DNA of 64,000 bases, taken from Prosopocoilus inquinatus. Lineage: Eukaryota > Arthropoda > Insecta > Coleoptera > Lucanidae. Below are positions 1 through 64,000 of the stretch, in pieces; position 1 is the stretch's first letter; each line of letters opens with the position of its first letter. A model generated the notes under the pieces. The model did no database searches. It was not told where the DNA came from and worked only from the letters and a program-made list of their open reading frames with translations. The stretch covers positions 1,178,001-1,242,000 of the forward strand of contig CM069869.1 in the NCBI GenBank assembly GCA_036172665.1, given 5' to 3'. The position numbers and the translations under genes are program-made.

Positions 1-505
1 ATTTTTCAAACAATGATAGAGTATGATAAGGGATGTCCAAATTTATTTCATTTCTTACTGATCTAACAAGCAATTCGCTGCGGAGATTTAACTTCGCGCG
101 TAGGTATGGTGGCTCATTAGTCATTAAAATTTTATGAACGAAACAACAAAGGTGTAGGCGCCTTCTGTCAGACATTTTTAGAATATTGTTAGACAAATAA
201 AATGGTGAAACGCGATCTCGTCTTTTTATGTTACCAGCAAATCGAGCACATGAGTTCTGTACTTTTTGGATTCTGCAGCTATTATACGCAGTAAAAGGAC
301 CATAAATCACATCACAATAATCAAATAAAGAGAGTATTAGTGCATCAACCAATCTCCACTTAACAGCTATTGGTAAAATAGTTTTAAATCTATAAATGCA
401 TCTTAATCTACCATAAGCTGATTGAATAATTTTGTTTATATGTACACTGAATGATAGATTGGAATCTATTACTAAACCAAGACTGCAGGTCTCTGCGACT
501 ACCGA

Positions 506-835
506 TCAAATTGTGTTATTTATTTTGATATGAGTATTCAGAAAATCAGGCAGTTTAGATAATTGTGCAGTAGTTCCAATAAACATTACCTTAGATTTAT
601 TTGAATTTATATTTAAATAATTCTTTTTAGACCAATCGCAAACCATTTTTAGGTCTTCATTGAGTAAATTTAATTGTTGCAGAGCATTATCAGCAGAGAA
701 GGATATATAAAATTGCGAGTCGTCTGCATACATATGACTTTGACAATAACTTAGATTATTACTTAGGTCAAATGTGTAAAGGTTATACAAAAGAGGACCT
801 AGAATGGATCCTTGTGGTATACTAGATTTTAACAT
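506..835 (-). pseudogene. LINE reverse transcriptase fragment (motifs B-C, YADD)
   Basis: Open frame of 109 codons starting inside motif B (PQGSILGPLLYNLY), with the catalytic motif C YADDSQFYISF about 30 residues later. It then continues to the CDWSKKNYLNINSNKSK segment typical of CR1/L2-like elements. The C-terminal part resumes in another frame from about 500 to 5, with recognisable LGLVIDSNLSF and RIQKVQNSCARF motifs. Inactive as it stands. Confidence 0.85.
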
Positions 836-883
836 TACAGGTTCTGATAATTTCCAACTTTCATCGGAGTGAAGTTTAACAGT

Positions 884-1207
884 TTAAAATCTGTTTATTA
901 AATAACTGTAGAACCAGTCAACGACTTTAGTAGAGAAACCTAAATATTTTAGTTTGGCTATCAAAATTTTATGGTTAATGGAGTCAAACGCTTTAGAGTA
1001 ATCAATTAAGACAAGAGCTGTCACTTTTGATTTATCCATTTCTGAGAGAAAATTGTCCACCACGTCGGTCAAGGCAGTAGCAGTACTGTGATGTTGTCTG
1101 AAACCTGACTGCTTGGAAGGAAGTAATTTATTTATTATGACATGTTCTGTTATAGTATTGTAAATAATTTTTTCAGTGATTTTGAAGAATATTGGCAGAA
1201 CACTCAT
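884..1207 (-). pseudogene. LINE reverse transcriptase fragment (fingers to palm motif A)
   Basis: Open frame of 107 codons. It contains the FKITEKIIY segment, the SGFRQHHST motif and the catalytic-aspartate motif DYSKAFDSINHK, in the order expected of a non-LTR reverse transcriptase. The upstream part (about 1207-1300) is in the same frame order but lies next to the palindrome at 1302-1375. The motif B segment that should follow is damaged between 835 and 884. Confidence 0.85.
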
Positions 1208-1301
1208 TGGTTTTAAATCGGTAAAGTTTCTGGGTTTATCATTTTTCGGTACAGGTATTACAAATGCATGCTTCCAAATGTTAGGATAGACTGAATTAGT
1301 A

Positions 1302-1375
1302 AAAGAAAAGTTAATTATATGACTCAGAAATTCTAGTTGTCTAGAATTTCTGAGTCATATAATTAACTTTTCTTT
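1302..1375. repeat. Perfect snap-back palindrome inside LINE coding sequence
   Basis: A 35-nt arm at 1302-1336 is followed by a 4-nt spacer (ttgt) and its exact reverse complement at 1341-1375. On the minus strand the lower arm is normal LINE coding sequence between the linker and reverse transcriptase. The other arm is an extra inverted duplicate that interrupts the frame. Confidence 0.95.
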
Positions 1376-1626
1376 AAGGTAGGCTTAGAGACACCATGTC
1401 AAATGATAAAAGATCAATGCCACTGCTTTTTGACTTAATAGTATTAAAAGCATTAAGAACGACTTCAGAGGAAACCTTAGGAATATTACAAAACTATTCA
1501 TATTTTCTCTAATACCATTATTAAAAAAATTAACAACACTTTGATCAGTAAATGATGTATTTACGGCATTTGCAAAGTAATTATTTATAGTATCAGGTTC
1601 ATTGACATTTGAAATATTAGATTTTT

Positions 1627-1980
1627 TCACAATTGATAGGAATTCTTAACATTGGCATTTAGCACATGCTCTATATAAGCTCGTTTTTCACGGCATATAG
1701 CGGCAGTGACCAGGTTTCGCATTTGCTTATAGTAAATCCATTTCGCTTCGGTATCTGCTCTAGTACAATTTATATTAGATAGAGACAATTTATATCGATT
1801 TAGAGCGTTATTTCTATTTCGGATCATAATTTTGATAGCACCAGTTATCCATGGCATTTTATTTTTAATGTTTACTTTCTTTTTTCGAATGGGAGCAACT
1901 TTATCAAAAACGGAAATAATTGCTTGGTTTAGAAAGTTAACTTTTTGATTAATGTCATGCGTAGATAAAAGTTTCCACAT
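1627..1980 (-). pseudogene. LINE ORF2 linker region fragment
   Basis: Open frame of 117 codons covering the segment between endonuclease and reverse transcriptase. Recognisable short motifs are KVAPIRKKK followed by MPWIT, then a basic RNRNNALNRYK stretch and a YYKQMRN segment, the same order as in the LINE at 55.3-58.1 kb. No catalytic residues are expected here. It ends at a stop where the next piece continues in another frame. Confidence 0.75.
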
Positions 1981-2129
1981 TATTTAGGCCCCCACAAAGA
2001 TCATAGAACTAGATCGTTTTTGTAAATCCTGGGACGTCGATACAGAGGATATACAAGAGGATAAAAAAATATTTAGAATGTCAAAAGATTTTTTTTGTTG
2101 ATTTGTCACAAAAAAGAAATCTGTAATTA

Positions 2130-2340
2130 AAAATTATGGTTGTCCAATTCCATTATTCTCGTATTGTTCTGACTAAATCGTAAATTTTGAGATAATTGAA
2201 TTGATAAAAATAAAGTAATAATAAATTGTCTTTTTTTTCGATATTAAAAACACCCTGTATTAAGGTAAAAGTTTTAATTGCCGAATATGTTCATTATAAA
2301 TCAAGCAAACTTTCTTTTTTTACAGGCAGGATGATGAATG
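2130..2340 (+). repeat. Dispersed repeat copy (shared with 11575-11990)
   Basis: The stretch from gagataattgaattgat through the tttcgat run, the aacaccctgt motif and the final ataaatcaagcaaa is found again, diverged, at 11575-11990. Its last part is also the arm of the palindrome at 11055-11185. Family unknown; no coding capacity seen. Confidence 0.55.
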
Positions 2341-2384
2341 AGCGTCTATTTTTAACTGATTTTTACTTTCTTTTAGCCTTGATC

Positions 2385-2615
2385 GTTTTTTTTTTGTCTC
2401 GTTCTCTTTCAGTTTAAAGTTATTTGTTTTTGATTCCGTCGTTGAACTTTCCGTCGTTCAACTTTCCGTCGTTGAACTTATATTTTCTTTTACACCGCAT
2501 ATAATAAAGGGCTTGTGTTAAATTGTTTGCAAATTCTCGTTGATTCGATCTTTATTATTTTTTTGTCTCATTTTCCTTTCAGTTTAAAGTTATTTGCTTT
2601 TACTTTCGTCGTTGG
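2385..2615 (+). repeat. Direct repeat pair with a 15-bp minisatellite
   Basis: A stretch centred on tttcagtttaaagttattt occurs at about 2405 and 2578. Between the copies, at about 2435-2480, a 15-bp unit (ccgtcgttgaacttt) is present about three times with one base difference. Confidence 0.6.
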
Positions 2616-2619
2616 TTTT

Positions 2620-4330
2620 TCAGATTTTCGTACGGTTTATCCATCAAATTTTCTCTACTGAATCCATTGATAAAAATACCATTGCGATCAACGGAATTTA
2701 TAATTAGACCAGGCTGTGATATTTTCCAAAAAGTCGGCAACACAGGCTTACAATTTGAAATTAAAAATTTTAAGCGTCAGAATTGTGACATTTATTTATT
2801 TTTTTAATGATAGATAATAAATGGATTTGTTTTGTGGAACCTCTGGTACTGCAAACTCTCACCTTTTTATTTATTTCTCATTGTATCCAACCGTACAGCA
2901 TAAAATAGTACCACTCATAGCCTCCTCTAATTATGAATTCCTTTGATTACCTGGTACTATAGTAAAACTAAAAATAAAAATCATATTCCGTTTGTTTTTG
3001 AAAACAGAATAAAACATTTTTGGTCCAGAGATGGCGCTCTACATATTCCCATTACATCTGAATTTTAGATTTTCAAGTTAATTTTAAAATTAAAGTCACG
3101 CGAACACAGAAGCGAAAATGTCATCACGACGAGGTTGTACTAAAGTAATACTTTGGATTTATTAAATACATTAAAGAGAGTAAAGATAATTTTCAACGCT
3201 AATTAAAAAAAAACATATATACATATAATTAACAACAAAAAAAAGAACAATACTTACAGATGTGTAACGCTTACAATTCACAGAAATGAAATTTCATCGG
3301 GTTACGGGTTAATTAGAACAGCTGCGAATGTCTACTGAATTACAACACGCACGCACAAATTGTTCTCATTCACAAACATCGAACTTAACAACATCAATTT
3401 ACACATTACACATAACGTGCATACACAGAAGGGCGACGGCACACGTGCCGCATGCATATTTTCGAAATGTGCTGCGCGTTTTTATTGCTAAAGCAAAAAT
3501 ATCGTCCGCGTATTCGGCAGGATTCATGTTTCAATCAATGTAATAAAGCGCATTTCACTCGAAACTTCTATTTATTCCCCGGCGATATTTTTCCGCCTGA
3601 AAGTTAATGGAACGGGCGCTTGTTAATCTACAGGCGTGGCATGTGGACTTAATCATTGCCCCGAGTGGAATATTAAACGAGACAAGAAGGAGATACTAAT
3701 AGAAAAGATAAAGTTGTCAGTTATTATGAAATATCGTCACTTACTGTCACAATGTGAAGTATGTTATGTGTAATTAGTGCGGTTAGTGTGTATGTATTTC
3801 CGGATTTCAAGCTTTTTAACCCGATAAATAAAATATGTGGCTTATTGATTAGTGTAGAAGGCCATACTTGAGACCTAAATAGATTTGACTGAATACGATT
3901 ATCACATTCTTTGGTGTCTGTTTTTCTTTCTCTTTTCAAGTTCTCCTTTGTCTTCTCATGTTCCATTCATTTTTTAATTTTTTAATTTTCAAATAATAAA
4001 ACAAGAAGTTGATAATGTTTTTAAGAACGGCATCTCGTAGTTTTAGCTCGAAACTGCATAGTATAATAGGGTTCACCAAAGCAATTCTTCCGCCTTTTAA
4101 AAGCAGCAATCTCATAAAATTTTGATGCATACGAGCAAGCAGTTATTCTGCAGTTTTCCACTCGACATCACATTATCTGGTTTCACATTGTTACATCTAA
4201 ACTTATTCGTTACTTTATTTTCTATTTCAGTTTGAGTAGGATGCACAGTCCCCGTGTACAAATTAAATTTTTAAAATGTTGTGTGCAGTATGTTTTTCTT
4301 TTATTAGTAAAATAAATTAATTCATTAATT
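2620..4330. other. No gene recognised
   Basis: AT-rich sequence with a somewhat GC-richer block at 3400-3660. Short open frames occur on both strands, but none shows a recognisable domain or codon-like character. No RNA gene, TIR element or tandem repeat was seen. Confidence 0.5.
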
Positions 4331-7300
4331 CGTCTAGGCGATTTGATAGGAATGAATTGAGCTCTACGTGTCTTTTGATGTGTTTTTCATGTTATGTTAA
4401 CGGGTTGGAGGATTCGTGTAATTTGAACAAATGTGTCTGATCATTAAGCATGAGCACGAGGTTACATTCAACTAAGCAGTTTGACTGGAATGAATTGAGC
4501 TATACGTGTCTCTTGATGTGTTTCTCGAACATGCTATGCCGAGTTGATTAAGGATTTGTCTAATCTGAAGGTATGTGTACAATCATTAAGCGTGAGCACG
4601 AGGTTACATTCATCCAGGCAGTTTGACTGGAATGAATTGAGCTCTACGTGTCTCTTGATGTGTTTCTCGAACATGTTATGCCAACGGGTTGATGAAGGAT
4701 TCGTCTAATGTGAAGGTATGTATACGATCATTAAGCGTAAGCACGAGGTTACATTCAACTACGGAGTTTGACTGGAATGAATTGAGCTCTACGTGTCTCT
4801 TGATGTGTTTTTTGAACATATTATGGCAACGGGTTCGAGGATTCGTATAATCTGAAGGTATGTGTACGATCATTAAGCGTAAGCAAGAGGTTACATTCAA
4901 CTAAGCAGTTTGACTGGAATGAATTGAGCTCTACGTGTCTCTTGATGTGTTTCTCGAACATGTTATGCCAAGGGGTTGTTGAAGTATTCGTCTAATCCGA
5001 AGGTATGTATACGATCATTAAGCGTAAGCACGGGGTTATATTCAACTAAGCAGTTTAAATGGAATGAATTGAGCTCTACGTGTCTCTTGATGTGTTTTTT
5101 GAACATATTATGGCAACGGGTTCGAGGATTCGTATAATCTGAAGGTATGTGTACGATCATTAAGCGTAAGCAAGAGGTTACATTCAACTAAGCAGTTTGA
5201 CTGGAATGAATTGAGCTCTACGTGTCTCTTGATGTGTTTTTTGAACATATTATGGCAACGGGTTCGAGGATTCGTATAATCTGAAGGTATGTGTACGATC
5301 ATTAAGCGTAAGCAAGAGGTTACATTCAACTAAGCAGTTTGACTGGAATGAATTGAGCTCTACGTGTCTCTTGATGTGTTTCTCGAACATGTTATGCCAA
5401 GGGGTTGTTGAAGTATTCGTCTAATCCGAAGGTATGTATACGATCATTAAGCGTAAGCACGGGGTTATATTCAACTAAGCAGTTTAAATGGAATGAATTG
5501 AGCTCTACGTGTCTCTGGATGCATTTTTCTAACGTTTTATGTCAACGGGTTGATGAAGGTTTCGTCTAATCCGAAGGTATGTGTACGATCATTAAGCGTA
5601 AGCACGGGGTTATATTCAACTAAGCAGTTTAAATGGAATGAATTGAGCTCTACGTGTCTCTGGATGCATTTTTCTAACGTTTTATGTCAACGGGTTGATC
5701 AAAGATTCGTGTAAACTTCAGATATGAGTACGATCATTAAGCGTGAGCACGAGGTTACATTCAACTAAGCAGTTTGACTGGAATGAATTGAGCTCTACGT
5801 GTCTCTTGATGTTTTTCTCGAACATGTTATGCCAAGGGGTTGTTGAAGGATTCGTCTAATCCGAAGGTATGTGTACGATCATTAAGCGCAAGCACGAAGC
5901 TACATTCAACTAAGCAGTTTGACTGGAATGAATTGAGCTCTACGTGTCTCTTGATGTGTTTCTCGAACATGTTATGCCAAGGGGTTGTTGAAGTATTCGT
6001 CTAATCCGAAGGTATGTATACGATCATTAAGCGTAAGCACGGGGTTATATTCAACTAAGCAGTTTAAATGGAATGAATTGAGCTCTACGTGTCTCTTGAT
6101 GTGTTTTTTGAACATATTATGGCAACGGGTTCGAGGATTCGTATAATCTGAAGGTATGTGTACGATCATTAAGCGTAAGCAAGAGGTTACATTCAACTAA
6201 GCAGTTTGACTGGAATGAATTGAGCTCTACGTGTCTCTTGATGTGTTTTTTGAACATATTATGGCAACGGGTTCGAGGATTCGTATAATCTGAAGGTATG
6301 TGTACGATCATTAAGCGTAAGCAAGAGGTTACATTCAACTAAGCAGTTTGACTGGAATGAATTGAGCTCTACGTGTCTCTTGATGTGTTTCTCGAACATG
6401 TTATGCCAAGGGGTTGTTGAAGTATTCGTCTAATCCGAAGGTATGTATACGATCATTAAGCGTAAGCACGGGGTTATATTCAACTAAGCAGTTTAAATGG
6501 AATGAATTGAGCTCTACGTGTCTCTTGATGTGTTTTTTGAACATATTATGGCAACGGGTTCGAGGATTCGTATAATCTGAAGGTATGTGTACGATCATTA
6601 AGCGTAAGCAAGAGGTTACATTCAACTAAGCAGTTTGACTGGAATGAATTGAGCTCTACGTGTCTCTTGATGTGTTTTTTGAACATATTATGGCAACGGG
6701 TTCGAGGATTCGTATAATCTGAAGGTATGTGTACGATCATTAAGCGTAAGCAAGAGGTTACATTCAACTAAGCAGTTTGACTGGAATGAATTGAGCTCTA
6801 CGTGTCTCTTGATGTGTTTCTCGAACATGTTATGCCAAGGGGTTGTTGAAGTATTCGTCTAATCCGAAGGTATGTATACGATCATTAAGCGTAAGCACGG
6901 GGTTATATTCAACTAAGCAGTTTAAATGGAATGAATTGAGCTCTACGTGTCTCTGGATGCATTTTTCTAACGTTTTATGTCAACGGGTTGATGAAGGTTT
7001 CGTCTAATCCGAAGGTATGTGTACGATCATTAAGCGTAAGCACGGGGTTATATTCAACTAAGCAGTTTAAATGGAATGAATTGAGCTCTACGTGTCTCTG
7101 GATGCATTTTTCTAACGTTTTATGTCAACGGGTTGATCAAAGATTCGTGTAAACTTCAGATATGAGTACGATCATTAAGCGTGAGCACGAGGTTACATTC
7201 AACTAAGCAGTTTGACTGGAATGAATTGAGCTCTACGTGTCTCTTGATGTTTTTCTCGAACATGTTATGCCAAGGGGTTGTTGAAGGATTCGTCTAATCC

Positions 7301-7760
7301 GAAGGTATGTGTACGATCATTAAGCGCAAGCACGAAGCTACATTCAACTAAGCAGTTTGACTGGAATGAATTGAGCTCTACGTGTCTCTTGATGTGTTTC
7401 TCGAACATGTTTTGCCAAGGGGTTGATGAAGGATTCGTTTAATGTGAAGGTATGTATACGATCATTAAGCGTAAGCACGAGGTTACATTCAACTAAGCAA
7501 TTTGACTAGAATGAATTGAGCTCTACGTGTCTATTGATGTGTTTCTCAGATATGTTGTCGACGGGTTGGAGGATTCGTGTAATCTGAAGGTATGTGTAGG
7601 ATTAGTAAGCGTGAGCACTAGGTTACATTCAACTAAGCAGATTGACTGGAATGAATTGAGCTCTAGGTGTCTTCTGTTGTGTTTCTCGAAAATCAGATGC
7701 CAACGGGTTGATGAAGGACCCGTTAATCTGAAGGTATGTGTACGATCGTTAAGCGCTAGC
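4330..7760. repeat. Satellite array, 142/145-bp monomers with higher-order structure
   Basis: About 24 head-to-tail monomers. The hexamer gagctc (or a one-base variant) recurs at 4359, 4497, 4639, 4784, 4926, 5071, 5213, 5355, 5500, 5645, 5790, 5935, 6080, 6222, 6364, 6509, 6651, 6793, 6938, 7083, 7228, 7373, 7518 and 7658. Inner spacings are almost all 142 or 145, while the edge monomers (138, 140) are more diverged. A three-monomer block of 429 bp is repeated (starts 5935 and 6364), and a ten-monomer block of 1438 bp recurs (4926 to 6364, 5355 to 6793). The identical 73-74 codon minus-strand frames in it are by-products of the repetition. Confidence 0.95.
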
Positions 7761-9000
7761 GATCCGTTTTCATTGCGGGGCATACTTCCGAATATTTCGG
7801 AAATGGATACAAGTAGGGTGAATTGTATATTCGTCCGCACCAATCCTTTGAAGTTGCCGAACCGATTCGCCGCCGTTTCCCCGAACGAAATCGGATCAGT
7901 AATTCAAGGCTTGGTTATGAGTTCATTTCTCACTTTCTTGTTGATTTTATTCTGGTTTTCGGGTATGTCCGGTGAGCGTGAAAACCCTTGCACAATCATG
8001 CCGTTTGTTTCGTAAAATATAATTTTTTTTGTTTATTTCATTCAATTATTTCCCGATTTGATCTCGAAATATTTTCGAAACGCCGCACATCACAACAGAG
8101 GCTTTAAAATGGTCGAAATGAATTTTTGATGGAATATATTTTCATAAACAGATTAAAAGGAGCAACGTATTTATTTCACCTGAAAATCCAATATAATCCG
8201 AACGGACAGCTTCATTTATTTTAATTTGTTTGCGCGCGTCAGTGAAACAAACGAGCAAAATAAAATTTCCGGTGCGTGCCATCAACATCGAACTTTTGGT
8301 ACGGCGGCGGCTCGTGACTGCCGATGTACGTACATACGTTTTATAAATATTTAATCTGACCACTGCAATAATAACACCCGACAAAACATTTCAGCAGAAC
8401 GAACGTTTATTTTCGGCCGTGTGCATTTATTATTATTATCGCGGGGTAATGAGTTATCCGCACGAACGTTAATAATAATAGGTAGGTACGGGTTTCCCAG
8501 GTGAATGCACGACCGTGGGATGGATGGATGGATGGTTGGATGGTTGTTGGCGTAAATGGCCGCGATAATTTTTCTAAATCAAATATGCGACGGCATCGCG
8601 CGATTTCAACTAGCCGGTTTTAAAGTGGTTTGTAACATGTAACGCAAAATTGCGTGCATATTTCAAAACTTTCCGAATCTGCAAGCTCGGCTCGTAGATA
8701 TTTCCGGTGAAATATGGTGTCCTACATCGCCGGAACATTCTTCCGGCTAAAGTTATTAGAGCCTGTGCAATAAAGACGAAAGCCAGATCTGAATAAGACA
8801 GGATATTTACTAATCGACTTTTCCCGAGAAACTTTTTTAATAACTTTGTTTTTTTTTCTTCTAGATTTACAACACTACTAAGTTTGTAGGAAATTACATA
8901 TCTTCCCATTTGAATTTGTTAACGTAATATTTTTTTAATATTTTTTAAATTGAGGTGAAATACTCAAATACCAGTTCTTTAAAGCCGGAGATAATTTTTG
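7760..9000. other. No gene recognised; GGAT microsatellite
   Basis: Apparently single-copy DNA beyond the satellite edge. A short (GGAT)n run lies at about 8518-8545. Open frames at 7527-8015 (+), 8142-8384 (-) and 8610-8909 (-) show no recognised motif. The first is partly satellite. Confidence 0.5.
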
Positions 9001-9004
9001 GTTG

Positions 9005-9135
9005 GACATGTGGTAGATACCATGGTATTGTAATGTTTTTTAAAAGTATGATTTCCTCTTATTTTTCCACGACTATAAAGCTCGCCGCTGGTATCACGTC
9101 GTGTCCCTCTGCGACGTCAACAATTTAACTACAGG
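9005..9135 (+). repeat. Dispersed repeat copy related to 13195-13407
   Basis: Begins ggttggacatgtggtagata and ends with gccgctggtatcacgtcg followed by a gcgacgtcaacaattt motif. The same order of motifs occurs at 13200-13375, the right end of the inverted-repeat element at 12001-13407. Probably a partial copy of the same family. Confidence 0.6.
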
Positions 9136-10830
9136 GAATATTTCTAGAAAAGTAAGATGCCATTAAAATTACTATTTATAATCATTACTCGGCAAGTTTT
9201 CTCTCAAACCTTCCAACAATGGAAGTTTTAAATTTTTAAGTTATTCATACTTACTTCATAGTTTCTAATTAATGTCGGTTTCATAAATAGAACTGATTAT
9301 CGATTGTTTGCGTTGCGTTGGTAGCTCCTGCGTGTATCAGATACGCTTTACTAATTCATGTATTCTCTTTGTGAATTTTCACTTTCATGTTCTACGAGTT
9401 TTCAACTTGCTTGATACCGGTGTGTTACCTAGGTATACATATTTAAATTGAACTAAAAGTTTCGTTATAAATTTCTGAAAATGGTTTATTTTATAATCCG
9501 TTTCATAAATGTTTTCAAAGAAGTTGTCAACCATCTTATAAAAATACATGGTGTTGTTTTCTTTCTGACGAACGAAACCTAATTCAGTCTTACCTAACAA
9601 ACAGTTCCTATTACTGAAAATAATCCCCGGCGAAGGAAAAATTTATTACCGGCGGCGAAAGCACGCGCGTTATAAAAGATCCGGAGATATTTTATTCGAA
9701 TTCCATATTCGGACGACACCACAAACAGAATTCGAATTCTTGCACAGATGCGCTAAAATACGTGGATTATAATATTTCATGAACGTGTTTTGCATGTCCA
9801 TGATCTTGCTTGGAACAAACGACGTATTAAATCAGCAATTTTTTATCCGCATGTGCCCGGCCCCTTCCTCTCCTCGAGATATTGCATTTGCGATGCAAAA
9901 ATTTCCGGGGGGGAGGCCCCGACGTTACATCAAAATCACCGCCACACATCCCGGAGTTGCGCGCAATTGAATCAGTGCAGACGTTGATGTATTTGGCGGC
10001 ACGAGGAAAATGCATTACGGTAATACATGTTTATGGTCTTCCGGAAAAGCTTATTCGATCATTACGCCGCGCAATTTGAATGAAAATTGCTAGCCTTCCT
10101 CTTCCCAACATTTCAATTAGAAAGAGAAAATTATTATTTAAAGTAAAACGAAAACATTTTACTACAGTTTCAAGTTGGCAATTATTTAAAGCATAACAAC
10201 TATTGAAAAGGTTTGAAGACGGCACCATAGCTGCCGAAATATGTACATAGTATTAAGAAAAAAAAACATTTTGTGGTTACGAGATTCAATCCATTTTTTA
10301 TAGTATTGAAAAGGCTTTTAAAACAAGAACTTAATATGTTCCTTTCGGGAACGAAAGAAAAAAAATCGTGAAATGATGGAACTGTACTTACAAAATATCT
10401 CAATGGACGCCAATGCAGGATCCAACTACAATCACGCAGCGCGCTCGCATCGTCGCAAGAATAACATCTTTATTCAGTTCGAGATCTGCAAAGAATAATT
10501 TTGATGTGAATGTCGTATTCAGTACCTTTCATACAAAAATATTGTAAAAGAGTAAATACAAAAAGTAAACTAAACAGTTATTTTGTCAGACTTAAAATAT
10601 ACGTTGCAAATCGTCGTGTTATTTCAATCCTTAAATTAAAAACTGTCAGGACATGTACGTTACGCAACAAATTTTTTTAGCTGTACTATTGAAGTAGATA
10701 ACATTCTACAAAAAGGCTAATAAAATATTTAATAAAATTTAATTTATTATTTATGGTCGTCCGTAAGCATACAGAATATTTTTTTTTATTTCGCAACCAT
10801 TTTCAATCTCCATTGTAGCCAATATTAATC
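9136..10830. other. No gene recognised
   Basis: Mostly AT-rich sequence with GC-richer islands near 9630-9720 and 9840-10010. Overlapping short open frames on both strands of the 9780-10080 island have no recognised motifs. A hairpin-plus-GAAA motif at about 10208-10245 is discussed under rejected items. Confidence 0.45.
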
Positions 10831-10839
10831 CGATATTTT

Positions 10840-11030
10840 GACGATCCGATTTGCTAAAAGTTTGTAGTGAATTCTACACTAGAAGGAAGACTCCATTGTC
10901 CCCCTGTTACCCCCGTGACGTAAACTGTCCTGAAGCCTAGAGTTGTTTCTGCACTTGACGGGACCGTTGCGTCGCTTTTTCGCTCCGATCATTTTGGGGA
11001 GTTGCTGGTTCTCTTGGTTAAATTGCTGAA
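10840..11030 (+). repeat. Dispersed repeat copy (shared with 12200-12375)
   Basis: Shares with 12200-12375 the motifs gtttgtagtgaattyta, gaagactcc, tttctgcacttgacgg, a gcgtcg..tttcgctccg segment and cattttggggag, all in the same order and orientation. No open frame. The second copy lies inside the inverted-repeat element at 12001-13407. Confidence 0.7.
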
Positions 11031-11054
11031 ATGTATATACAGTATTGATTATAA

Positions 11055-11185
11055 ATCAAGCATGTTCTTTTTTATAAAATTAAAATGAAACTTTTTTTCT
11101 CTCTTGTAAACCCAATCCGGAAATAGGGTTTACAAGAGAGAAAAAAAGTTTCATTTTAATTTTATAAAAAAAGAACATGCTTGAT
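11055..11185. repeat. Near-perfect snap-back palindrome, about 59-nt arms
   Basis: The left arm (11055-11113) and right arm (11126-11185) are reverse complements except for one extra A in a run. They are separated by 12 nt (aatccggaaata). The arm matches, in single orientation, the repeat at about 11925-11990, so the palindrome is an inverted duplication of a dispersed repeat. Confidence 0.95.
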
Positions 11186-11574
11186 CAACATATCTGTAAT
11201 TAAAATTTCAACGTTAATACAGATTGAATAGATTATTATTAGTTTTTACATTTTTATGATGATTTTATTAGGATTATTAGGTTGTTTTTAGATCTTTTGA
11301 AGTGCTTTTAAGTTGGTACCATACTGAAGATGGTAGCTTAGCTGCCGAAATACGTACCGACGGATATAAAATTATTGTGGGCGGAGATTAATTTTCAATT
11401 ATTTCTTATTTTTAGTTTACTTAATACAGAGTTTTCTTAAGATCGAAAAAAAAAACAAATCAACATTTTTAACATTCGATTAACCCAATACATAATTCAA
11501 GTTTACACGATTTAGTTTACAAGAATATAAAAAAATATTTTGAATTTTACATAAAGTATCAAAGGAAAAACAAT

Positions 11575-11990
11575 TGTAGGATTTTCGTATTCCTCTGATT
11601 AAATTGCAAAATTGGAGATAATTGTGTTGATAAAAATGGTTTCAGTCAAGGACCTCTGACTTAACAATTTCAGATTTTTATTTATGGGGGCGTTTAAAAT
11701 AAGTTATTTAAATGAAATCGATTAATAATGGAAGTGTAAAAAAAGAAATCAGATAAGAAATGCTATTGCAACTTTAACAATAAAAGAAATCGATGCAATT
11801 ACAAGAACTAATTGAATTACGTTACTAGGTTAACCGAATAGTTAAAAACGTTTCTTTTTTTTTCGATTTTAAGAACACTCTGTGTTAAATTCGAAGTTTT
11901 AAGTACAGATGTGTTCGTCATAAATCAAGCAAAAAATATTTTTTTTGTAAAATTAAAGATAATTTTTTTCCCTCCTGTAAAATCAATCCG
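11575..11990 (+). repeat. Dispersed repeat copy (shared with 2130-2340)
   Basis: Contains the same ordered motifs as 2130-2340: gagataattg, a t-run followed by cgatttt, aacactctgtgtt, then ataaatcaagc. It continues past the end of that copy to tcaatccggaga at about 11982. This copy has extra internal sequence. Confidence 0.5.
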
Positions 11991-12000
11991 GAGACATCCT

Positions 12001-13407
12001 GTACATAACAGGTCAGTTCTTACCTGCGGACACTGAATTGTCGTCACGGATGGGCACGACATGATACCAGCGACATATTAGCGACCAGCTTGAGTTTCGG
12101 AAATATAGGTCGTGGACAAAAAAAAAAGGAATTCTACAAATTAATTTTTAATATTTATTACCGGTTTGAAAAAAAGGTTGACGATCACGATTGTTAAATC
12201 TTGTTTTACGATCAAGAGTTTGTAGTGAATTTTAAGCTAAAAGAAAGACTCCGCTGCATCGTCTTAGCTCACGATATAAAGTGCCCTAAAGCTTAGAGAT
12301 CTTTCTGCACTTGACGGAATCGCTGCGTCGTTCTTTCGCTCCGAACATTTTGGGGAGCTGTTAGTTCTCTTAACCTTTTTTGGATGCTATCTAATCTATA
12401 GGCGAACTTTAGTTTTCTTCGCGTGCATGTTGTTGTCAAGATCAGTTGATTTTGCCGTACGAAACCTACGTTGGTTTCTTGTTTGTCCGTTGAACTGATT
12501 TGGTAAGTTTACTTATTTTCTTTCTCTTTCTTAGGGTTCTTGTTAACTTATAGGTAGTTTGTGTCCCGCTGCCCTTTACGACCAGATTTCGTCGAGGCGT
12601 TCTTTTTTTTTGAATTGCGAACTTGTACCAGACGAATGACCGTGTAAGCTACCGATGCTCTAGTTGCTCTTACCACCAGTTATTCTTCTTGCTGTTCGTT
12701 ATGAGATCACCCTGTGGTTGCTGAAGAGAACTGCGGGACTCGACTTTATCTCTGTGCGACCTTCGCACCGTGGACACCTTCACCACGAAGTAAACCCTTT
12801 CCGTTTTTGGCCTTCCGTCGTCGATGATTGTTGCGAATCGTACACTCCGAAACATTTTTTTTTTCTTCACTTGAATCTAGTTAGTTCAACTCCCGCGTTG
12901 TGTGTAATAATCAAATAATTGTCAATTGTCCTGGACAATTTAATGCTATTTAATTATTTTTAATTCATATAATTCAGTTAATTTAAATTTAATCGTTAGT
13001 TTCTTTTTTGCTTAGTTTTGAATAATTTGTTAACTTCTGAGTCAACTTTCTTAACTTTTTTTTCGAATTGTTTAAGATTTCTGTGAGACGAGGGGAAATT
13101 TCCTTACATACTTACCAATACTTTTGCTATTTCCTTGTTATGCTTTACTGAATTATCTTGGGCACCTCCACCTTTTTTTTTTTTAATTGAAGTTAATTTA
13201 TGGTTGGATGTATTAGATACCGTGGGTTTTTGTACTTCAGTTGGCGCCTACCGGTAATTAATTTTAATTGCTTTTGTGGAATTACCTTTTTTTGGTACAC
13301 TACCCCCTTTCCGAAATTTTTGAGCTTGCCGCTGGTATCACGTCGGTGTCCAACCGCGACGACAACAATTCAGTGTACGTGGGTAAGAGCTGACCTGTTA
13401 TGTGTAC
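12001..13407. mobile_element. 1.4-kb non-autonomous element with inverted-repeat ends
   Basis: The left end gtacataacaggtcag at 12001 is mirrored at the right end by ctgacctgttatgtgtac, finishing at 13407. The inverted similarity extends about 75 nt inward, to cgctggtatca at 13330. Internal open frames (12664-12918 +, 13200-13457 +) show no transposase motif, so the element is probably non-autonomous. Superfamily and target-site duplication are not clear. The internal block at 12200-12375 and the right end have relatives at 10840-11030 and 9005-9135. Confidence 0.55.
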
Positions 13408-15120
13408 CACACAATACAGAAATTTCAGGAAAAAGAAAACGATGCTTCCGTTGCTGATGTCTAAACCTAGCATTCAAAGCTGTTGCAAGCTGTTCTAATA
13501 AGTGGTTTTATTGTTGTAATGTATTCCACGATGACGTAAGAACTCTCGAATCACCTTTTCTTTCATCGCTCTTCTTTTCAGCTTCATCTTTTTTCGTCTC
13601 TGGATTAATGTAAATTTTCATGCGCATTGTTTTTGACAAACCAGCTCACTTTCCATCGATTTTCTTTACCGCAGAAATACTTTTGTAAGGGTTCGAATTT
13701 CCTGTCTGTATAAAACATTGATTTTATTTAGAATTGCGCTCTGAAATAAAGCTTTCATTCAGATTTGCAACGCCCGCTTACATAAATAACAGCTTAAAAA
13801 ATATGACGTGACTTCTTACGATAAGCGACAAAGCTGATTCACGATTGCTAAAACGAGATGCTTATATATATATAGAAAAATCACAATTGAAAGATGAACT
13901 AACTGTGTGTGCCTAATTCAACTACGCGCATGTAATATTCAAGGCCTGAAACGTGTTGTGCACTTTCCAGATTATGATTGATTCACGCTAATCTCTCTCA
14001 CTCTCAGACTGGGAATCGTGATTTATCATTTTAATTCACTGACAAACTCAACACTGGCAGAGATTAACGTGCGAAATGTGGCGGCTTTTTACAAATGTAC
14101 TCGTCGCCGCGGCGTTCGTGCACATGTGTTCAAATCGTACAGTGTGGCTTTGACAACGTTAAACTACGACGATTTTATTAAAATGAAACTGCTTTATACA
14201 AACGACAAAAATGCTTCAGAACTTGGGCCCTGCAATCTCCTTGTCACTGTCAATACGATTGTCTCTAAGGATTTTATGGGGCGGATAAATTTACAAGCAG
14301 GTGAAAAGAGACCGGGTTTTTAATCTATTAGCTTCACTCCCCTGTTAGATTTATCCATTCCAGAAATGCACTTCCAGAAACTTTCTCACCTCTTCGTGCA
14401 ATGCAATGCACGTCAAGTTGCTGTGTGAAAAGTTGATATTTGTAAAACGAGGTTTGAGTGATTGAATAACATCAATTTGTAATTTCCTTTATGAAAACCA
14501 ACGCTGTATTATTATTAAATAAACTTGGTGTTGATGCTTTAGAGTACATTTTTTTATTCCTGAAGTTATAAGGGAAATACAAAGTTTTGAAATGAAATAT
14601 CCAAGGGGTTTTAGGAAACACGAGAATGGACAGAATGCGAAATACGAAAGTGAGAGAATAATTAGGGGATACCGTCTGCACTAGGATAGTTAGAGTAAAA
14701 CCAGATAAGATGGTTTGGATATCCGGGGCGTATGAACACGAACACACCGGTCAAGCCGGTGTCGGAGGCAAGAGTTTGAGAAAAGAGGCATAGAGAAAGG
14801 CCAATTAAAACATGGAACAAAAACATTGAAGAGATTGTTTTTTTGAAAAAGAGGAATAACAGGTACGGCTGCAAGGGTATTGACAGACGATAAAAAAAAA
14901 GATGTGGATCAAGTATGTTCAAGGACGTAAAGATTGGTTACACGTACCTTACACCTTTGGGTTCTACAAAACTGAAGTACATTTCTGACCGGACAGTTAA
15001 AAAGAGGCTACGAAAATAATCCACGTTGTTTTCTTGTAATGCAGAAGACCAGATGAGCGATATTCCTCCGCCATTGTGCAGCAAATTGAGAAATTCGCAG
15101 TACACTGGTTCGAGGATGAT
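13408..15120. other. No gene recognised
   Basis: Open frames such as 14018-14323 (+), 14472-14747 (-) and 14662-14922 (-) show no recognisable domains. A short TA run lies at about 13865. No TIR or RNA gene seen. Confidence 0.45.
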
Positions 15121-15121
15121 A

Positions 15122-15242
15122 GCACAAGACACTTATGCGAGGGGCGGAGTGAACAAGACACTTGTTCGAGGGAGGTGGCACAAGACACTTATGTCAGGGG
15201 CGGTGTGAACAAGACACTTGCTCGGGAGAGGTAGCACAAGAC
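15122..15242 (+). repeat. 56-bp minisatellite, just over two units
   Basis: Units start at 15122, 15178 and 15234 (partial) with gcacaagac. Each unit is itself a doublet of about 28-bp halves sharing acaagacactt and a purine/G-rich second half. The overlapping open frames on both strands here are products of this repetition. Confidence 0.85.
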
Positions 15243-15344
15243 GGTAAAGTCTTGAATGCAACCTAATATGTAAACTCAGGTACCATAAGGTACCTGCTAT
15301 ATTTGGAAATGAAGCTTGCAATTTTCTACAAAGTTTGGCTTGTT

Positions 15345-15530
15345 GTAAGTCCCGATTTTAATCCCATCGAGAACCTTTGGAATATACTTGAAAAAAAGAG
15401 GTGGCAAGCATGCAACTAAGACAGAGCAATTAGCAGAAACACTGATTGGAGAATAGGAAAATATCTCAAGAAGAGTTGCGAAGCTTGGTGTACCTAAAAG
15501 TCAGGCTTTTCTTGACGCCAAAGGATCATG
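15345..15530 (+). pseudogene. Tc1-like transposase C-terminal remnant
   Basis: From 15348 the plus strand encodes SPDFNPIENLWNILEKK, the signature around the last catalytic acidic residue of Tc1-like DD34E transposases. After a frame change it is followed by a TKTEQLAETL stretch, then RRVAKL and finally FLDAKG, the order expected of the C-terminus. Stops and at least one frameshift make it dead. No inverted repeats were found next to it. Confidence 0.75.
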
Positions 15531-17004
15531 ACAGAGGATTATAAGGTAATACGACAGCGTATTCCGTACGGGCACACTTTAATGTCCGATAGGTGTTATG
15601 TCAAGCGCAAGGCATAAACACTATTCTCTCTCGCATATTGACGTTTTGCTTCCCTGCTTTCAGCTATCTCTCTCGCACATTATTCTTACGATCTCCCGCA
15701 CATACCAATGTACAGATGAATGCTCTGGCGGATCATCTATCTTACTGTTATGTACTGTGCAAGGCAGCAAGGGTTCACCCATTGTGGTCGTTAGTACACA
15801 TTAAGGAATACACTAATCAGTAAACAAATCTTCCTTTCATCCATGGAATTGTTTATTAAACCTTGAAACAAATATATTTAGATAGACAAGTCTGACAAGG
15901 TGTAAATTAATATGTAATTAAACACCGCACGAATAAGGAAATAAAAATGTGTTTACTTAATTGAGGTAGGATGTCTTGTTTGTCCCCGTATATCATCCTG
16001 TAAAAAAAAACCAGTTAGATGCGGTAAATAATCCAGCCGGATTGATTTACTTAATGCGGGTAGAAAACAAGTTTTAATTAAATTTAATGAATGCAGTCAG
16101 TCAATCGATGGCGTCGACTGCGGCCGGCGGCGGCGGCGGAGTGAAGAGCATAATGAATTAATCCGCGGTGAAAAAAACACACGGATATCACTTCGCACAA
16201 GAAGAATACCATACAGAAAACTGTAACGAATAGGCGTCGTTTGTCGAGGGGGGCAGCAGCATTACGTGGGTTTCCGCAGTATTGAGCGGTCGACGATGCG
16301 AGTCCCCTTCGTACTCTCGTGTTTACATAACATGACGCTGAATAGCCTCTTCGTCTGGATCCTATCGTAAGCACCACTTTCCAATGCGGAAGGACGATAA
16401 GAAAGGTGCTCCGAAGTGAGCAAAACACACTGTGTCACGTGTTTAGCGTAGGTTTTTTTCTTTTTTCGAGAGATGATGAGACTGTAGATTATCTGTTGCG
16501 CGCAGAAAAAAGGAACGCGGTCAGATAAGCGGTTCCTCAAGCATGAAATCTTTTGAGGACCCTTTTATATATATATAGCGGGGCAAAGAAATTTTAATGT
16601 TCGTACGAAAGAAAAAAACACACACACACATAGAAAAAAGCAATTTAATTTTGCTCGGGTGTCACTCACGACGGAACATGTCACTTAGTTTTTCTATCGA
16701 TTTTATCTGGTTGAGTCGTTTATCCTTCTACACTTTCCTCTCCCTTCTTGTACGTGCACTAAAAAGTTTACTATCTTTTTCAATATTTTATACTTTATCG
16801 CGATTTATATTTTTATTTCAGAACCACAACGAAGTTCTCCGGGTTGCAACAAAATTTTTATTATGTAACATGTTTGAGGCTGTTGACGTGAAAGTTTTTG
16901 TTGATTTTACATTAAATAACCTTACATCTAATTCTTGTTAACTAAAATCTGTATAATATACAACGTGAAAAGTCTATTTTCGGTATGTCTATGCATCCTC
17001 GATA
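15531..17004. other. No gene recognised; short simple repeats
   Basis: A (CGG)n-like run lies at about 16119-16140, a TA run at 16568 and an (AC)n run at 16618-16630. Open frames on both strands between 16084 and 16941 have no recognisable domain. Confidence 0.45.
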
Positions 17005-17421
17005 TGTCTGTAAAACACGAGCGTGTTTGTTTATATTTTTGGTTTGGTACCATGATACTGAGGTGTGTTTGACCCAGGCAGGCAAAGAGAAGGAAAAGAT
17101 TACGACAGTCTGCCGAGGGTTAACGCGAAGGATAAACGTATCCATAAAGGCATTCATGAGTCGGGCCGCGAGTGTGGTGTTTAAAGGTGCAGTCGATTTG
17201 ATAAAAGCTGTCCGCGAAATATTAGCCTGGAGGAGGCAATGGTTATATGTAATGAGCGCGATGTGTTGCCGGACATGACCTAGAGAGTTACCTGCGGAAT
17301 ATGACCTTAGGTGCCATGTATGGCAGAAGTAATAAGGCGGCATCCTCATTATTGGCAATGCGGTATGAGGGTCGTACAGGGAGTTATTCTGGTAGCAGAA
17401 TATTGTCCTGGTGGCTGTGCA
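17005..17421 (+). repeat. Family G repeat, 5' part (interrupted copy)
   Basis: Matches the 5' half of the copy at 44839-45833: acgagcgtgtttgtttatat, then gattacg..cagtctg, gcgaaggataaacgta, gcgaaatattagcctggagg and a tgtcctggtggctgtg end. It stops at about 17421, and the family resumes at about 20460 in the same orientation, so the copy is split by an insertion. Confidence 0.8.
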
Positions 17422-17562
17422 CAGTGGTACAAAACGTACTTTTCCGTACTAAAAATCCATAACTTCAAAAAAAAGTACTTCATGAAATTTAAATTTGGCA
17501 CAAATGTCAAGAGGTGTACGAAAAATAGAATTAAGGAGCAAACATACTATACAGTTGATGTA

Positions 17563-17912
17563 CAGGGTGTTGAAAAAATTATTTTGTATTCGTGTATAAT
17601 GATTAAGGAAAATCGATAATAATTAATTTTAAAATAAATCAGATTCTCTTCCTCTTAAATAATTTTTAACCTGTATCATAATTTTAGTTTTGGACAAATA
17701 TCATTATTATTCATAGAGCATCAATAAAAGTATCGTATCTATTAACTGAATACGGATTTCTTTTTCACAGATTAGCACTTTCGTACAGAAAAATTAGTTA
17801 TACTTTTGTAACAGAAATATATAAGGAAATTTAATTCGAACTTCTGCTCTTTATGGAGGAAGGGATGGGATACTATTACTAAGCCACTATTTGCCTTTTT
17901 TCCAACACCCCG
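17563..17912. mobile_element. 350-bp MITE, TIR CAGGGTGTTG, TA duplication
   Basis: The left end CAGGGTGTTGAAAAAA is mirrored by TTTTTTCCAACACCCCG at the right end. TA dinucleotides flank both ends (17561-17562, 17913-17914). There is no coding capacity. The TA target suggests Tc1/mariner-type mobilisation. Related single ends (aacaccctgta) occur near 2248 and 39713. Confidence 0.6.
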
Positions 17913-18669
17913 TATATATAAGATTCTAAAAACATTTTGCCTTGATAAAACTTGAGGTATACTTCAATATCTTCATTAAAAAGAAAACAAAATAAATTAC
18001 AAAACACGCCATTCGATTTAAGAAGTATAAAGTGAGAATGAATTAAATCATAAATTTTTTACTTCTACAATTTATTTGTTTGCGAATTTATTAAAAATAG
18101 CAACTAATAACAATGTAATAATAATAAAAAATAATAACAACAATAAAAGGGATGCTGGCATTACGCGCGTTGGTAAAGAGAACGTTAGTAAAACTTATTA
18201 AACAAGTTTTAATTAAATAGACGAATTTCGAAAATTTGAAAGTGATTAAATAAACGTTTTTTCTTCATCTTCAAAAAGTTGAAAAGTTTTCTAATTGCGT
18301 AATTTGTTTTCCACTTGCAGTAAATACAATAGATTAACATTTTAATTTTTAGTTCATGCATTGTGAGAATAATAATTAATTACTATTATTTAACAACTTT
18401 TTCAATGAAAAGATAGTTCACAAGTACTAAAGAAACTGCCAAACTATTTTTGATATTTGCCAAAAATTTGTGTACAACATGGGCAAGCCATCTCGATTTA
18501 AAGTATAAAAAATTTCCTAATTAATGAGCAACTTAAATACATGATAACAACAAAAGGTGCGAGAAGGTGCAGCTAAATTTTATGTAAAACAATTCTTAGA
18601 CGTTTGTTCATTATGTGAACATAAATTTTAAGGTGCCGGCAAATGCCGATAATAACCAAAAATCTACAT

Positions 18670-20105
18670 ATTTAATAATAATAATAATAATAATAATAAA
18701 TTCCTTTATTGTACACAGGCCATTTACAAAAATGGATGTACACGTCAAAAAATTGTATAAAACATAAAACATTAAAGGACGAATACACAAGAATGCAGTC
18801 ACTAACAGTGTTGCGTTAGAATACTTTGTCCGCTAAAAATTCGGCAACAGAGTAGTATGCTTTTTCTGAGAGCATTTTCTTAACTGTTCGTTTAAAAGTT
18901 GAGGAATCAGCAGTTCGCAACGAATCGGGCAATTTATTAAAAAACTTCCTGCCCATAAAACTTGGAGAATTTTCGAATTTGGTGGACTTGTGACCGGGGA
19001 CAGAAAATAAGTTTTTCGTCCGTGTGTTGTAATCATGAAAATGGGAATTAGTAAAAAATTGACCCCCATTGGCTTTAGCAAATTGTAAACATTTGTAAAT
19101 ATAAATTGCAGGAAACGTTAGCAAACTGTGTTTCTTGAATGTATCACGACATGATTGTCTGGGTTTCAAATTAAATATCAGGCGGATCAATCTCTTTTGG
19201 GCGATAAAAACTCTGGAGCAGTTGGTTGCATTTCCCCATAGAATTACATTGTAACTTAAATAACTGTATCCCAGAGCATAGTACATGTCGAGCAATTGAT
19301 CGTTATTGATAACAGTTTTTATATGTAGGATAGCAAAGTGGATTCTATTCAAATGCTTGCATACATTGTTAATTTGTTCTTGCCAGTTAAGCTGTTCGTC
19401 TACATAAATGCCGAGAAGTTTAGTGGAGAGTCTTGCAGCAATAGATGTGCCATTTACATTAAACTCTGTGCCGCCGGGATTCTTTCTGTTGTAGAATTGC
19501 AATACACACGTTTTACTAACATTGAGGATAAGCCTATTCTTGAAACACCAATCGCCAAATTGCGCCGAGACATTGGTAACTTTAGCTCTGAGTTCCTCAG
19601 GGGTCCGTGCAGTGACAGCCATAGACGTGTCGTCCGCAAATATAGTGATATGATCAGCATTAACATAATCAACAACGTCGTTAATGTAAAGCAGAAAGAT
19701 AAGGGGTCTCAGTACGGACCCTTGAGGAACTCCATAATCTACATCAAATTGAGACGAACAAATATTGTCAATTTTAACACAAAGTTTGCGGGCGTTAAGA
19801 TAAGACATGAACCAATTCAGAACATTACCTCTAATGCCTATATTATACAGTTTATCGCCAATGAAAGTGATGTCGAGACAATCAAAGGCACGAGTCAGAT
19901 CGAGAAAGAGACCCGCGACGAAGTGACCATCATCAACATTTTTGTATATAAATTCCAGAAAATCAGTCGCGGCTCCCTCGGTCGATCTACCCGTGCGAAA
20001 GCCGTGTTGACAGTTACAGAGTAATTTACATTTACTAATGAACGTTAGTAAACGATTATACATTACTTTCTCGAAAACTTTATTTATTAATCTGCATTCA
20101 AAAAA
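18670..20105 (-). mobile_element. 5'-truncated non-LTR retrotransposon with (TTA)n tail
   Basis: The minus-strand element consists of a reverse transcriptase open frame (20063-18816, readable upstream to about 20100), a short 3' UTR and a (TTA)n microsatellite tail at about 18672-18701. The endonuclease and the N-terminal part of reverse transcriptase are missing through 5' truncation. No clear target-site duplication was found. Confidence 0.85.
18816..20063 (-). CDS. Non-LTR retrotransposon reverse transcriptase (C-terminal 415 codons)
   Basis: RNA-directed DNA polymerase part of a LINE ORF2, uninterrupted for 415 codons to its natural stop. Motifs in order: HGFRTGRSTEG (about residue 20), motif A FLDLTRAFDCLD (53-64) with the catalytic aspartate, motif B YGVPQGSVL (110-118) and motif C FADDTSMAV (142-150). 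The thumb and C-terminal region follow, with LGIYVDEQLNW and FIAQKRLIRLIF. Motif B has GSVLRPL where most relatives have GSVLGPL, which may impair it. The N-terminal domains are absent, so the frame cannot mobilise itself. The chosen start is just the first Met; the frame stays open a further dozen codons upstream until truncation. The 228-codon frame on the opposite strand (19338-20024) is a shadow. Confidence 0.85.
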   Translation of the reverse strand: MYNRLLTFISKCKLLCNCQHGFRTGRSTEGAATDFLEFIYKNVDDGHFVAGLFLDLTRAFDCLDITFIGDKLYNIGIRGNVLNWFMSYLNARKLCVKIDNICSSQFDVDYGVPQGSVLRPLIFLLYINDVVDYVNADHITIFADDTSMAVTARTPEELRAKVTNVSAQFGDWCFKNRLILNVSKTCVLQFYNRKNPGGTEFNVNGTSIAARLSTKLLGIYVDEQLNWQEQINNVCKHLNRIHFAILHIKTVINNDQLLDMYYALGYSYLSYNVILWGNATNCSRVFIAQKRLIRLIFNLKPRQSCRDTFKKHSLLTFPAIYIYKCLQFAKANGGQFFTNSHFHDYNTRTKNLFSVPGHKSTKFENSPSFMGRKFFNKLPDSLRTADSSTFKRTVKKMLSEKAYYSVAEFLADKVF

Positions 20106-20459
20106 GAACTCTCAATGTAAAGGCTTTAAAATTAGAATGAAATAAATTTCAACTAACCATTTCTATAATCTACTATAGGTAACGTATTTTTAAAAAGAAC
20201 TATTAAATTTGTCAAAGCTATTTACACAGATGATATTTTAAAGGTAATAAAAACAGATTAAAAAGTGTCATTTAATAACCTGACATGTTACCTCTTTTTA
20301 ACGGGCTAAAAATTATAAAAAACAAATTCGTAATGGGTTAAATTATATTTTTTTTTAATAAATTGGAATATTAAGTATGCGACTATAAATGTTGTGCTAA
20401 CAAATTATACAATTGATGAAAAGTACTTTTGGCACGATTTACTTCCTAATGTCCCACTG

Positions 20460-20733
20460 TGCGGTGGTCCGATGCGTTGTCAAGAGGATGTTATCGTGCA
20501 CCCGCATACGGTATCCCGGAGCTTGTCGCGGGGACAAGCAGCACTGATGAGGAGCATAGCACCGTCAAGACAGTTAGCTATATTCTCTATTCATTATGAA
20601 TACGAATACAGTTGGTTGTATTCCTGACCAGATGGTACCATTGAGCTATCCAGAACGGCCTGATATGATCTTGTCGCCGGAGTGGCGCTTGACGCTCACG
20701 CAGTCGGCGACTCAACTGATCCTGAGAACGTAT
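20460..20733 (+). repeat. Family G repeat, middle part (interrupted copy)
   Basis: Continues family G after the first insertion: gaggatgttatcgtgcac, a gcggggacaagcagcac segment, gttggttgtattcctgacc and cctgagaacgtat, matching 45290-45550. It ends at the GTAT (20730-20733) that is repeated on the far side of the next insertion. Confidence 0.8.
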
Positions 20734-21230
20734 TGTAATATAACGTGATGTTGGTGGTGGCCCCAAATTGTTTATCGAGCTCTTCTTATGTTGGATTTTT
20801 TTCTGCGCTCTTCAGGGTATATCGGGGGTTCTTCAAAACTCGATGCGAATGGATGCCCTGATCAGCCAGGTCACCAATAGCTATTGCTTCTAGCGAAACC
20901 TCAGACTCCAGCCGTCCTGTGTTACCAGACGCTCGTTTTTGTATGCATCGGACCGTATCATGAGGGGATCAGACTCGTGAGCGACGCTTTAACAAACCAT
21001 CACCATCGCACTCCTGTCTCTAATAATATAGGCCTGTGTTGTGTACGTAAGTGTGTGTGTATGAGGGGGTTCTGATGTCGGTGGTAGTCGCCCTTGAGCT
21101 TCCATCGCTGATCTTTTATTTGTTGAAAGGAGAGCAGAATTGAGAAACGGTGTTGGTTACTTTTTTAAACAAAATCCAAATTCTCGAACAACTGTTTTAT
21201 TCACCTTGCTTACAAGTGCTTAAATCGCCT

Positions 21231-21360
21231 AGGGCCGGTATTTCAGTAACAAGTTAACTTTAACCTTCAGTTTATTGCCATGGAAACAATTGCCTTCGCA
21301 TTTGTTGTCATGGAAATAAACCAAAAGTTAGGGTTAACCTGTGATTGAAAAACCGGGCCT
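21231..21360. mobile_element. 130-bp MITE, family GGGCCGG (copy 1)
   Basis: The left end aGGGCCGGTatttcag and the right end gaaaaACCGGGCCt are inverted repeats. Inside are two facing arms containing gttaactttaacc and gggttaacctg around a ccatggaaacaattg centre. Two further copies lie at 23086-23213 and 26146-26273. Confidence 0.8.
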
Positions 21361-21910
21361 TACAGAATTAATTTGCTTATCCCGCTTGCTGGTTGAAATT
21401 GCTCAAAATTAATTTTTTGTCGCGTCTTGATCGAAGCAAAAATTAAAATTTCTCGCTTTGAACGCGGGATTTATAGCCGTACAAATTGCCGTAACCCTAG
21501 CAACGAGTTGAAACTGAAACTGTGTCTTTCGCAGCGCCAACTACTTGTTACTAGGTTCGAACTAAAACTCAGTTGGCACTAACAATCAATTGTCAATCAC
21601 ATTTGTCATTTCTGTAGCACATTGCTAAACCAAAATGGACATATACAGTATTTTGACTAAAAATCAAACTACATCTGCACTAACTACTACAAAAAATATG
21701 GTAAGTATCGTATCTTAACTATTTCGTACAATTATATCCTATTTCCTATGCTACATATTTGTATATTCGAATAACACTTACAACCTAACCTTAAAATCTA
21801 TAGCGTCCTTCGCACTTACATATCGTGACCGTCATTTTTCCGCAAGTTAATGTCTTTCACATTTCAGTTCGCAAACCCATCGTTTAAATGTTCGTCACAC
21901 AACCTTCGGA

Positions 21911-22302
21911 CTCTTATTTTCGAATTGAGGGAACAAACTCGCAAGAGAACGTGACGTCAAAATGACGTAATTCTCTTACGATTTATATTAGGTGCTTTCT
22001 TTCGCTTACAAAATCATGATCCAAACGTGTTTTGATTCAAAAACAGACATTCTTTTCTTTGAATTTCTTCATTTTTAAAACTTGTTTGGATTGAATTATG
22101 GTTATTTACAAATGCACTGTCAATCAGAAAGTCAAGTCAAGGTGTTTTGTTGCAACGACTACGAAATTCAGGTCCACACTATTCGGAACAAGATTCAAAC
22201 TTTTAAGCGAAAGAACGCACATATTGTTTTGAGTGAGAACGGACATCATTTTGACGTCACGTTCTCTCGCGAGTTTGTTCCCTCAATTCGAGAATAAGAC
22301 TC
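21911..22302. mobile_element. 390-bp MITE with long (about 100-nt) inverted arms
   Basis: The left arm runs from ctcttattttcgaattgagg through gaacaaactcgcaagagaac and gtgacgtcaaaatgacgt. It is mirrored at the right by acgtcacgttctctcgcgag, tttgttccctcaattcg and agaataagac. The inverted similarity extends to ctttcgctta on the inner side. No coding capacity; exact ends and target duplication uncertain. Confidence 0.75.
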
Positions 22303-22748
22303 CTGGTAGTCTACCAACTGGTTCGAACACTAAACTTGGCATAACCCGAACTCGCCTTCCGTTTTCAAGGTAAACCAAACGTCGCCTTCCAGGTTTCACA
22401 TTGCCTGGGACGATTGCCAATGCCTCGCCGTGACTGAATGATGTGGCCGCCTGCATGTCCTGGCTAACCATGTCGCGAATTGCTTCTAGTTTGTCCACAC
22501 TTTACACCGCTTCACTAAGTCATCGTATTCATCGGAGATGCTTATTTGGATTAGAGAATTGCGATAGGATCGAAAGGAATACGGTGTGTTTCGAGTAACA
22601 GTTTAAAAAAATGTAGATTAAAATGTCACTTGGTTTTCCGTTACAACTCTTCTGTTATCGACGATGGCTTACTGGCTGCCTCAAGCTGAACCGTTCTCTG
22701 CTGTTCGTATTTGTACTATTTGACCTTATTGAGGTAATTATCACCACA

Positions 22749-23085
22749 GTATGCTTGGGAGGCAACGGATGCTGATATCCACGGGGTGGGAGTATATCCA
22801 CAAGTGAATGTGAGGGTAAATGCATGCGAAGATAAGATGTCAAAGGGCGAGGATGTCGTTCAATATCATTGTGAGGGAGCTGCAGCTTCTAGAATCGCCG
22901 CGGAAGCGGGCGGGGCCGGATAAACGACTCCGGTAAGTGAAATGGATGCTCGTAAAGGATTACTTGTGATTTGCATGGCCCTTACCGAATTGAAATGCGA
23001 TGCCCGGAAGCTAAGACGTTTACCCTCAGTCCTTGTTGCGGTCAGGGAAGCGAGAAAGAAAGAATACAGAGAATGAGAGGTCTGA
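22749..23085 (+). repeat. Family G repeat, 3' part (interrupted copy)
   Basis: Resumes at GTATgcttggg and continues with atatccac..gtgaatgtgaggg, gcgaagataag, gggagctgcagcttctag, gggcggggccgg and the gaaagcgagaaag-type end, matching 45550-45833 and, inverted, 42786-43140. A GGGCCGG-type MITE begins at its 3' edge. Confidence 0.8.
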
Positions 23086-23213
23086 GGCTCGGTTTTTCAA
23101 TCACGGGTTAACCCTAACTATCGGTTTATTTCCATGGTAACAAGTACGAAGACAATTGTTTGTATGGCAATAAACTGAAGGTTAAAGTTAACTTGTGATT
23201 GAAAAACCGGTCC
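23086..23213. mobile_element. GGGCCGG-type MITE (copy 2)
   Basis: Begins ggctcggtttttcaatcac and ends gtgattgaaaaaccggtcc, with the same internal arms and central ccatggtaac as the copy at 21231-21360. Confidence 0.8.
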
Positions 23214-25120
23214 TAACTAACGGTGAATGTTTATGGTAATTCCGTCCTCTGTTAATAATATTTAAACCCAAGAAAAACAACTTTATTTTTCCAAACATTA
23301 TTTTAACTGATCAGTTTTATGATATACCTACGCGAAGATATTGATGAATTCAATACAATTTATCAAACGTATTCAATGCTTATTTACTGTAAAATCAACG
23401 GTATAATATGTAACATCCTGTTGTAATACGATAAAATAAAGCCACTGGTATTTAGGAGGTTTCAAGGAGAACCCCTGATGCGATTATATTTCGGTACAAT
23501 ATAATAACATAAAATGTGACCCTAAATGTATAATGTTACGCTATATCCGACTAGACCTGAAACATGCCGTTAATTATATTAGGTTTCAGTAAAACTCCAC
23601 AGTCTAGTATTCTGCGCGGTATAACTAATTCATTAATTAGATTGGCTGCGTTCTTATTTATTAATTTATTTATTTTGATTTTGCATTGATATGCAAAGTT
23701 AATGATAATACAATGTAAATATAAGCAAAGAAAAACAAACAGAACGAACAACCTTCCGCATACCAAAAAGGGTATTAATAATTTTCAGCTAATGTTACAC
23801 TTTGTTTGAGACCTTGTTATCTTTGTACTTACTCACCACGATGTTCGAATTTGATTACATCCTCCCTATACAAATTTCATCATTTTTCCTTTAACTTTAT
23901 TAGGCTTCCCATATTGCAAGTGACGTTATCTGTATCGCGGTAAAAACGCCTTTATTTATCCCGCTTTATGAAATTTTCATGTCGCAGTAAAGTGAGTCCA
24001 TAAAAAGTTGAAATACGAGCCATAATTTTGCCGTTACTGCTTAAAATATTGTGGTGTTCTTTCGGAACGTTAAATTTTGCATACAGTGTGAGTGATATAG
24101 GTCATTTGTTGCCGTTTTTTTTTTGGCTCCCCTCGATATGCATGTGCCACTCCTTCTTCCCTATCGTACATACGTGACATGAGTAATGAAGTGATCAGTT
24201 TAAAATACGTTTTAACTAGGCTTGCGCTTTTCTAATTAATAGGTTTCTTGTTGCAGATGTGAGTTTTAAAAAATCACCCCATCTATAATAATTTACTGGT
24301 TTCAATTGCTCTGCTGCAACCGAGAGAAAACAGGTGGTGGCTTAAAACTAGCGTTCCATTTTTCACACGACATAATAATCCTGAAAATACGAGCGCGATT
24401 TCTTTTTGTGACATCGAATTCGAGTCTCGAGTATACGAAGAAGTGAAATAAGATGGATCGCATATCCAAGAAAGTTAGTCTGAAATCATCGCGGAATGTG
24501 TGCTCAGGTTACTTTCTCGAATGCTTTTTTACATATTTGAATTTCCATTTCTCTCGGAAAGCGTTTTGCATTATAAAACTTTTATTATCGGGGAAAACAC
24601 TATAAAGTTGAAAAGAAAATTATCTTCATTTTTATGTTATAGGTAAGTACATCACATGCTGCTCAATGCAAATCAATAAAACTAAATATGTTCTTCTAAA
24701 CTGGCAAGTATCGACTTCAAACTTTCGTTTTTTTTCTGTTCTATGCGCAAGACTATTTTAATCAATGTAGGAAAATACAGACAGATTTGTTACGGTGTAA
24801 AAACCGCCTTCAAGGAACGATCTGTATATTAGACTCGACTCGCATTTATTTCCGTTTTCGCAATATTAAAAAACCTCTTTTCTCTGTGTTTAAAAAAAGA
24901 CGATTCCTTTGTCGCACTCGGTTCTACGGAACTTTTTTTCTATGATCGCGCTTAGTCGTCACTGGCGAATTGCAAATAATCTCACGTTTTGCGTTTTGTT
25001 TTAAACGTTTGTTTGGGCTTTCGTTTCGAAATACTCCGGCCGTGAATTAGTGCAAAACTCTCGAAGCCTCGTCATTGCTTTGTGGCTTTAAATAAACAAT
25101 ATCGTTCGGAGGTTCTATTT
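23214..25120. other. No gene recognised
   Basis: AT-rich, apparently single-copy sequence. The cctaactaacggtga stretch at 23211-23225 has a relative at 48005-48017. Open frames at 23551-23766 (-) and 25082-25276 (+) have no recognised domain. Confidence 0.45.
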
Positions 25121-25129
25121 CTTTTGATG

Positions 25130-25775
25130 GGATTGCTTCATCTGTTGAAAGGATTTTGCAAGCGCATTTTTCTTTCTAGCTCGGAAGATTTGTGGCGAAA
25201 TTCTTATTCTACGCGGTTAAATACTATGATATTCCCGGCGCCGTCTGTGTTCTTTTTATTATATCAGTTTATGTGAACAACGGGCTAACATTTCGACGGT
25301 TAGTTTAATTGGTCTTTGATGTTACCGGCGCTTTCTTACGTCAGAGTGATACCCGTTGGTCCCCGCTTATGTCACGGTTAGTTTTAATTCGTGCAAACCC
25401 TCCTTTCGACCATTTGAGGGCACGGTTGGTTTCGTCTGATTAATTTGTGGGGCGCTTCGGCGGAGCGTTAGTCGTCTTAGTGAAGCCCATCTTTTTTTCT
25501 GGTTCGTAAGATTTGGAGCGAAATTATTATTCTGTGCGTTCAAACACTTATAAAGTTCCCGGCGCCGTCTGTCTTTCTCTTAGCGGAGCTGCACGTTTTT
25601 GGGATTTAACATTTCAACGGTTAATTTAATTGGCCTTTGATGTTACTGGCGTTCTCTTCCGTCAGATTGACACCCGTTGGCCCCCGCTTATGTCACGGTT
25701 AGTTTTGATTCGTGCAAGTATTTCTTTCGAACATTTGGGGGCGCGGTTGGTGTCGCCTTATTAATTTCTGGCGGG
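25130..25775 (+). repeat. About 322-bp tandem duplication, two diverged units
   Basis: The unit motif cggcgccgtctgt occurs at 25236 and 25560. Further paired motifs at the same spacing (about 321-324 bp) include tttaattgg.ctttgatgtta, acccgttgg.ccccgcttat and gtcacggttagtttt. The units differ by many substitutions, so the duplication is not recent. No open frame spans it. Confidence 0.8.
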
Positions 25776-26145
25776 CTTAGGCAGAGTGCAAGTCATTTTA
25801 GCGATATCCCCACCATCTGGTGGTGTTTGTGGAGGGCGCTGCCCCGTTTTCGCGTCGTGGCCGTCTTGACGGTCGGTCCACACTTTGATTACTTGGTTGG
25901 GAACCTTTGCGGAAGGCTCCCTCGTCGTACGACGTTTCGTCGGGTCTGACTTGATGCGAAAGGATCATTAAGCACGCTAAGAGATTTTCTCGAGCCTCGT
26001 CCAAGAAGTTCCGGACAGGCTTTCAGTCTCGGTTTTTATGAGTACCTTTCATTTTGGCTGCAAATAGTAATGTTATGTGACAATCCGTCTTGCTTTGAGC
26101 TTAGGCTCATTGGTTGGTTTATGTTGGACGACTTGCCTGCCTTCG

Positions 26146-26273
26146 ACCCTGTTTCACCATCACAGTTTACCTTTAAGCTCCGTTTTATTCCTATAGAAAC
26201 AATTATCCTTGCAATTGTTACCATGGGAATAAAGCGAAGTTTAAAGTTAATCTTTGATGGTGAAATCGGGCCT
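26146..26273. mobile_element. GGGCCGG-type MITE (copy 3, most diverged)
   Basis: Begins cctgtttcaccatcacag and ends gatggtgaaatcgggcctt. It has the same arm-centre-arm plan, with acaattatccttgcaattgt in the middle. Ends fit the other two copies with several changes. Confidence 0.7.
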
Positions 26274-26469
26274 TAGAGAGCGACCCTTTTTCGACATTCC
26301 GCAATTTAATTTTACGCTGAGACCGCTGGTGCTGTGGTGTCGACGTCTTCATACGCCTACGTGGGAAACAGCAGGATAATCTCCGAGGAAGAATCCTCAG
26401 GTGAGATTATTCACGATATCGATTGCGCTACGGTCTTCTGTCGAAAATTTCTATATGTGTATTCCTGTT

Positions 26470-26890
26470 GTTTTGGGCGCGTCACGCCAAACATTTATCT
26501 TGAAATGTAAGGTCCGTTCGATAAAGCTCAAAAATTTGGTTATGCAAGTGAACTGATGCGGCATGCCTTTACCTTGACTTAGCGGCTGGATTGAAATGCG
26601 ATGGCTTTCCTGATTGGCGTGGACCAGCGTCTTGAAAATTGTCACACTGCGCGAGTATAGCACATCCTTCAGCAAGCGTTCTCAGCGAAGTGATGTAAAG
26701 ACATGCGTTCTCGAGTAACTTGCAAAGTTAAATTAATAATAACCAGAAAATAAATAAATTAACGCAAGGTTCTGCAACCCACAAATAATTAAAGAATAAA
26801 AAGAAAGTAATGCTAATACTTTAAAGAATAGAAAGAAAATAATGCTAAATGAAAAATAACGCGAGGACGCGACAACGTTGTTTTGGACGC
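26470..26890 (+). repeat. Family S dispersed repeat (copy 1)
   Basis: Shared with the inverted sequence at about 51490-52060: ttcgataaagctcaaaaatt, gcaagtgaact, gcggcatgcc, ttaccttgactt, cttgaaaattgtc and aacgcgaggacgcgacaac appear in matching order on opposite strands. A palindromic motif of the form ttgggcg...cgccaa recurs at about 26472 and 26930 and degenerates near 26883. It looks like part of a retroelement LTR or leader, but no coding domain supports this. Confidence 0.65.
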
Positions 26891-26899
26891 TTCATGCCA

Positions 26900-28640
26900 T
26901 TTGTGTTATCAGATATTTCTTGTTGAATTGGGCGTTTCGCGCCAACAGTATATTACATGAGTTTCAAATTTTAATTTTTACCTGCTGCGTTTACGATATA
27001 ATTAATAATGATGCATTAATTGAATCTTTTTGTTGGTAAATTTTCGTGTAAAGTTTTGTTTATTGTCTTAGTACACGACACACTTGGTGGCGTTAAGCCC
27101 GTCACACATTTGGCGATTGCTTTACGACCTTAAACTATTGTCGCATAATTTTAAGTCATTTTTTTAGTTCCGTTTCCTGGATCCTCCACTCGTCTCTGAT
27201 TAAGATTAGATGGCGCTCATTTTTGTCGCGTTAATTAACACCCACACCCGTCACGATAGAAGCTGCGGGCTGTGCTGTACCTTAATTTCCTCAACACAAA
27301 TCTTGAACTTATCGAGGTAGGTAGCAAATTACTTGATTTATGTTTTGCTCCAACATTTATCTCGTGTCTTGGTGTCTTCAGAAGCTCAATGTTCGTTGGA
27401 AGAGGAAAACCTAAACGGGTGGACGTGAGAGGTGGATGCGCTTTGGCATTATTGCGGGAACTCGGTGGCCTTGAGGTGTTTCCGCTGTGGATTTGTTGAA
27501 GGCGGCTTCTCATGGAGTTTAGTTAACTGTGCTGGACGATTAGGAGTATTGACGTTGCCTTGGGGTTGCTGAGATGTCCCGATCTCCTTTGGCGAGGAGA
27601 CGTTGGCAGAATTTACGGCGACAATGTGATCCTTCCTGGAGCGCTGGGGTAGACGTTGAGTCTGGGGGTGACTGTGGCGACGATGTCCGTTGTTCGATGT
27701 AGGACGACGCGATCTCTTCTAGCGAATCGTTTTACCGTTGAATGTCTAGGGGCGACGGCGGCGACGTCCATTGTTTATGGAGACGGCATGGCCACTTGAC
27801 GGTAAATTGAATTAACGATTAAACTTTCGAATTCTCCTCGGATTACTGGTACTGGCTTATTTGCAAACGCACACAAAAGATTGCTTGCATAACTAGGTCA
27901 CCTTATAACTTTGAAATAATAACACTGACGATGCGGAATGATTGCAACACTCGCATACAATTCGTCCTAGTTTCATCACCCGCACGACGGTTTCACTGAA
28001 TTTTTTTTTTTTGGAATTTCGTAAATGGAATGTGCTTACGCACTGATTACGCATGCATAGCTTAAGTGTGCTAATTTTTTTTTTTAATTGCTCTATTAGA
28101 CATGTACAACATTCATTCATAAAAAAAATCTGCATTTGCATTTCTTTTACTTTACGCCTTTAGGGTATTCACCGGAAAGGCATCGAACTTTAAGGCTAGG
28201 TAAAATCGAACTTAACGGAGAATTATTAGCCAGTCAGGAAAAAGAAACGTCAAGGGTCCTCCTTTGTAATGGAAATTTATACGTGAGGCTTACTTTTGCG
28301 GCCGGCCCTCCTCGAAACCCGCTCTGAAATAAGAGAAACCTAATATCCGACGCGTCAATTTAAAAAAAAAAAACGAGTGGAAGTTAAGCGTGCGCGGATT
28401 CCAACAGATAAATCGTGTGGACCTCAGCAGGATGAAGATGACGGCGTTAAGTTGGATCACGCAGCTTTTATTAACTGGATAGGTTCATCAGAGGATAGGA
28501 ATTAATTTGAATCCATAAACAATTTTACGGGATTAATAAAATAATAATAATAAACGTGCCTGGCTGCTGTATAATTGGTATAATAAAAATCTGAATTTAT
28601 TTTCGCAAATATTGATAAATCATTAGATTTTTTTTTACTC
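26900..28640. other. No gene recognised; GC-richer block
   Basis: A GC-richer block at about 27240-27800 contains imperfectly repeated ggcgacg.tgtcc-type phrases but no domain I recognise in any frame. The rest is AT-rich. Open frames at 27235-27513 (-), 27272-27499 (+), 27893-28141 (-) and 28136-28327 (+) look like chance. Confidence 0.4.
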
Positions 28641-29409
28641 TACATGAATATTATACTATAGCGATACATTTCAAAAACTATACGAAAATTTAAGAATCAT
28701 TACACAAGAATATGTTTTGGCAATATTATCAACACCAACATTAGTTAAAAATTCATACAGAATTAAGGAAAACGTATGATGATCAATGCGCGGACGAAAA
28801 CCTTTACCTTGGGTTATCGCTCACGTAAAATATGCCATAATTCAATCTTTCAAGATCCGTAAAACAAATTACTAAAATTACAAATCATTACCCAGAGCTG
28901 TTGCAAGTACCACAACGAAGGACTGGCAGTACTCAGTACCTAGTACCCAGAAGTTTTTGTTTGAAATTCAGTACCAGTACTTGTAGGAAGTACTTAGAGT
29001 TTCAAGTATTTTACCGAAAATAGAGAAATTCCAGTACCAGCATCAAGTATCTACTCTTTACAGTACTTTATAATATTTGCACAACTTTAACGTACTTACA
29101 GTATTTTATGGTATTGAAACTAGCAGGTTTATTAATAGAATTTTGGCTAATAATGGTAGTCATAATATTCAAATCGCTGTTTGCTTGATTATTTCGTACA
29201 TTTGTGAATTGTGTTACGTAATTGGATAGAATAAGTTAAAACGATACTTGATCTTGAGCCCAAGAGACAGTAAATTGACGCAGGCCGGTAGAATTCCTAG
29301 TAAATAAATTGTTTTGCTTATTAAATCATGTTTTTAACTTTACCTGAAGATGAATAGTTAAGGTAAAAAACAGTTCAATCAGAAAAGAAGCTTTTAACGT
29401 AAATCATAA

Positions 29410-29580
29410 AAAGATATGAAACAAATAAAAACACTTTAGAAAACGAGCTACAAATGTAATTTATTAACTTACTTGACATTTCGCAAATATGATTGCGTAA
29501 ACGTCGAAAATTGCGGAAAGGTCAAATTACATTTTTAGCTCGTTTTCTAAAGTGTTTTTATTTGTTTCGTATCTTTTTGC
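29410..29580. repeat. Inverted repeat, about 55-nt arms with 60-nt spacer
   Basis: The left arm (about 29407-29463, with aaacaaataaaaacactttag) and the right arm (about 29523-29578, with ctaaagtgtttttatttgtt) are reverse complements with a few mismatches. The spacer contains facing cgcaa / ttgcg motifs. It lies inside the hAT-like element. Confidence 0.85.
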
Positions 29581-29741
29581 AATTTTTATGAGCAAGAACT
29601 ATACGAAAAGTAAATCATAAAATTAATGTATCAGACTGGATGTCTATCGTTTCATACACAACTTATTTTAAAACAATATTTCTTATTATTATGGTATAGT
29701 ACTGTCCATCAGCTTTAATTAATGTCTTTATTTATAAGTAA

Positions 29742-29848
29742 CAAGTTTTTTTAATCTCCGGACAGAAATATATTTGGAAAAACGCAACGTTTCGCTATCG
29801 ATTAATAGCTTCGTCAGGAGAGAAAAAAATAAGCTTTGTCAGGAGTGA
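29742..29848 (-). repeat. Family Y (Penelope-like) fragment, single orientation
   Basis: Shares gtttttttaatctc, ccggacagaaa, caacgtttcgctat and atagcttcgtcaggag with the fold-back copies at 38211-38387 and 49723-49890. Read on the minus strand, a ctgacga...gaaac hairpin resembles a hammerhead core but has an extra A and no matching cleavage arm. Confidence 0.65.
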
Positions 29849-30288
29849 ACTGGAAATATTTTATTGCACTCCAAGTTTCTGGAGGTACTGCAGCTAACTT
29901 TAAGTACATTTCCAAGTATGCAGTATTACTTATTACAGATAATATACCAGACAGTACCCAGTATCAGTACTTTGTGAGTGGTACTTAAAATTCAAGGACA
30001 AGTAACGTTAATCCAAAGGTACTGGAAGTAAAGTACTTCAATTACTAAACTTAATCAGTACTTTACTTGCAGTAAAACTTTATAATCAGTACCGCAGCTC
30101 TGTCATTACCATTTAATTAAAACGTATCAAACATCTTGCCATCCGCAACTAAAATCTCGCAATTTGGTGTTATTAGAAGCTCGTCAAATCGACCGCTTCA
30201 ATAGTCAACGGCTTGCAGCGTGAACGATGCGACGCTGCAGGTGAGCGATAACCCAAAGTAAATTTTCGTCCGCGCATTTGATGATGAT

Positions 30289-30511
30289 CAGGGAAAAGAA
30301 TTCAGGCCACTTAGTGTTGGATGCTTTTTACGTTGAATGTACTCTTTGCTTTGCGACTCTGACACATCGAATTGTTATTGATAAGTAGGAGGGGAAGGAG
30401 TGCAATGCGAGCGTTTTTATTTGGCAGAGATTGTTGTGGGCGGAGCTAATACAGTCCGAGTACTAAATTTTGTATTGTTCGTGGAACAAGTGGCCCGAAT
30501 TCTTTTCCCTG
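30289..30511. mobile_element. 223-bp hAT-like MITE, TIR CAGGGAAAAGAATTC
   Basis: The left end CAGGGAAAAGAATTCAGGCC is mirrored by GGCCCGAATTCTTTTCCCTG. ATGATGAT flanks both sides (30281-30288, 30512-30519). CAGGG ends and an 8-bp duplication are classic hAT features. No open frame. It sits directly against the right target duplication of the neighbouring TIR element. Confidence 0.85.
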
Positions 30512-31030
30512 ATGATGATGTAACAGTTATTTTAGCAGCTCTTAAATCATTAGATCAACGTGTAGACCAGTGAGACAGTTTACTAATTCCAATCATAACA
30601 TCTAAATTTGACTTTTTAATGAAACGCGAATGGGAATCTATTTCGAATTCAACATTACCTAGTATTGAACAATTAAAAAGGTTTTTAGAGAAGAGGTATC
30701 TTGTGTTAGAATCATTAAACTCAAATCGATCAGCTAAAACAATATTTCTTGGTAATATTAAGAATAATACTTCACAGTAAAACTATGATTTAAATAAAGT
30801 TTAATCATTATGTTATACATCAAATAATCCACTAAATTGTTTTAATTGCGTATTAATACCAAGACTTATTAAAATTAAGCTTTGCTGACAGAGTAGAATC
30901 AAAAGTCTAAAAGTTATGTTCCAATTGTTTTCGTAACAATCATTCTGTATGACAAAATAAAAGTAATTCCAATTGTCGTCTTTTTAATGAACAAGATTAA
31001 AAAGCTTTGTACTGACAATTTTAATTTGTA
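30512..31030 (+). pseudogene. BEL/Pao gag C-terminal remnant
   Basis: A plus-strand frame with an in-frame stop reads through short gag-like motifs (AALKSLDQRVD, then SKFDFLMKREWE and QLKRFLEKRYL), which match the helical gag region common to BEL/Pao elements. A cysteine/histidine-poor degenerate stretch follows where a zinc knuckle would be expected. Frame changes and stops after about 30780 show it is inactive. Confidence 0.6.
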
Positions 31031-31255
31031 ATGAACGTCTATACATACAGTTTATTACACGAGAATTATTCAAGTAAGCGTTCTTTTACTGCTTACATAA
31101 AAAATGAAACAAAAACACATACTTTGCTATCAACAGCTCAGATTTTAGTAAAAAAAAATAATTCAAATAATTGTATTAAATGCCGAGCATTGTTAGAAGA
31201 AGGATCTCAGTTAAGTTTCAGTAGATATTTTAGGATTAAAAAGGAGAACAGTTGA
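31031..31255 (+). pseudogene. BEL/Pao aspartic protease remnant
   Basis: A 74-codon frame. The segment LLSTAQILV followed about 15 residues later by CRALLEEGSQLSF matches the retropepsin start of BEL/Pao polyproteins, where the family has a D-S/T-G active site in the position of this EEG. The catalytic aspartate is therefore lost. It follows the gag remnant directly, as in the family. The LINE fragment begins just downstream. Confidence 0.65.
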
Positions 31256-31303
31256 TTGTTCAATCATAGGTATCAACAACAGCACAACAACAACAACAGA
31301 AAT

Positions 31304-31714
31304 ATGGAATCCGTGGAGTTGTTAAAACGTGGTTCGCTTCTTTCTTGCAAGGTAGAGCCCAATACGTCGAACTATTTTACGGTTCTAACTGTGTGCGTAA
31401 AAAACGCGTATCAGAGAAATTGGATACCCAACTGGGTGTACCGCAGGGTTCCGTATTGGGCCCTACGCTGTTTCTTATTTATGTAAATAACCTTCCAACT
31501 TATTTGAGCGGGCATTTTTCGATAATGTATGCGGACGATACCTCCGTACTTATTAATACTAAAGACAGTGATGTTGTGTTAGAAAAAACTTCAACTATGG
31601 TCTATTCAAAATAGACTCTATCTGAATGCTACTACTGAAACTAGTTATATGCGTTTTCATCAAAAAGTAAACAAAAAGGACATGAACTTAGATATCGCTA
31701 TCAATAATAATAAG
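31304..31714 (+). pseudogene. LINE reverse transcriptase palm fragment
   Basis: Reads through YGIRGVVKTW, motif B GVPQGSVLGPTLF and motif C MYADDTSVLI of a Jockey/CR1-type reverse transcriptase. A stop at about 31612 and a frame change follow. It ends at an aataataataag that is duplicated beyond the retrozyme insertion. The following fragment continues in frame from the second copy of that 12-mer, so the insertion entered an already existing LINE copy. Confidence 0.8.
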
Positions 31715-31754
31715 AAAAATTTTGTGCAAATCGCTTTTGATTGCAGTGAGAACC

Positions 31755-31819
31755 TCGAGCAGCCTCTGGACAGCTGTTTCAGCCCTGCTTGGGGCTTCTT
31801 CAGCAGAAACGTAGCTCGA
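31755..31819 (-). ncRNA. Hammerhead ribozyme (type I), retrozyme copy 1, inverted half
   Basis: On the minus strand the order is: outer stem I TCGAGC, inner stem I TCTG, core CTGAAGA, stem II AGCCC/GGGCT with a 6-nt loop, core GAAA, stem III ACA/TGT with a 2-nt loop, cleavage triplet GTC, then CAGA and GCTCGA closing stem I. All invariant core positions are present. Predicted cleavage falls between 31769 and 31768 (minus-strand direction). Confidence 0.9.
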
Positions 31820-32189
31820 CATTCCCACTGCAGACCAAAAACGACTTGCCCAATTTATTCGCAAATGCGATGTAAGAATGATGAACATATAAAATAGCGA
31901 CATCTTACTATCGCTTTTTGATCTAACATTGCAGTAGGATAGACAAATTGAAGCAGGATTTGCTCCTAATGAGTCCCCCATGCAAGGCGGCCATGCTTGC
32001 TGTCAAAGCATAATGAAAGATTTTAGAAAAATTTTGTGCAAATCGCTTTTGATTGCTTCAATTTGTCTATCCTACTGCAATGTTAGGTCAAAAAGCGATA
32101 GTAAGATGTCGCTATTTTATATGTTCATCATTCTTACATCGCATTTGCGAATAAATTGGGCAAGTCGTTTTTGGTCTGCAGTGGGAATG

Positions 32190-32254
32190 TCGAGCTACGT
32201 TTCTGCTGAAGAAGCCTCAAGCAGGGCTGAAACAGCTGTCCAGAGGCTGCTCGA
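32190..32254 (+). ncRNA. Hammerhead ribozyme (type I), retrozyme copy 1, direct half
   Basis: Outer stem I TCGAGC (32190-32195) pairs with GCTCGA (32249-32254), and inner stem I TCTG (32202-32205) pairs with CAGA (32241-32244). Core CTGAAGA lies at 32206-32212. Stem II is AGCC/GGCT (32213-32216, 32225-32228). Core GAAA is at 32229-32232. Stem III is three pairs with a GC loop. The cleavage triplet GTC ends at 32240. All core residues are canonical. The internal loop in stem I could supply the tertiary contact with loop II seen in natural hammerheads. Confidence 0.92.
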
Positions 32255-32449
32255 GGTTCTCACTGCAATCAAAAGCGATTTGCACAAAATTTTTCTAAAA
32301 TCTTTCATTATGCTTTGACAGCAAGCATGGCCGCCTTGCATGGGGGACTCATTAGGAGCAAATCCCGCTTCAATTTGTCTATCCTACTGCAATGTTAGGT
32401 CAAAAAGCGATAGTAAGATGTCGCTATTTTATATGTTAATAATAATAAG

Positions 32450-33060
32450 CTTGCCAGATTTGAAGCCGTGAAATTTTTGGGCATAGTTATTGACCAAAAC
32501 CTGTCATAGGAAGCGCATTGTAACAATCTTATATCTAAAATAAATTCCTTAATATGCCAACTAAAAATTATGAAATCAGTCTTACATATAGATGCAATCA
32601 TGCGGTTTTATTACACTCAAATCGAAAACAGGTTAGCATACGGAATTTTTTTCTGGAGTTCTTCTTCTCGATTTAAAAATGTTTTCATTGCTCAAAAAAG
32701 AGCGATTAGAGTGATAGCAGAATATCATGTAGAGTCTATTTCGAACAATACAGAATATTAACTTTGTATGTGGATTGTATGCCTTCAAACTTCTGGGGTA
32801 TATTTTTCTGAACCAAAACAAGTTTACATGCTTATAACACCAGGCATAAGGAAGACTTCAACATTACAATTCACAAATCTGCCTGTTTTAACAACAGTAT
32901 TATGGTCCAGGGTTTCAGGATATATAATTCATTACCAGAAGACATAAAAAATATTAAATCTGTAACGTTTTTTAAAAAACATGTCAAGTCAGTTTTGATT
33001 GATATGTGTCCATACAGCTTAGACGAAATTTGTTTTGTAAATATGTAAACTTATTAACTG
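32450..33060 (+). pseudogene. LINE reverse transcriptase C-terminal fragment
   Basis: Continues the LINE after the retrozyme: FEAVKFLGIVIDQNLS, then RLAYGIFFW and FIAQKRAIRVIAEY, which match the C-terminal region of the LINE at 18.8-20.1 kb. In-frame stops at about 32507 and 32761 and later frame changes make it non-functional. Confidence 0.75.
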
Positions 33061-33161
33061 TTCACTGGTACTTGAATTTTTAATATGTATCATTTTACTG
33101 TTTTGTCTATTTGTATAGTATTAAACTGACGGTATTTTTTGGTTTGCAACTAATTATTTTA

Positions 33162-33375
33162 CAGATAAAATAGCGACATCTTACTATCGCTTTTTGACCT
33201 GACATTGCAGTAGGAATCGCAATTGCGAATAAATTGGACAAGTCGTTTTTGTTTGCTGTGGAAATGTCGAGCTACGTCTCTGCTGACGAAGCCCCAAGCA
33301 GGGCTGAAACAGCTGTCCAGAGGCTGCTCGAGGTTTTCACTGCAATCAAAAACGATTTGCACAAAATTTTTCTAA
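33162..33375 (+). mobile_element. Retrozyme (family X) copy 2, 11-bp TSD
   Basis: The 214-bp insertion is flanked by a perfect 11-bp duplication TAATTATTTTA (33151-33161, 33376-33386). The first 52 nt (cagataaaatagcgacatct onward) are inverted relative to the remainder, which contains a complete hammerhead on the plus strand and ends gcacaaaatttttctaa. Both termini agree with those of copy 1. It is in the 3' region of the same LINE. Confidence 0.85.
33267..33331 (+). ncRNA. Hammerhead ribozyme (type I), retrozyme copy 2
   Basis: TCGAGC (33267-33272) pairs with GCTCGA (33326-33331), and TCTG pairs with CAGA to form inner stem I. Core CTGACGA is at 33283-33289. Stem II AGCCC/GGGCT is fully paired with a 6-nt loop. 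Core GAAA is at 33306-33309. Stem III is ACA/TGT with a GC loop. Cleavage is predicted between 33317 and 33318 (GTC|C). Relative to copy 1 the changes fall at the variable core position (A to C), in loop I and in stem II, where pairing is kept or improved. Confidence 0.93.
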
Positions 33376-33524
33376 TAATTATTTTAGTGTGTAACCTTGA
33401 CTAAATGTTATCCTTAACTGCTTTAACAATCTATATTTATCACTGCGATGACAACATGACTAGTCTTATAACTACTATGTAGATTCAAAAAGACAATAGA
33501 GTATATTATTATTATTATTATTAG

Positions 33525-33911
33525 TATTGTTAGAGAGTCAATACCAATTCATTTCAAGTCAATTTATAACTCATTTGATGGTAAAATTGATCCGTTTAAT
33601 TCTTTCTAAAGGAACAGAAAATTTGCTTTTAGAATCTTTCACAATTGATTCTGTGAGTATTCCCAGCAATCTAAATTAGCTGCTCAGAATTTTAACATGT
33701 CAAATACAGTAGATATTTTTTTAAGAACAGAAATTTTTTTTGGAAGGTTTTGTTAGACGGTAAAATAGAAGCAACTCAACAGAATCCACATTAACCTTAG
33801 TAGCCTTAAAGACAATTTCGATACCAAGATTAGAACTTTGCAGCTCTCTTATTAGCCAAATTAATGGAACATTTAAAAAAAAGCGTTGAGTACAAAAATT
33901 AATAGAATGTA
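33525..33911 (+). pseudogene. BEL/Pao fragment upstream of RNase H
   Basis: Near 33817-33850 the plus strand encodes SIPRLELC, the conserved phrase at the junction between reverse transcriptase and RNase H of BEL/Pao elements. A K-T-I segment precedes it and degenerate sequence surrounds it. A stop follows, and the 1.7-kb TIR element then interrupts at 33912. The minus-strand frame here (33721-33978) is a shadow. Confidence 0.65.
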
Positions 33912-35609
33912 TACAGAGAGATTCAGGCAACACATTCATTAAAAGTTTACGGATTTCTCCTTTGAATTTCTGTTTCATATTTTGCAGTTATAAGTTAACG
34001 ATAAGGATCTATCAAAATATAATATTTTCAATTTTCAGACACTTCCGCTTATACCGGAAGTTGCTGTCAACTTTCTTATTTTAAATGGAATACTCCAATT
34101 TTTAATACATTTTTGAAATCTTCATGAAATTCTAAAAATATTTTGTGCAACATGTGATACAAGAAAAATTAACCGTTTTCGAGATATTTTCATTTCTTAA
34201 AAATAACTCAGACTTGCAGAACCTTGGTTCTGAAAACCATGATGCCCATTTTTGGACTGTAGTAGGCTACAGTAACATTCTTTCAGATCATGTCCAGTTT
34301 TGCACTTGATTATTTAAAGGCTGGTTGAAAAGTAACTTCTATTCGAACTGATTTGATTCTGAATTAATATTCCTTATACCTATCTCTTATAGTTCACTCG
34401 TTATCGATGATTTCTTTTTAACACCTAATTTCTTTCCATTTCTCGGTATTGTTTTTAAATAGTGGGCTATGAAAACTAGAGAAATTATAATTTTTGAAAT
34501 CATCCGTCTAGAAGGAATTAAAAAAAAACAATTTAATCGTTATGAAGAACCAAAATATGAATAATCAAACACAGACACATTAAATGTATTTGATGATAAA
34601 AAATCGACAATTCAAGGAGTTAATAAAAAAAATTGTTATATCGAGAAAAATACGTTATTACTTAGATGCAATAGGGTATTATTAATAAATAATAGCAGAG
34701 GACAACTTAGAGCCAATATTATGACTAACAATTTGTGTATTGCTTTTAATATTTTTGATTTATGTATTAGTTTTCATAAAATTTTGTATTGTGAGTGTAA
34801 ATTTCTCTTTGTAAACGTGTAAAAAGTTATACCAAGAATTCTAGTACATGCGTTATATGTAAATAAACGGTTCCGATGATAGATCTGTATTTAAATATTA
34901 TTTTTCGGTTTTTAAAATGAAATTGATTTTACATTCTGAAATTAATTAAAAAAAAACTAAGTTTGTGAAATTTTCATAGCGCACTATTCAGGAATAATAC
35001 TGAAAAGTGAAAAAATTCAAGAAAATCATGAATATGAATAGATAGAGAAAGGTAACAGATGGGTATAGGGAATGCTAATACAGTTCCAAAGAACATTTAA
35101 TTCTGATTCTTATGGTACAAAAATATACTAGGCATTCCATTTAAAAAACGTGACTTTTCGACATTTGAAATCAGTTCATAGAAGTTATTTTTCAACCACC
35201 CTGTAAAATTAGATATGACCTGAAAGCTTAGGAGTATAGCCTACTACAGGCCAAAAATTGAAATTATGGCTTTTGTTAGACAAAGATGGCAACATCTTAA
35301 ACAAGGTACTGCAACTTTGAACTTTTTTTTAAAAAATGGAAATACCTCTTAAACGGCTAATTTTTCTTGTATCACATGTTACACAAAACATTCTTAGAAT
35401 TTCAAGAAAATTTCAAAAATGCAATTAAAAATGGGGTAATCCATTAAAAATAAAAAAGTTGACAGCAACTTCCGGTACAAGCGGAAGGGCCCGAAAGTTG
35501 GAAATATTATATTTATATTACCATAACTTATAACCGCAAAATATGAAATAGAAATTCAAAAAGGAAGTCCGTAAACTTTTAATGAATGTGTTGCCTGAAT
35601 CTCCCTGTA
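33912..35609. mobile_element. 1.7-kb TIR element, about 440-nt inverted arms, TA duplication
   Basis: The left end TACAGAGAGATTCAGGCAAC is mirrored by the right end reading GTTGCCTGAATCTCCCTGTA. Diverged inverted similarity continues to about 34355 and from about 35172, including cttccgcttataccggaagt versus acttccggtacaagcggaag. TA lies outside both ends (33910-33911, 35610-35611). The middle has no open frame of note. The TA target suggests a Tc1/mariner-type mover, but the arms are unusually long. Confidence 0.8.
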
Positions 35610-35828
35610 TATTATTGGATTGATTCGACAATACTTTTGTCATGGCTAAATAGGGTACCGAATAAGTTGAAAACTTTTGTAGTAAATAGAATATCGAATG
35701 TAAAAGATTGGGGACATGTCAGATCTTTTGATAATCCAGCAGACGTGATATGTAGCGGAATGTCATCAGTTAATTTATTAAGTTGTACAGTTGGGGAAAC
35801 AGAGAGCGGGACAGTAAACTTTCGTTAG
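35610..35828 (+). pseudogene. BEL/Pao RNase H fragment
   Basis: Encodes YYWIDSTILLSWLNRV, then FVVNRISNVKDWGHV and DNPADVICSGM, the conserved order of BEL/Pao RNase H. It resumes exactly at the right edge of the TIR element and continues the fragment at 33.5-33.9 kb. The open frame starting at 35586 includes a few codons of the TIR. It is cut off by a stop at about 35826, and no integrase follows. Confidence 0.8.
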
Positions 35829-35829
35829 T

Positions 35830-38070
35830 TTAAACCTTACTTCTAAATTTCTGTAACTATGGTAATTTATTAACCTTCACGTTAAGTAAAATCATTCCGT
35901 TTATAATTAAAAATTATAACGAACAAATACCTCATGCAAATAAATCATACTAGTGTAATAGTTAGTTTTTCTTTTATTTATAATTATTGCCATGCGAAAT
36001 AAAATGAAACAAAATTGAATTCGATTGAATTATTGAATGCAAATGATGATTGAATGCATTGATTGAATTAAGATTTCTAATATGTATATTCCACAACCAA
36101 AATGTCACGTAGTTCTTCCAAAGGCTTCACTAATTCCATTTGATTCACTGGTCGAAAATTTTCACTTACATTTCCCTTAGGAAAACGATACATTCTTAAG
36201 AACTCAATTTGACAAGTTATTTCTGACGTTCATTGACGGTAATAAATTAATTAGAAGGGACACGACTGTCACCAAGGAAACATTACACTATAAAAATAAT
36301 CGGAAATTTCGTTTTAAGACTTGTCCCGCTTTATGTTTCCGCAACTGTACCTTGTGGTTTCATGAACCATCATGGCTAAGAAAACATCCAAAATATTCAC
36401 CATGTAATTCAAAAAAGGAAAATAATTCAGAAATTCCAGAACTGCGCACAGTAATGCACGCTGTAAACAAGCAGACTTATAATTCAGACTTTTTAAATAA
36501 GTAAAAACAACTTCGAGAATTTTTTCTATACACAAAAATCGATTCTAAATGAGGCATTCACATACAGAAGTTTTTTTTTTAATGCTAATCAGAAATCCGT
36601 ACCAGTGGCGCATCCTGCACAAATATTTTGTTTGTTTTGGCCAAGAAAAAATCGTTTTATTTTTATTCCTGGATTTAATTATTATAAATAAATAAACATA
36701 ATCAAAGTTGGTTTTCATCTTATTTAAATCAATTATACGTTTGCTAAAAGGCAGTTGCGCCTGCAAAGAGTTTTTTGTCTAAAATTATGTTCTTGAAAAC
36801 AAATAAAAGTGATAGGTTATAAGCTCAATTAAATAATACATTCGTTCATGTGAGCTGCACACAAAAAGGCAAACATTTCGGGACACACCCAAGAAGCATT
36901 CGTTCTGTCCCCATAAATACGTAGTGAGACAGACCTTGAACTTGACCTTGTGGACCTGTATGCGACGTGGTTTATTTTTATCCTCGTTTAATAACGTGGA
37001 CACGTTACTAGTATGTGAACTTCAAATTATTTTCAAAGGCCGTGAACGAAGACACACTGATACAGATGTTACGTAATCCGTAACCTACTCGTAGGAATTC
37101 TATGAATGTTGTCACTAGAGTTAAAGCTTTTACACCGCACATAATTACTACATTAACAGCTCGCTCCTCTGAAAAGGAAGAAAAAAGAACGTTCGCCAGA
37201 CGAGAATTACGTAAAAGTAAGAGAGAGAATTACTCGACGGGCAATAATTTCAAGAGCTCTTGTATTTTCATAGCTAATTTCATTTATAACTTCACCAGCA
37301 GCGCCACTTATCGTTTTTCCTCGGGGGAAAATCCGCGCCGAATTTCTTCATTACGAAAGTTTATAAATCTCGGGGAAAAAGTTGGGCACAACATCCGTCA
37401 TAAATAAAAGGTTCGCCGTGTGCCCGTCGTGCATTTCGGCTTTGAAGTTAAAAAGCCCGAGCGTATCAAATTTCTTTTACGATAAATCTGGCGCGCGGAG
37501 GGCGTCAAAAGTAAAATAACTGAACGTGAAATATGTAAAGTGTCGAAGGGAATTTGTTGGTTGGTAGGGCAAAGCCGCCCCCTTCGCACTCTGCCGTTGT
37601 GGCTGCCACATCTGCTCGATTCTTTTTTCCTCCAGCTCTCGCAGACATATTAATAATGATAGACACAGACATACAAACATCTACTACGAGTTAAGGTTTA
37701 TTAACCTGTTACGAATTCATGTTTACTACAAATTATTAAATAAATTATTAACAATTATTACAGTTCACTTATCACATAAATATTTAAATGAATTGATGGC
37801 TTTGCTTAAATTTTCTTTTGCTTTGTGGAACCTTCTATAAAATGTGTCAATAGTCAATACACCTAAGACACTTCTCTTTTATGAATCACTATTTCCGGAA
37901 ATTAATAACGCAAACTCATTTACAACTCCGGCAATAGGAGTGTAAACATGCTTGTGTAATATTCTCAAGAATGGAAAACAATGACGAAAAATTCCTCGTT
38001 CTTGCTTCACGGTGTGTGGCAAGCCTTAAGTATAACAAATAATGAAATCCTGTTGAAAAGATAAAGTCAA
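35830..38070. other. No gene recognised
   Basis: AT-rich to about 37080, then a somewhat GC-richer block to 37640. Open frames on both strands (for example 36314-36535 -, 37102-37407 +, 37398-37680 -) have no recognisable motifs. Confidence 0.45.
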
Positions 38071-38073
38071 AAC

Positions 38074-38128
38074 TTAAATTACACTTGTCCACAAACGTGC
38101 TTAACGTTTGTGGACAAGTGTAATTTAA
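38074..38128. repeat. Perfect snap-back palindrome, 25-nt arms
   Basis: The arm at 38074-38098 (ttaaattacacttgtccaca...) and its exact reverse complement at 38104-38128 are separated by 5 nt (gctta). The sequence is unrelated to the palindromes at 1302, 11055, 38211 and 40601. Confidence 0.95.
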
Positions 38129-38210
38129 TTTGGGATTGCTTATTAAATTCTATTTCTATTATATGTAAAATCTATTATTGAAGTTTGTTCTTGTCCGATG
38201 AAAATAGTAA

Positions 38211-38387
38211 GTAGAAAGTTTTTTTAATCTCAAACCGGACAGAAAAATGAAGGGAAACACACTCAACGTTTCGCTATAGATTTATAGCTTTGTCAGGAGA
38301 ATAAATATAAATATAAATCTATAGCGAAACGTTGAGTGTGTTTCCCTTCATTTTTCTGTCCGGTTTGAGATTAAAAAAACTTTCTAC
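38211..38387. repeat. Family Y fold-back, perfect 75-nt arms
   Basis: The arms at 38211-38285 and 38313-38387 are exact reverse complements around a 27-nt loop. The arm contains aatctcaaaccggacaga and caacgtttcgctatagattt. The left flank (38181-38215, gtttgttcttgtccgatga...) equals the reverse complement of the right flank of the fold-back at 49723-49890, so both derive from one longer element. Penelope-like elements are known for terminal repeats in inverted arrangement, which would fit. Confidence 0.95.
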
Positions 38388-38850
38388 GTAAAATCTATTG
38401 TTTTAAAGCTTTACGCCTTTCGAGATATCTGCAATGGCACTTACTACTTCTGTTAAGAGCCGTATTACAACAAAATTAAGACAAGGGAAAGGGCAATCTG
38501 ACGTTTATCTCTTAAATCTCAACCAAGCATTAACATCTCTAAGTAATCCGAGAACATAAGTTCACTAGAAGAACTATTTGCGGATGAAATTAATAATTGC
38601 TAGAGTTCAATCAAAAAATTTCAAAATGTTGGAGGACTGTAACTTACAGTTAGTAGTGGGTAGTCGGTTGTTCTTGTAAAGGATCGAATATTCAGTTCGT
38701 GGAGGTGCAGAATTTTTATTTTTATAGAAAATTAAATGTTTGTTTAAATGTTTAAATTACTCCTATACAGAGTGTTTTTTCACTGTGTGCAAATATTTAA
38801 ACTATGAATGGCAACGATTAAACTAATATGTTCTTAACGTAAAAGTAATA

Positions 38851-38882
38851 AACAGATAAAATAGCGACATCTTACTATGTAT
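38851..38882. mobile_element. Retrozyme (family X) copy 3, 32-bp remnant with 12-bp TSD
   Basis: The 32 bp contain cagataaaatagcgacatct and the next few bases of the family X terminus. They are flanked by a perfect 12-bp duplication GTAAAAGTAATA (38839-38850, 38883-38894). It preserves only the terminus and lacks the ribozyme. Confidence 0.8.
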
Positions 38883-38894
38883 GTAAAAGTAATA

Positions 38895-40600
38895 GTTTTC
38901 GAGAAAAATGCAGTGGCAGATTTTCACTAAACCGTTTGAGAACCGCTGGCATAGCTAAAGTTGAACGTTGGCGCCATGTTAATTACGACACGCAGCCGAA
39001 GTAGGCCAGGGTCAGAGCCTTATTGGAACTCGAAGAGGAACGACATAACTCAGCGCCGCTGCGATTAGCTAGTCCGTCAAAGCGTTTACAATTTAAATTA
39101 ACTTCACTGCAAGTAATTACAAGTTTAAGTATTAAATTAAAATCAGTGCAATTCAAGAAGCTGCGGTTCGTAATTACCGAACAAATTAAAAGCGAGGTAC
39201 AAACAAAATTGTAATTTCTCTTTCCATATTATTTTCAAAAGACTTATAAAAATTTTACATTTACTTTGTTTCCAAGGACCGTAAGTAGTAATACTTTCAT
39301 AGCTAGCACCGAGATTGCAGCAAAAGTTGATTTACGTAAAAGGGTGAAGGAAGAATATTTTTAACGCGCTTGCCTAGTTGGTGCATAAATTTTCGGATTT
39401 ATTCGTCGATAGTTGATATCGTAAAACATATTACTTCGCTGAGTGAATTAAAATTTTAAATAAAATAATTAATAAACGATATCAGTGATTGTTATTACGA
39501 AACTCTGCGTTGAACATCGAGTGCGGTATCGGTGGGCGTGTTCATGCCGAGAGGAAGGCGAAGTTGACCTTCCTATCTTTCTCGCACATTTCAACAGTTC
39601 TAAACAAGTGGCCCATCCATAATTTTTTGGCTATGATACGGTAGCCACCAAAAAATACCCGCAGAAGGTAGCATTTCGCGTCCTTATACTGAGGTCTTTT
39701 TATTTGCACGCAGTAAAAGAACACCCTGTATTATAACGTATTTAAAACACGAAAGAGAGCAGTATAAGAAACGGGCATGAATCGTGCAGCGCCGGTCACA
39801 ATTTCTTGGAACGGAGATGTGCGGATGACACGACTCCAAACGGACACAATGAGATCGAGCGTATGGAAACTGCGATATTACCCCTAATTATGCACACGAT
39901 TAAGGATTTTTATGTATAGCAAATGCAACATCTGATGTTCCCCCTCTGGATAAAAAATCAGAGAGGAGTAAAGTGCATAAATGCTTTAGCAGCGGGCGAG
40001 AAGTCGATGTTCCGAGTCCCTCGAGCAATGCCTCTTGACATATTTACGTCGTGTCTATCATTGAAGCTTTTTTTAAAATTAATTTGTTTTTTTTAAATCA
40101 GTTTCCTCAGTTTGAAATTAGTTTCACGAATGAAGTTACTACACTTGGTGTACATCTGTGTACACTTGGTACACAGGTGTTTGTTCTTCTTATAATCAAT
40201 TTAATCGTAACCGACTTTTTTTTACTTCATTAAATTAATATAAATTGTGTTTAAAGAAAGGCAGCGTTTGTGACTTCGAAGAATAACTCATTTTACGTAC
40301 AAGGAAAAGGTATTTTTTAACACGGGCTTCTTTTTTTGATTTTGTTGTGAATATTCGCCTTTTTCTTCAAACCATAATTTTTTTTCTTGTTCTATTTAAC
40401 GCCATAATTTCAGTGGTATTTATTTTTATAATCTTGAATTATTTGTAAAAATGTTAGTGAATATTTTAAAACTTAATTAAAAAGGAAATCATTTCTATTA
40501 AAATATTTTTTTTTAATGTAATTGTACTGTGAACTAAATTTCAGGTCTTGTTAATACATATACGTTTTTTATTTAATGTATTGGAGTCTGTGGCTTGTCT
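38895..40600. other. No gene recognised
   Basis: Open frames at 39023-39214 (+), 39542-39724 (-) and 40051-40233 (+) have no recognisable domain. An aacaccctgta motif at 39722 resembles the end of the MITE at 17563-17912, but no partner end was found. A direct repeat gtgtacacttggt occurs around 40141-40170. Confidence 0.45.
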
Positions 40601-40668
40601 AACAATAAATTTGGGTTTGACTCCTAACCACAATATTACGGTTAGGAGTCAAATCCAAATTTATTGTT
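40601..40668. repeat. Snap-back palindrome, 29-nt arms, one mismatch
   Basis: The arms aacaataaatttggg... (40601-40629) and its reverse complement (40640-40668) differ at one position and are separated by 10 nt. Confidence 0.95.
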
Positions 40669-40970
40669 AGTAATATACGTATTAAAAAAATTCTGAATTG
40701 TAAACTGAATTTTACGTTTTGTTTAATATTTTAAATTGTATTGCAAACTACATTCTTTTAATATATTGTTATATTTATAAAATTTGGGCATTTTTATTTG
40801 AGATAATCTTGCAAATAAATACAGAGTAGATATAGTGAGCTATTTTTTCCGGCTGCTACACTGATGAAATCGGCGGCACAAATCGATAGAAATACGCACA
40901 ACACATAGCGAAAAGGGTGGCCCAATCAGGTGTAACACCAACTTCAAAAACTGCACGTTACAATATAATA

Positions 40971-41092
40971 ATGTTCATCTAATGAAAGTTTAACTCTATT
41001 AATCCTTCAATTTGGATTGGATATCGATTAGATGTTGAAAATAACTTGAAGGACTGTTAAGAGAGTTAATTAAACTTTCATTAGAATGAATT
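40971..41092. repeat. Imperfect inverted repeat, MITE-like
   Basis: The left arm atgttcatctaatgaaagtt and following sequence is mirrored by aactttcattagaatgaa at the right, with inner aatccttcaa / ttgaaggact. Arms are about 45 nt with gaps. No target duplication seen. Confidence 0.65.
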
Positions 41093-41152
41093 TTTAAAAT
41101 TTCTTTATTCAACTTTAACAATTAGTTAATATCAGCTGTAAGCAGTTCTTGT

Positions 41153-41272
41153 GATGAACTTATATTCTCGGATATATGAAATAAATGTAACAGTTTTTCA
41201 AATCAAATTCATGGTGAACTTATATTCTCGGATATATGAGATTAATATAATTGTTTTTCAAATAACATTCAT
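41153..41272 (+). repeat. 60-bp tandem duplication
   Basis: Two units begin at 41153 and 41213 with gaactta tattctcggatatatga and differ at a few positions. Confidence 0.9.
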
Positions 41273-42785
41273 AATACTTTTATAATTAACCAGTTCATCA
41301 GAAGGTTTCTGATTTTCTTTTTAAAACAACATTTATAAGAATTTACCTTTTTTATCTTGTGTCATTGCGTCCGATTAAAAGGAACCCACCTGGAAAGAAT
41401 AAATCAGTAGTTAATTAAAATTATTAAAAAAATATATAATATAAACTAAAATACAAATTGATCGGTACATTAAATGGCGCTTCAATTTTACCCATTAATT
41501 AGACTAATTAATTCTTAACGTTGAATGAAGCTTGAGAGTGAGAGAGAGAGAGAGAGAGCTGGAGGGGTTTCAAGTTGGCCCACAGCGATTTCATGAAGAG
41601 CAACAAAGAGCATGTGTAAAGTAGCAGGGTGGAAAGAGACTGGAAGGCTCTGATCGTCTGAACAGATTTCGGTACTTCACAAAGCATGTGTTTATGCAAT
41701 CGTATCTAAACTGCTAAAATAAAATTATCATATAATAAGGATATTTTAACATTAAATTAATTAAATTGCTTTACATGACCCTGTCAGCGATGTGATGATA
41801 AGTAGAACAGAAATAAAATGAGTTTAATAAACAGTCCCTCGCTGTTTGCTTTCCGAGTACAACAAACGATACGAATGTTTGTTAAACCGACTTTTAAACC
41901 CAAATAATGGCATTCTTGTCTCGTTATTGTCTTCTGATAAATTCACCGGCCTATTTAAACACAGCGCGACAAAAGCCAATTCCTTATCGGACCGTTTCAA
42001 TATTTGGCTTTCTTTCACAACCACACCGTACAATCACCAACGCACGCGGTTACCTAGAATAAATGCGAACGAAATTCGTTTCGATGTAGAGCGTTATTAA
42101 AGCGATAAAGGGCCCCGGAATATTAAATTAGCGCCGCTGTTTCTCTTCTGCTCTCCGCTCTATGATGTAAGTAATTTTCGGAGATTACATTGTTAGATTA
42201 GCTGTTCGGATTTGCTTTTGGGGACATTCCACGAAAGCAGCAGACGTCGGCTCTTCCAAAATCCTATTCCATATCTATGCAAATGAAAATCGTTCTCGCA
42301 TCGACCATCAGTAAAATTTAACGAACTGCCGCTGCTGCTGCTTCAGATTCCAAAACTATAATTCGAACGAGTCTCTCGCATCGGCGACCCCATTTAGAAA
42401 GTTTCTCGTTTCTATCAGTCAGCGGAATAGTTTTTTTTTTTTTTAGTTATCGAAATTCTATTAGTGAGAGCCAGTATCGACTCGGATTAGTCTCAGATTG
42501 ATTAAAGTACACAATACCGAAGGAGAATTTTAAATTATATTTTTAATTGTTTTATGATTTGAAATTAAATATTGCTTAGTTTAATCCAGAAATAAATTTC
42601 TAATTAGGTAATAATAGCTTTAAAAATAAAATAATAATTACCGATATTCGCCTAGCATAAAAAATATTTAAGCTTGTTGGCTAGATTCTTTTTTGTGTAA
42701 ATATTATATACAAAATACTATCTGAGGATGGAGTTACAATAAACATTCATTCACCATTGGTTAGGTCTCACATTCCTAATGTTGT
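41273..42785. other. No gene recognised; (GA)n microsatellite
   Basis: A (GA)n run lies at about 41535-41560. A GC-richer block at 42000-42420 looks single-copy. Open frames at 41824-42033 (-) and 41846-42100 (+) overlap and have no motif. Confidence 0.45.
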
Positions 42786-43816
42786 TTCTTTCTTTCTCGC
42801 TTCCCTGACGGAAACAGGCGTTGAGGGTAAACGTCTTAGCTTCCGGGCATCGCATTCCAATTCGATAAGGACCATGCAAATTATAAGTAACCCTTTACGA
42901 GTATCTATTCAGTAAAATGGAACATTCCACTTACCGCGGCCGCTTTCCCGGCCCCACCTGCTCCAGCGGCGAATCTAGAAGCTGTAGCTCCCTCATGACG
43001 ATATTGGACACGGGGGAAGTCACCCTCGTACGTTAACTTCTTATCTTCGCATGCATTACCTCCCACATTCATCTGTGGATACAAAACCCCTCCCGATGGA
43101 TATTAGCATACCTTGCCTCCCGAGCATACGTTCTCAGGATCAGCTGATGCAACGACTGCGTGAGTGGCAAGCACCACTCCGTACCAGTCCAACAACATCA
43201 TCATGTTAGACCTTTCTGGATAGCTCAATGCCATCACCAGTCAGGAATGCAATCAACCGAATTCCCACTCACAATGAATGCAGAATACAGCTAATTGCTT
43301 TTCCGGTACCGTGCTCTTCATCGGTGCTGCTTGCACACCGCGGCAAGAGCTCCGATACCGTATGCTGGTGCACGGTAGCATTCTCCGGCCAACGCCCCGG
43401 ATCGCGTCTCGGACAATATTCTGCTACTAGAATACCTCCGCATAATTTATGACTCATGACCCTCAAACCGCATTAGCAATCGTGAGAATGTACCGCCTTA
43501 ACACTTCTGCCAGAACATACCATCTCAGGTCATATTCTGCAGATACCCTCTAGCTAATGCCTGACAACACACCGCAACCAGCACATAACACATCTCTAAT
43601 AAATCATCGCCTCCTCAAGGCTAATATTTCGTGGACAGCCTTTATCAAATATCCACTACATATTTTAACCAGCTTCGCGAGCCCCGGTTATTCCAGGTTC
43701 ACCTAATGCGCTAACCCTAGGGAGACTGTCGTAATCTCTTCCGTTTCTTTGCTGCCAATACTAAACACGCCACCATATCATATTACCAAACTAATAACGT
43801 AAACAAATATGTAATG
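42786..43816 (-). repeat. Family G repeat, near full-length, minus orientation
   Basis: Reverse complement of the 44839-45833 copy with many substitutions. Shared motifs include ctttctcgcttccctgac, ttccgggcatcgcattcc, cggcgaatctagaagctgta, acgttctcaggatcagc, gctaatatttcg and actgtcgtaatctcttccg. No open frame shows a protein motif. With the copy at 44839 it forms an inverted pair about 1 kb apart. Confidence 0.8.
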
Positions 43817-44059
43817 CTTCAGAGATATCCCGAGAATGCATAAACTTTCTTAAATTCTAAACTTCTAAAATAAATAACTACACACCCACTTGCAGGAAAT
43901 TTATCTAAAAAAAAAAACAAAATCCGCTTTATGCCGTGTAAAGTATTTCCAGTAGCAAATATGCCTTGGAGAAAATTTGAAAACCAATTTTTTAAATAAT
44001 TAAGATTATTAATTAAATAAGAACAAGCTAAATGTTTAAGGCTTTTTGCGGCAACAGAG

Positions 44060-44407
44060 ATTCTGAATAGGCTCAGCGTTTGGCGTAGCCGACTATGAAA
44101 ATCGTGCCACTCGTTGGCGTGGGGTTCGAATCCCACCAGGGCCATGGTTGTTTGTGTTGTCAGGATTGAGAGAGACCCAGAGCTACCTAAAACTTAGTAT
44201 TTTTCTTGAAAGGTATCTAACCAAAGGACAAAACTGCGCAAAGGCAAAATAGAACGCGAAGAAGTATAACCATACCATGTTATCATGACGAGGACAATCC
44301 AGGTCGTCGCAGTTAAGACTAATAACAGTAACAACGGGCTTGCGTTCTAAAACTTCTCATTTAACACTTTTTCAGTGGACGGCCTGTACATTAAACTAAA
44401 AAAAAAT
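44060..44407 (+). mobile_element. tRNA-derived SINE
   Basis: A box-A-like tggcgtagccga at 44081-44092 and a perfect box-B ggttcgaatcc at 44123-44133 have tRNA-like spacing. The T-arm gtggg/cccac pairs well, but a matching 5' acceptor strand is missing, so it is a tRNA-related head and not a tRNA gene. A short A-run at about 44397-44406 may be the tail. The body after the head is unknown to me, and the 3' end is uncertain. Confidence 0.6.
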
Positions 44408-44838
44408 GTGGAAATAGGCTTACGCTTACTAACTTTTTTTTTCAAAGAATTTCCAAAGTTCCTGTTTCATCGATTTACATTATTTATTATTGCTAGTCAG
44501 AACTGATTGCGGTGTAGGGTAATGTGTTTGCATTTCGCCATCCTTTTGATCTTCCGCACTGGATAGACTGAATATACCATTATACATTACCGCTGACGAA
44601 GAACACAGGCACGGGATTAATTCGTTTCATGGATGCAAATCAGTGCATAACAAACGAGATCGGTTTTGAAGTCCACAAAGCAAAACAAACAGGTCGCCCG
44701 AATGAAATGTCCAAATGAACATAGGTACATATCGAACCACGTGGTGACTTATTAAAACTGAAAAAAGTTTTTCGTCTTATGGTTGCATTGTTAAAAAATT
44801 TAGAATTTAAGAAAGTTTATACACTCTCAATATTTCTA

Positions 44839-45833
44839 TAAAGCGCGAGCATGTTTGTTTATATCATTAGTTTGGTAATATGATACGGGGGTGTGTTTGG
44901 GCCCGGGCAGGCAAAGAAACGGAAAAGATTACGGCAGTCTGTCGAGGGTTAGCGCGAAGGATAAACGTATGCGTAAAGGTATTAATGAGTCGGGCCGGAG
45001 TGTGGTTAAATCTGCAGTGAATATTTGACAAGGGCAGTCCGCGAAATATTAGCCTGGAGGAGGCGTTGGTTTATTAGAGATGTGTTATATTTATATGTTG
45101 GGGCCGCGGTGGTGTGTTGCCCGGCATGACCTAGAGAGTACCTGCGGAATAAGACCTTAAGTGGTATGTTCTTGCAGAAATGGTAGGGCAATACATCCTG
45201 TTTATTGGCAATGTGGTATGGGTCATGCAATTACGGGGACATATTCGTATCGTAGGGTATCGTCCTGGTGGCTGTGGCACAGGGAGTTAGCCAGAGGATG
45301 TTATCGTACACCAGCAAACGGTATCGTGGGACTTGTCGCAGTGACAAGGAGCACCGATGAAAAGCACGGTACCGGCAAGACAATTAACTGTATTCTGTAT
45401 TCATTGTAAATAGGAATTCAGTTGGTTGTATTCCTGACCTGGTGGCAGCACTGAGCTATCTAGTACGGTCTGGCATGACGCTTTCGTTGGAATGGTGCTT
45501 GAAACTCACGTAGTCGGTGACATCAACAGATCCTGAGAACGTATGCTCAGGGGGGTGGGTGGGTGGGTTTTATATCCGTAGGCGAATGTCAGGGGTAATG
45601 CCTGCGAAGATAAGCAGTCAACATGCAAGGATGGCGTCCAGTATCATTATGAAGGAGCCACAGCTTCTAGATTCGCCGCTGTAGTGGGCGGGGCCGGAAG
45701 AACGGCCCCGTTAAGTGAAATGTTCCATATTATTGAATAGATACTCTTAAAGGGTTTCATTTAATCTGCATTGGTCATTATCGAATTGGAACGCAATCCC
45801 CGGAAGCAGGAAAGCGAGAAAGTAAGAAATTAT
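44839..45833 (+). repeat. Family G repeat, near full-length copy
   Basis: About 1 kb, used here as the reference for the family. It runs from gcgcgagcatgtttgtttat through gcgaaggataaacgta, gtcctggtggctgtgg, gttggttgtattcctgacc, cctgagaacgtatgctc and gggcggggccgg to the gcgagaaag end. No open frame carries a recognised domain and no terminal inverted repeat was found, so the element type is unknown. Confidence 0.8.
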
Positions 45834-45899
45834 ACTTAACAACAAGAAAAACAATATTCTAGGATTCTAGAACGTTTAGTAAAGCACGCAAGTATGTAA

Positions 45900-47216
45900 A
45901 CTATGTATGTGCGCAACTCCGAATAGGGTTAACAACCGCAAAGCTATCAAACTTAGTCAAATTTACACAGCCCAAACCAAAGAGCGTGAGTACTCTCGTG
46001 CTGCTTACAATCTCTTAGCATCTAAGCAAAATACCAAAATTTTAAAGCGTGAAGCGCACATGCCTCTGAATGATCCAAACGCATTAACAATTAACATGAA
46101 AAATGTAAATATAAAATGTAAGGCAAGACTGTTAAAAACCTTCCCTGACTATGTCACGAAACAAGTTAAGCGCCTCTCTCTGCCGAATTCATCGATGAGA
46201 ATTCACGTAGGCCCAACCCGGACTCCGCCACTGGCAAGATGCATGCCCGTGGGATGACATCACGCGAGAAAGAAAAGTCTTACTCAATCACCTCCGGGAC
46301 ATGGCTGCGACAACCCGAAAATGAGAACGGTTGAACCTTCTTCCAATAAAAGGCACATGGAAAACGTGTCGAAGTTCAAAACGATGCTCAGGGGGTTAAG
46401 CGGAGTGGCAATCACCTTACGCCGATTCGACCGGTGAAAATCTGCCCAGGACTACTTGCTACAAAGTTTCAAATTAACGAGAGCATTAAACGCACGTGGA
46501 AAAACAACCAAGTAACAAGATGAAGTACAGCAAGCTAAGAACCTACGTCTCACAAATCCGAATAAACAGTCGCCAACTTGTCGAGACAACAATTAGCGAA
46601 GCGAATGTATCCGTACAGTACGGTAGGGTCCCTGATCCAACGGCAAAATCGTATTAAAAACTCCCCAAACTCACAACGCTTTCAAGACGTGAAATGCACC
46701 TCTGCACAGCCCGCTTGTCCATCGCCAGGAGAGAGAAAATGCCGGCCCCTTCGGTCAAATTTCTATCTACCAAAAACCACCACGCCCTTTACACACGTGC
46801 ACAAAAGGAAGCCTACCCAACCGTAACGATTAAAGGCAAATACGAATGCAAGAATGTAACACCACATTCAACTAGCTGAATACGAAATTCAGGGAGCTCT
46901 TCGAGGATAACTCGAGCACTGATGCGATGCGGGATGTCAGCACTTGTTTAAAGACCCCGGAAGTGAAATTGTCTTCTCCTCAGACCAACTGCCGAACCAT
47001 CAGGAAGGTTACAACGACCAATACAAAATACGTTTGTTATCGCATGCCTTCGAAGAGGCCTTAAAAATGCTTCCTCGTGATACCCCCCAGAACAGACGGC
47101 GAAACAGGCGACGCTTCTTGCTTCGCACGCCGGATAGGACCAAGGTGAAGATGTTCAAGGTTGAGTCTTCTCGATCAGGGCTGATTCCGTGGCTATTTGA
47201 GGGCCAATACAATTAA
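45900..47216 (+). pseudogene. Unassigned coding-like stretch with broken frames
   Basis: Several plus-strand frames follow one another (45907-46257, 46578-46826, 46694-46879, 46944-47216) in a region GC-richer than its surroundings. The last, ending at a stop at 47214-47216, reads convincingly like protein: FSSDQLPNHQEGY, then SHAFEEALKMLPRD, a basic RRRNRRR stretch and RTPDRTKVKMFKVESSRSG. The preceding 46880-46950 reads as KFRELFEDNSSTDAMRD in another frame, suggesting one frameshift. It begins directly after a family G copy. I do not recognise the protein. A transposon-encoded gag or ORF1-like protein is possible but unsupported. Confidence 0.4.
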
Positions 47217-47599
47217 CTTTACCTTTGGCATATTAGAATTATGATTTGGTTTAAATGTGGAGAATTTTTAATGTTCAACTTCAATTTTGAGGATATATTC
47301 CGCATGTATGAGTCGTTTTGTTAATTTTTATATTTAGAAAAGTGAGACTGAAATTGTTGACAATTTATAGTCTTTCTTGGCCCTTGTTGAAAACAATAAC
47401 ACCTACAAGAATGGTTATCTTAGCTTAAATTATTTAATATTGTTGTAATTTGCAGACACAGACACACAGATACCAGATAAGACTTGTTGTTAGTTGTTTA
47501 ACTGGTTTGTTTAGAGAATGTGTTGTATTCTGAAAAGCAGTTTCAATGGGATACGGACATATTGCTTGAATTTTTTTTTTTAACACCCTTGTCTAAGCT

Positions 47600-48000
47600 A
47601 ACGTTCGAGTTCGAGAATAATTATCGATTTCACGTTCACTGCAGCAAGTGTTTCAAACATTTGCCATATAACACATTTACACCTTGCTGGATGGGTTTCT
47701 AGAAAATACTGATATAGACGTTCTGTTTTAACGATCTATCAAAATTGGAACCTCCAGAATACATTTGTTTGCGGTGACACGGGAATAGAGAATAACTGTA
47801 TTTGCAGCAAGATAATTATCAACACCCTCATATCTGGTTGCATCGATTTCTGCAAGATGCGGAGATAGACGTTGCTATCTTGTCGATCAGATTCGAAGCC
47901 TCGATAACATAATTGTTTACGGTCACACACGAATCGAGAATAATTTATCTTGGCGAACAGAATCAAAACCTCCATAACTTATTTTACACAGGAAGTGCGA
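47600..48000 (+). repeat. About 150-bp diverged tandem repeat
   Basis: Paired phrases at about 151-bp spacing: gatatagacgtt / gagatagacgtt (47711, 47862), gcggtgacacgggaat / acggtcacacacgaat, and gagaataactgtatttg / gagaataatttatcttg. Partial outer units lie on each side. Strongly diverged. Confidence 0.65.
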
Positions 48001-48009
48001 GGCCTAACT

Positions 48010-49720
48010 AACGGTGAGTCATTGTTTATTGTAACTAACTTACTGTTTTGCAATAATGTTTAAACAAACAAAAAATGCAGCCAACATTCGGCTACCTAAG
48101 TAAATCCACCGCCAATCTCTCTATAAATTAAAACATCTCGACGTACTTGCAAAATGAATAAATAATAAAATCAGAGAGTCTATAGGTGCAGTTGTTAGGG
48201 AAAGTGCATATTTAATAGACACTTTAGCAATGACATATTTTGAATGAAAATGTCATCTTTTATTAAACGAGGAATCAATCCGATTGTTACACTGAATTGA
48301 ATATTGATCGGGTGTACCGTCATTAAAATTTTAAACGATATGATCGACTTGCTTTGTTCTCCCTCGCTGAGAGTGATGGGAGAATCTGTTAATCTCCTCT
48401 GACCCCAACAATTATCAATAAGTGTGAAATGAGCCTCTGGCCTTATTGAATGTGTATGCTTTTTTCGAAATCATCTGAAAGCTAATTGAACAGTATTTTT
48501 TTTAATTGTGAAAATATTTAAGATTATTAAATAAATATCTGCATACGATGAGATTATTCGAAGTATGAAAAGGACAATATACATAAAATGGCGCGACTTA
48601 AATAGAATGTATGTAGAATAAATAATGCAGAACACGAACGAAAAACTCATCAAACAAGGCATGAAAAACTCTCATAAAACTTAACCATTCTTCTCATAAC
48701 GGCGTGCAGAGTTCCTGTTTACCACATCTGCACTTTTTATCGAGTTTGAAAACTTTTCCTTATGACATGCGTCCACTTCCGTTTTACTTTACTTCTCCTC
48801 GCCTAAACGAAAGCGGAGCCAAACAAAAGACCGGTTTTAATAAGCATTGTTAATGGCGCGGCCAAGAAACTTGTTCCGCTCGGCCTGGCACTTATTAGAC
48901 GCGCTAAAACTTGTTCCGTAACAAAGCAAGACGTCCGTCCGTCGTGAAACTAATAAAACCTCTAAAAATATTCGTACACCAGAATCGCAGAACGTAAATC
49001 CAGATGCATAGATCAACCTCACTCAAATGCTTTCCTGGCGTGTTTGTAAGACGGTCACGTGTGTTACCGAACAAGTTCCAATGGTTCTTGTTCTCTTTTA
49101 GTGGCGGATCAAAACCACGCACTTAACGTCCTTCTCTCAAGAAAATATATGATGTGTGTCATATGTATACATGGGAAAATAAATTAAAATACGCGATTAA
49201 TGGCCGATCTTTCCACTTGCTCATAAAGTTCCCAATAACGTTATTTTGCGAAGAAGTTGAATTTTATGAATGGTTGTCATGGTGATTCATCGAATTATTC
49301 GTCAAATTTATTAGGAGGTTGGAAAGATCGCGCCTAAATGAATCACTACAGCATGATTAATCGAATAAGAAAAATTTATGTTTATGTATGATAACTATAC
49401 TACGTGTTTAATTCGGAAGGAAGCTCGTGTAGAAAATAAAACCAACAAAAAAAATATTATTCATTTCATCAGAACAAGGTCTGAAGTCTAAACAATTCTC
49501 CGTAGTTTATGTAATTAGTAGAGAAGGAAATGACGCAATGCATATCGACTTTTCCACAAAGTATTAATTAATTTGACATTTGCTGCTGTGAAAATAAGTT
49601 TAGTATGTAAATGCGCAACAGTGTTATAAATTTAAATATGCGCAACTTTAATGTCCTGTGATTACAATAAAAATATTGTTTCCGTTAAGAATGATAAAAA
49701 AAAGAAAAACATGAATGGTA
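48010..49720. other. No gene recognised
   Basis: AT-rich sequence. Short open frames on the minus strand at 48471-48662, 48837-49022 and 48904-49122 have no motif. Confidence 0.45.
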
Positions 49721-49722
49721 AA

Positions 49723-49890
49723 TAGAAAGTTTTTTTAATCTCAAACCGGACAGAAAAATGAAGGGAAACACACTCAACGTTTCGCTATAGATTTATAGCT
49801 TCGTCCTGACGAAGCTATAAATCTATAGCGAAACGTTGAGTGTGTTTCCCTTCATTTTTCTGTCCGGTTTGAGATTAAAAAAACTTTCTA
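49723..49890. repeat. Family Y fold-back, perfect 83-nt arms, 2-nt spacer
   Basis: The arms at 49723-49805 and 49808-49890 are exact reverse complements separated only by ct. Sequence as in the fold-back at 38211-38387 but with a different turn-around point, here inside the ctgacga motif. The right flank (ttactattttcatcggacaa...) belongs to the same family. Confidence 0.95.
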
Positions 49891-49929
49891 CTTACTATTT
49901 TCATCGGACAAGAACAAACTTCAATGAAT

Positions 49930-51480
49930 GGTAAAGGTAGGGTAATATAATAATTTAATTAATCGATGAAACACTTGAGCTTTCTTAAAATAATATTAAA
50001 TATTTAGCGGAAAATATTTTTACTAAACCGTTCCAATCTGAGTTCATTTTAAATAATATTTTTTCTTGTGCAGAATACCGGTATCTTACATTAATATTAA
50101 CCTCTGCATGAATTATTATACATATCTTCACATCAGATGAGTGCGACGTCCCCCAAATTTCAAGCAATTTAACGACATAATGTTTGTAAACAATAAGGTC
50201 GTACACCTTTTTCAGTTCACAACAAACAAAAATGCTTTGGCTGCTGCACGTGGCAGAATGCCATCCGTTTAAGAGACAGAAATTTCTAACGAGTTCTTAA
50301 TGTGAAAGTGATGTCAGGTGTTGTTTTACGGTGGGCCAGTTTTGTTGATACGATGTTTCAGAACATCTGACACGAATTAAATTTTCAAAACTATTGCTAA
50401 TATAAATAACTCGGCGAAACCGGAGAGGAAAGTTTATTTGCGCTGAAAAACAACCGTTGATTTGTAAGCGCGCAATTTAATATTCACAATAAATTATCAT
50501 AAAATTTCTTTTAGTATTTAATTTGACTTACGTAAACGAAGGCACAGGACGAAGTCAATTTGTTTCAGAATTAAAACAAAGTTTATTTCAGTTTCCGAAA
50601 GGTACGGTGAAACTTCATAATGCAATTCTTCTGTTCTTTAATACAGGTGCACAAAAAAAATAAAGCAAATCATTTTGAAGTGTATACAATAATAATCAAT
50701 TCAATTTTAGTTTCAGCCATGCTATCGGTCATAAAAGGCATTTCTTCTTGGAAAGAGCAGTTTTTTGATAATGAACCGAAAAGTTATTATGTACTTTATG
50801 ATATAAGAATTCCAAGACTTCAACCTGTATAATATAAAAACATTTAATTTAATTTCTGTATCAAGTAGATGATTTGCTTCGACAGTCCTTTCCGAGGAAA
50901 AACGTAATATGATTTCTTATGTTTCGCGTACTTTTATAAAATCCTTATATTTCCTTTTCTGCTTAATCTGAAACGTTCTGTCGATTCAGCATCTCTAGCT
51001 CCGGTCCGGCGCAGTGCGAAGTTCAGGAAAAAAACAACGCAAAATGACATCGTCACGCCATCTAGTTTTTGAAAGCGTCTAGGGTAGAAGCTCGTCACAG
51101 GTACGCGGTGGAAGTCGAGAGATAATTCACAAAAAAACGTTAACATTTCATTAGCAGGGAGTTATTTCGCGGTCGTCAAATCGCTTCAGAAAAAACTCGC
51201 GTTTCTTTCTCGTACCGGACGAGACTGGAGACCGGACTGCGAAGTGAATATTTGTGCGTTTAAACTGTTTCGAACAGTCTTTCATTTGTTTTATATAAAA
51301 TCATTGTGCTTCCTTAATTTTGGATTACGAGGAGAACTTTCAATTCAGTTTGGTAAGCTCACATACCGCTTACAAACTAATCACTGCAATCGATAGTGTA
51401 ATCCTTATCTCTCCCCCTCTATATTTTTATTTTTTGTAGTTATGTTTCCTTGTACCTACACGCTAATTGTTGTATTATTT
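49930..51480. other. No gene recognised
   Basis: AT-rich with a GC-richer part at 50960-51250. Open frames at 49985-50206 (-), 50620-50832 (+) and 50934-51146 (-) have no motif. Confidence 0.45.
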
Positions 51481-51489
51481 CTTTAGCAT

Positions 51490-52060
51490 TCTTTTAATAA
51501 ATTTGTTAAATTTACCAAACTCTTTTTGTCGCGTCCTCGCGTTAATTTTCTTTTGATTCTTTAACGTACTGGAAGATGCAGAATCTCGAAAAAAAAATTT
51601 TCCAAATTTAATTATTAGGTTATTATTAATTAAAATTGTTACTTTAATTGATTTTATGCCCGAATGTATTCACAGTATTCACATCATTACGAATGTTTTG
51701 TTAAAATAGTCCCTTCTGTGATAGTTTGTGATCTATGTTAGTGTTTTGTATTTGTACTTTTATTATTGTTTGTTTGACTGATTTTGTACCCGAATGTATT
51801 CACATCATGATACTACATGATACTACTACTACTAAAACACGCATGTCTTTACGACATTTCGTTGTGAATGCTTGTTGAAGGCTATGCTATAATCGGGCAG
51901 TGCGACAATTTTCAAGATGCCATGTCATACCATTCAGGAAAGCTGTCGCGACGCGCCGCATTTCAATTCAGCCGCCAAGTCAAGGTAAGGGCATGCCGCA
52001 CTAGTTCACTTGCATGACCAAATTTTTGAGCTTTATCGAACACTTTTATTTACTAATTTC
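51490..52060 (-). repeat. Family S dispersed repeat (copy 2)
   Basis: Reverse complement of 26470-26890: gtcgcgtcctcgcgtt (51530), gcgacaattttcaagatgcc (51902), gccaagtcaaggtaaggg (51974), agttcacttgcatgaccaaa (52003) and tttgagctttatcgaacac (52024). It carries extra sequence at about 51600-51880, including a repeated accgaatgtattcaca-type phrase. Confidence 0.65.
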
Positions 52061-52544
52061 TAAACTTACTTTTTACCTTCTTAAGAATTCCGAGGAGGAC
52101 ATCCTCGTAAGAAGAGAGACAAAGACAGGAAAGAATTTTACAATCTTCAGGAAACTAAAATGGCACTGTTCGACTTTTCGAGGAAGACACGTTGAAAGTA
52201 TATTTTTGGCTTTAACCTCAAACTAACTACCGAATATTGCTTTCCAGGGTGGTTCGTTGGTCAAAAGAGTAGGTTGGGTTTTCTATAAAACGCGGGGGTG
52301 GTTTCGCGTTGTTCAGGGTGAAAGTGTTTCGGGTAAGTATTGAGCCTGACTACCCTTAAATTCTGTAGGAAAATAAGCCGCGTCCGTTACAATGGAAACG
52401 TTAAAGTTTCGACGGTCACAAGTCCGACATTTGACTCACACCTGCACTTGCCTAATTATTTTCTCAAATTCAGGGCAAGTGAGTTAACAAAGATGATTAA
52501 TTCGGGCCTGTGTTTTCTTTAATGAAAAGAGCAATAATTCCACT
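52061..52544. other. No gene recognised
   Basis: Short unassigned stretch between family S and the 3' end of the minus-strand LINE. A 60-codon frame at 52340-52522 has no motif. Confidence 0.45.
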
Positions 52545-52758
52545 AAAAATTTATTGATTTATTTATTTATCAATCAAAACTACACAGTTCAACAGGTTGA
52601 AAAACCCAATTACAGACTGACATAAAGGACTTTAAAATAGGAAAATGCGACGAATGCTAATATTACTGTAAAGTAAAACTAAAAACTAAAAATAGTTAAC
52701 GGACGATGGCAAATATGAAAAATAAAATGAAAATGAAAAGGTAAATATAAAATAAGAA

Positions 52759-53332
52759 TTAACGGGATAAATTTGATATAATTTGTTTATATGCAGAAAA
52801 CGGTCCGAAAAGTAAATCAATATCATTAATACGATCATTATAATCTCTCGTCATTCTGGGGATTGGAGAAAACTTTGTGACATTGGAACAATAAATCGGT
52901 ACCCTAAAAACGTAATTGTCACGCAGATATTTAGAAGGAACATTAAAGCAAAATTCTTGAAGTAAGTAAGGGGAGTCAAATTTATTTATAATGTTAAATA
53001 AGGATATCAAACAGGCTGTTTTCCTCCGATCTTCTAAACAAGTTAGATTCAAATAATTTAAAGGTTGAGTGTAGTCATCATAACTTACGTTCATGCCCCG
53101 ACAAATGACTCTAGTGAATCTTCGCTGGATAGATTCTGTCCTTGCAATATGTACTGCATAATAGGGAGACCAAACTTAAACTTTTTTTTAAATCGATACC
53201 TAAGAAATGCTTGGTTATCCGAAGAATGAATCCAAGCATAGTATTTGCTTTTTTAACAATATTATTTACATGAGAGGTAAAAGATAGGTTGTTTTCAAAG
53301 GTAATCCCTAGGTCCTTAATAGCAGAACACAC
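52759..53332 (-). pseudogene. Jockey-like LINE C-terminal region (two frames)
   Basis: Frames 53332-53111 (IKDLGITFENNLSFTSHV) and 53094-52759 (LNYLNLTCLEDRRKTACL, then FNVPSKYLRDN) match the C-terminal end of Jockey-type ORF2. A frameshift lies between them at about 53100. Confidence 0.75.
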
Positions 53333-53461
53333 ATTTCAGAGGGTTATCATTTACAGTGTATAGTGTAATAATAACAGATTTATTTAGAGTGTATTGCATA
53401 TACGAACATTTGTCAACATTCAACAAAAGCTTATTTTGTAAGCACCAATCATTTAAAATAT

Positions 53462-54181
53462 TTAAATTATGTTGAAGAAGGTTTCAGTCCATTGAAGAAG
53501 AAATGCAGTTAAATATTTTAAGTCGTCGGCGTATAACAGATGTTCGCAATTCAAACAAGAAGATAGGTCGTTTATAAAAACCAAAAACAAAGTGGGTCCA
53601 AGATGTGAACCTGCAATTACTACTTTTTGGATTCTATTGTTGAGATAAGATCTAATCCAAGACAAAAAGAAGCCAGAAACGCCGTAATGGTATAACTTAT
53701 CGATCGGTATATTGTGATTAACTTTGTCGAAAGCTTTCGAGAAATCTGTATAAACTACGTCTAGCTGCTTACGCTTGTTAAAGGTGTCAATAACTCTACT
53801 GACAAAACATAACAAGTTAGTGGTAGTAGATCTTTTCGATACAAAACCGTGTTGATTCTGGGAAAGATAAGGATTTAAATGGTTTAGAAGCTTGGAATTA
53901 ATAAGTGATTCAAATATCTTGCCAAAGATACTTAATTTTGAGATCGGTCTGTAGTTTTTAACGGATTGTTTGTCACCAGATTTGTGAATTGAGATTATAT
54001 AAGCTAATTTCCATTGACTGGGGAAAACACTCGTAGAAAGAGATTTATTATATATCAAAGACAACAGATATGCTAAGACTTGTCTGCATTCTTTTATAAA
54101 CAAAGGACTTATTCCATCGGGGCCATATGATTTAGTAGTATCGATTTTACCAAGTAAAAACAATATTTCATCTTGAGTCAC
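53462..54181 (-). pseudogene. Jockey-like reverse transcriptase, motif B deleted
   Basis: Open frame of 239 codons. In order: YGPDGISPLFIKEC, NYRPISKLSIFGKIFE, QHGFVSKRSTTTNL, motif A DFSKAFDKVNHN and motif C LYADDLKYL. Between motifs A and C the sequence jumps from QKVVIAGS to HLGPTLFLVF, so roughly a dozen residues including the PQG of motif B are missing without loss of frame. The enzyme cannot be active. Confidence 0.9.
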
Positions 54182-54392
54182 AAGTCACATCATTTGAGAA
54201 AGCAGAAGAATTAGAAAATTTGGAATCAGGAGCTAAATTTGTACGATTTGCTTCAGAGGGCCCATAAATTGAGACAAAATATTTTCTAAAAGCTTCACAT
54301 ACGGAATACTATTGGAGGAATATATAATATGATCAAATTCATTAATTGTATAACAAGAAAAAAAACTCAAAACTTTTTTCAGATTCTTTTTC

Positions 54393-54430
54393 TTTCATTC
54401 TGGTTCTGCGATGTGCCGTGAGTAGACGTG
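54393..54430 (+). promoter_or_regulatory. Internal LINE promoter candidate: initiator plus DPE-like motif
   Basis: An initiator-like ttcattc with the A at 54398 is followed by agacgtg at 54424-54430, about 27 bases downstream. Insect Jockey-class and related LINEs use a TATA-less internal promoter with an initiator and a downstream AGACGTG-type element near +28. The spacing here is off by one if the A is +1. No TATA box seen. Confidence 0.45.
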
Positions 54431-54492
54431 TGTACTTTGCTGTGATTATTAATCTTTAATTAATCGTTTACTTGTTATTGCACATTAACAAT

Positions 54493-55146
54493 ATGTCAAT
54501 AGAACGTGTCACGCGCTCCAACTCAGACGAGCAGTTAATACAAAAAGTCGTTGAGAGAATTTTTACTAATTCGAACTTTATAGACAAAATGTTTAACGCT
54601 TTAAGTGAAAAACTGGACACGTATATGTGTAAGAAACTGTCGATATTCGAAGATAAAATAAAAAACCTGCAAGACAAAATAGTTAATGTGGAGAATGCCG
54701 TTGAATCACAGGAACAATATTCACGGAAAAATAACTTACGTCTTTTTAATGTCCCCGAAACTGCTAATGAAAATGCTGAACAAGTAATCATCGATATGCC
54801 GTGAAAAACTTGGAGTTTCCATATCGGAATTGGATATCGACTGTTGTCACCGGTTATCCGGAAAGGAAGGTTCGCATAAACCCCTTATTGTGAAGTTCTG
54901 TCGTGGAGTATAAGAAACAAAATATTTTACGCTAAAAGAAAACTAAAGGGCACTAAGTTAGTAATTCGTGAAGATCTTACCAGGGAACGTGCAGCAATGA
55001 TCAAAACTTTGGCAGGACGTCTGGGCAGCAAGGCCGTATTTACAAGTAACGGAAATATCCTAGTAAAGTCTGATAACAAAATCCATAAAATTACATCTTT
55101 AAACGATTTCAAAATTTTGTTAAATACCCTTAATTTTTCACAGTAA
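54493..55146 (+). pseudogene. LINE ORF1 (coiled-coil nucleic-acid-binding protein), frameshifted
   Basis: The first frame (54493-54804) starts MSIERVTRSNSDEQL. It has a heptad-rich helical segment (about residues 30-75, ending VENAVESQEQYSRKN) and LRLFNVPE, the entry to the RNA-binding domain of L1/CR1-type ORF1 proteins. The sequence continues in a second frame (about 54800-54912: DIDCCHRLSGKEG, then PLIVKFCR) and returns to the first frame (54913-55146, with KLKGTKLVIREDL) to a stop at 55144. Two compensating frameshifts, the first near 54800 and the second near 54912. ORF1p would coat the LINE RNA; this copy cannot encode it intact. Confidence 0.75.
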
Positions 55147-55339
55147 TGTACTTCATCCTTTTGCACTACCAAAGTTCTATATAGTTACATAAGTCACCTT
55201 TCCTTCTTTTCTTTTTCCTTTTGATATTCATTGTTATTTTTCTTTTCAGTGTCCGACAATATCACTTTTCTATTATTGATCTAATATTTAGTAATCTATC
55301 TATTACATGAATGTTTCCTAATTTTCCATCCCATTTGTT

Positions 55340-55495
55340 ATGATTAAATTAGCTCATATTAATATTCAGTCCCTTTTGCCTAAACTAGCTGATTTGAAAT
55401 ATTTTATATTACAAAATAACATAGATATTTTAGCGATTACAGAAACATGGCTATCGGTTAACATTCCTGATCAGACTATTCAGGTATATATTTAA
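55340..55495 (+). pseudogene. LINE ORF2 N-terminus (AP-like endonuclease, first part)
   Basis: ATG at 55340 opens MIKLAHINIQSLLPKLAD. ILAITETWL follows, which holds the catalytic glutamate of the apurinic-like endonuclease. The frame stops at 55493 where part of the domain is deleted. The protein continues from about 55486 in the next frame (see 55504-57222). Confidence 0.8.
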
Positions 55496-55503
55496 GAAGT
55501 TCT

Positions 55504-57222
55504 TTGCGATTCTCTATGTTACCGTCAAGTGATTCAATCGAGCAACTTTGGATACAGGTGAACGGTCGATCTAAAATCATAATTGGTGTGGCTTACAATC
55601 CGTCTTATTATAATTACAAGCTTTTCCTGAATGAGTTAGAAAACAGTTTTGCATCATTTATGTTGATGTCAGATGTAATTTATTGTTGTGGTGATTTTAA
55701 TATAGATTTACTTAAATTCGATAGCCTGGCAACTAAATGTTTATCTAATTTATTAACTGCTATCGGAGCGGAGCAGCTTATTGACCAACCGACTAGAGTT
55801 ACAGCAAATTCTAGATCACTAATTGATTTAATCATTACCAATGATGAAAATTGTTCTGAAAAAGGTGTCATCACTTGTGATATGTCTGATCATGATTTAG
55901 TTTATTGTACCATTTCGAGTACTAACTCTTCAAGTGAAGCTGGTTATCATTCTTATAGATGCTTTAAATATTTTAATTACGAATCATTTGCTTATGATCT
56001 GGAACGTATACCTCTACATCGTATTTATCATATTAACAATATTGATCAAAAAGTAGAGTTTCTTAATCTCAGTATTACCAATTTATTTGACAAGCATGCT
56101 CCAATCAGAGCTAAACTCTTTAAGAAGCAGAATGTACCGTGGCTGACTGATAATTTGCAATTGCTTATGTCCCTCAGGGATAAAGCTAAATCTAGATTTA
56201 GGAGAACGGGTTTGTCGTGTCATTGGGAATATTACAAATCTCTGCGAAACCTAACATCTCGCACTGTTTTGTTGGAAAAGAAGGCTTACTTTGAATTTAT
56301 AACTAGATCACATGGCACTAATGCATTCTGGTCCCATCTTAGTAACCTAGGATTTTCTAAAAAAAAACAATGTAATATTCCAGACCATTTGTTGGATCCT
56401 AATTTGTATAATGATTTCCTAGCAAATGGTTTACCTGTTCAGCCTAACATATCACCTTGTTTAACTAATGCGTATAATGCTCCGTTATTGGAAAATAATT
56501 TCGAATTCCGTACTGTTGATGTGTTAGACATATTTAATATTATCAAGCAAATTAAATCCAATGCTGTTGGTAGTGATGGTCTAAGTATCTACATGATTAA
56601 AATGTGCTGCCCTTACATATTACCATTTATTACACATATTATTAATTCCTGTATCTTAACTAAAATTTTTCCTAGTATATGGAAGCACGCAATAGTTAAG
56701 CCGCTACCGAAAGTTAGCAAACCCTTACAGCTTAAAGATCTTAGACCCATTAGCATTCTATCTCCATTATCAAAAATTTTTGAGAAAGTTATAAAATTTC
56801 AACTTCAACATATTGATATAAACAATTTATTACCTTGTTTTCAGTCAGGATTTAGGAAAGGTTACAGCTGTACTACAGCGCTGCTAAAGGTTACAGATGA
56901 CATTCTCAAAGCTTCAGATGCTGGAGACATGACATTACTCGCTCTCCTTGACTTTAGTAAAGCTTTCGATACAGTAAATCATCCTTTAATCTTAGCAATA
57001 TTAAAATATCTGGGGTTAGGTCCTAATGCGGTTTTACTAGTAAAGAGTTATTTGAGTGAACGTTTTCAAACTGTTGATATTAATAACATTTTATCTGAAC
57101 CTTTACATATTTTATGCGGTGTTCCTCAGGGTTCAATCCTGGGTCCGTTATTATTTGTACTTTATACTGCTAATTTACTAAAAAAACGTGAAATACTGCG
57201 TTTGGCATATGTATGCGGATGA
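55504..57222 (+). pseudogene. LINE ORF2, endonuclease to reverse transcriptase motif B
   Basis: A 572-codon frame. The endonuclease part shows GVAYNPSYY, GDFNIDLLKF, a TRVTANSRSLIDLI segment and SDHDLVY, the catalytic motifs of AP-like LINE endonucleases. A linker with HAPIRAKLF follows, then reverse transcriptase with LRPISILSPLSKIFEKVIKF, QSGFRKGYSCTTALLKV, motif A LLDFSKAFDTVNHP (about residue 482) and motif B GVPQGSILGPLLFVLY (about 538). The frame is lost in a run of seven A at about 57180-57186, just before motif C. About 20-25 residues of the endonuclease (after DQTIQ) are missing upstream. The N-terminal Met is not the true start. Confidence 0.9.
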
Positions 57223-58093
57223 TGTGCAGTTATATCATTCATTTAAACCTTCTGAGTGGCGTAGAGCTGAGACTGAAATCAACGAAGATTTAAATAGTAT
57301 TTATTCAATAGCATTACAACATACACTCAATATCAATCCAGATAAATCAAAACTTTTATTATTTGGTAAAAAGAAAATATGTAGTGACCTATCGAAAACT
57401 GTTAAAATTTATATTAACGATGTGCGTCTGCCAGTAGTTGAGAAAGGCAAGAGCCTAGGTTTAATGTTAGATAACTCATTTCGCTATCGAGATCAAGTGT
57501 CAAGATATATCAACAATGCTTACGCTAATTTAAAAAAAATATTTCCTTATAGATCATGTTTCAGTGTACAAATAAAAAAACAATTATGTGAAGCTTTAGT
57601 ATTGAGTCAGTTTACTTACTGCTCTCCAGTCTATCATACCGCCATTGATTCAGTCTCCATCTACAGCATTCAGAAGGTTCAAAATAATTGTCTAAGATTT
57701 ATCTATGGCATACGTAAATTTGATCATATCTCTCATAAATTAGTAGACGCTGGCTGGTTGAATATGGAGAATCGCAGAAGATTACAATCTTACTGTCTCT
57801 TTCAAAAAGTACTGACTACTCATAAACCACCATATCTTGTAAATAATATCACATACAGATGTGATGTACATAATATCAATACTAGATTTAGAGGTCGTAT
57901 ATCTCCTCCTTTTCATAAGTCATCTCTGTATGAACGCTCTTTTTCTTATCAACTCTACATATATAATAATTTTGCTTGTAATAATCTTTTAAATAAATTT
58001 TCTTATTCAAATCTAAAAAAGTTTAAAAACGATATTGGCAAATTTTTATTTCAAATTCAGTGTGGTTTAGTGGCCGAGGGCTCTATGAAATAA
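57188..58093 (+). pseudogene. LINE ORF2, motif C to C-terminus
   Basis: A 301-codon frame that begins just before motif C MYADDVQLYHSF. LNINPDKSKLLLF, SLGLMLDNSFRYRDQV, YCSPVYHTAIDSVSIYSIQK and a C-terminal domain follow, ending at a stop at 58091. It is shifted by one base relative to the preceding frame by the A7 run and is otherwise undamaged. Confidence 0.9.
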
Positions 58094-58599
58094 TTTTTTT
58101 TTTTTTTATAGAATTCTACCTTATACCGGTTCAAAAGGAAATGGGAAGAAAAGTGGTAGTGTACGGGCACTCGCAGAACATATTTTTTTTTTGTTTTTCT
58201 AGCTATTTTATTTTTAGTTCTTTATTTTAGTTTAAGTTATTCAATAGGCATTTTATTTACTCTGGATCCTCAATTTTTTCAAGGCATAGATGGAAGATCA
58301 GTACAGACTTGTTTGTAACTGAATCTATGCCTTGTGGTTGTGTGTATTTTTCTTTATTTAATTATTTTTCCTTTTTCCTTATTTTTCCTTTTTCCTTATT
58401 TAATTATTTTTCTTCAATTAATTTATGTTAATATGTTGTTAATATGTTATTAACTACTTATAATGTTAATATTATTAACTCACTCATTAATTAATTAATA
58501 TAGGCATGAACTTATTAACTATTCATTAAGTTTATAAGTTTATTTGTTATTTTATGTTTAACACACAATAAACTAAACTAAACTAAACTAATTCGGAAT

Positions 58600-59780
58600 T
58601 AGAAAAATGCGAACTAAGGATTATTGCGTTATTGCAGTCTGAAAAATGATGAATGAAGTGTCTAGAAAGTGGTGATATAACTGTGGAGGTGTTCACACAC
58701 GACGGGGAGGAGCTGCTTTTTACAGATTTCCAAAAATCTTACCACAAAGTAAAGGGAATCCAACAAGGAGAGTAGTGCGTAGTGAGACGGTGGACAGACA
58801 CACTGTCCAATTCGTTTCTAATTTGTTTTTTACTTTTGAAGTTGCACAAAATTACTTTAATTGACAAAATTGTTTAGTTAGCTTTTCACAAGTACGGTCA
58901 TCGACACAGGATTAACTGTCGCGGAAACGTCTAACAAGAATTACCCACATCTGCTTAGCTTGCCGGTCAAAGTCCTTTTCGGTCGATGGAACTTATGCAA
59001 AATTAACTCTTTTGCAAATCAATTAAGGTGCTGGTTCATTAAATGTGATTGGTGAGACGCCGATAATTTCGGATCCGAACCTTTAGAAACGCATTCTGTG
59101 ATATCACGCACGTGTTGCATAAAAAGGGAAATTTATAAATCAATTAATCAGTAACAATCAGTATGCGGTTATACAGTGATCAATGTGATCAGTTAGTAAT
59201 ACTTTTGGCCTCGGATGAAGCGACAAAAGTACATTGACGGTAATGTAAGAAACCTCCTTTCTTAAGAACCTTATTCGCCCAATTTATGTATTTAGTTGAG
59301 CTTAATTCATTTCTAAGCAATTCATTTCTAAGCCCGCTGTTCTTATCGCTTTTTGCAGTAGTCGCACTATGGCTTGCAGCTCACTTTCAATTCTACTTAT
59401 AATCTCTATCTCATTCCCTAATGCCGTTTACTCGATCTATTAACATTAACATTTGCTTCTTTAACAAAGTTTTCTGACAAAATAATCAATAATATTGGCG
59501 ATAGAAGATCTCTTTTTCGTCTTAAGCCTTCCCTCTTTGATTGATTGCGAAACTTTCGGACAATCTTTATCATGCTTGTCGTTTAAATTACAATTACATT
59601 AAAAGATTAATTATATTAAATAAAAATTAATCAAGTAAAATGGTCCATCACGTGAAGTACAAAAATAATTACGGTTTTATATTACTTCGTAGAGACCCTC
59701 GCTTGCTCGACATAACATCACCCCACATAAAATGATCACAATGTTCCGGGATTGCGAAAAAATATTTCAATTTTAAGAAG
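58600..59780. other. No gene recognised; faint zinc-finger-like phrase
   Basis: At about 58680-58740 the plus strand encodes CGGVHTRRGGAAFYRFPK, which resembles the middle of a THAP-type DNA-binding domain (a short loop ending in F.RFPK). The upstream cysteines and the rest of the domain were not found. The remainder shows nothing. Confidence 0.25.
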
Positions 59781-59789
59781 TTCACAGAC

Positions 59790-59990
59790 TTATCTACCTA
59801 TTTAGGTACTACTTTTAGCAGAAAACCATGCAATAAAGTGGTAATGCAAGTAAAGTAACGTCGAAAGGTTTCGACTATAGAACTCATCAAGCCAATGATG
59901 TCCTATGCAAGTGAGATGTGGACTCTACGATACAACGTGCAAAAAATTCGAGGTGTATAGGAACGAAAAATTGGCTGGTGTGTGCACGTG
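59790..59990 (+). pseudogene. RTE-like LINE reverse transcriptase C-terminal scrap
   Basis: The plus strand encodes YLGTTFSRK and, after a stop, TIELIKPMMSYASEMWTLRYN, matching the phrase (YLG ... LIRPVL.YASETWTL) found after the palm of RTE-like and related reverse transcriptases. It is followed by KIRGV, a stop and ERKI. Short and dead. No ends recognised. Confidence 0.65.
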
Positions 59991-62800
59991 GTACTCTTCA
60001 TTTTCGCGCTACCTGCAGCCATTGAGAACTCCTCAATACGTGGGTACACCGTCAAGACTGTAGTTGAGTTTTGGTTTTGTTTGGGCAATTTCAGTTTGTG
60101 AGTTAATTTGTCCGCGCGAACATAAGTCAAAATATGGAATTTCCGGCTTTATAGACCACTTTTTAACGCCAGTGCATTTTGATGCATTAATTAAAAAACT
60201 TCTGAAAGTTTGACATAGGTTACTATTGTATTGAAAACTAGCCATATCTAACATTTCGTTCTTTTCCTTCTCTTAATATTTAACCCTCCATCCCTTACCT
60301 GCAAGTTCACTGTCGTTATGTTGTCGTTAAGTTGTTAGCGTTTGCTCAAGCTTTCATCGTAACCATTCCTTGGTCTTGCTTGACTGCATGATTGCTGGCT
60401 CCATTCATCGCCAACGTCTACGTACAGGATTCAAGTCACCCAACAACGGACAAGGTCATCATGTCAACCGCCTCTATGCTGGACGACAAGCAAGTGTCTT
60501 GCACTTTATTTTGGGGAATGACGACACAGTGACAATATTCCAGAAAATCGTACAATCGCTAACTGACGTTCGGGAATTTAATTTTACGCATATTAACTGT
60601 AATTTGAATTACTCTTAGGTTAATCGAGGCCTTCGAATAGCTACAAACTAATTCATGTTCGAATGAGTTACCGTAAATAGTAAATAACAACAAGTCAACC
60701 GTATATTTTACTTGTTTGAGCAATGAATTACTAGTATTTTAGTCATGTTGTTGAATCTGTGTGACCCACCACCTTGTTGCATACTATTAAAAGAAAAGAC
60801 ACGAGGCGATCCGTTCGTAAACGTTTTGGATTGACTAGGTCTTCCGTTGGACTATTTATCTGTGGCACTCGTAAATAGGTTTCGGCGAACATCGACCCAA
60901 GACCCAAGTCTCCAAATCTCCCCTCGAGCTAGGAAATTTCATACTTTCTTGCTACTCTCCACCTGCGTCGTAATTTTGTCAAGTTCCCAGGTAAGTGCAA
61001 AGGGTAGGTAGCACAACATGATTAAAAATTGAAAAGGACAAGCAGAGTCTGGCGCAAGAAAGCCATGAGCCTCCTAGGCCTGAGAAGCTAAATTAATATT
61101 AGGTAAAGTGTTCGACTTTTAATGTATGAAGCTCACAAAGGTAACAGAGGGTGAGATTTTATTGTTCTTACGTTATACAAAAATTGAACTGAGTACCTGC
61201 GTGTTAGAAATTCAATTGAAGGTAATGCTTAGTAAGTAAAACGAGCCATAGCACACAGGAGCAACCATTGCGATCTGATCCGGCCAAGTTTTCAACTAGG
61301 TACGTGCAATTAACCCTTAAAGAAATACAACCATCGTAAAACTGCGCGTGTGTGGAAAATTGCACGTAAACACACCCTTAAAATTCATACTGGAACGAAC
61401 CACTTCCGCTTCTACTTTAATTAGTCGAGATCAATGTCTATGCCGCCCTATTTCTATCGTTCGGTCGTGCTTGCTCTGTACTTTGAGACCAATCAACGAC
61501 TTCAAGGAGCTGCGCGTAATTCCTTTGTCATTTTGCGCAAACTTGAATTGCCTTGTACTTGTTGCGGCGGCGGACAACTTGCTCGAAACTTCGAACAAGG
61601 CGAGCGTATTATAATATCGTTAGCGTCGCAGAGTTTTGCAATAAGCCGATATCGTTGTGGAGTATTAGTACTATGGTGAACAAGATGATTTTATAACGGG
61701 AATGAAGAAAAAAAAAAGAAATAATAATGAAAAAAAGCAAATTTACATGGCGACGGTTTTTTTATTTTTAATTTATAAAACTGCTGAGGCAGAATGCAAG
61801 TATCTTACTATTTGTCCACCAGAACAAGTTCAGAAGAACACATGCAACGTGTTTCCTTCTTTCTTTTTAATGTTGCTTGGACATTGCATCAGGTTTTGGT
61901 TTAAATGCGAAAATGTCATCCAGAACATATAGCAGTTATTTTTCTCTGAATCATCTTGCATAAATTTTCCAAAATAAGAAATGCAGATTACCAGATTGTA
62001 AAATCTACTTTGGTTGGAAGTAGTGACGGAAAATTTCTTGAAATTTGCAAAAATAAACAGCAGTTTCTCAGTCATTTTCCCCACAGGTACTTTCATGTCT
62101 GGTTTCGTGTACCGAACGTTATTTTTAACAGTGTTTTGCCAAAACACGTACCATACACATGCGGTTAACACGCAAGAAGGAAAAAAAAGACCTAAACAAT
62201 AACGTGTGTACATTGTTGTAATAGACCTCGGCCTCTCTTTATTTCTTGCTTTCTTTCCTAGGCACACACAATCGTGCCAACGAACACAATAGTATCTGTG
62301 TGAGTAAATTTACATAGTTTCACGTTAAGATTTATGGCGGTGCGTAACCTAATTATACGGTAGCTCTCTTCTGGTGGATTGTGGTTGTGGCTTCTATTTT
62401 TAGAGGAGCGCATGGAAATATATGAATCACGATACCGCGGTCTCACCGCTTTTATTATGATGGAGTTTTTCAATTAATCTGCAAGAAATTAATGCGCGAA
62501 TGTTACGAACCGCACGCACGCGCGATGTCGCAAGCGCGCAAATATTTTTGACGAATTCGTGACGAACTTAATTTCACAGTACAATTCGGAACACGTTTTG
62601 AAATCGTGGGTGTAACTTACTCGATAGGAATTTTCATGCGTATGAAATACAGTCGGTATTAAAATCAGAATCTACTCTAATAAGAACAAACATCAAGTGG
62701 CGGGTTTAGCACTCGAGAGGCTCCAGACGCAATTCCACTCACTAAATATTTTCTGTATCACTACAGAGTGCACGTTTTTACTATAGAACTCGCTTTACAT
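59991..62800. other. No gene recognised
   Basis: Open frames on both strands (for example 60370-60618 +, 61348-61679 +, 61702-61932 +, 61830-62267 -, 62258-62473 -) have no recognised domain. A GC-richer block lies at 62480-62640. Confidence 0.45.
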
Positions 62801-62804
62801 TTAT

Positions 62805-64000
62805 GGTTACCAACCGAACATCGGGACACGTCCAAAAACTCGGACTTTTTTTCAAATTCATTTAAAAAAAATAATTAAAAAATGTTACATTTGCAATAAC
62901 GTACTCACAAAACAACTTAAAATCAAATACTGTAAGTGACGACTGTAGACTATACTCATAAAGTCCATGAGTATTCGAACGATAAATTTAATATTTTCTT
63001 TATCGCTCTAAACTGCCAAATTGTATAATTAATTGTAATTCGAAAGGCAACGTTGCCGTTAACTGGTCGCCTATACGTACTACTTCGTTTCTCTGAAAAT
63101 AACGCCGCGCGCCGTTAGTACCACGCTTTTACCGTGGCTAAGGTATGTTTCAAATTTCGCAGGCCGTTATCGAGGTGCATTTCAAGATACGCGCGTTCAG
63201 ACATAATCAGACTTGGGATGTTTGGAGTGGGTTTGCCAACTTCTAAGTTTCGTTAATCGGGACATTGTCTTTGAAAAAGTGGAACATGTCCGTGTACATT
63301 TGTTGCTATTAGGGTCGCTAAATATAATTGACATTTAACATGTCGGAGAGGGTTTGGAAACACACTGTCAAATTTGCCATTTTTTGAACTCCACATCGTT
63401 TAAGCAACTCAGTGAGAAATTACTCTGGGCAATCGTATCAAATTAGGTGAACCAACTATAAAATCTACAATTACTAACGAAAATGACGTTGTATTTCCGA
63501 ACCCTCTCTGACATGTTAAATGTCGAGCAAATCTAGGGACCCTATTTGCCATAAATGTCAGTTAAACTCATTCGTGCATTGCCAATGTACGCAGACTTCG
63601 GCAATTTTGGCTCCATCCTCTGACGGCAAAATTTTAGGCGCATTCCTTCACTAATTTCAATAGTTGTTAATGATTCGGTTGTAATAAACGTAATCCATTC
63701 ATGTTTAATTTCATCAGATTTTGAAATTGTTTAATTTAATTGTCTTCAAAATGTTGACGGATAACTTTATTAGTAAGAGGTTTATGCTGTAGCTGAGGTG
63801 CGTTTCAAGATTCTAATGTCGTGGTCGAGGTACATTTCAAGATACGCCTGTTTATAAGTATAGCTTTTTCCACTGAATGCTCTCAGAGTATCTGAGTAAT
63901 GAGCAGTCAGTCGAGGACGCCAATAATCAAGCTTGAGATTCTTTGTGTAGGGTTGCCTAAGTTTCGTAAATTGGGGCGTAGTCTTTGAAAAATCGGGACA
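62805..64000 (+). repeat. Diverged direct repeat (about three partial copies)
   Basis: The clearest pair is gaggtgcatttcaagatacgc (63173) versus gaggtacatttcaagatacgc (63831), and later ctaagtttcgttaatcgggac (63242) versus ctaagtttcgtaaattgggg (63959) followed by tagtctttgaaaaa. A weaker related phrase (ggttaccaac..catcgggacacgtcc) is at 62805. Family unknown. Confidence 0.6.
63311..63543. mobile_element. 233-bp MITE, TIR AGGGTC..
   Basis: The left end agggtcgctaaa and then gacatttaacatgtcggaga is mirrored by tctctgacatgttaaatgtc and finally gggaccct. The arms are about 50 nt with several mismatches. ATT lies outside both ends, but the true target duplication is ambiguous. It lies inside the direct-repeat region. 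No coding capacity. Confidence 0.75.

Follow-up and report, generated by a model that had tools for sequence, protein, structure and literature searches.

The window considered here, the whole 64,000-nucleotide stretch of Prosopocoilus inquinatus DNA that was analysed, contains three type I hammerhead ribozyme motifs, carried by two insertions (E1 and E2) that are each built as a head-to-head inverted pair of arms between target-site duplications. E1 (31715–32437, delimited by self-comparison, unit mapping and the empty site) lies within a decayed LINE reverse transcriptase open reading frame (ORF; 31300–33140, plus strand, recognised by tblastn with another LINE of the window), and E2 (33162–33375, delimited by self-comparison and unit mapping) adjoins this LINE frame just downstream. 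Several further LINE reverse transcriptase fragments are present (55471–58093, 53462–54184, 18816–20111 and 884–1354); the 120 relatives listed for the ORF at 55471 include two from the beetles Onthophagus taurus and Callosobruchus chinensis, most of the others being metagenome proteins. Other repetitive DNA comprises a satellite array at 4342–7755 (period ~145, also 287 and 429; ~24 copies) and a ~1-kb inverted repeat (42839–43864 and 44796–45807, 73% identity), to which pieces at 16987–17424, 20468–20733 and 22749–23064 are related.

One hammerhead lies in E2 (33267–33331, plus strand, predicted cut at 33317/33318), and each arm of E1 holds another, at 32190–32254 (plus strand, predicted cut at 32240/32241) and 31755–31819 (minus strand, predicted cut at 31769/31768). 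All three were recovered by motif and by structural descriptor, the E2 copy also, below the curated cut-off, by an Rfam model, and the coordinates and strands given for them in the preliminary description proved exact on re-checking. The elements follow type I order in 3/3 copies (CTGANGA ... GAA, with stems I, II and III and an NUH site), and the earlier claim of complete hammerheads likewise holds for every copy: the core is invariant, stem II has 5 bp, the cleavage site is GTC and the long stem I is in two parts. A full type I descriptor, combining the core, stem II, GAA, the A15.1-U16.1 pair, NUH and stem I, has exactly three matches in the window (these three copies); 200 dinucleotide shuffles gave three matches in total, of which none combined a stem II and a stem I of at least 5 bp. 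The loose hammerhead motif, with seven matches in the window vs 2.7 expected, is little proof on its own. At the level of sequence motifs, the three copies are confirmed as genuine hammerheads.

The E2 copy reads, in order, TCGAGC-UAC-GUCUCUG, CUGACGA, AGCCC-CAAGCA-GGGCU, GAA, ACAGCUGU, C and CAGAGGC-U-GCUCGA, an anatomy that revises the first proposal in some details. Stem I is two-part, as had been stated; its inner half is a 7-bp helix (GTCTCTG/CAGAGGC) rather than TCTG/CAGA, next to an internal loop UAC/U. This internal loop and loop 2 (CAAGCA), the putative partners of a loop 1–loop 2 tertiary contact, are both present. Stem III had been described as a 3-bp helix; it is not 3 bp in a monomer, because ACAGCUGU would leave a 2-nt loop, and is better drawn either as 2 bp with a palindromic tetraloop, AGCU, or as an 8-bp palindromic duplex between two copies. 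Differences between the copies had been assigned to the variable core position, to loops or to a stem II that stays paired: core position 7 and stem II (U-G in the 32190 copy) do differ in this manner, and a stem I change from C to T, which becomes G-U, falls outside that claim. No copy has lost an invariant core base or, with G-U counted as paired, a stem pair.

The Rfam type I model RF00163 was the top match at the E2 copy (26.7 bits, E 3.4e-5, in a 75-base stretch), in an alignment that spans the model from first through last position; the curated cut-off of this model is 34 bits, so that the hammerhead would be missed by a standard annotation run. Searched at the gathering threshold, the window yields no Rfam match, an outcome that the preliminary description had named as speaking against its reading. 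An E-value scan of the surrounding 3 kb gave a sole hammerhead match, HH9 at the minus copy (14.5 bits, E 8.4); the plant miRNA families that the same scan placed over the E1 hairpin are attributed to the long inverted repeat. An exact-pattern search with CTGANGA...GAAACAGCTGTC matched 8 viral stretches and 90 stretches of prokaryotic genomes. Rescanning these 98 with the full descriptor gave no reported hammerhead with that motif and no descriptor match with at least 12 stem pairs in all, weaker matches lying outside the reporting limit. We take them as chance matches rather than retrozyme relatives because ~67 would be expected by chance in 257 Gb (even base use). Patterns for the retrozyme ends and for the X elements described below had no match in viral contigs, and a plasmid search had none.

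Folded as a monomer, none of the three copies has the hammerhead as its minimum-energy fold: the hammerhead lies 6.0 kcal/mol higher in each, and part of the ribozyme core is hidden in the best monomer fold. For the copies at 33267 and 31755, two molecules reach their minimum energy as a double hammerhead in which stem III has 8 bp; the copy at 32190 prefers another two-molecule fold. The dimer-type stem III expected from the preliminary description thus finds support in silico in 2/3 copies, and these two-molecule folds make a dimeric hammerhead ribozyme a plausible prediction.

The hammerheads belong to a repeated unit of 312 nt (43.3% GC), numbered here from the predicted ribozyme cut site; one full unit, circularly permuted, occupies 32055–32366 on the plus strand (self-comparison, unit mapping and fold). 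The assignment to the retrozyme class is supported by this unit, the target-site duplications and a circular fold far stabler than shuffles, and by the repeat analysis, in which no LTR was seen. The circular minimum free energies of the units of the two E1 arms are -110.1 kcal/mol (plus arm; shuffle mean -76.7, z -7.5) and -109.4 kcal/mol (minus arm; z -7.0), with a z of -2.4 for the antisense strand; in the predicted circular fold, stem I is prolonged into a long rod. In the tripled unit, the longest stop-to-stop stretch is 103 codons, in one frame, or about one turn.

In E1, the minus arm (31713–32056; unit positions 25 to 368, 344 nt, 1.10 units by alignment) shares its two outermost bases with the duplication and has its outer (RNA 3') end at unit position 54–56. 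The plus arm (32055–32443; unit positions 127 to 515, 389 nt, 1.25 units by alignment), whose last 6 nt lie within the duplication, has its outer (RNA 3') end at unit position 197. The arms meet at an inner junction (unit 25/127) with an overlap of 2 nt. Flank comparison identified the duplication AATAATAATAAG on the left (31703–31714) and on the right (32438–32449). With the insert and one duplication taken out, a different LINE protein from the window can be aligned in frame across the site, whereas the alignment is broken at the site as it stands (both by tblastn); since the empty site restores the LINE frame, E1 is a single insertion. The arms are 99% complementary over 243 nt and differ at 3/312 unit positions, which suggests that E1 is probably young. 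A transcript of 31713–32443 would probably form a hairpin, its arms 243 nt long, and double-stranded RNA acting against the retrozyme might arise from it.

Complementarity of this degree is also what amplification chimeras produce, and the E1 palindrome might in principle be an assembly or library artefact, a chimeric fold-back of one strand. We consider this hardly credible: the duplications enclose the whole inverted insert, the arms have different ends as well as the few sequence differences just given, the empty site restores the LINE frame, and the same pattern recurs in E2 and in two further insertions (X2 and X3, below).

E2 is smaller, with a minus arm aligned at 33161–33215 (55 nt, unit 142–196) and a plus arm at 33216–33375 (160 nt, unit 210–370, i.e. 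ending at 58). It is flanked by the duplication TAATTATTTTA (33151–33161 on the left, 33376–33386 on the right, by flank comparison), and its two arms diverge from the unit by ~7% and ~4%; around the ribozyme, E1 and E2 differ by ~7%. In both insertions the RNA 3' ends point outward, as in head-to-head pairs, and the outer ends coincide: 54–56 and 197 in E1, 58 and 195–196 in E2, i.e. within 2–4 and 1–2 nt. The inner junctions are variable (25/127 in E1 vs 142/210 in E2). If ends were independent and spread evenly over the unit, the chance of both E2 ends matching those of E1 within 5 nt would be ~0.0025; only two retrozyme insertions can be compared, and E2 may have arisen by deletion from an E1-like element. 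The duplications are AT-rich, of 12 bp in E1 and 11 bp in E2. Flank matches of at least 11 bp arose in 2 of 30000 random window pairs, 19 of 5000 AT-rich pairs and 12 of 3000 pairs with wide flanks, and in 0.21% of pairs in a separate count that took in the satellite array; in AT-rich or wide flanks, duplications of 11–12 bp are thus not exceptionally rare as chance events.

Taking E1 and E2 together, 3/4 arms cross the ribozyme cut site and 2/4 exceed 312 nt. Such arms could not have been copied from a monomer opened at the cut site, but they could from a circle or an uncut multimer; the E1 arms of 1.10 and 1.25 units in particular point to a circular or multimeric template, and arms longer than one unit provide DNA-level evidence for it. 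Both outer-end sites are predicted to be more open than the unit as a whole (mean unpaired probability 0.34), with mean unpaired probabilities in 10-nt windows of 0.58 for the window beginning at position 50 (39th of 312 windows) and 0.75 for that beginning at position 190 (10th of 312 windows).

An origin of such templates in the locus itself is not supported. The copies had been placed in tandem RNAs; those of E1 are inverted, no head-to-tail array of the 312-nt unit was found in the window, nor were two hammerheads in head-to-tail order at a distance of one unit, and the 312-nt period is seen in the arms alone, as overlaps of 32 and 77 nt. Nor would the circular RNA of about 312 nt proposed in the preliminary description come from here: the same-strand cut sites lie 1077 nt apart, so that cutting of a read-through transcript would free a piece of 1077 nt. 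As judged from its arrangement, the locus cannot itself release 312-nt circles; it is a record of insertion from a circular or multimeric RNA, of which it is no evident source.

This inability, together with the 6 kcal/mol by which the monomer hammerhead lies above the best fold and an Rfam score under the cut-off, is what would be expected if the hammerheads were dead satellite-DNA relics with no role in mobility. We regard that reading as very unlikely, since all core bases and stem pairs have been kept despite the ~7% divergence of E1 and E2 around the ribozyme, and since the insertions carry duplications.

The window also contains hammerhead elements of a second kind, here called X, which resemble the minimal hammerheads of Penelope-like elements. 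A loose motif, CTGACGAAGC...GCGAAACGTT, occurs at 29777–29817 (minus strand) and 49806–49848 (plus strand), and self-comparison revealed a relative at 38203–38390. X1 (29735–29832, minus strand, by motif and self-comparison) is a single diverged copy. X2 (49723–49923, by self-comparison) is a head-to-head inverted pair with a short minus arm and a plus arm that bears a tail, between copies of ATGAATGGTAAA (49711–49722 and 49924–49935, by flank comparison); this duplication was detected with wide flanks, a narrower search having given 6 bp. X3 (38177–38387) is a head-to-head pair of the same element as X2, with a tailed minus arm and a short plus arm, between copies of GTAAAATCTATT (38165–38176 and 38388–38399, by flank comparison). 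Two of the three X copies are thus head-to-head pairs flanked by 12-bp duplications, and in each of them one arm ends at CTTTCTA(C) whereas the other carries a tail, extending ~33 nt further.

The plus arm of X2 contains a minimal type I hammerhead (CTGACGA, stem II GCTAT/ATAGC and GAAACGTT), the long arm of X3 has CTGACAA as its core, and the core is cut off or incomplete in the remaining two arms of X2 and X3; among the X copies, CTGANGA is kept only in the X2 plus arm and X1. The strict descriptor, which requires stem I, has no match at the X elements. With the beginning of stem II in X2 as reference, the predicted cut falls at 25 and the long arm ends at 111; the tail measures 33 nt. Seven ORFs of the window were scanned, of which five match the reverse transcriptase family (one below the cut-off) and two match nothing; no Penelope protein (reverse transcriptase with GIY-YIG) is found among these seven. 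The X elements being short pieces, the missing reverse transcriptase/GIY-YIG ORF is compatible with a parent element elsewhere.

These measurements are close to those of a Penelope-like element of Anolis (PMC11167929), in which the ORF begins at stem II, the cut lies 26 bp into it and reverse transcription starts at 111–118 bp, and whose 30–40 bp tail is the stretch between two reverse transcription starts. The available text of PMC3846280 describes rotifer Penelope elements with inverted pLTRs, mostly head-to-head, and 8–10 bp duplications. Given an anatomy like that of the Anolis element and of the rotifer pLTR forms, X2 and X3 are read as 5'-truncated Penelope-like insertions.

Another inverted insert, Y (29412–29609), is a pair that lacks a CTGANGA core and has one arm ~30 nt longer; an AT-rich duplication of 13 bp, GTAAATCATAAAA (29399–29411 and 29610–29622, by flank comparison), surrounds it. 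The tail of Y is similar to the X tail (ATTTTTATGAGCAAGAAC against ATTTTCATCGGACAAGAAC; a score as high is reached by 24 of 2000 shuffles), and the similarity of X to the whole of Y is not significant (160 of 1000 shuffles as good). Being inverted and duplication-flanked without a hammerhead core, Y indicates that this architecture is not confined to hammerhead elements. It fits the machinery proposed below for X and the retrozyme, and may perhaps represent another Penelope-like family.

Y emerged from a control set of eight palindromes that carry none of these ribozymes. With wide flanks, 7/8 match over 5–8 bp and the eighth (29408–29578, i.e. Y) over 13 bp; with narrow flanks, 8/8 match over 3–5 bp, a procedure that would also have missed X2. 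The other seven (1302–1375, 11055–11185, 23090–23209, 26152–26265, 38071–38131, 40599–40670 and 40974–41090) show 72–95% self-identity by self-comparison, with flank matches of 5–8 bp only. Y supports the reading favoured here about as much as losing the palindrome control weakens it.

The abundance of such palindromes, one of them with a long duplication, raises the possibility that E1 and E2 are fold-back DNA elements or MITEs with fixed termini that carry a ribozyme by chance, E2 being an internally deleted copy of an E1-like master. The outer ends of E1 and E2 are indeed equal up to reverse complement, and E2 looks like E1 minus its middle. The outer ends of each insertion are not mutual inverted repeats, however (unit ~56 vs 197), and the arms exceed one unit, with direct repeats of 32 and 77 nt at a period of 312 that are typical of copying round a circle or along a multimer. 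Moreover, the duplications vary in length (11, 12, 12, 12 and 13), and 7/8 of the other palindromes lack long ones. On balance, we judge a fold-back origin to be quite unlikely.

E1 and E2 resemble the metazoan non-LTR retrozymes of Cervera and de la Pena (2020; PMC7229834), as far as the available text of that paper describes them, in the type I hammerhead with a weak palindromic stem III, in a unit within 170–400 nt with GC below 50% and no LTR seen, in target duplications longer than 4 bp (plant retrozymes: 4 bp) and in a highly self-paired circular RNA, which is here predicted. They differ in arrangement: the retrozymes described there form head-to-tail tandem arrays, whereas the insertions in the window are head-to-head and inverted, with two fixed outer ends. 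According to the same text, the satellite hammerheads of newt and axolotl also have a very short stem III with a tetraloop cap (palindromic in one of two axolotl hammerhead families) and act better as dimers; they belong to vertebrate tandem repeats of ~330–353 bp, and we liken them to the present copies by description only. No report of inverted retrozyme insertions came up in searches of the open-access literature, a coverage that leaves most subscription papers outside; in the available text of PMC7761336, PMC4918200, PMC11722881 and PMC8490949, ‘inverted’ refers to exon order, MITEs, back-splicing and viroid motifs, and satellite subunits.

What moved the retrozyme can be approached through the form of its insertions. 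A LINE is one candidate: the element would be a metazoan retrozyme moved by a LINE, and the inverted form would be a product of LINE twin priming, the second target strand acting as primer at an internal site of the RNA. In twin-primed LINE-1 insertions, an inverted segment is joined to a direct segment within a target duplication, as here, and target duplications of 11–12 bp with a 5' inversion would also fit LINE products. In twin priming, however, one end should be set by the RNA 3' end and the second should vary, the second LINE-1 priming site not being fixed and only the RNA 3' end being common, unlike here, where both ends of E1 and E2 coincide within a few nucleotides. LINE fragments are common in the window, and the available text of PMC7229834 names LINEs as possible retrozyme movers. 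Further points against a LINE are that E1 and E2 lack the TTA repeat of 33505–33522, which is taken as the tail of the host LINE, and that X2 and X3, with a Penelope-type hammerhead, have the architecture of E1 and E2 too. A LINE mover is therefore unlikely.

The alternative is the machinery of a Penelope-like element. Such elements are called strong candidate movers of animal retrozymes in the available text of PMC7229834, on grounds given there and in PMC7761336: both have type I hammerheads and tandem copies, and they co-occur. In the window, a head-to-head form with one short and one long arm is found in 2/2 retrozyme insertions and 2/2 paired X insertions, and both kinds have AT-rich duplications of 11–12 bp. 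The distance from the cut to the short end is 53 nt in X and 54–58 nt in the retrozyme, and in each case this end falls at the only TTTCTA of the element; the motif is so placed in 22 of 5000 shuffles, a count that is suggestive only, since TTTCTA was picked after looking. Beyond this motif, the similarity of the retrozyme to X is not significant (404 of 1000 and 129 of 300 shuffles as good). The small sample, two paired insertions of either element, and the lack of a Penelope-like protein among the seven ORFs scanned also weigh against the link.

The wider features also agree. As described in the available text of PMC3846280 and PMC11167929, Penelope-like elements have head-to-head arms with an extra tail on one of them, AT-rich targets with a short duplication, and a hammerhead at a fixed distance before the start of reverse transcription. 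The retrozyme differs from them in the apparent lack of a protein gene, in a hammerhead that is canonical instead of minimal, and in a ‘tail’ of ~140 nt, as against 30–40. With the exception of tail length, the insertion signature of the retrozyme is that of the Penelope-like elements of the window, and the mirror-image form of both suggests copying by a Penelope-like enzyme. We consider it probable that E1 and E2 derive from a non-autonomous metazoan retrozyme, with a unit of 312 nt, inserted by Penelope-like machinery that primes on both target strands.

In the cycle that we propose, a tandem source locus elsewhere would be transcribed, and type I hammerheads, most active when paired via their palindromic stem III (ACAGCUGU), would cut the RNA into 312-nt units that are then closed to circles. 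A circle, or an uncut multimer, would serve as template for the protein of a Penelope-like element. This enzyme would cut both strands of an AT-rich target 11–12 bp apart, and each cut strand would prime reverse transcription on the retrozyme RNA, one at UUUCUA, 54–58 nt after the ribozyme cut, and the other at position 195–197. The two cDNAs would grow toward each other, each making more than one full turn of the template in the case of E1, and the joining of their ends would leave a head-to-head inverted insert between target duplications. The Anolis protein does cut and extend both target strands at AT-rich sites (PMC11167929); in the same study, in vitro insertion did not require ribozyme cleavage, and the substrate was mostly uncut RNA, observations that count against this cycle as proposed.

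More broadly, animal retrozymes may be parasites of Penelope-like elements, mimicking a module made up of a hammerhead, a spacer of ~53–58 nt and a start of reverse transcription at UUUCUA, with one circle primed at two fixed sites by both cut target strands and copied for more than one round, which would leave head-to-head ‘double-primed’ insertions; the evidence for and against this wider view seems to us evenly balanced. Retrozymes encode no enzyme. The occurrence in a single window of both kinds of insertion, alike in form, makes the guess of a Penelope-like mover testable by counting footprints in any genome, and if it is true, the enzyme that moves animal retrozymes would be identifiable from the footprints of their insertions.
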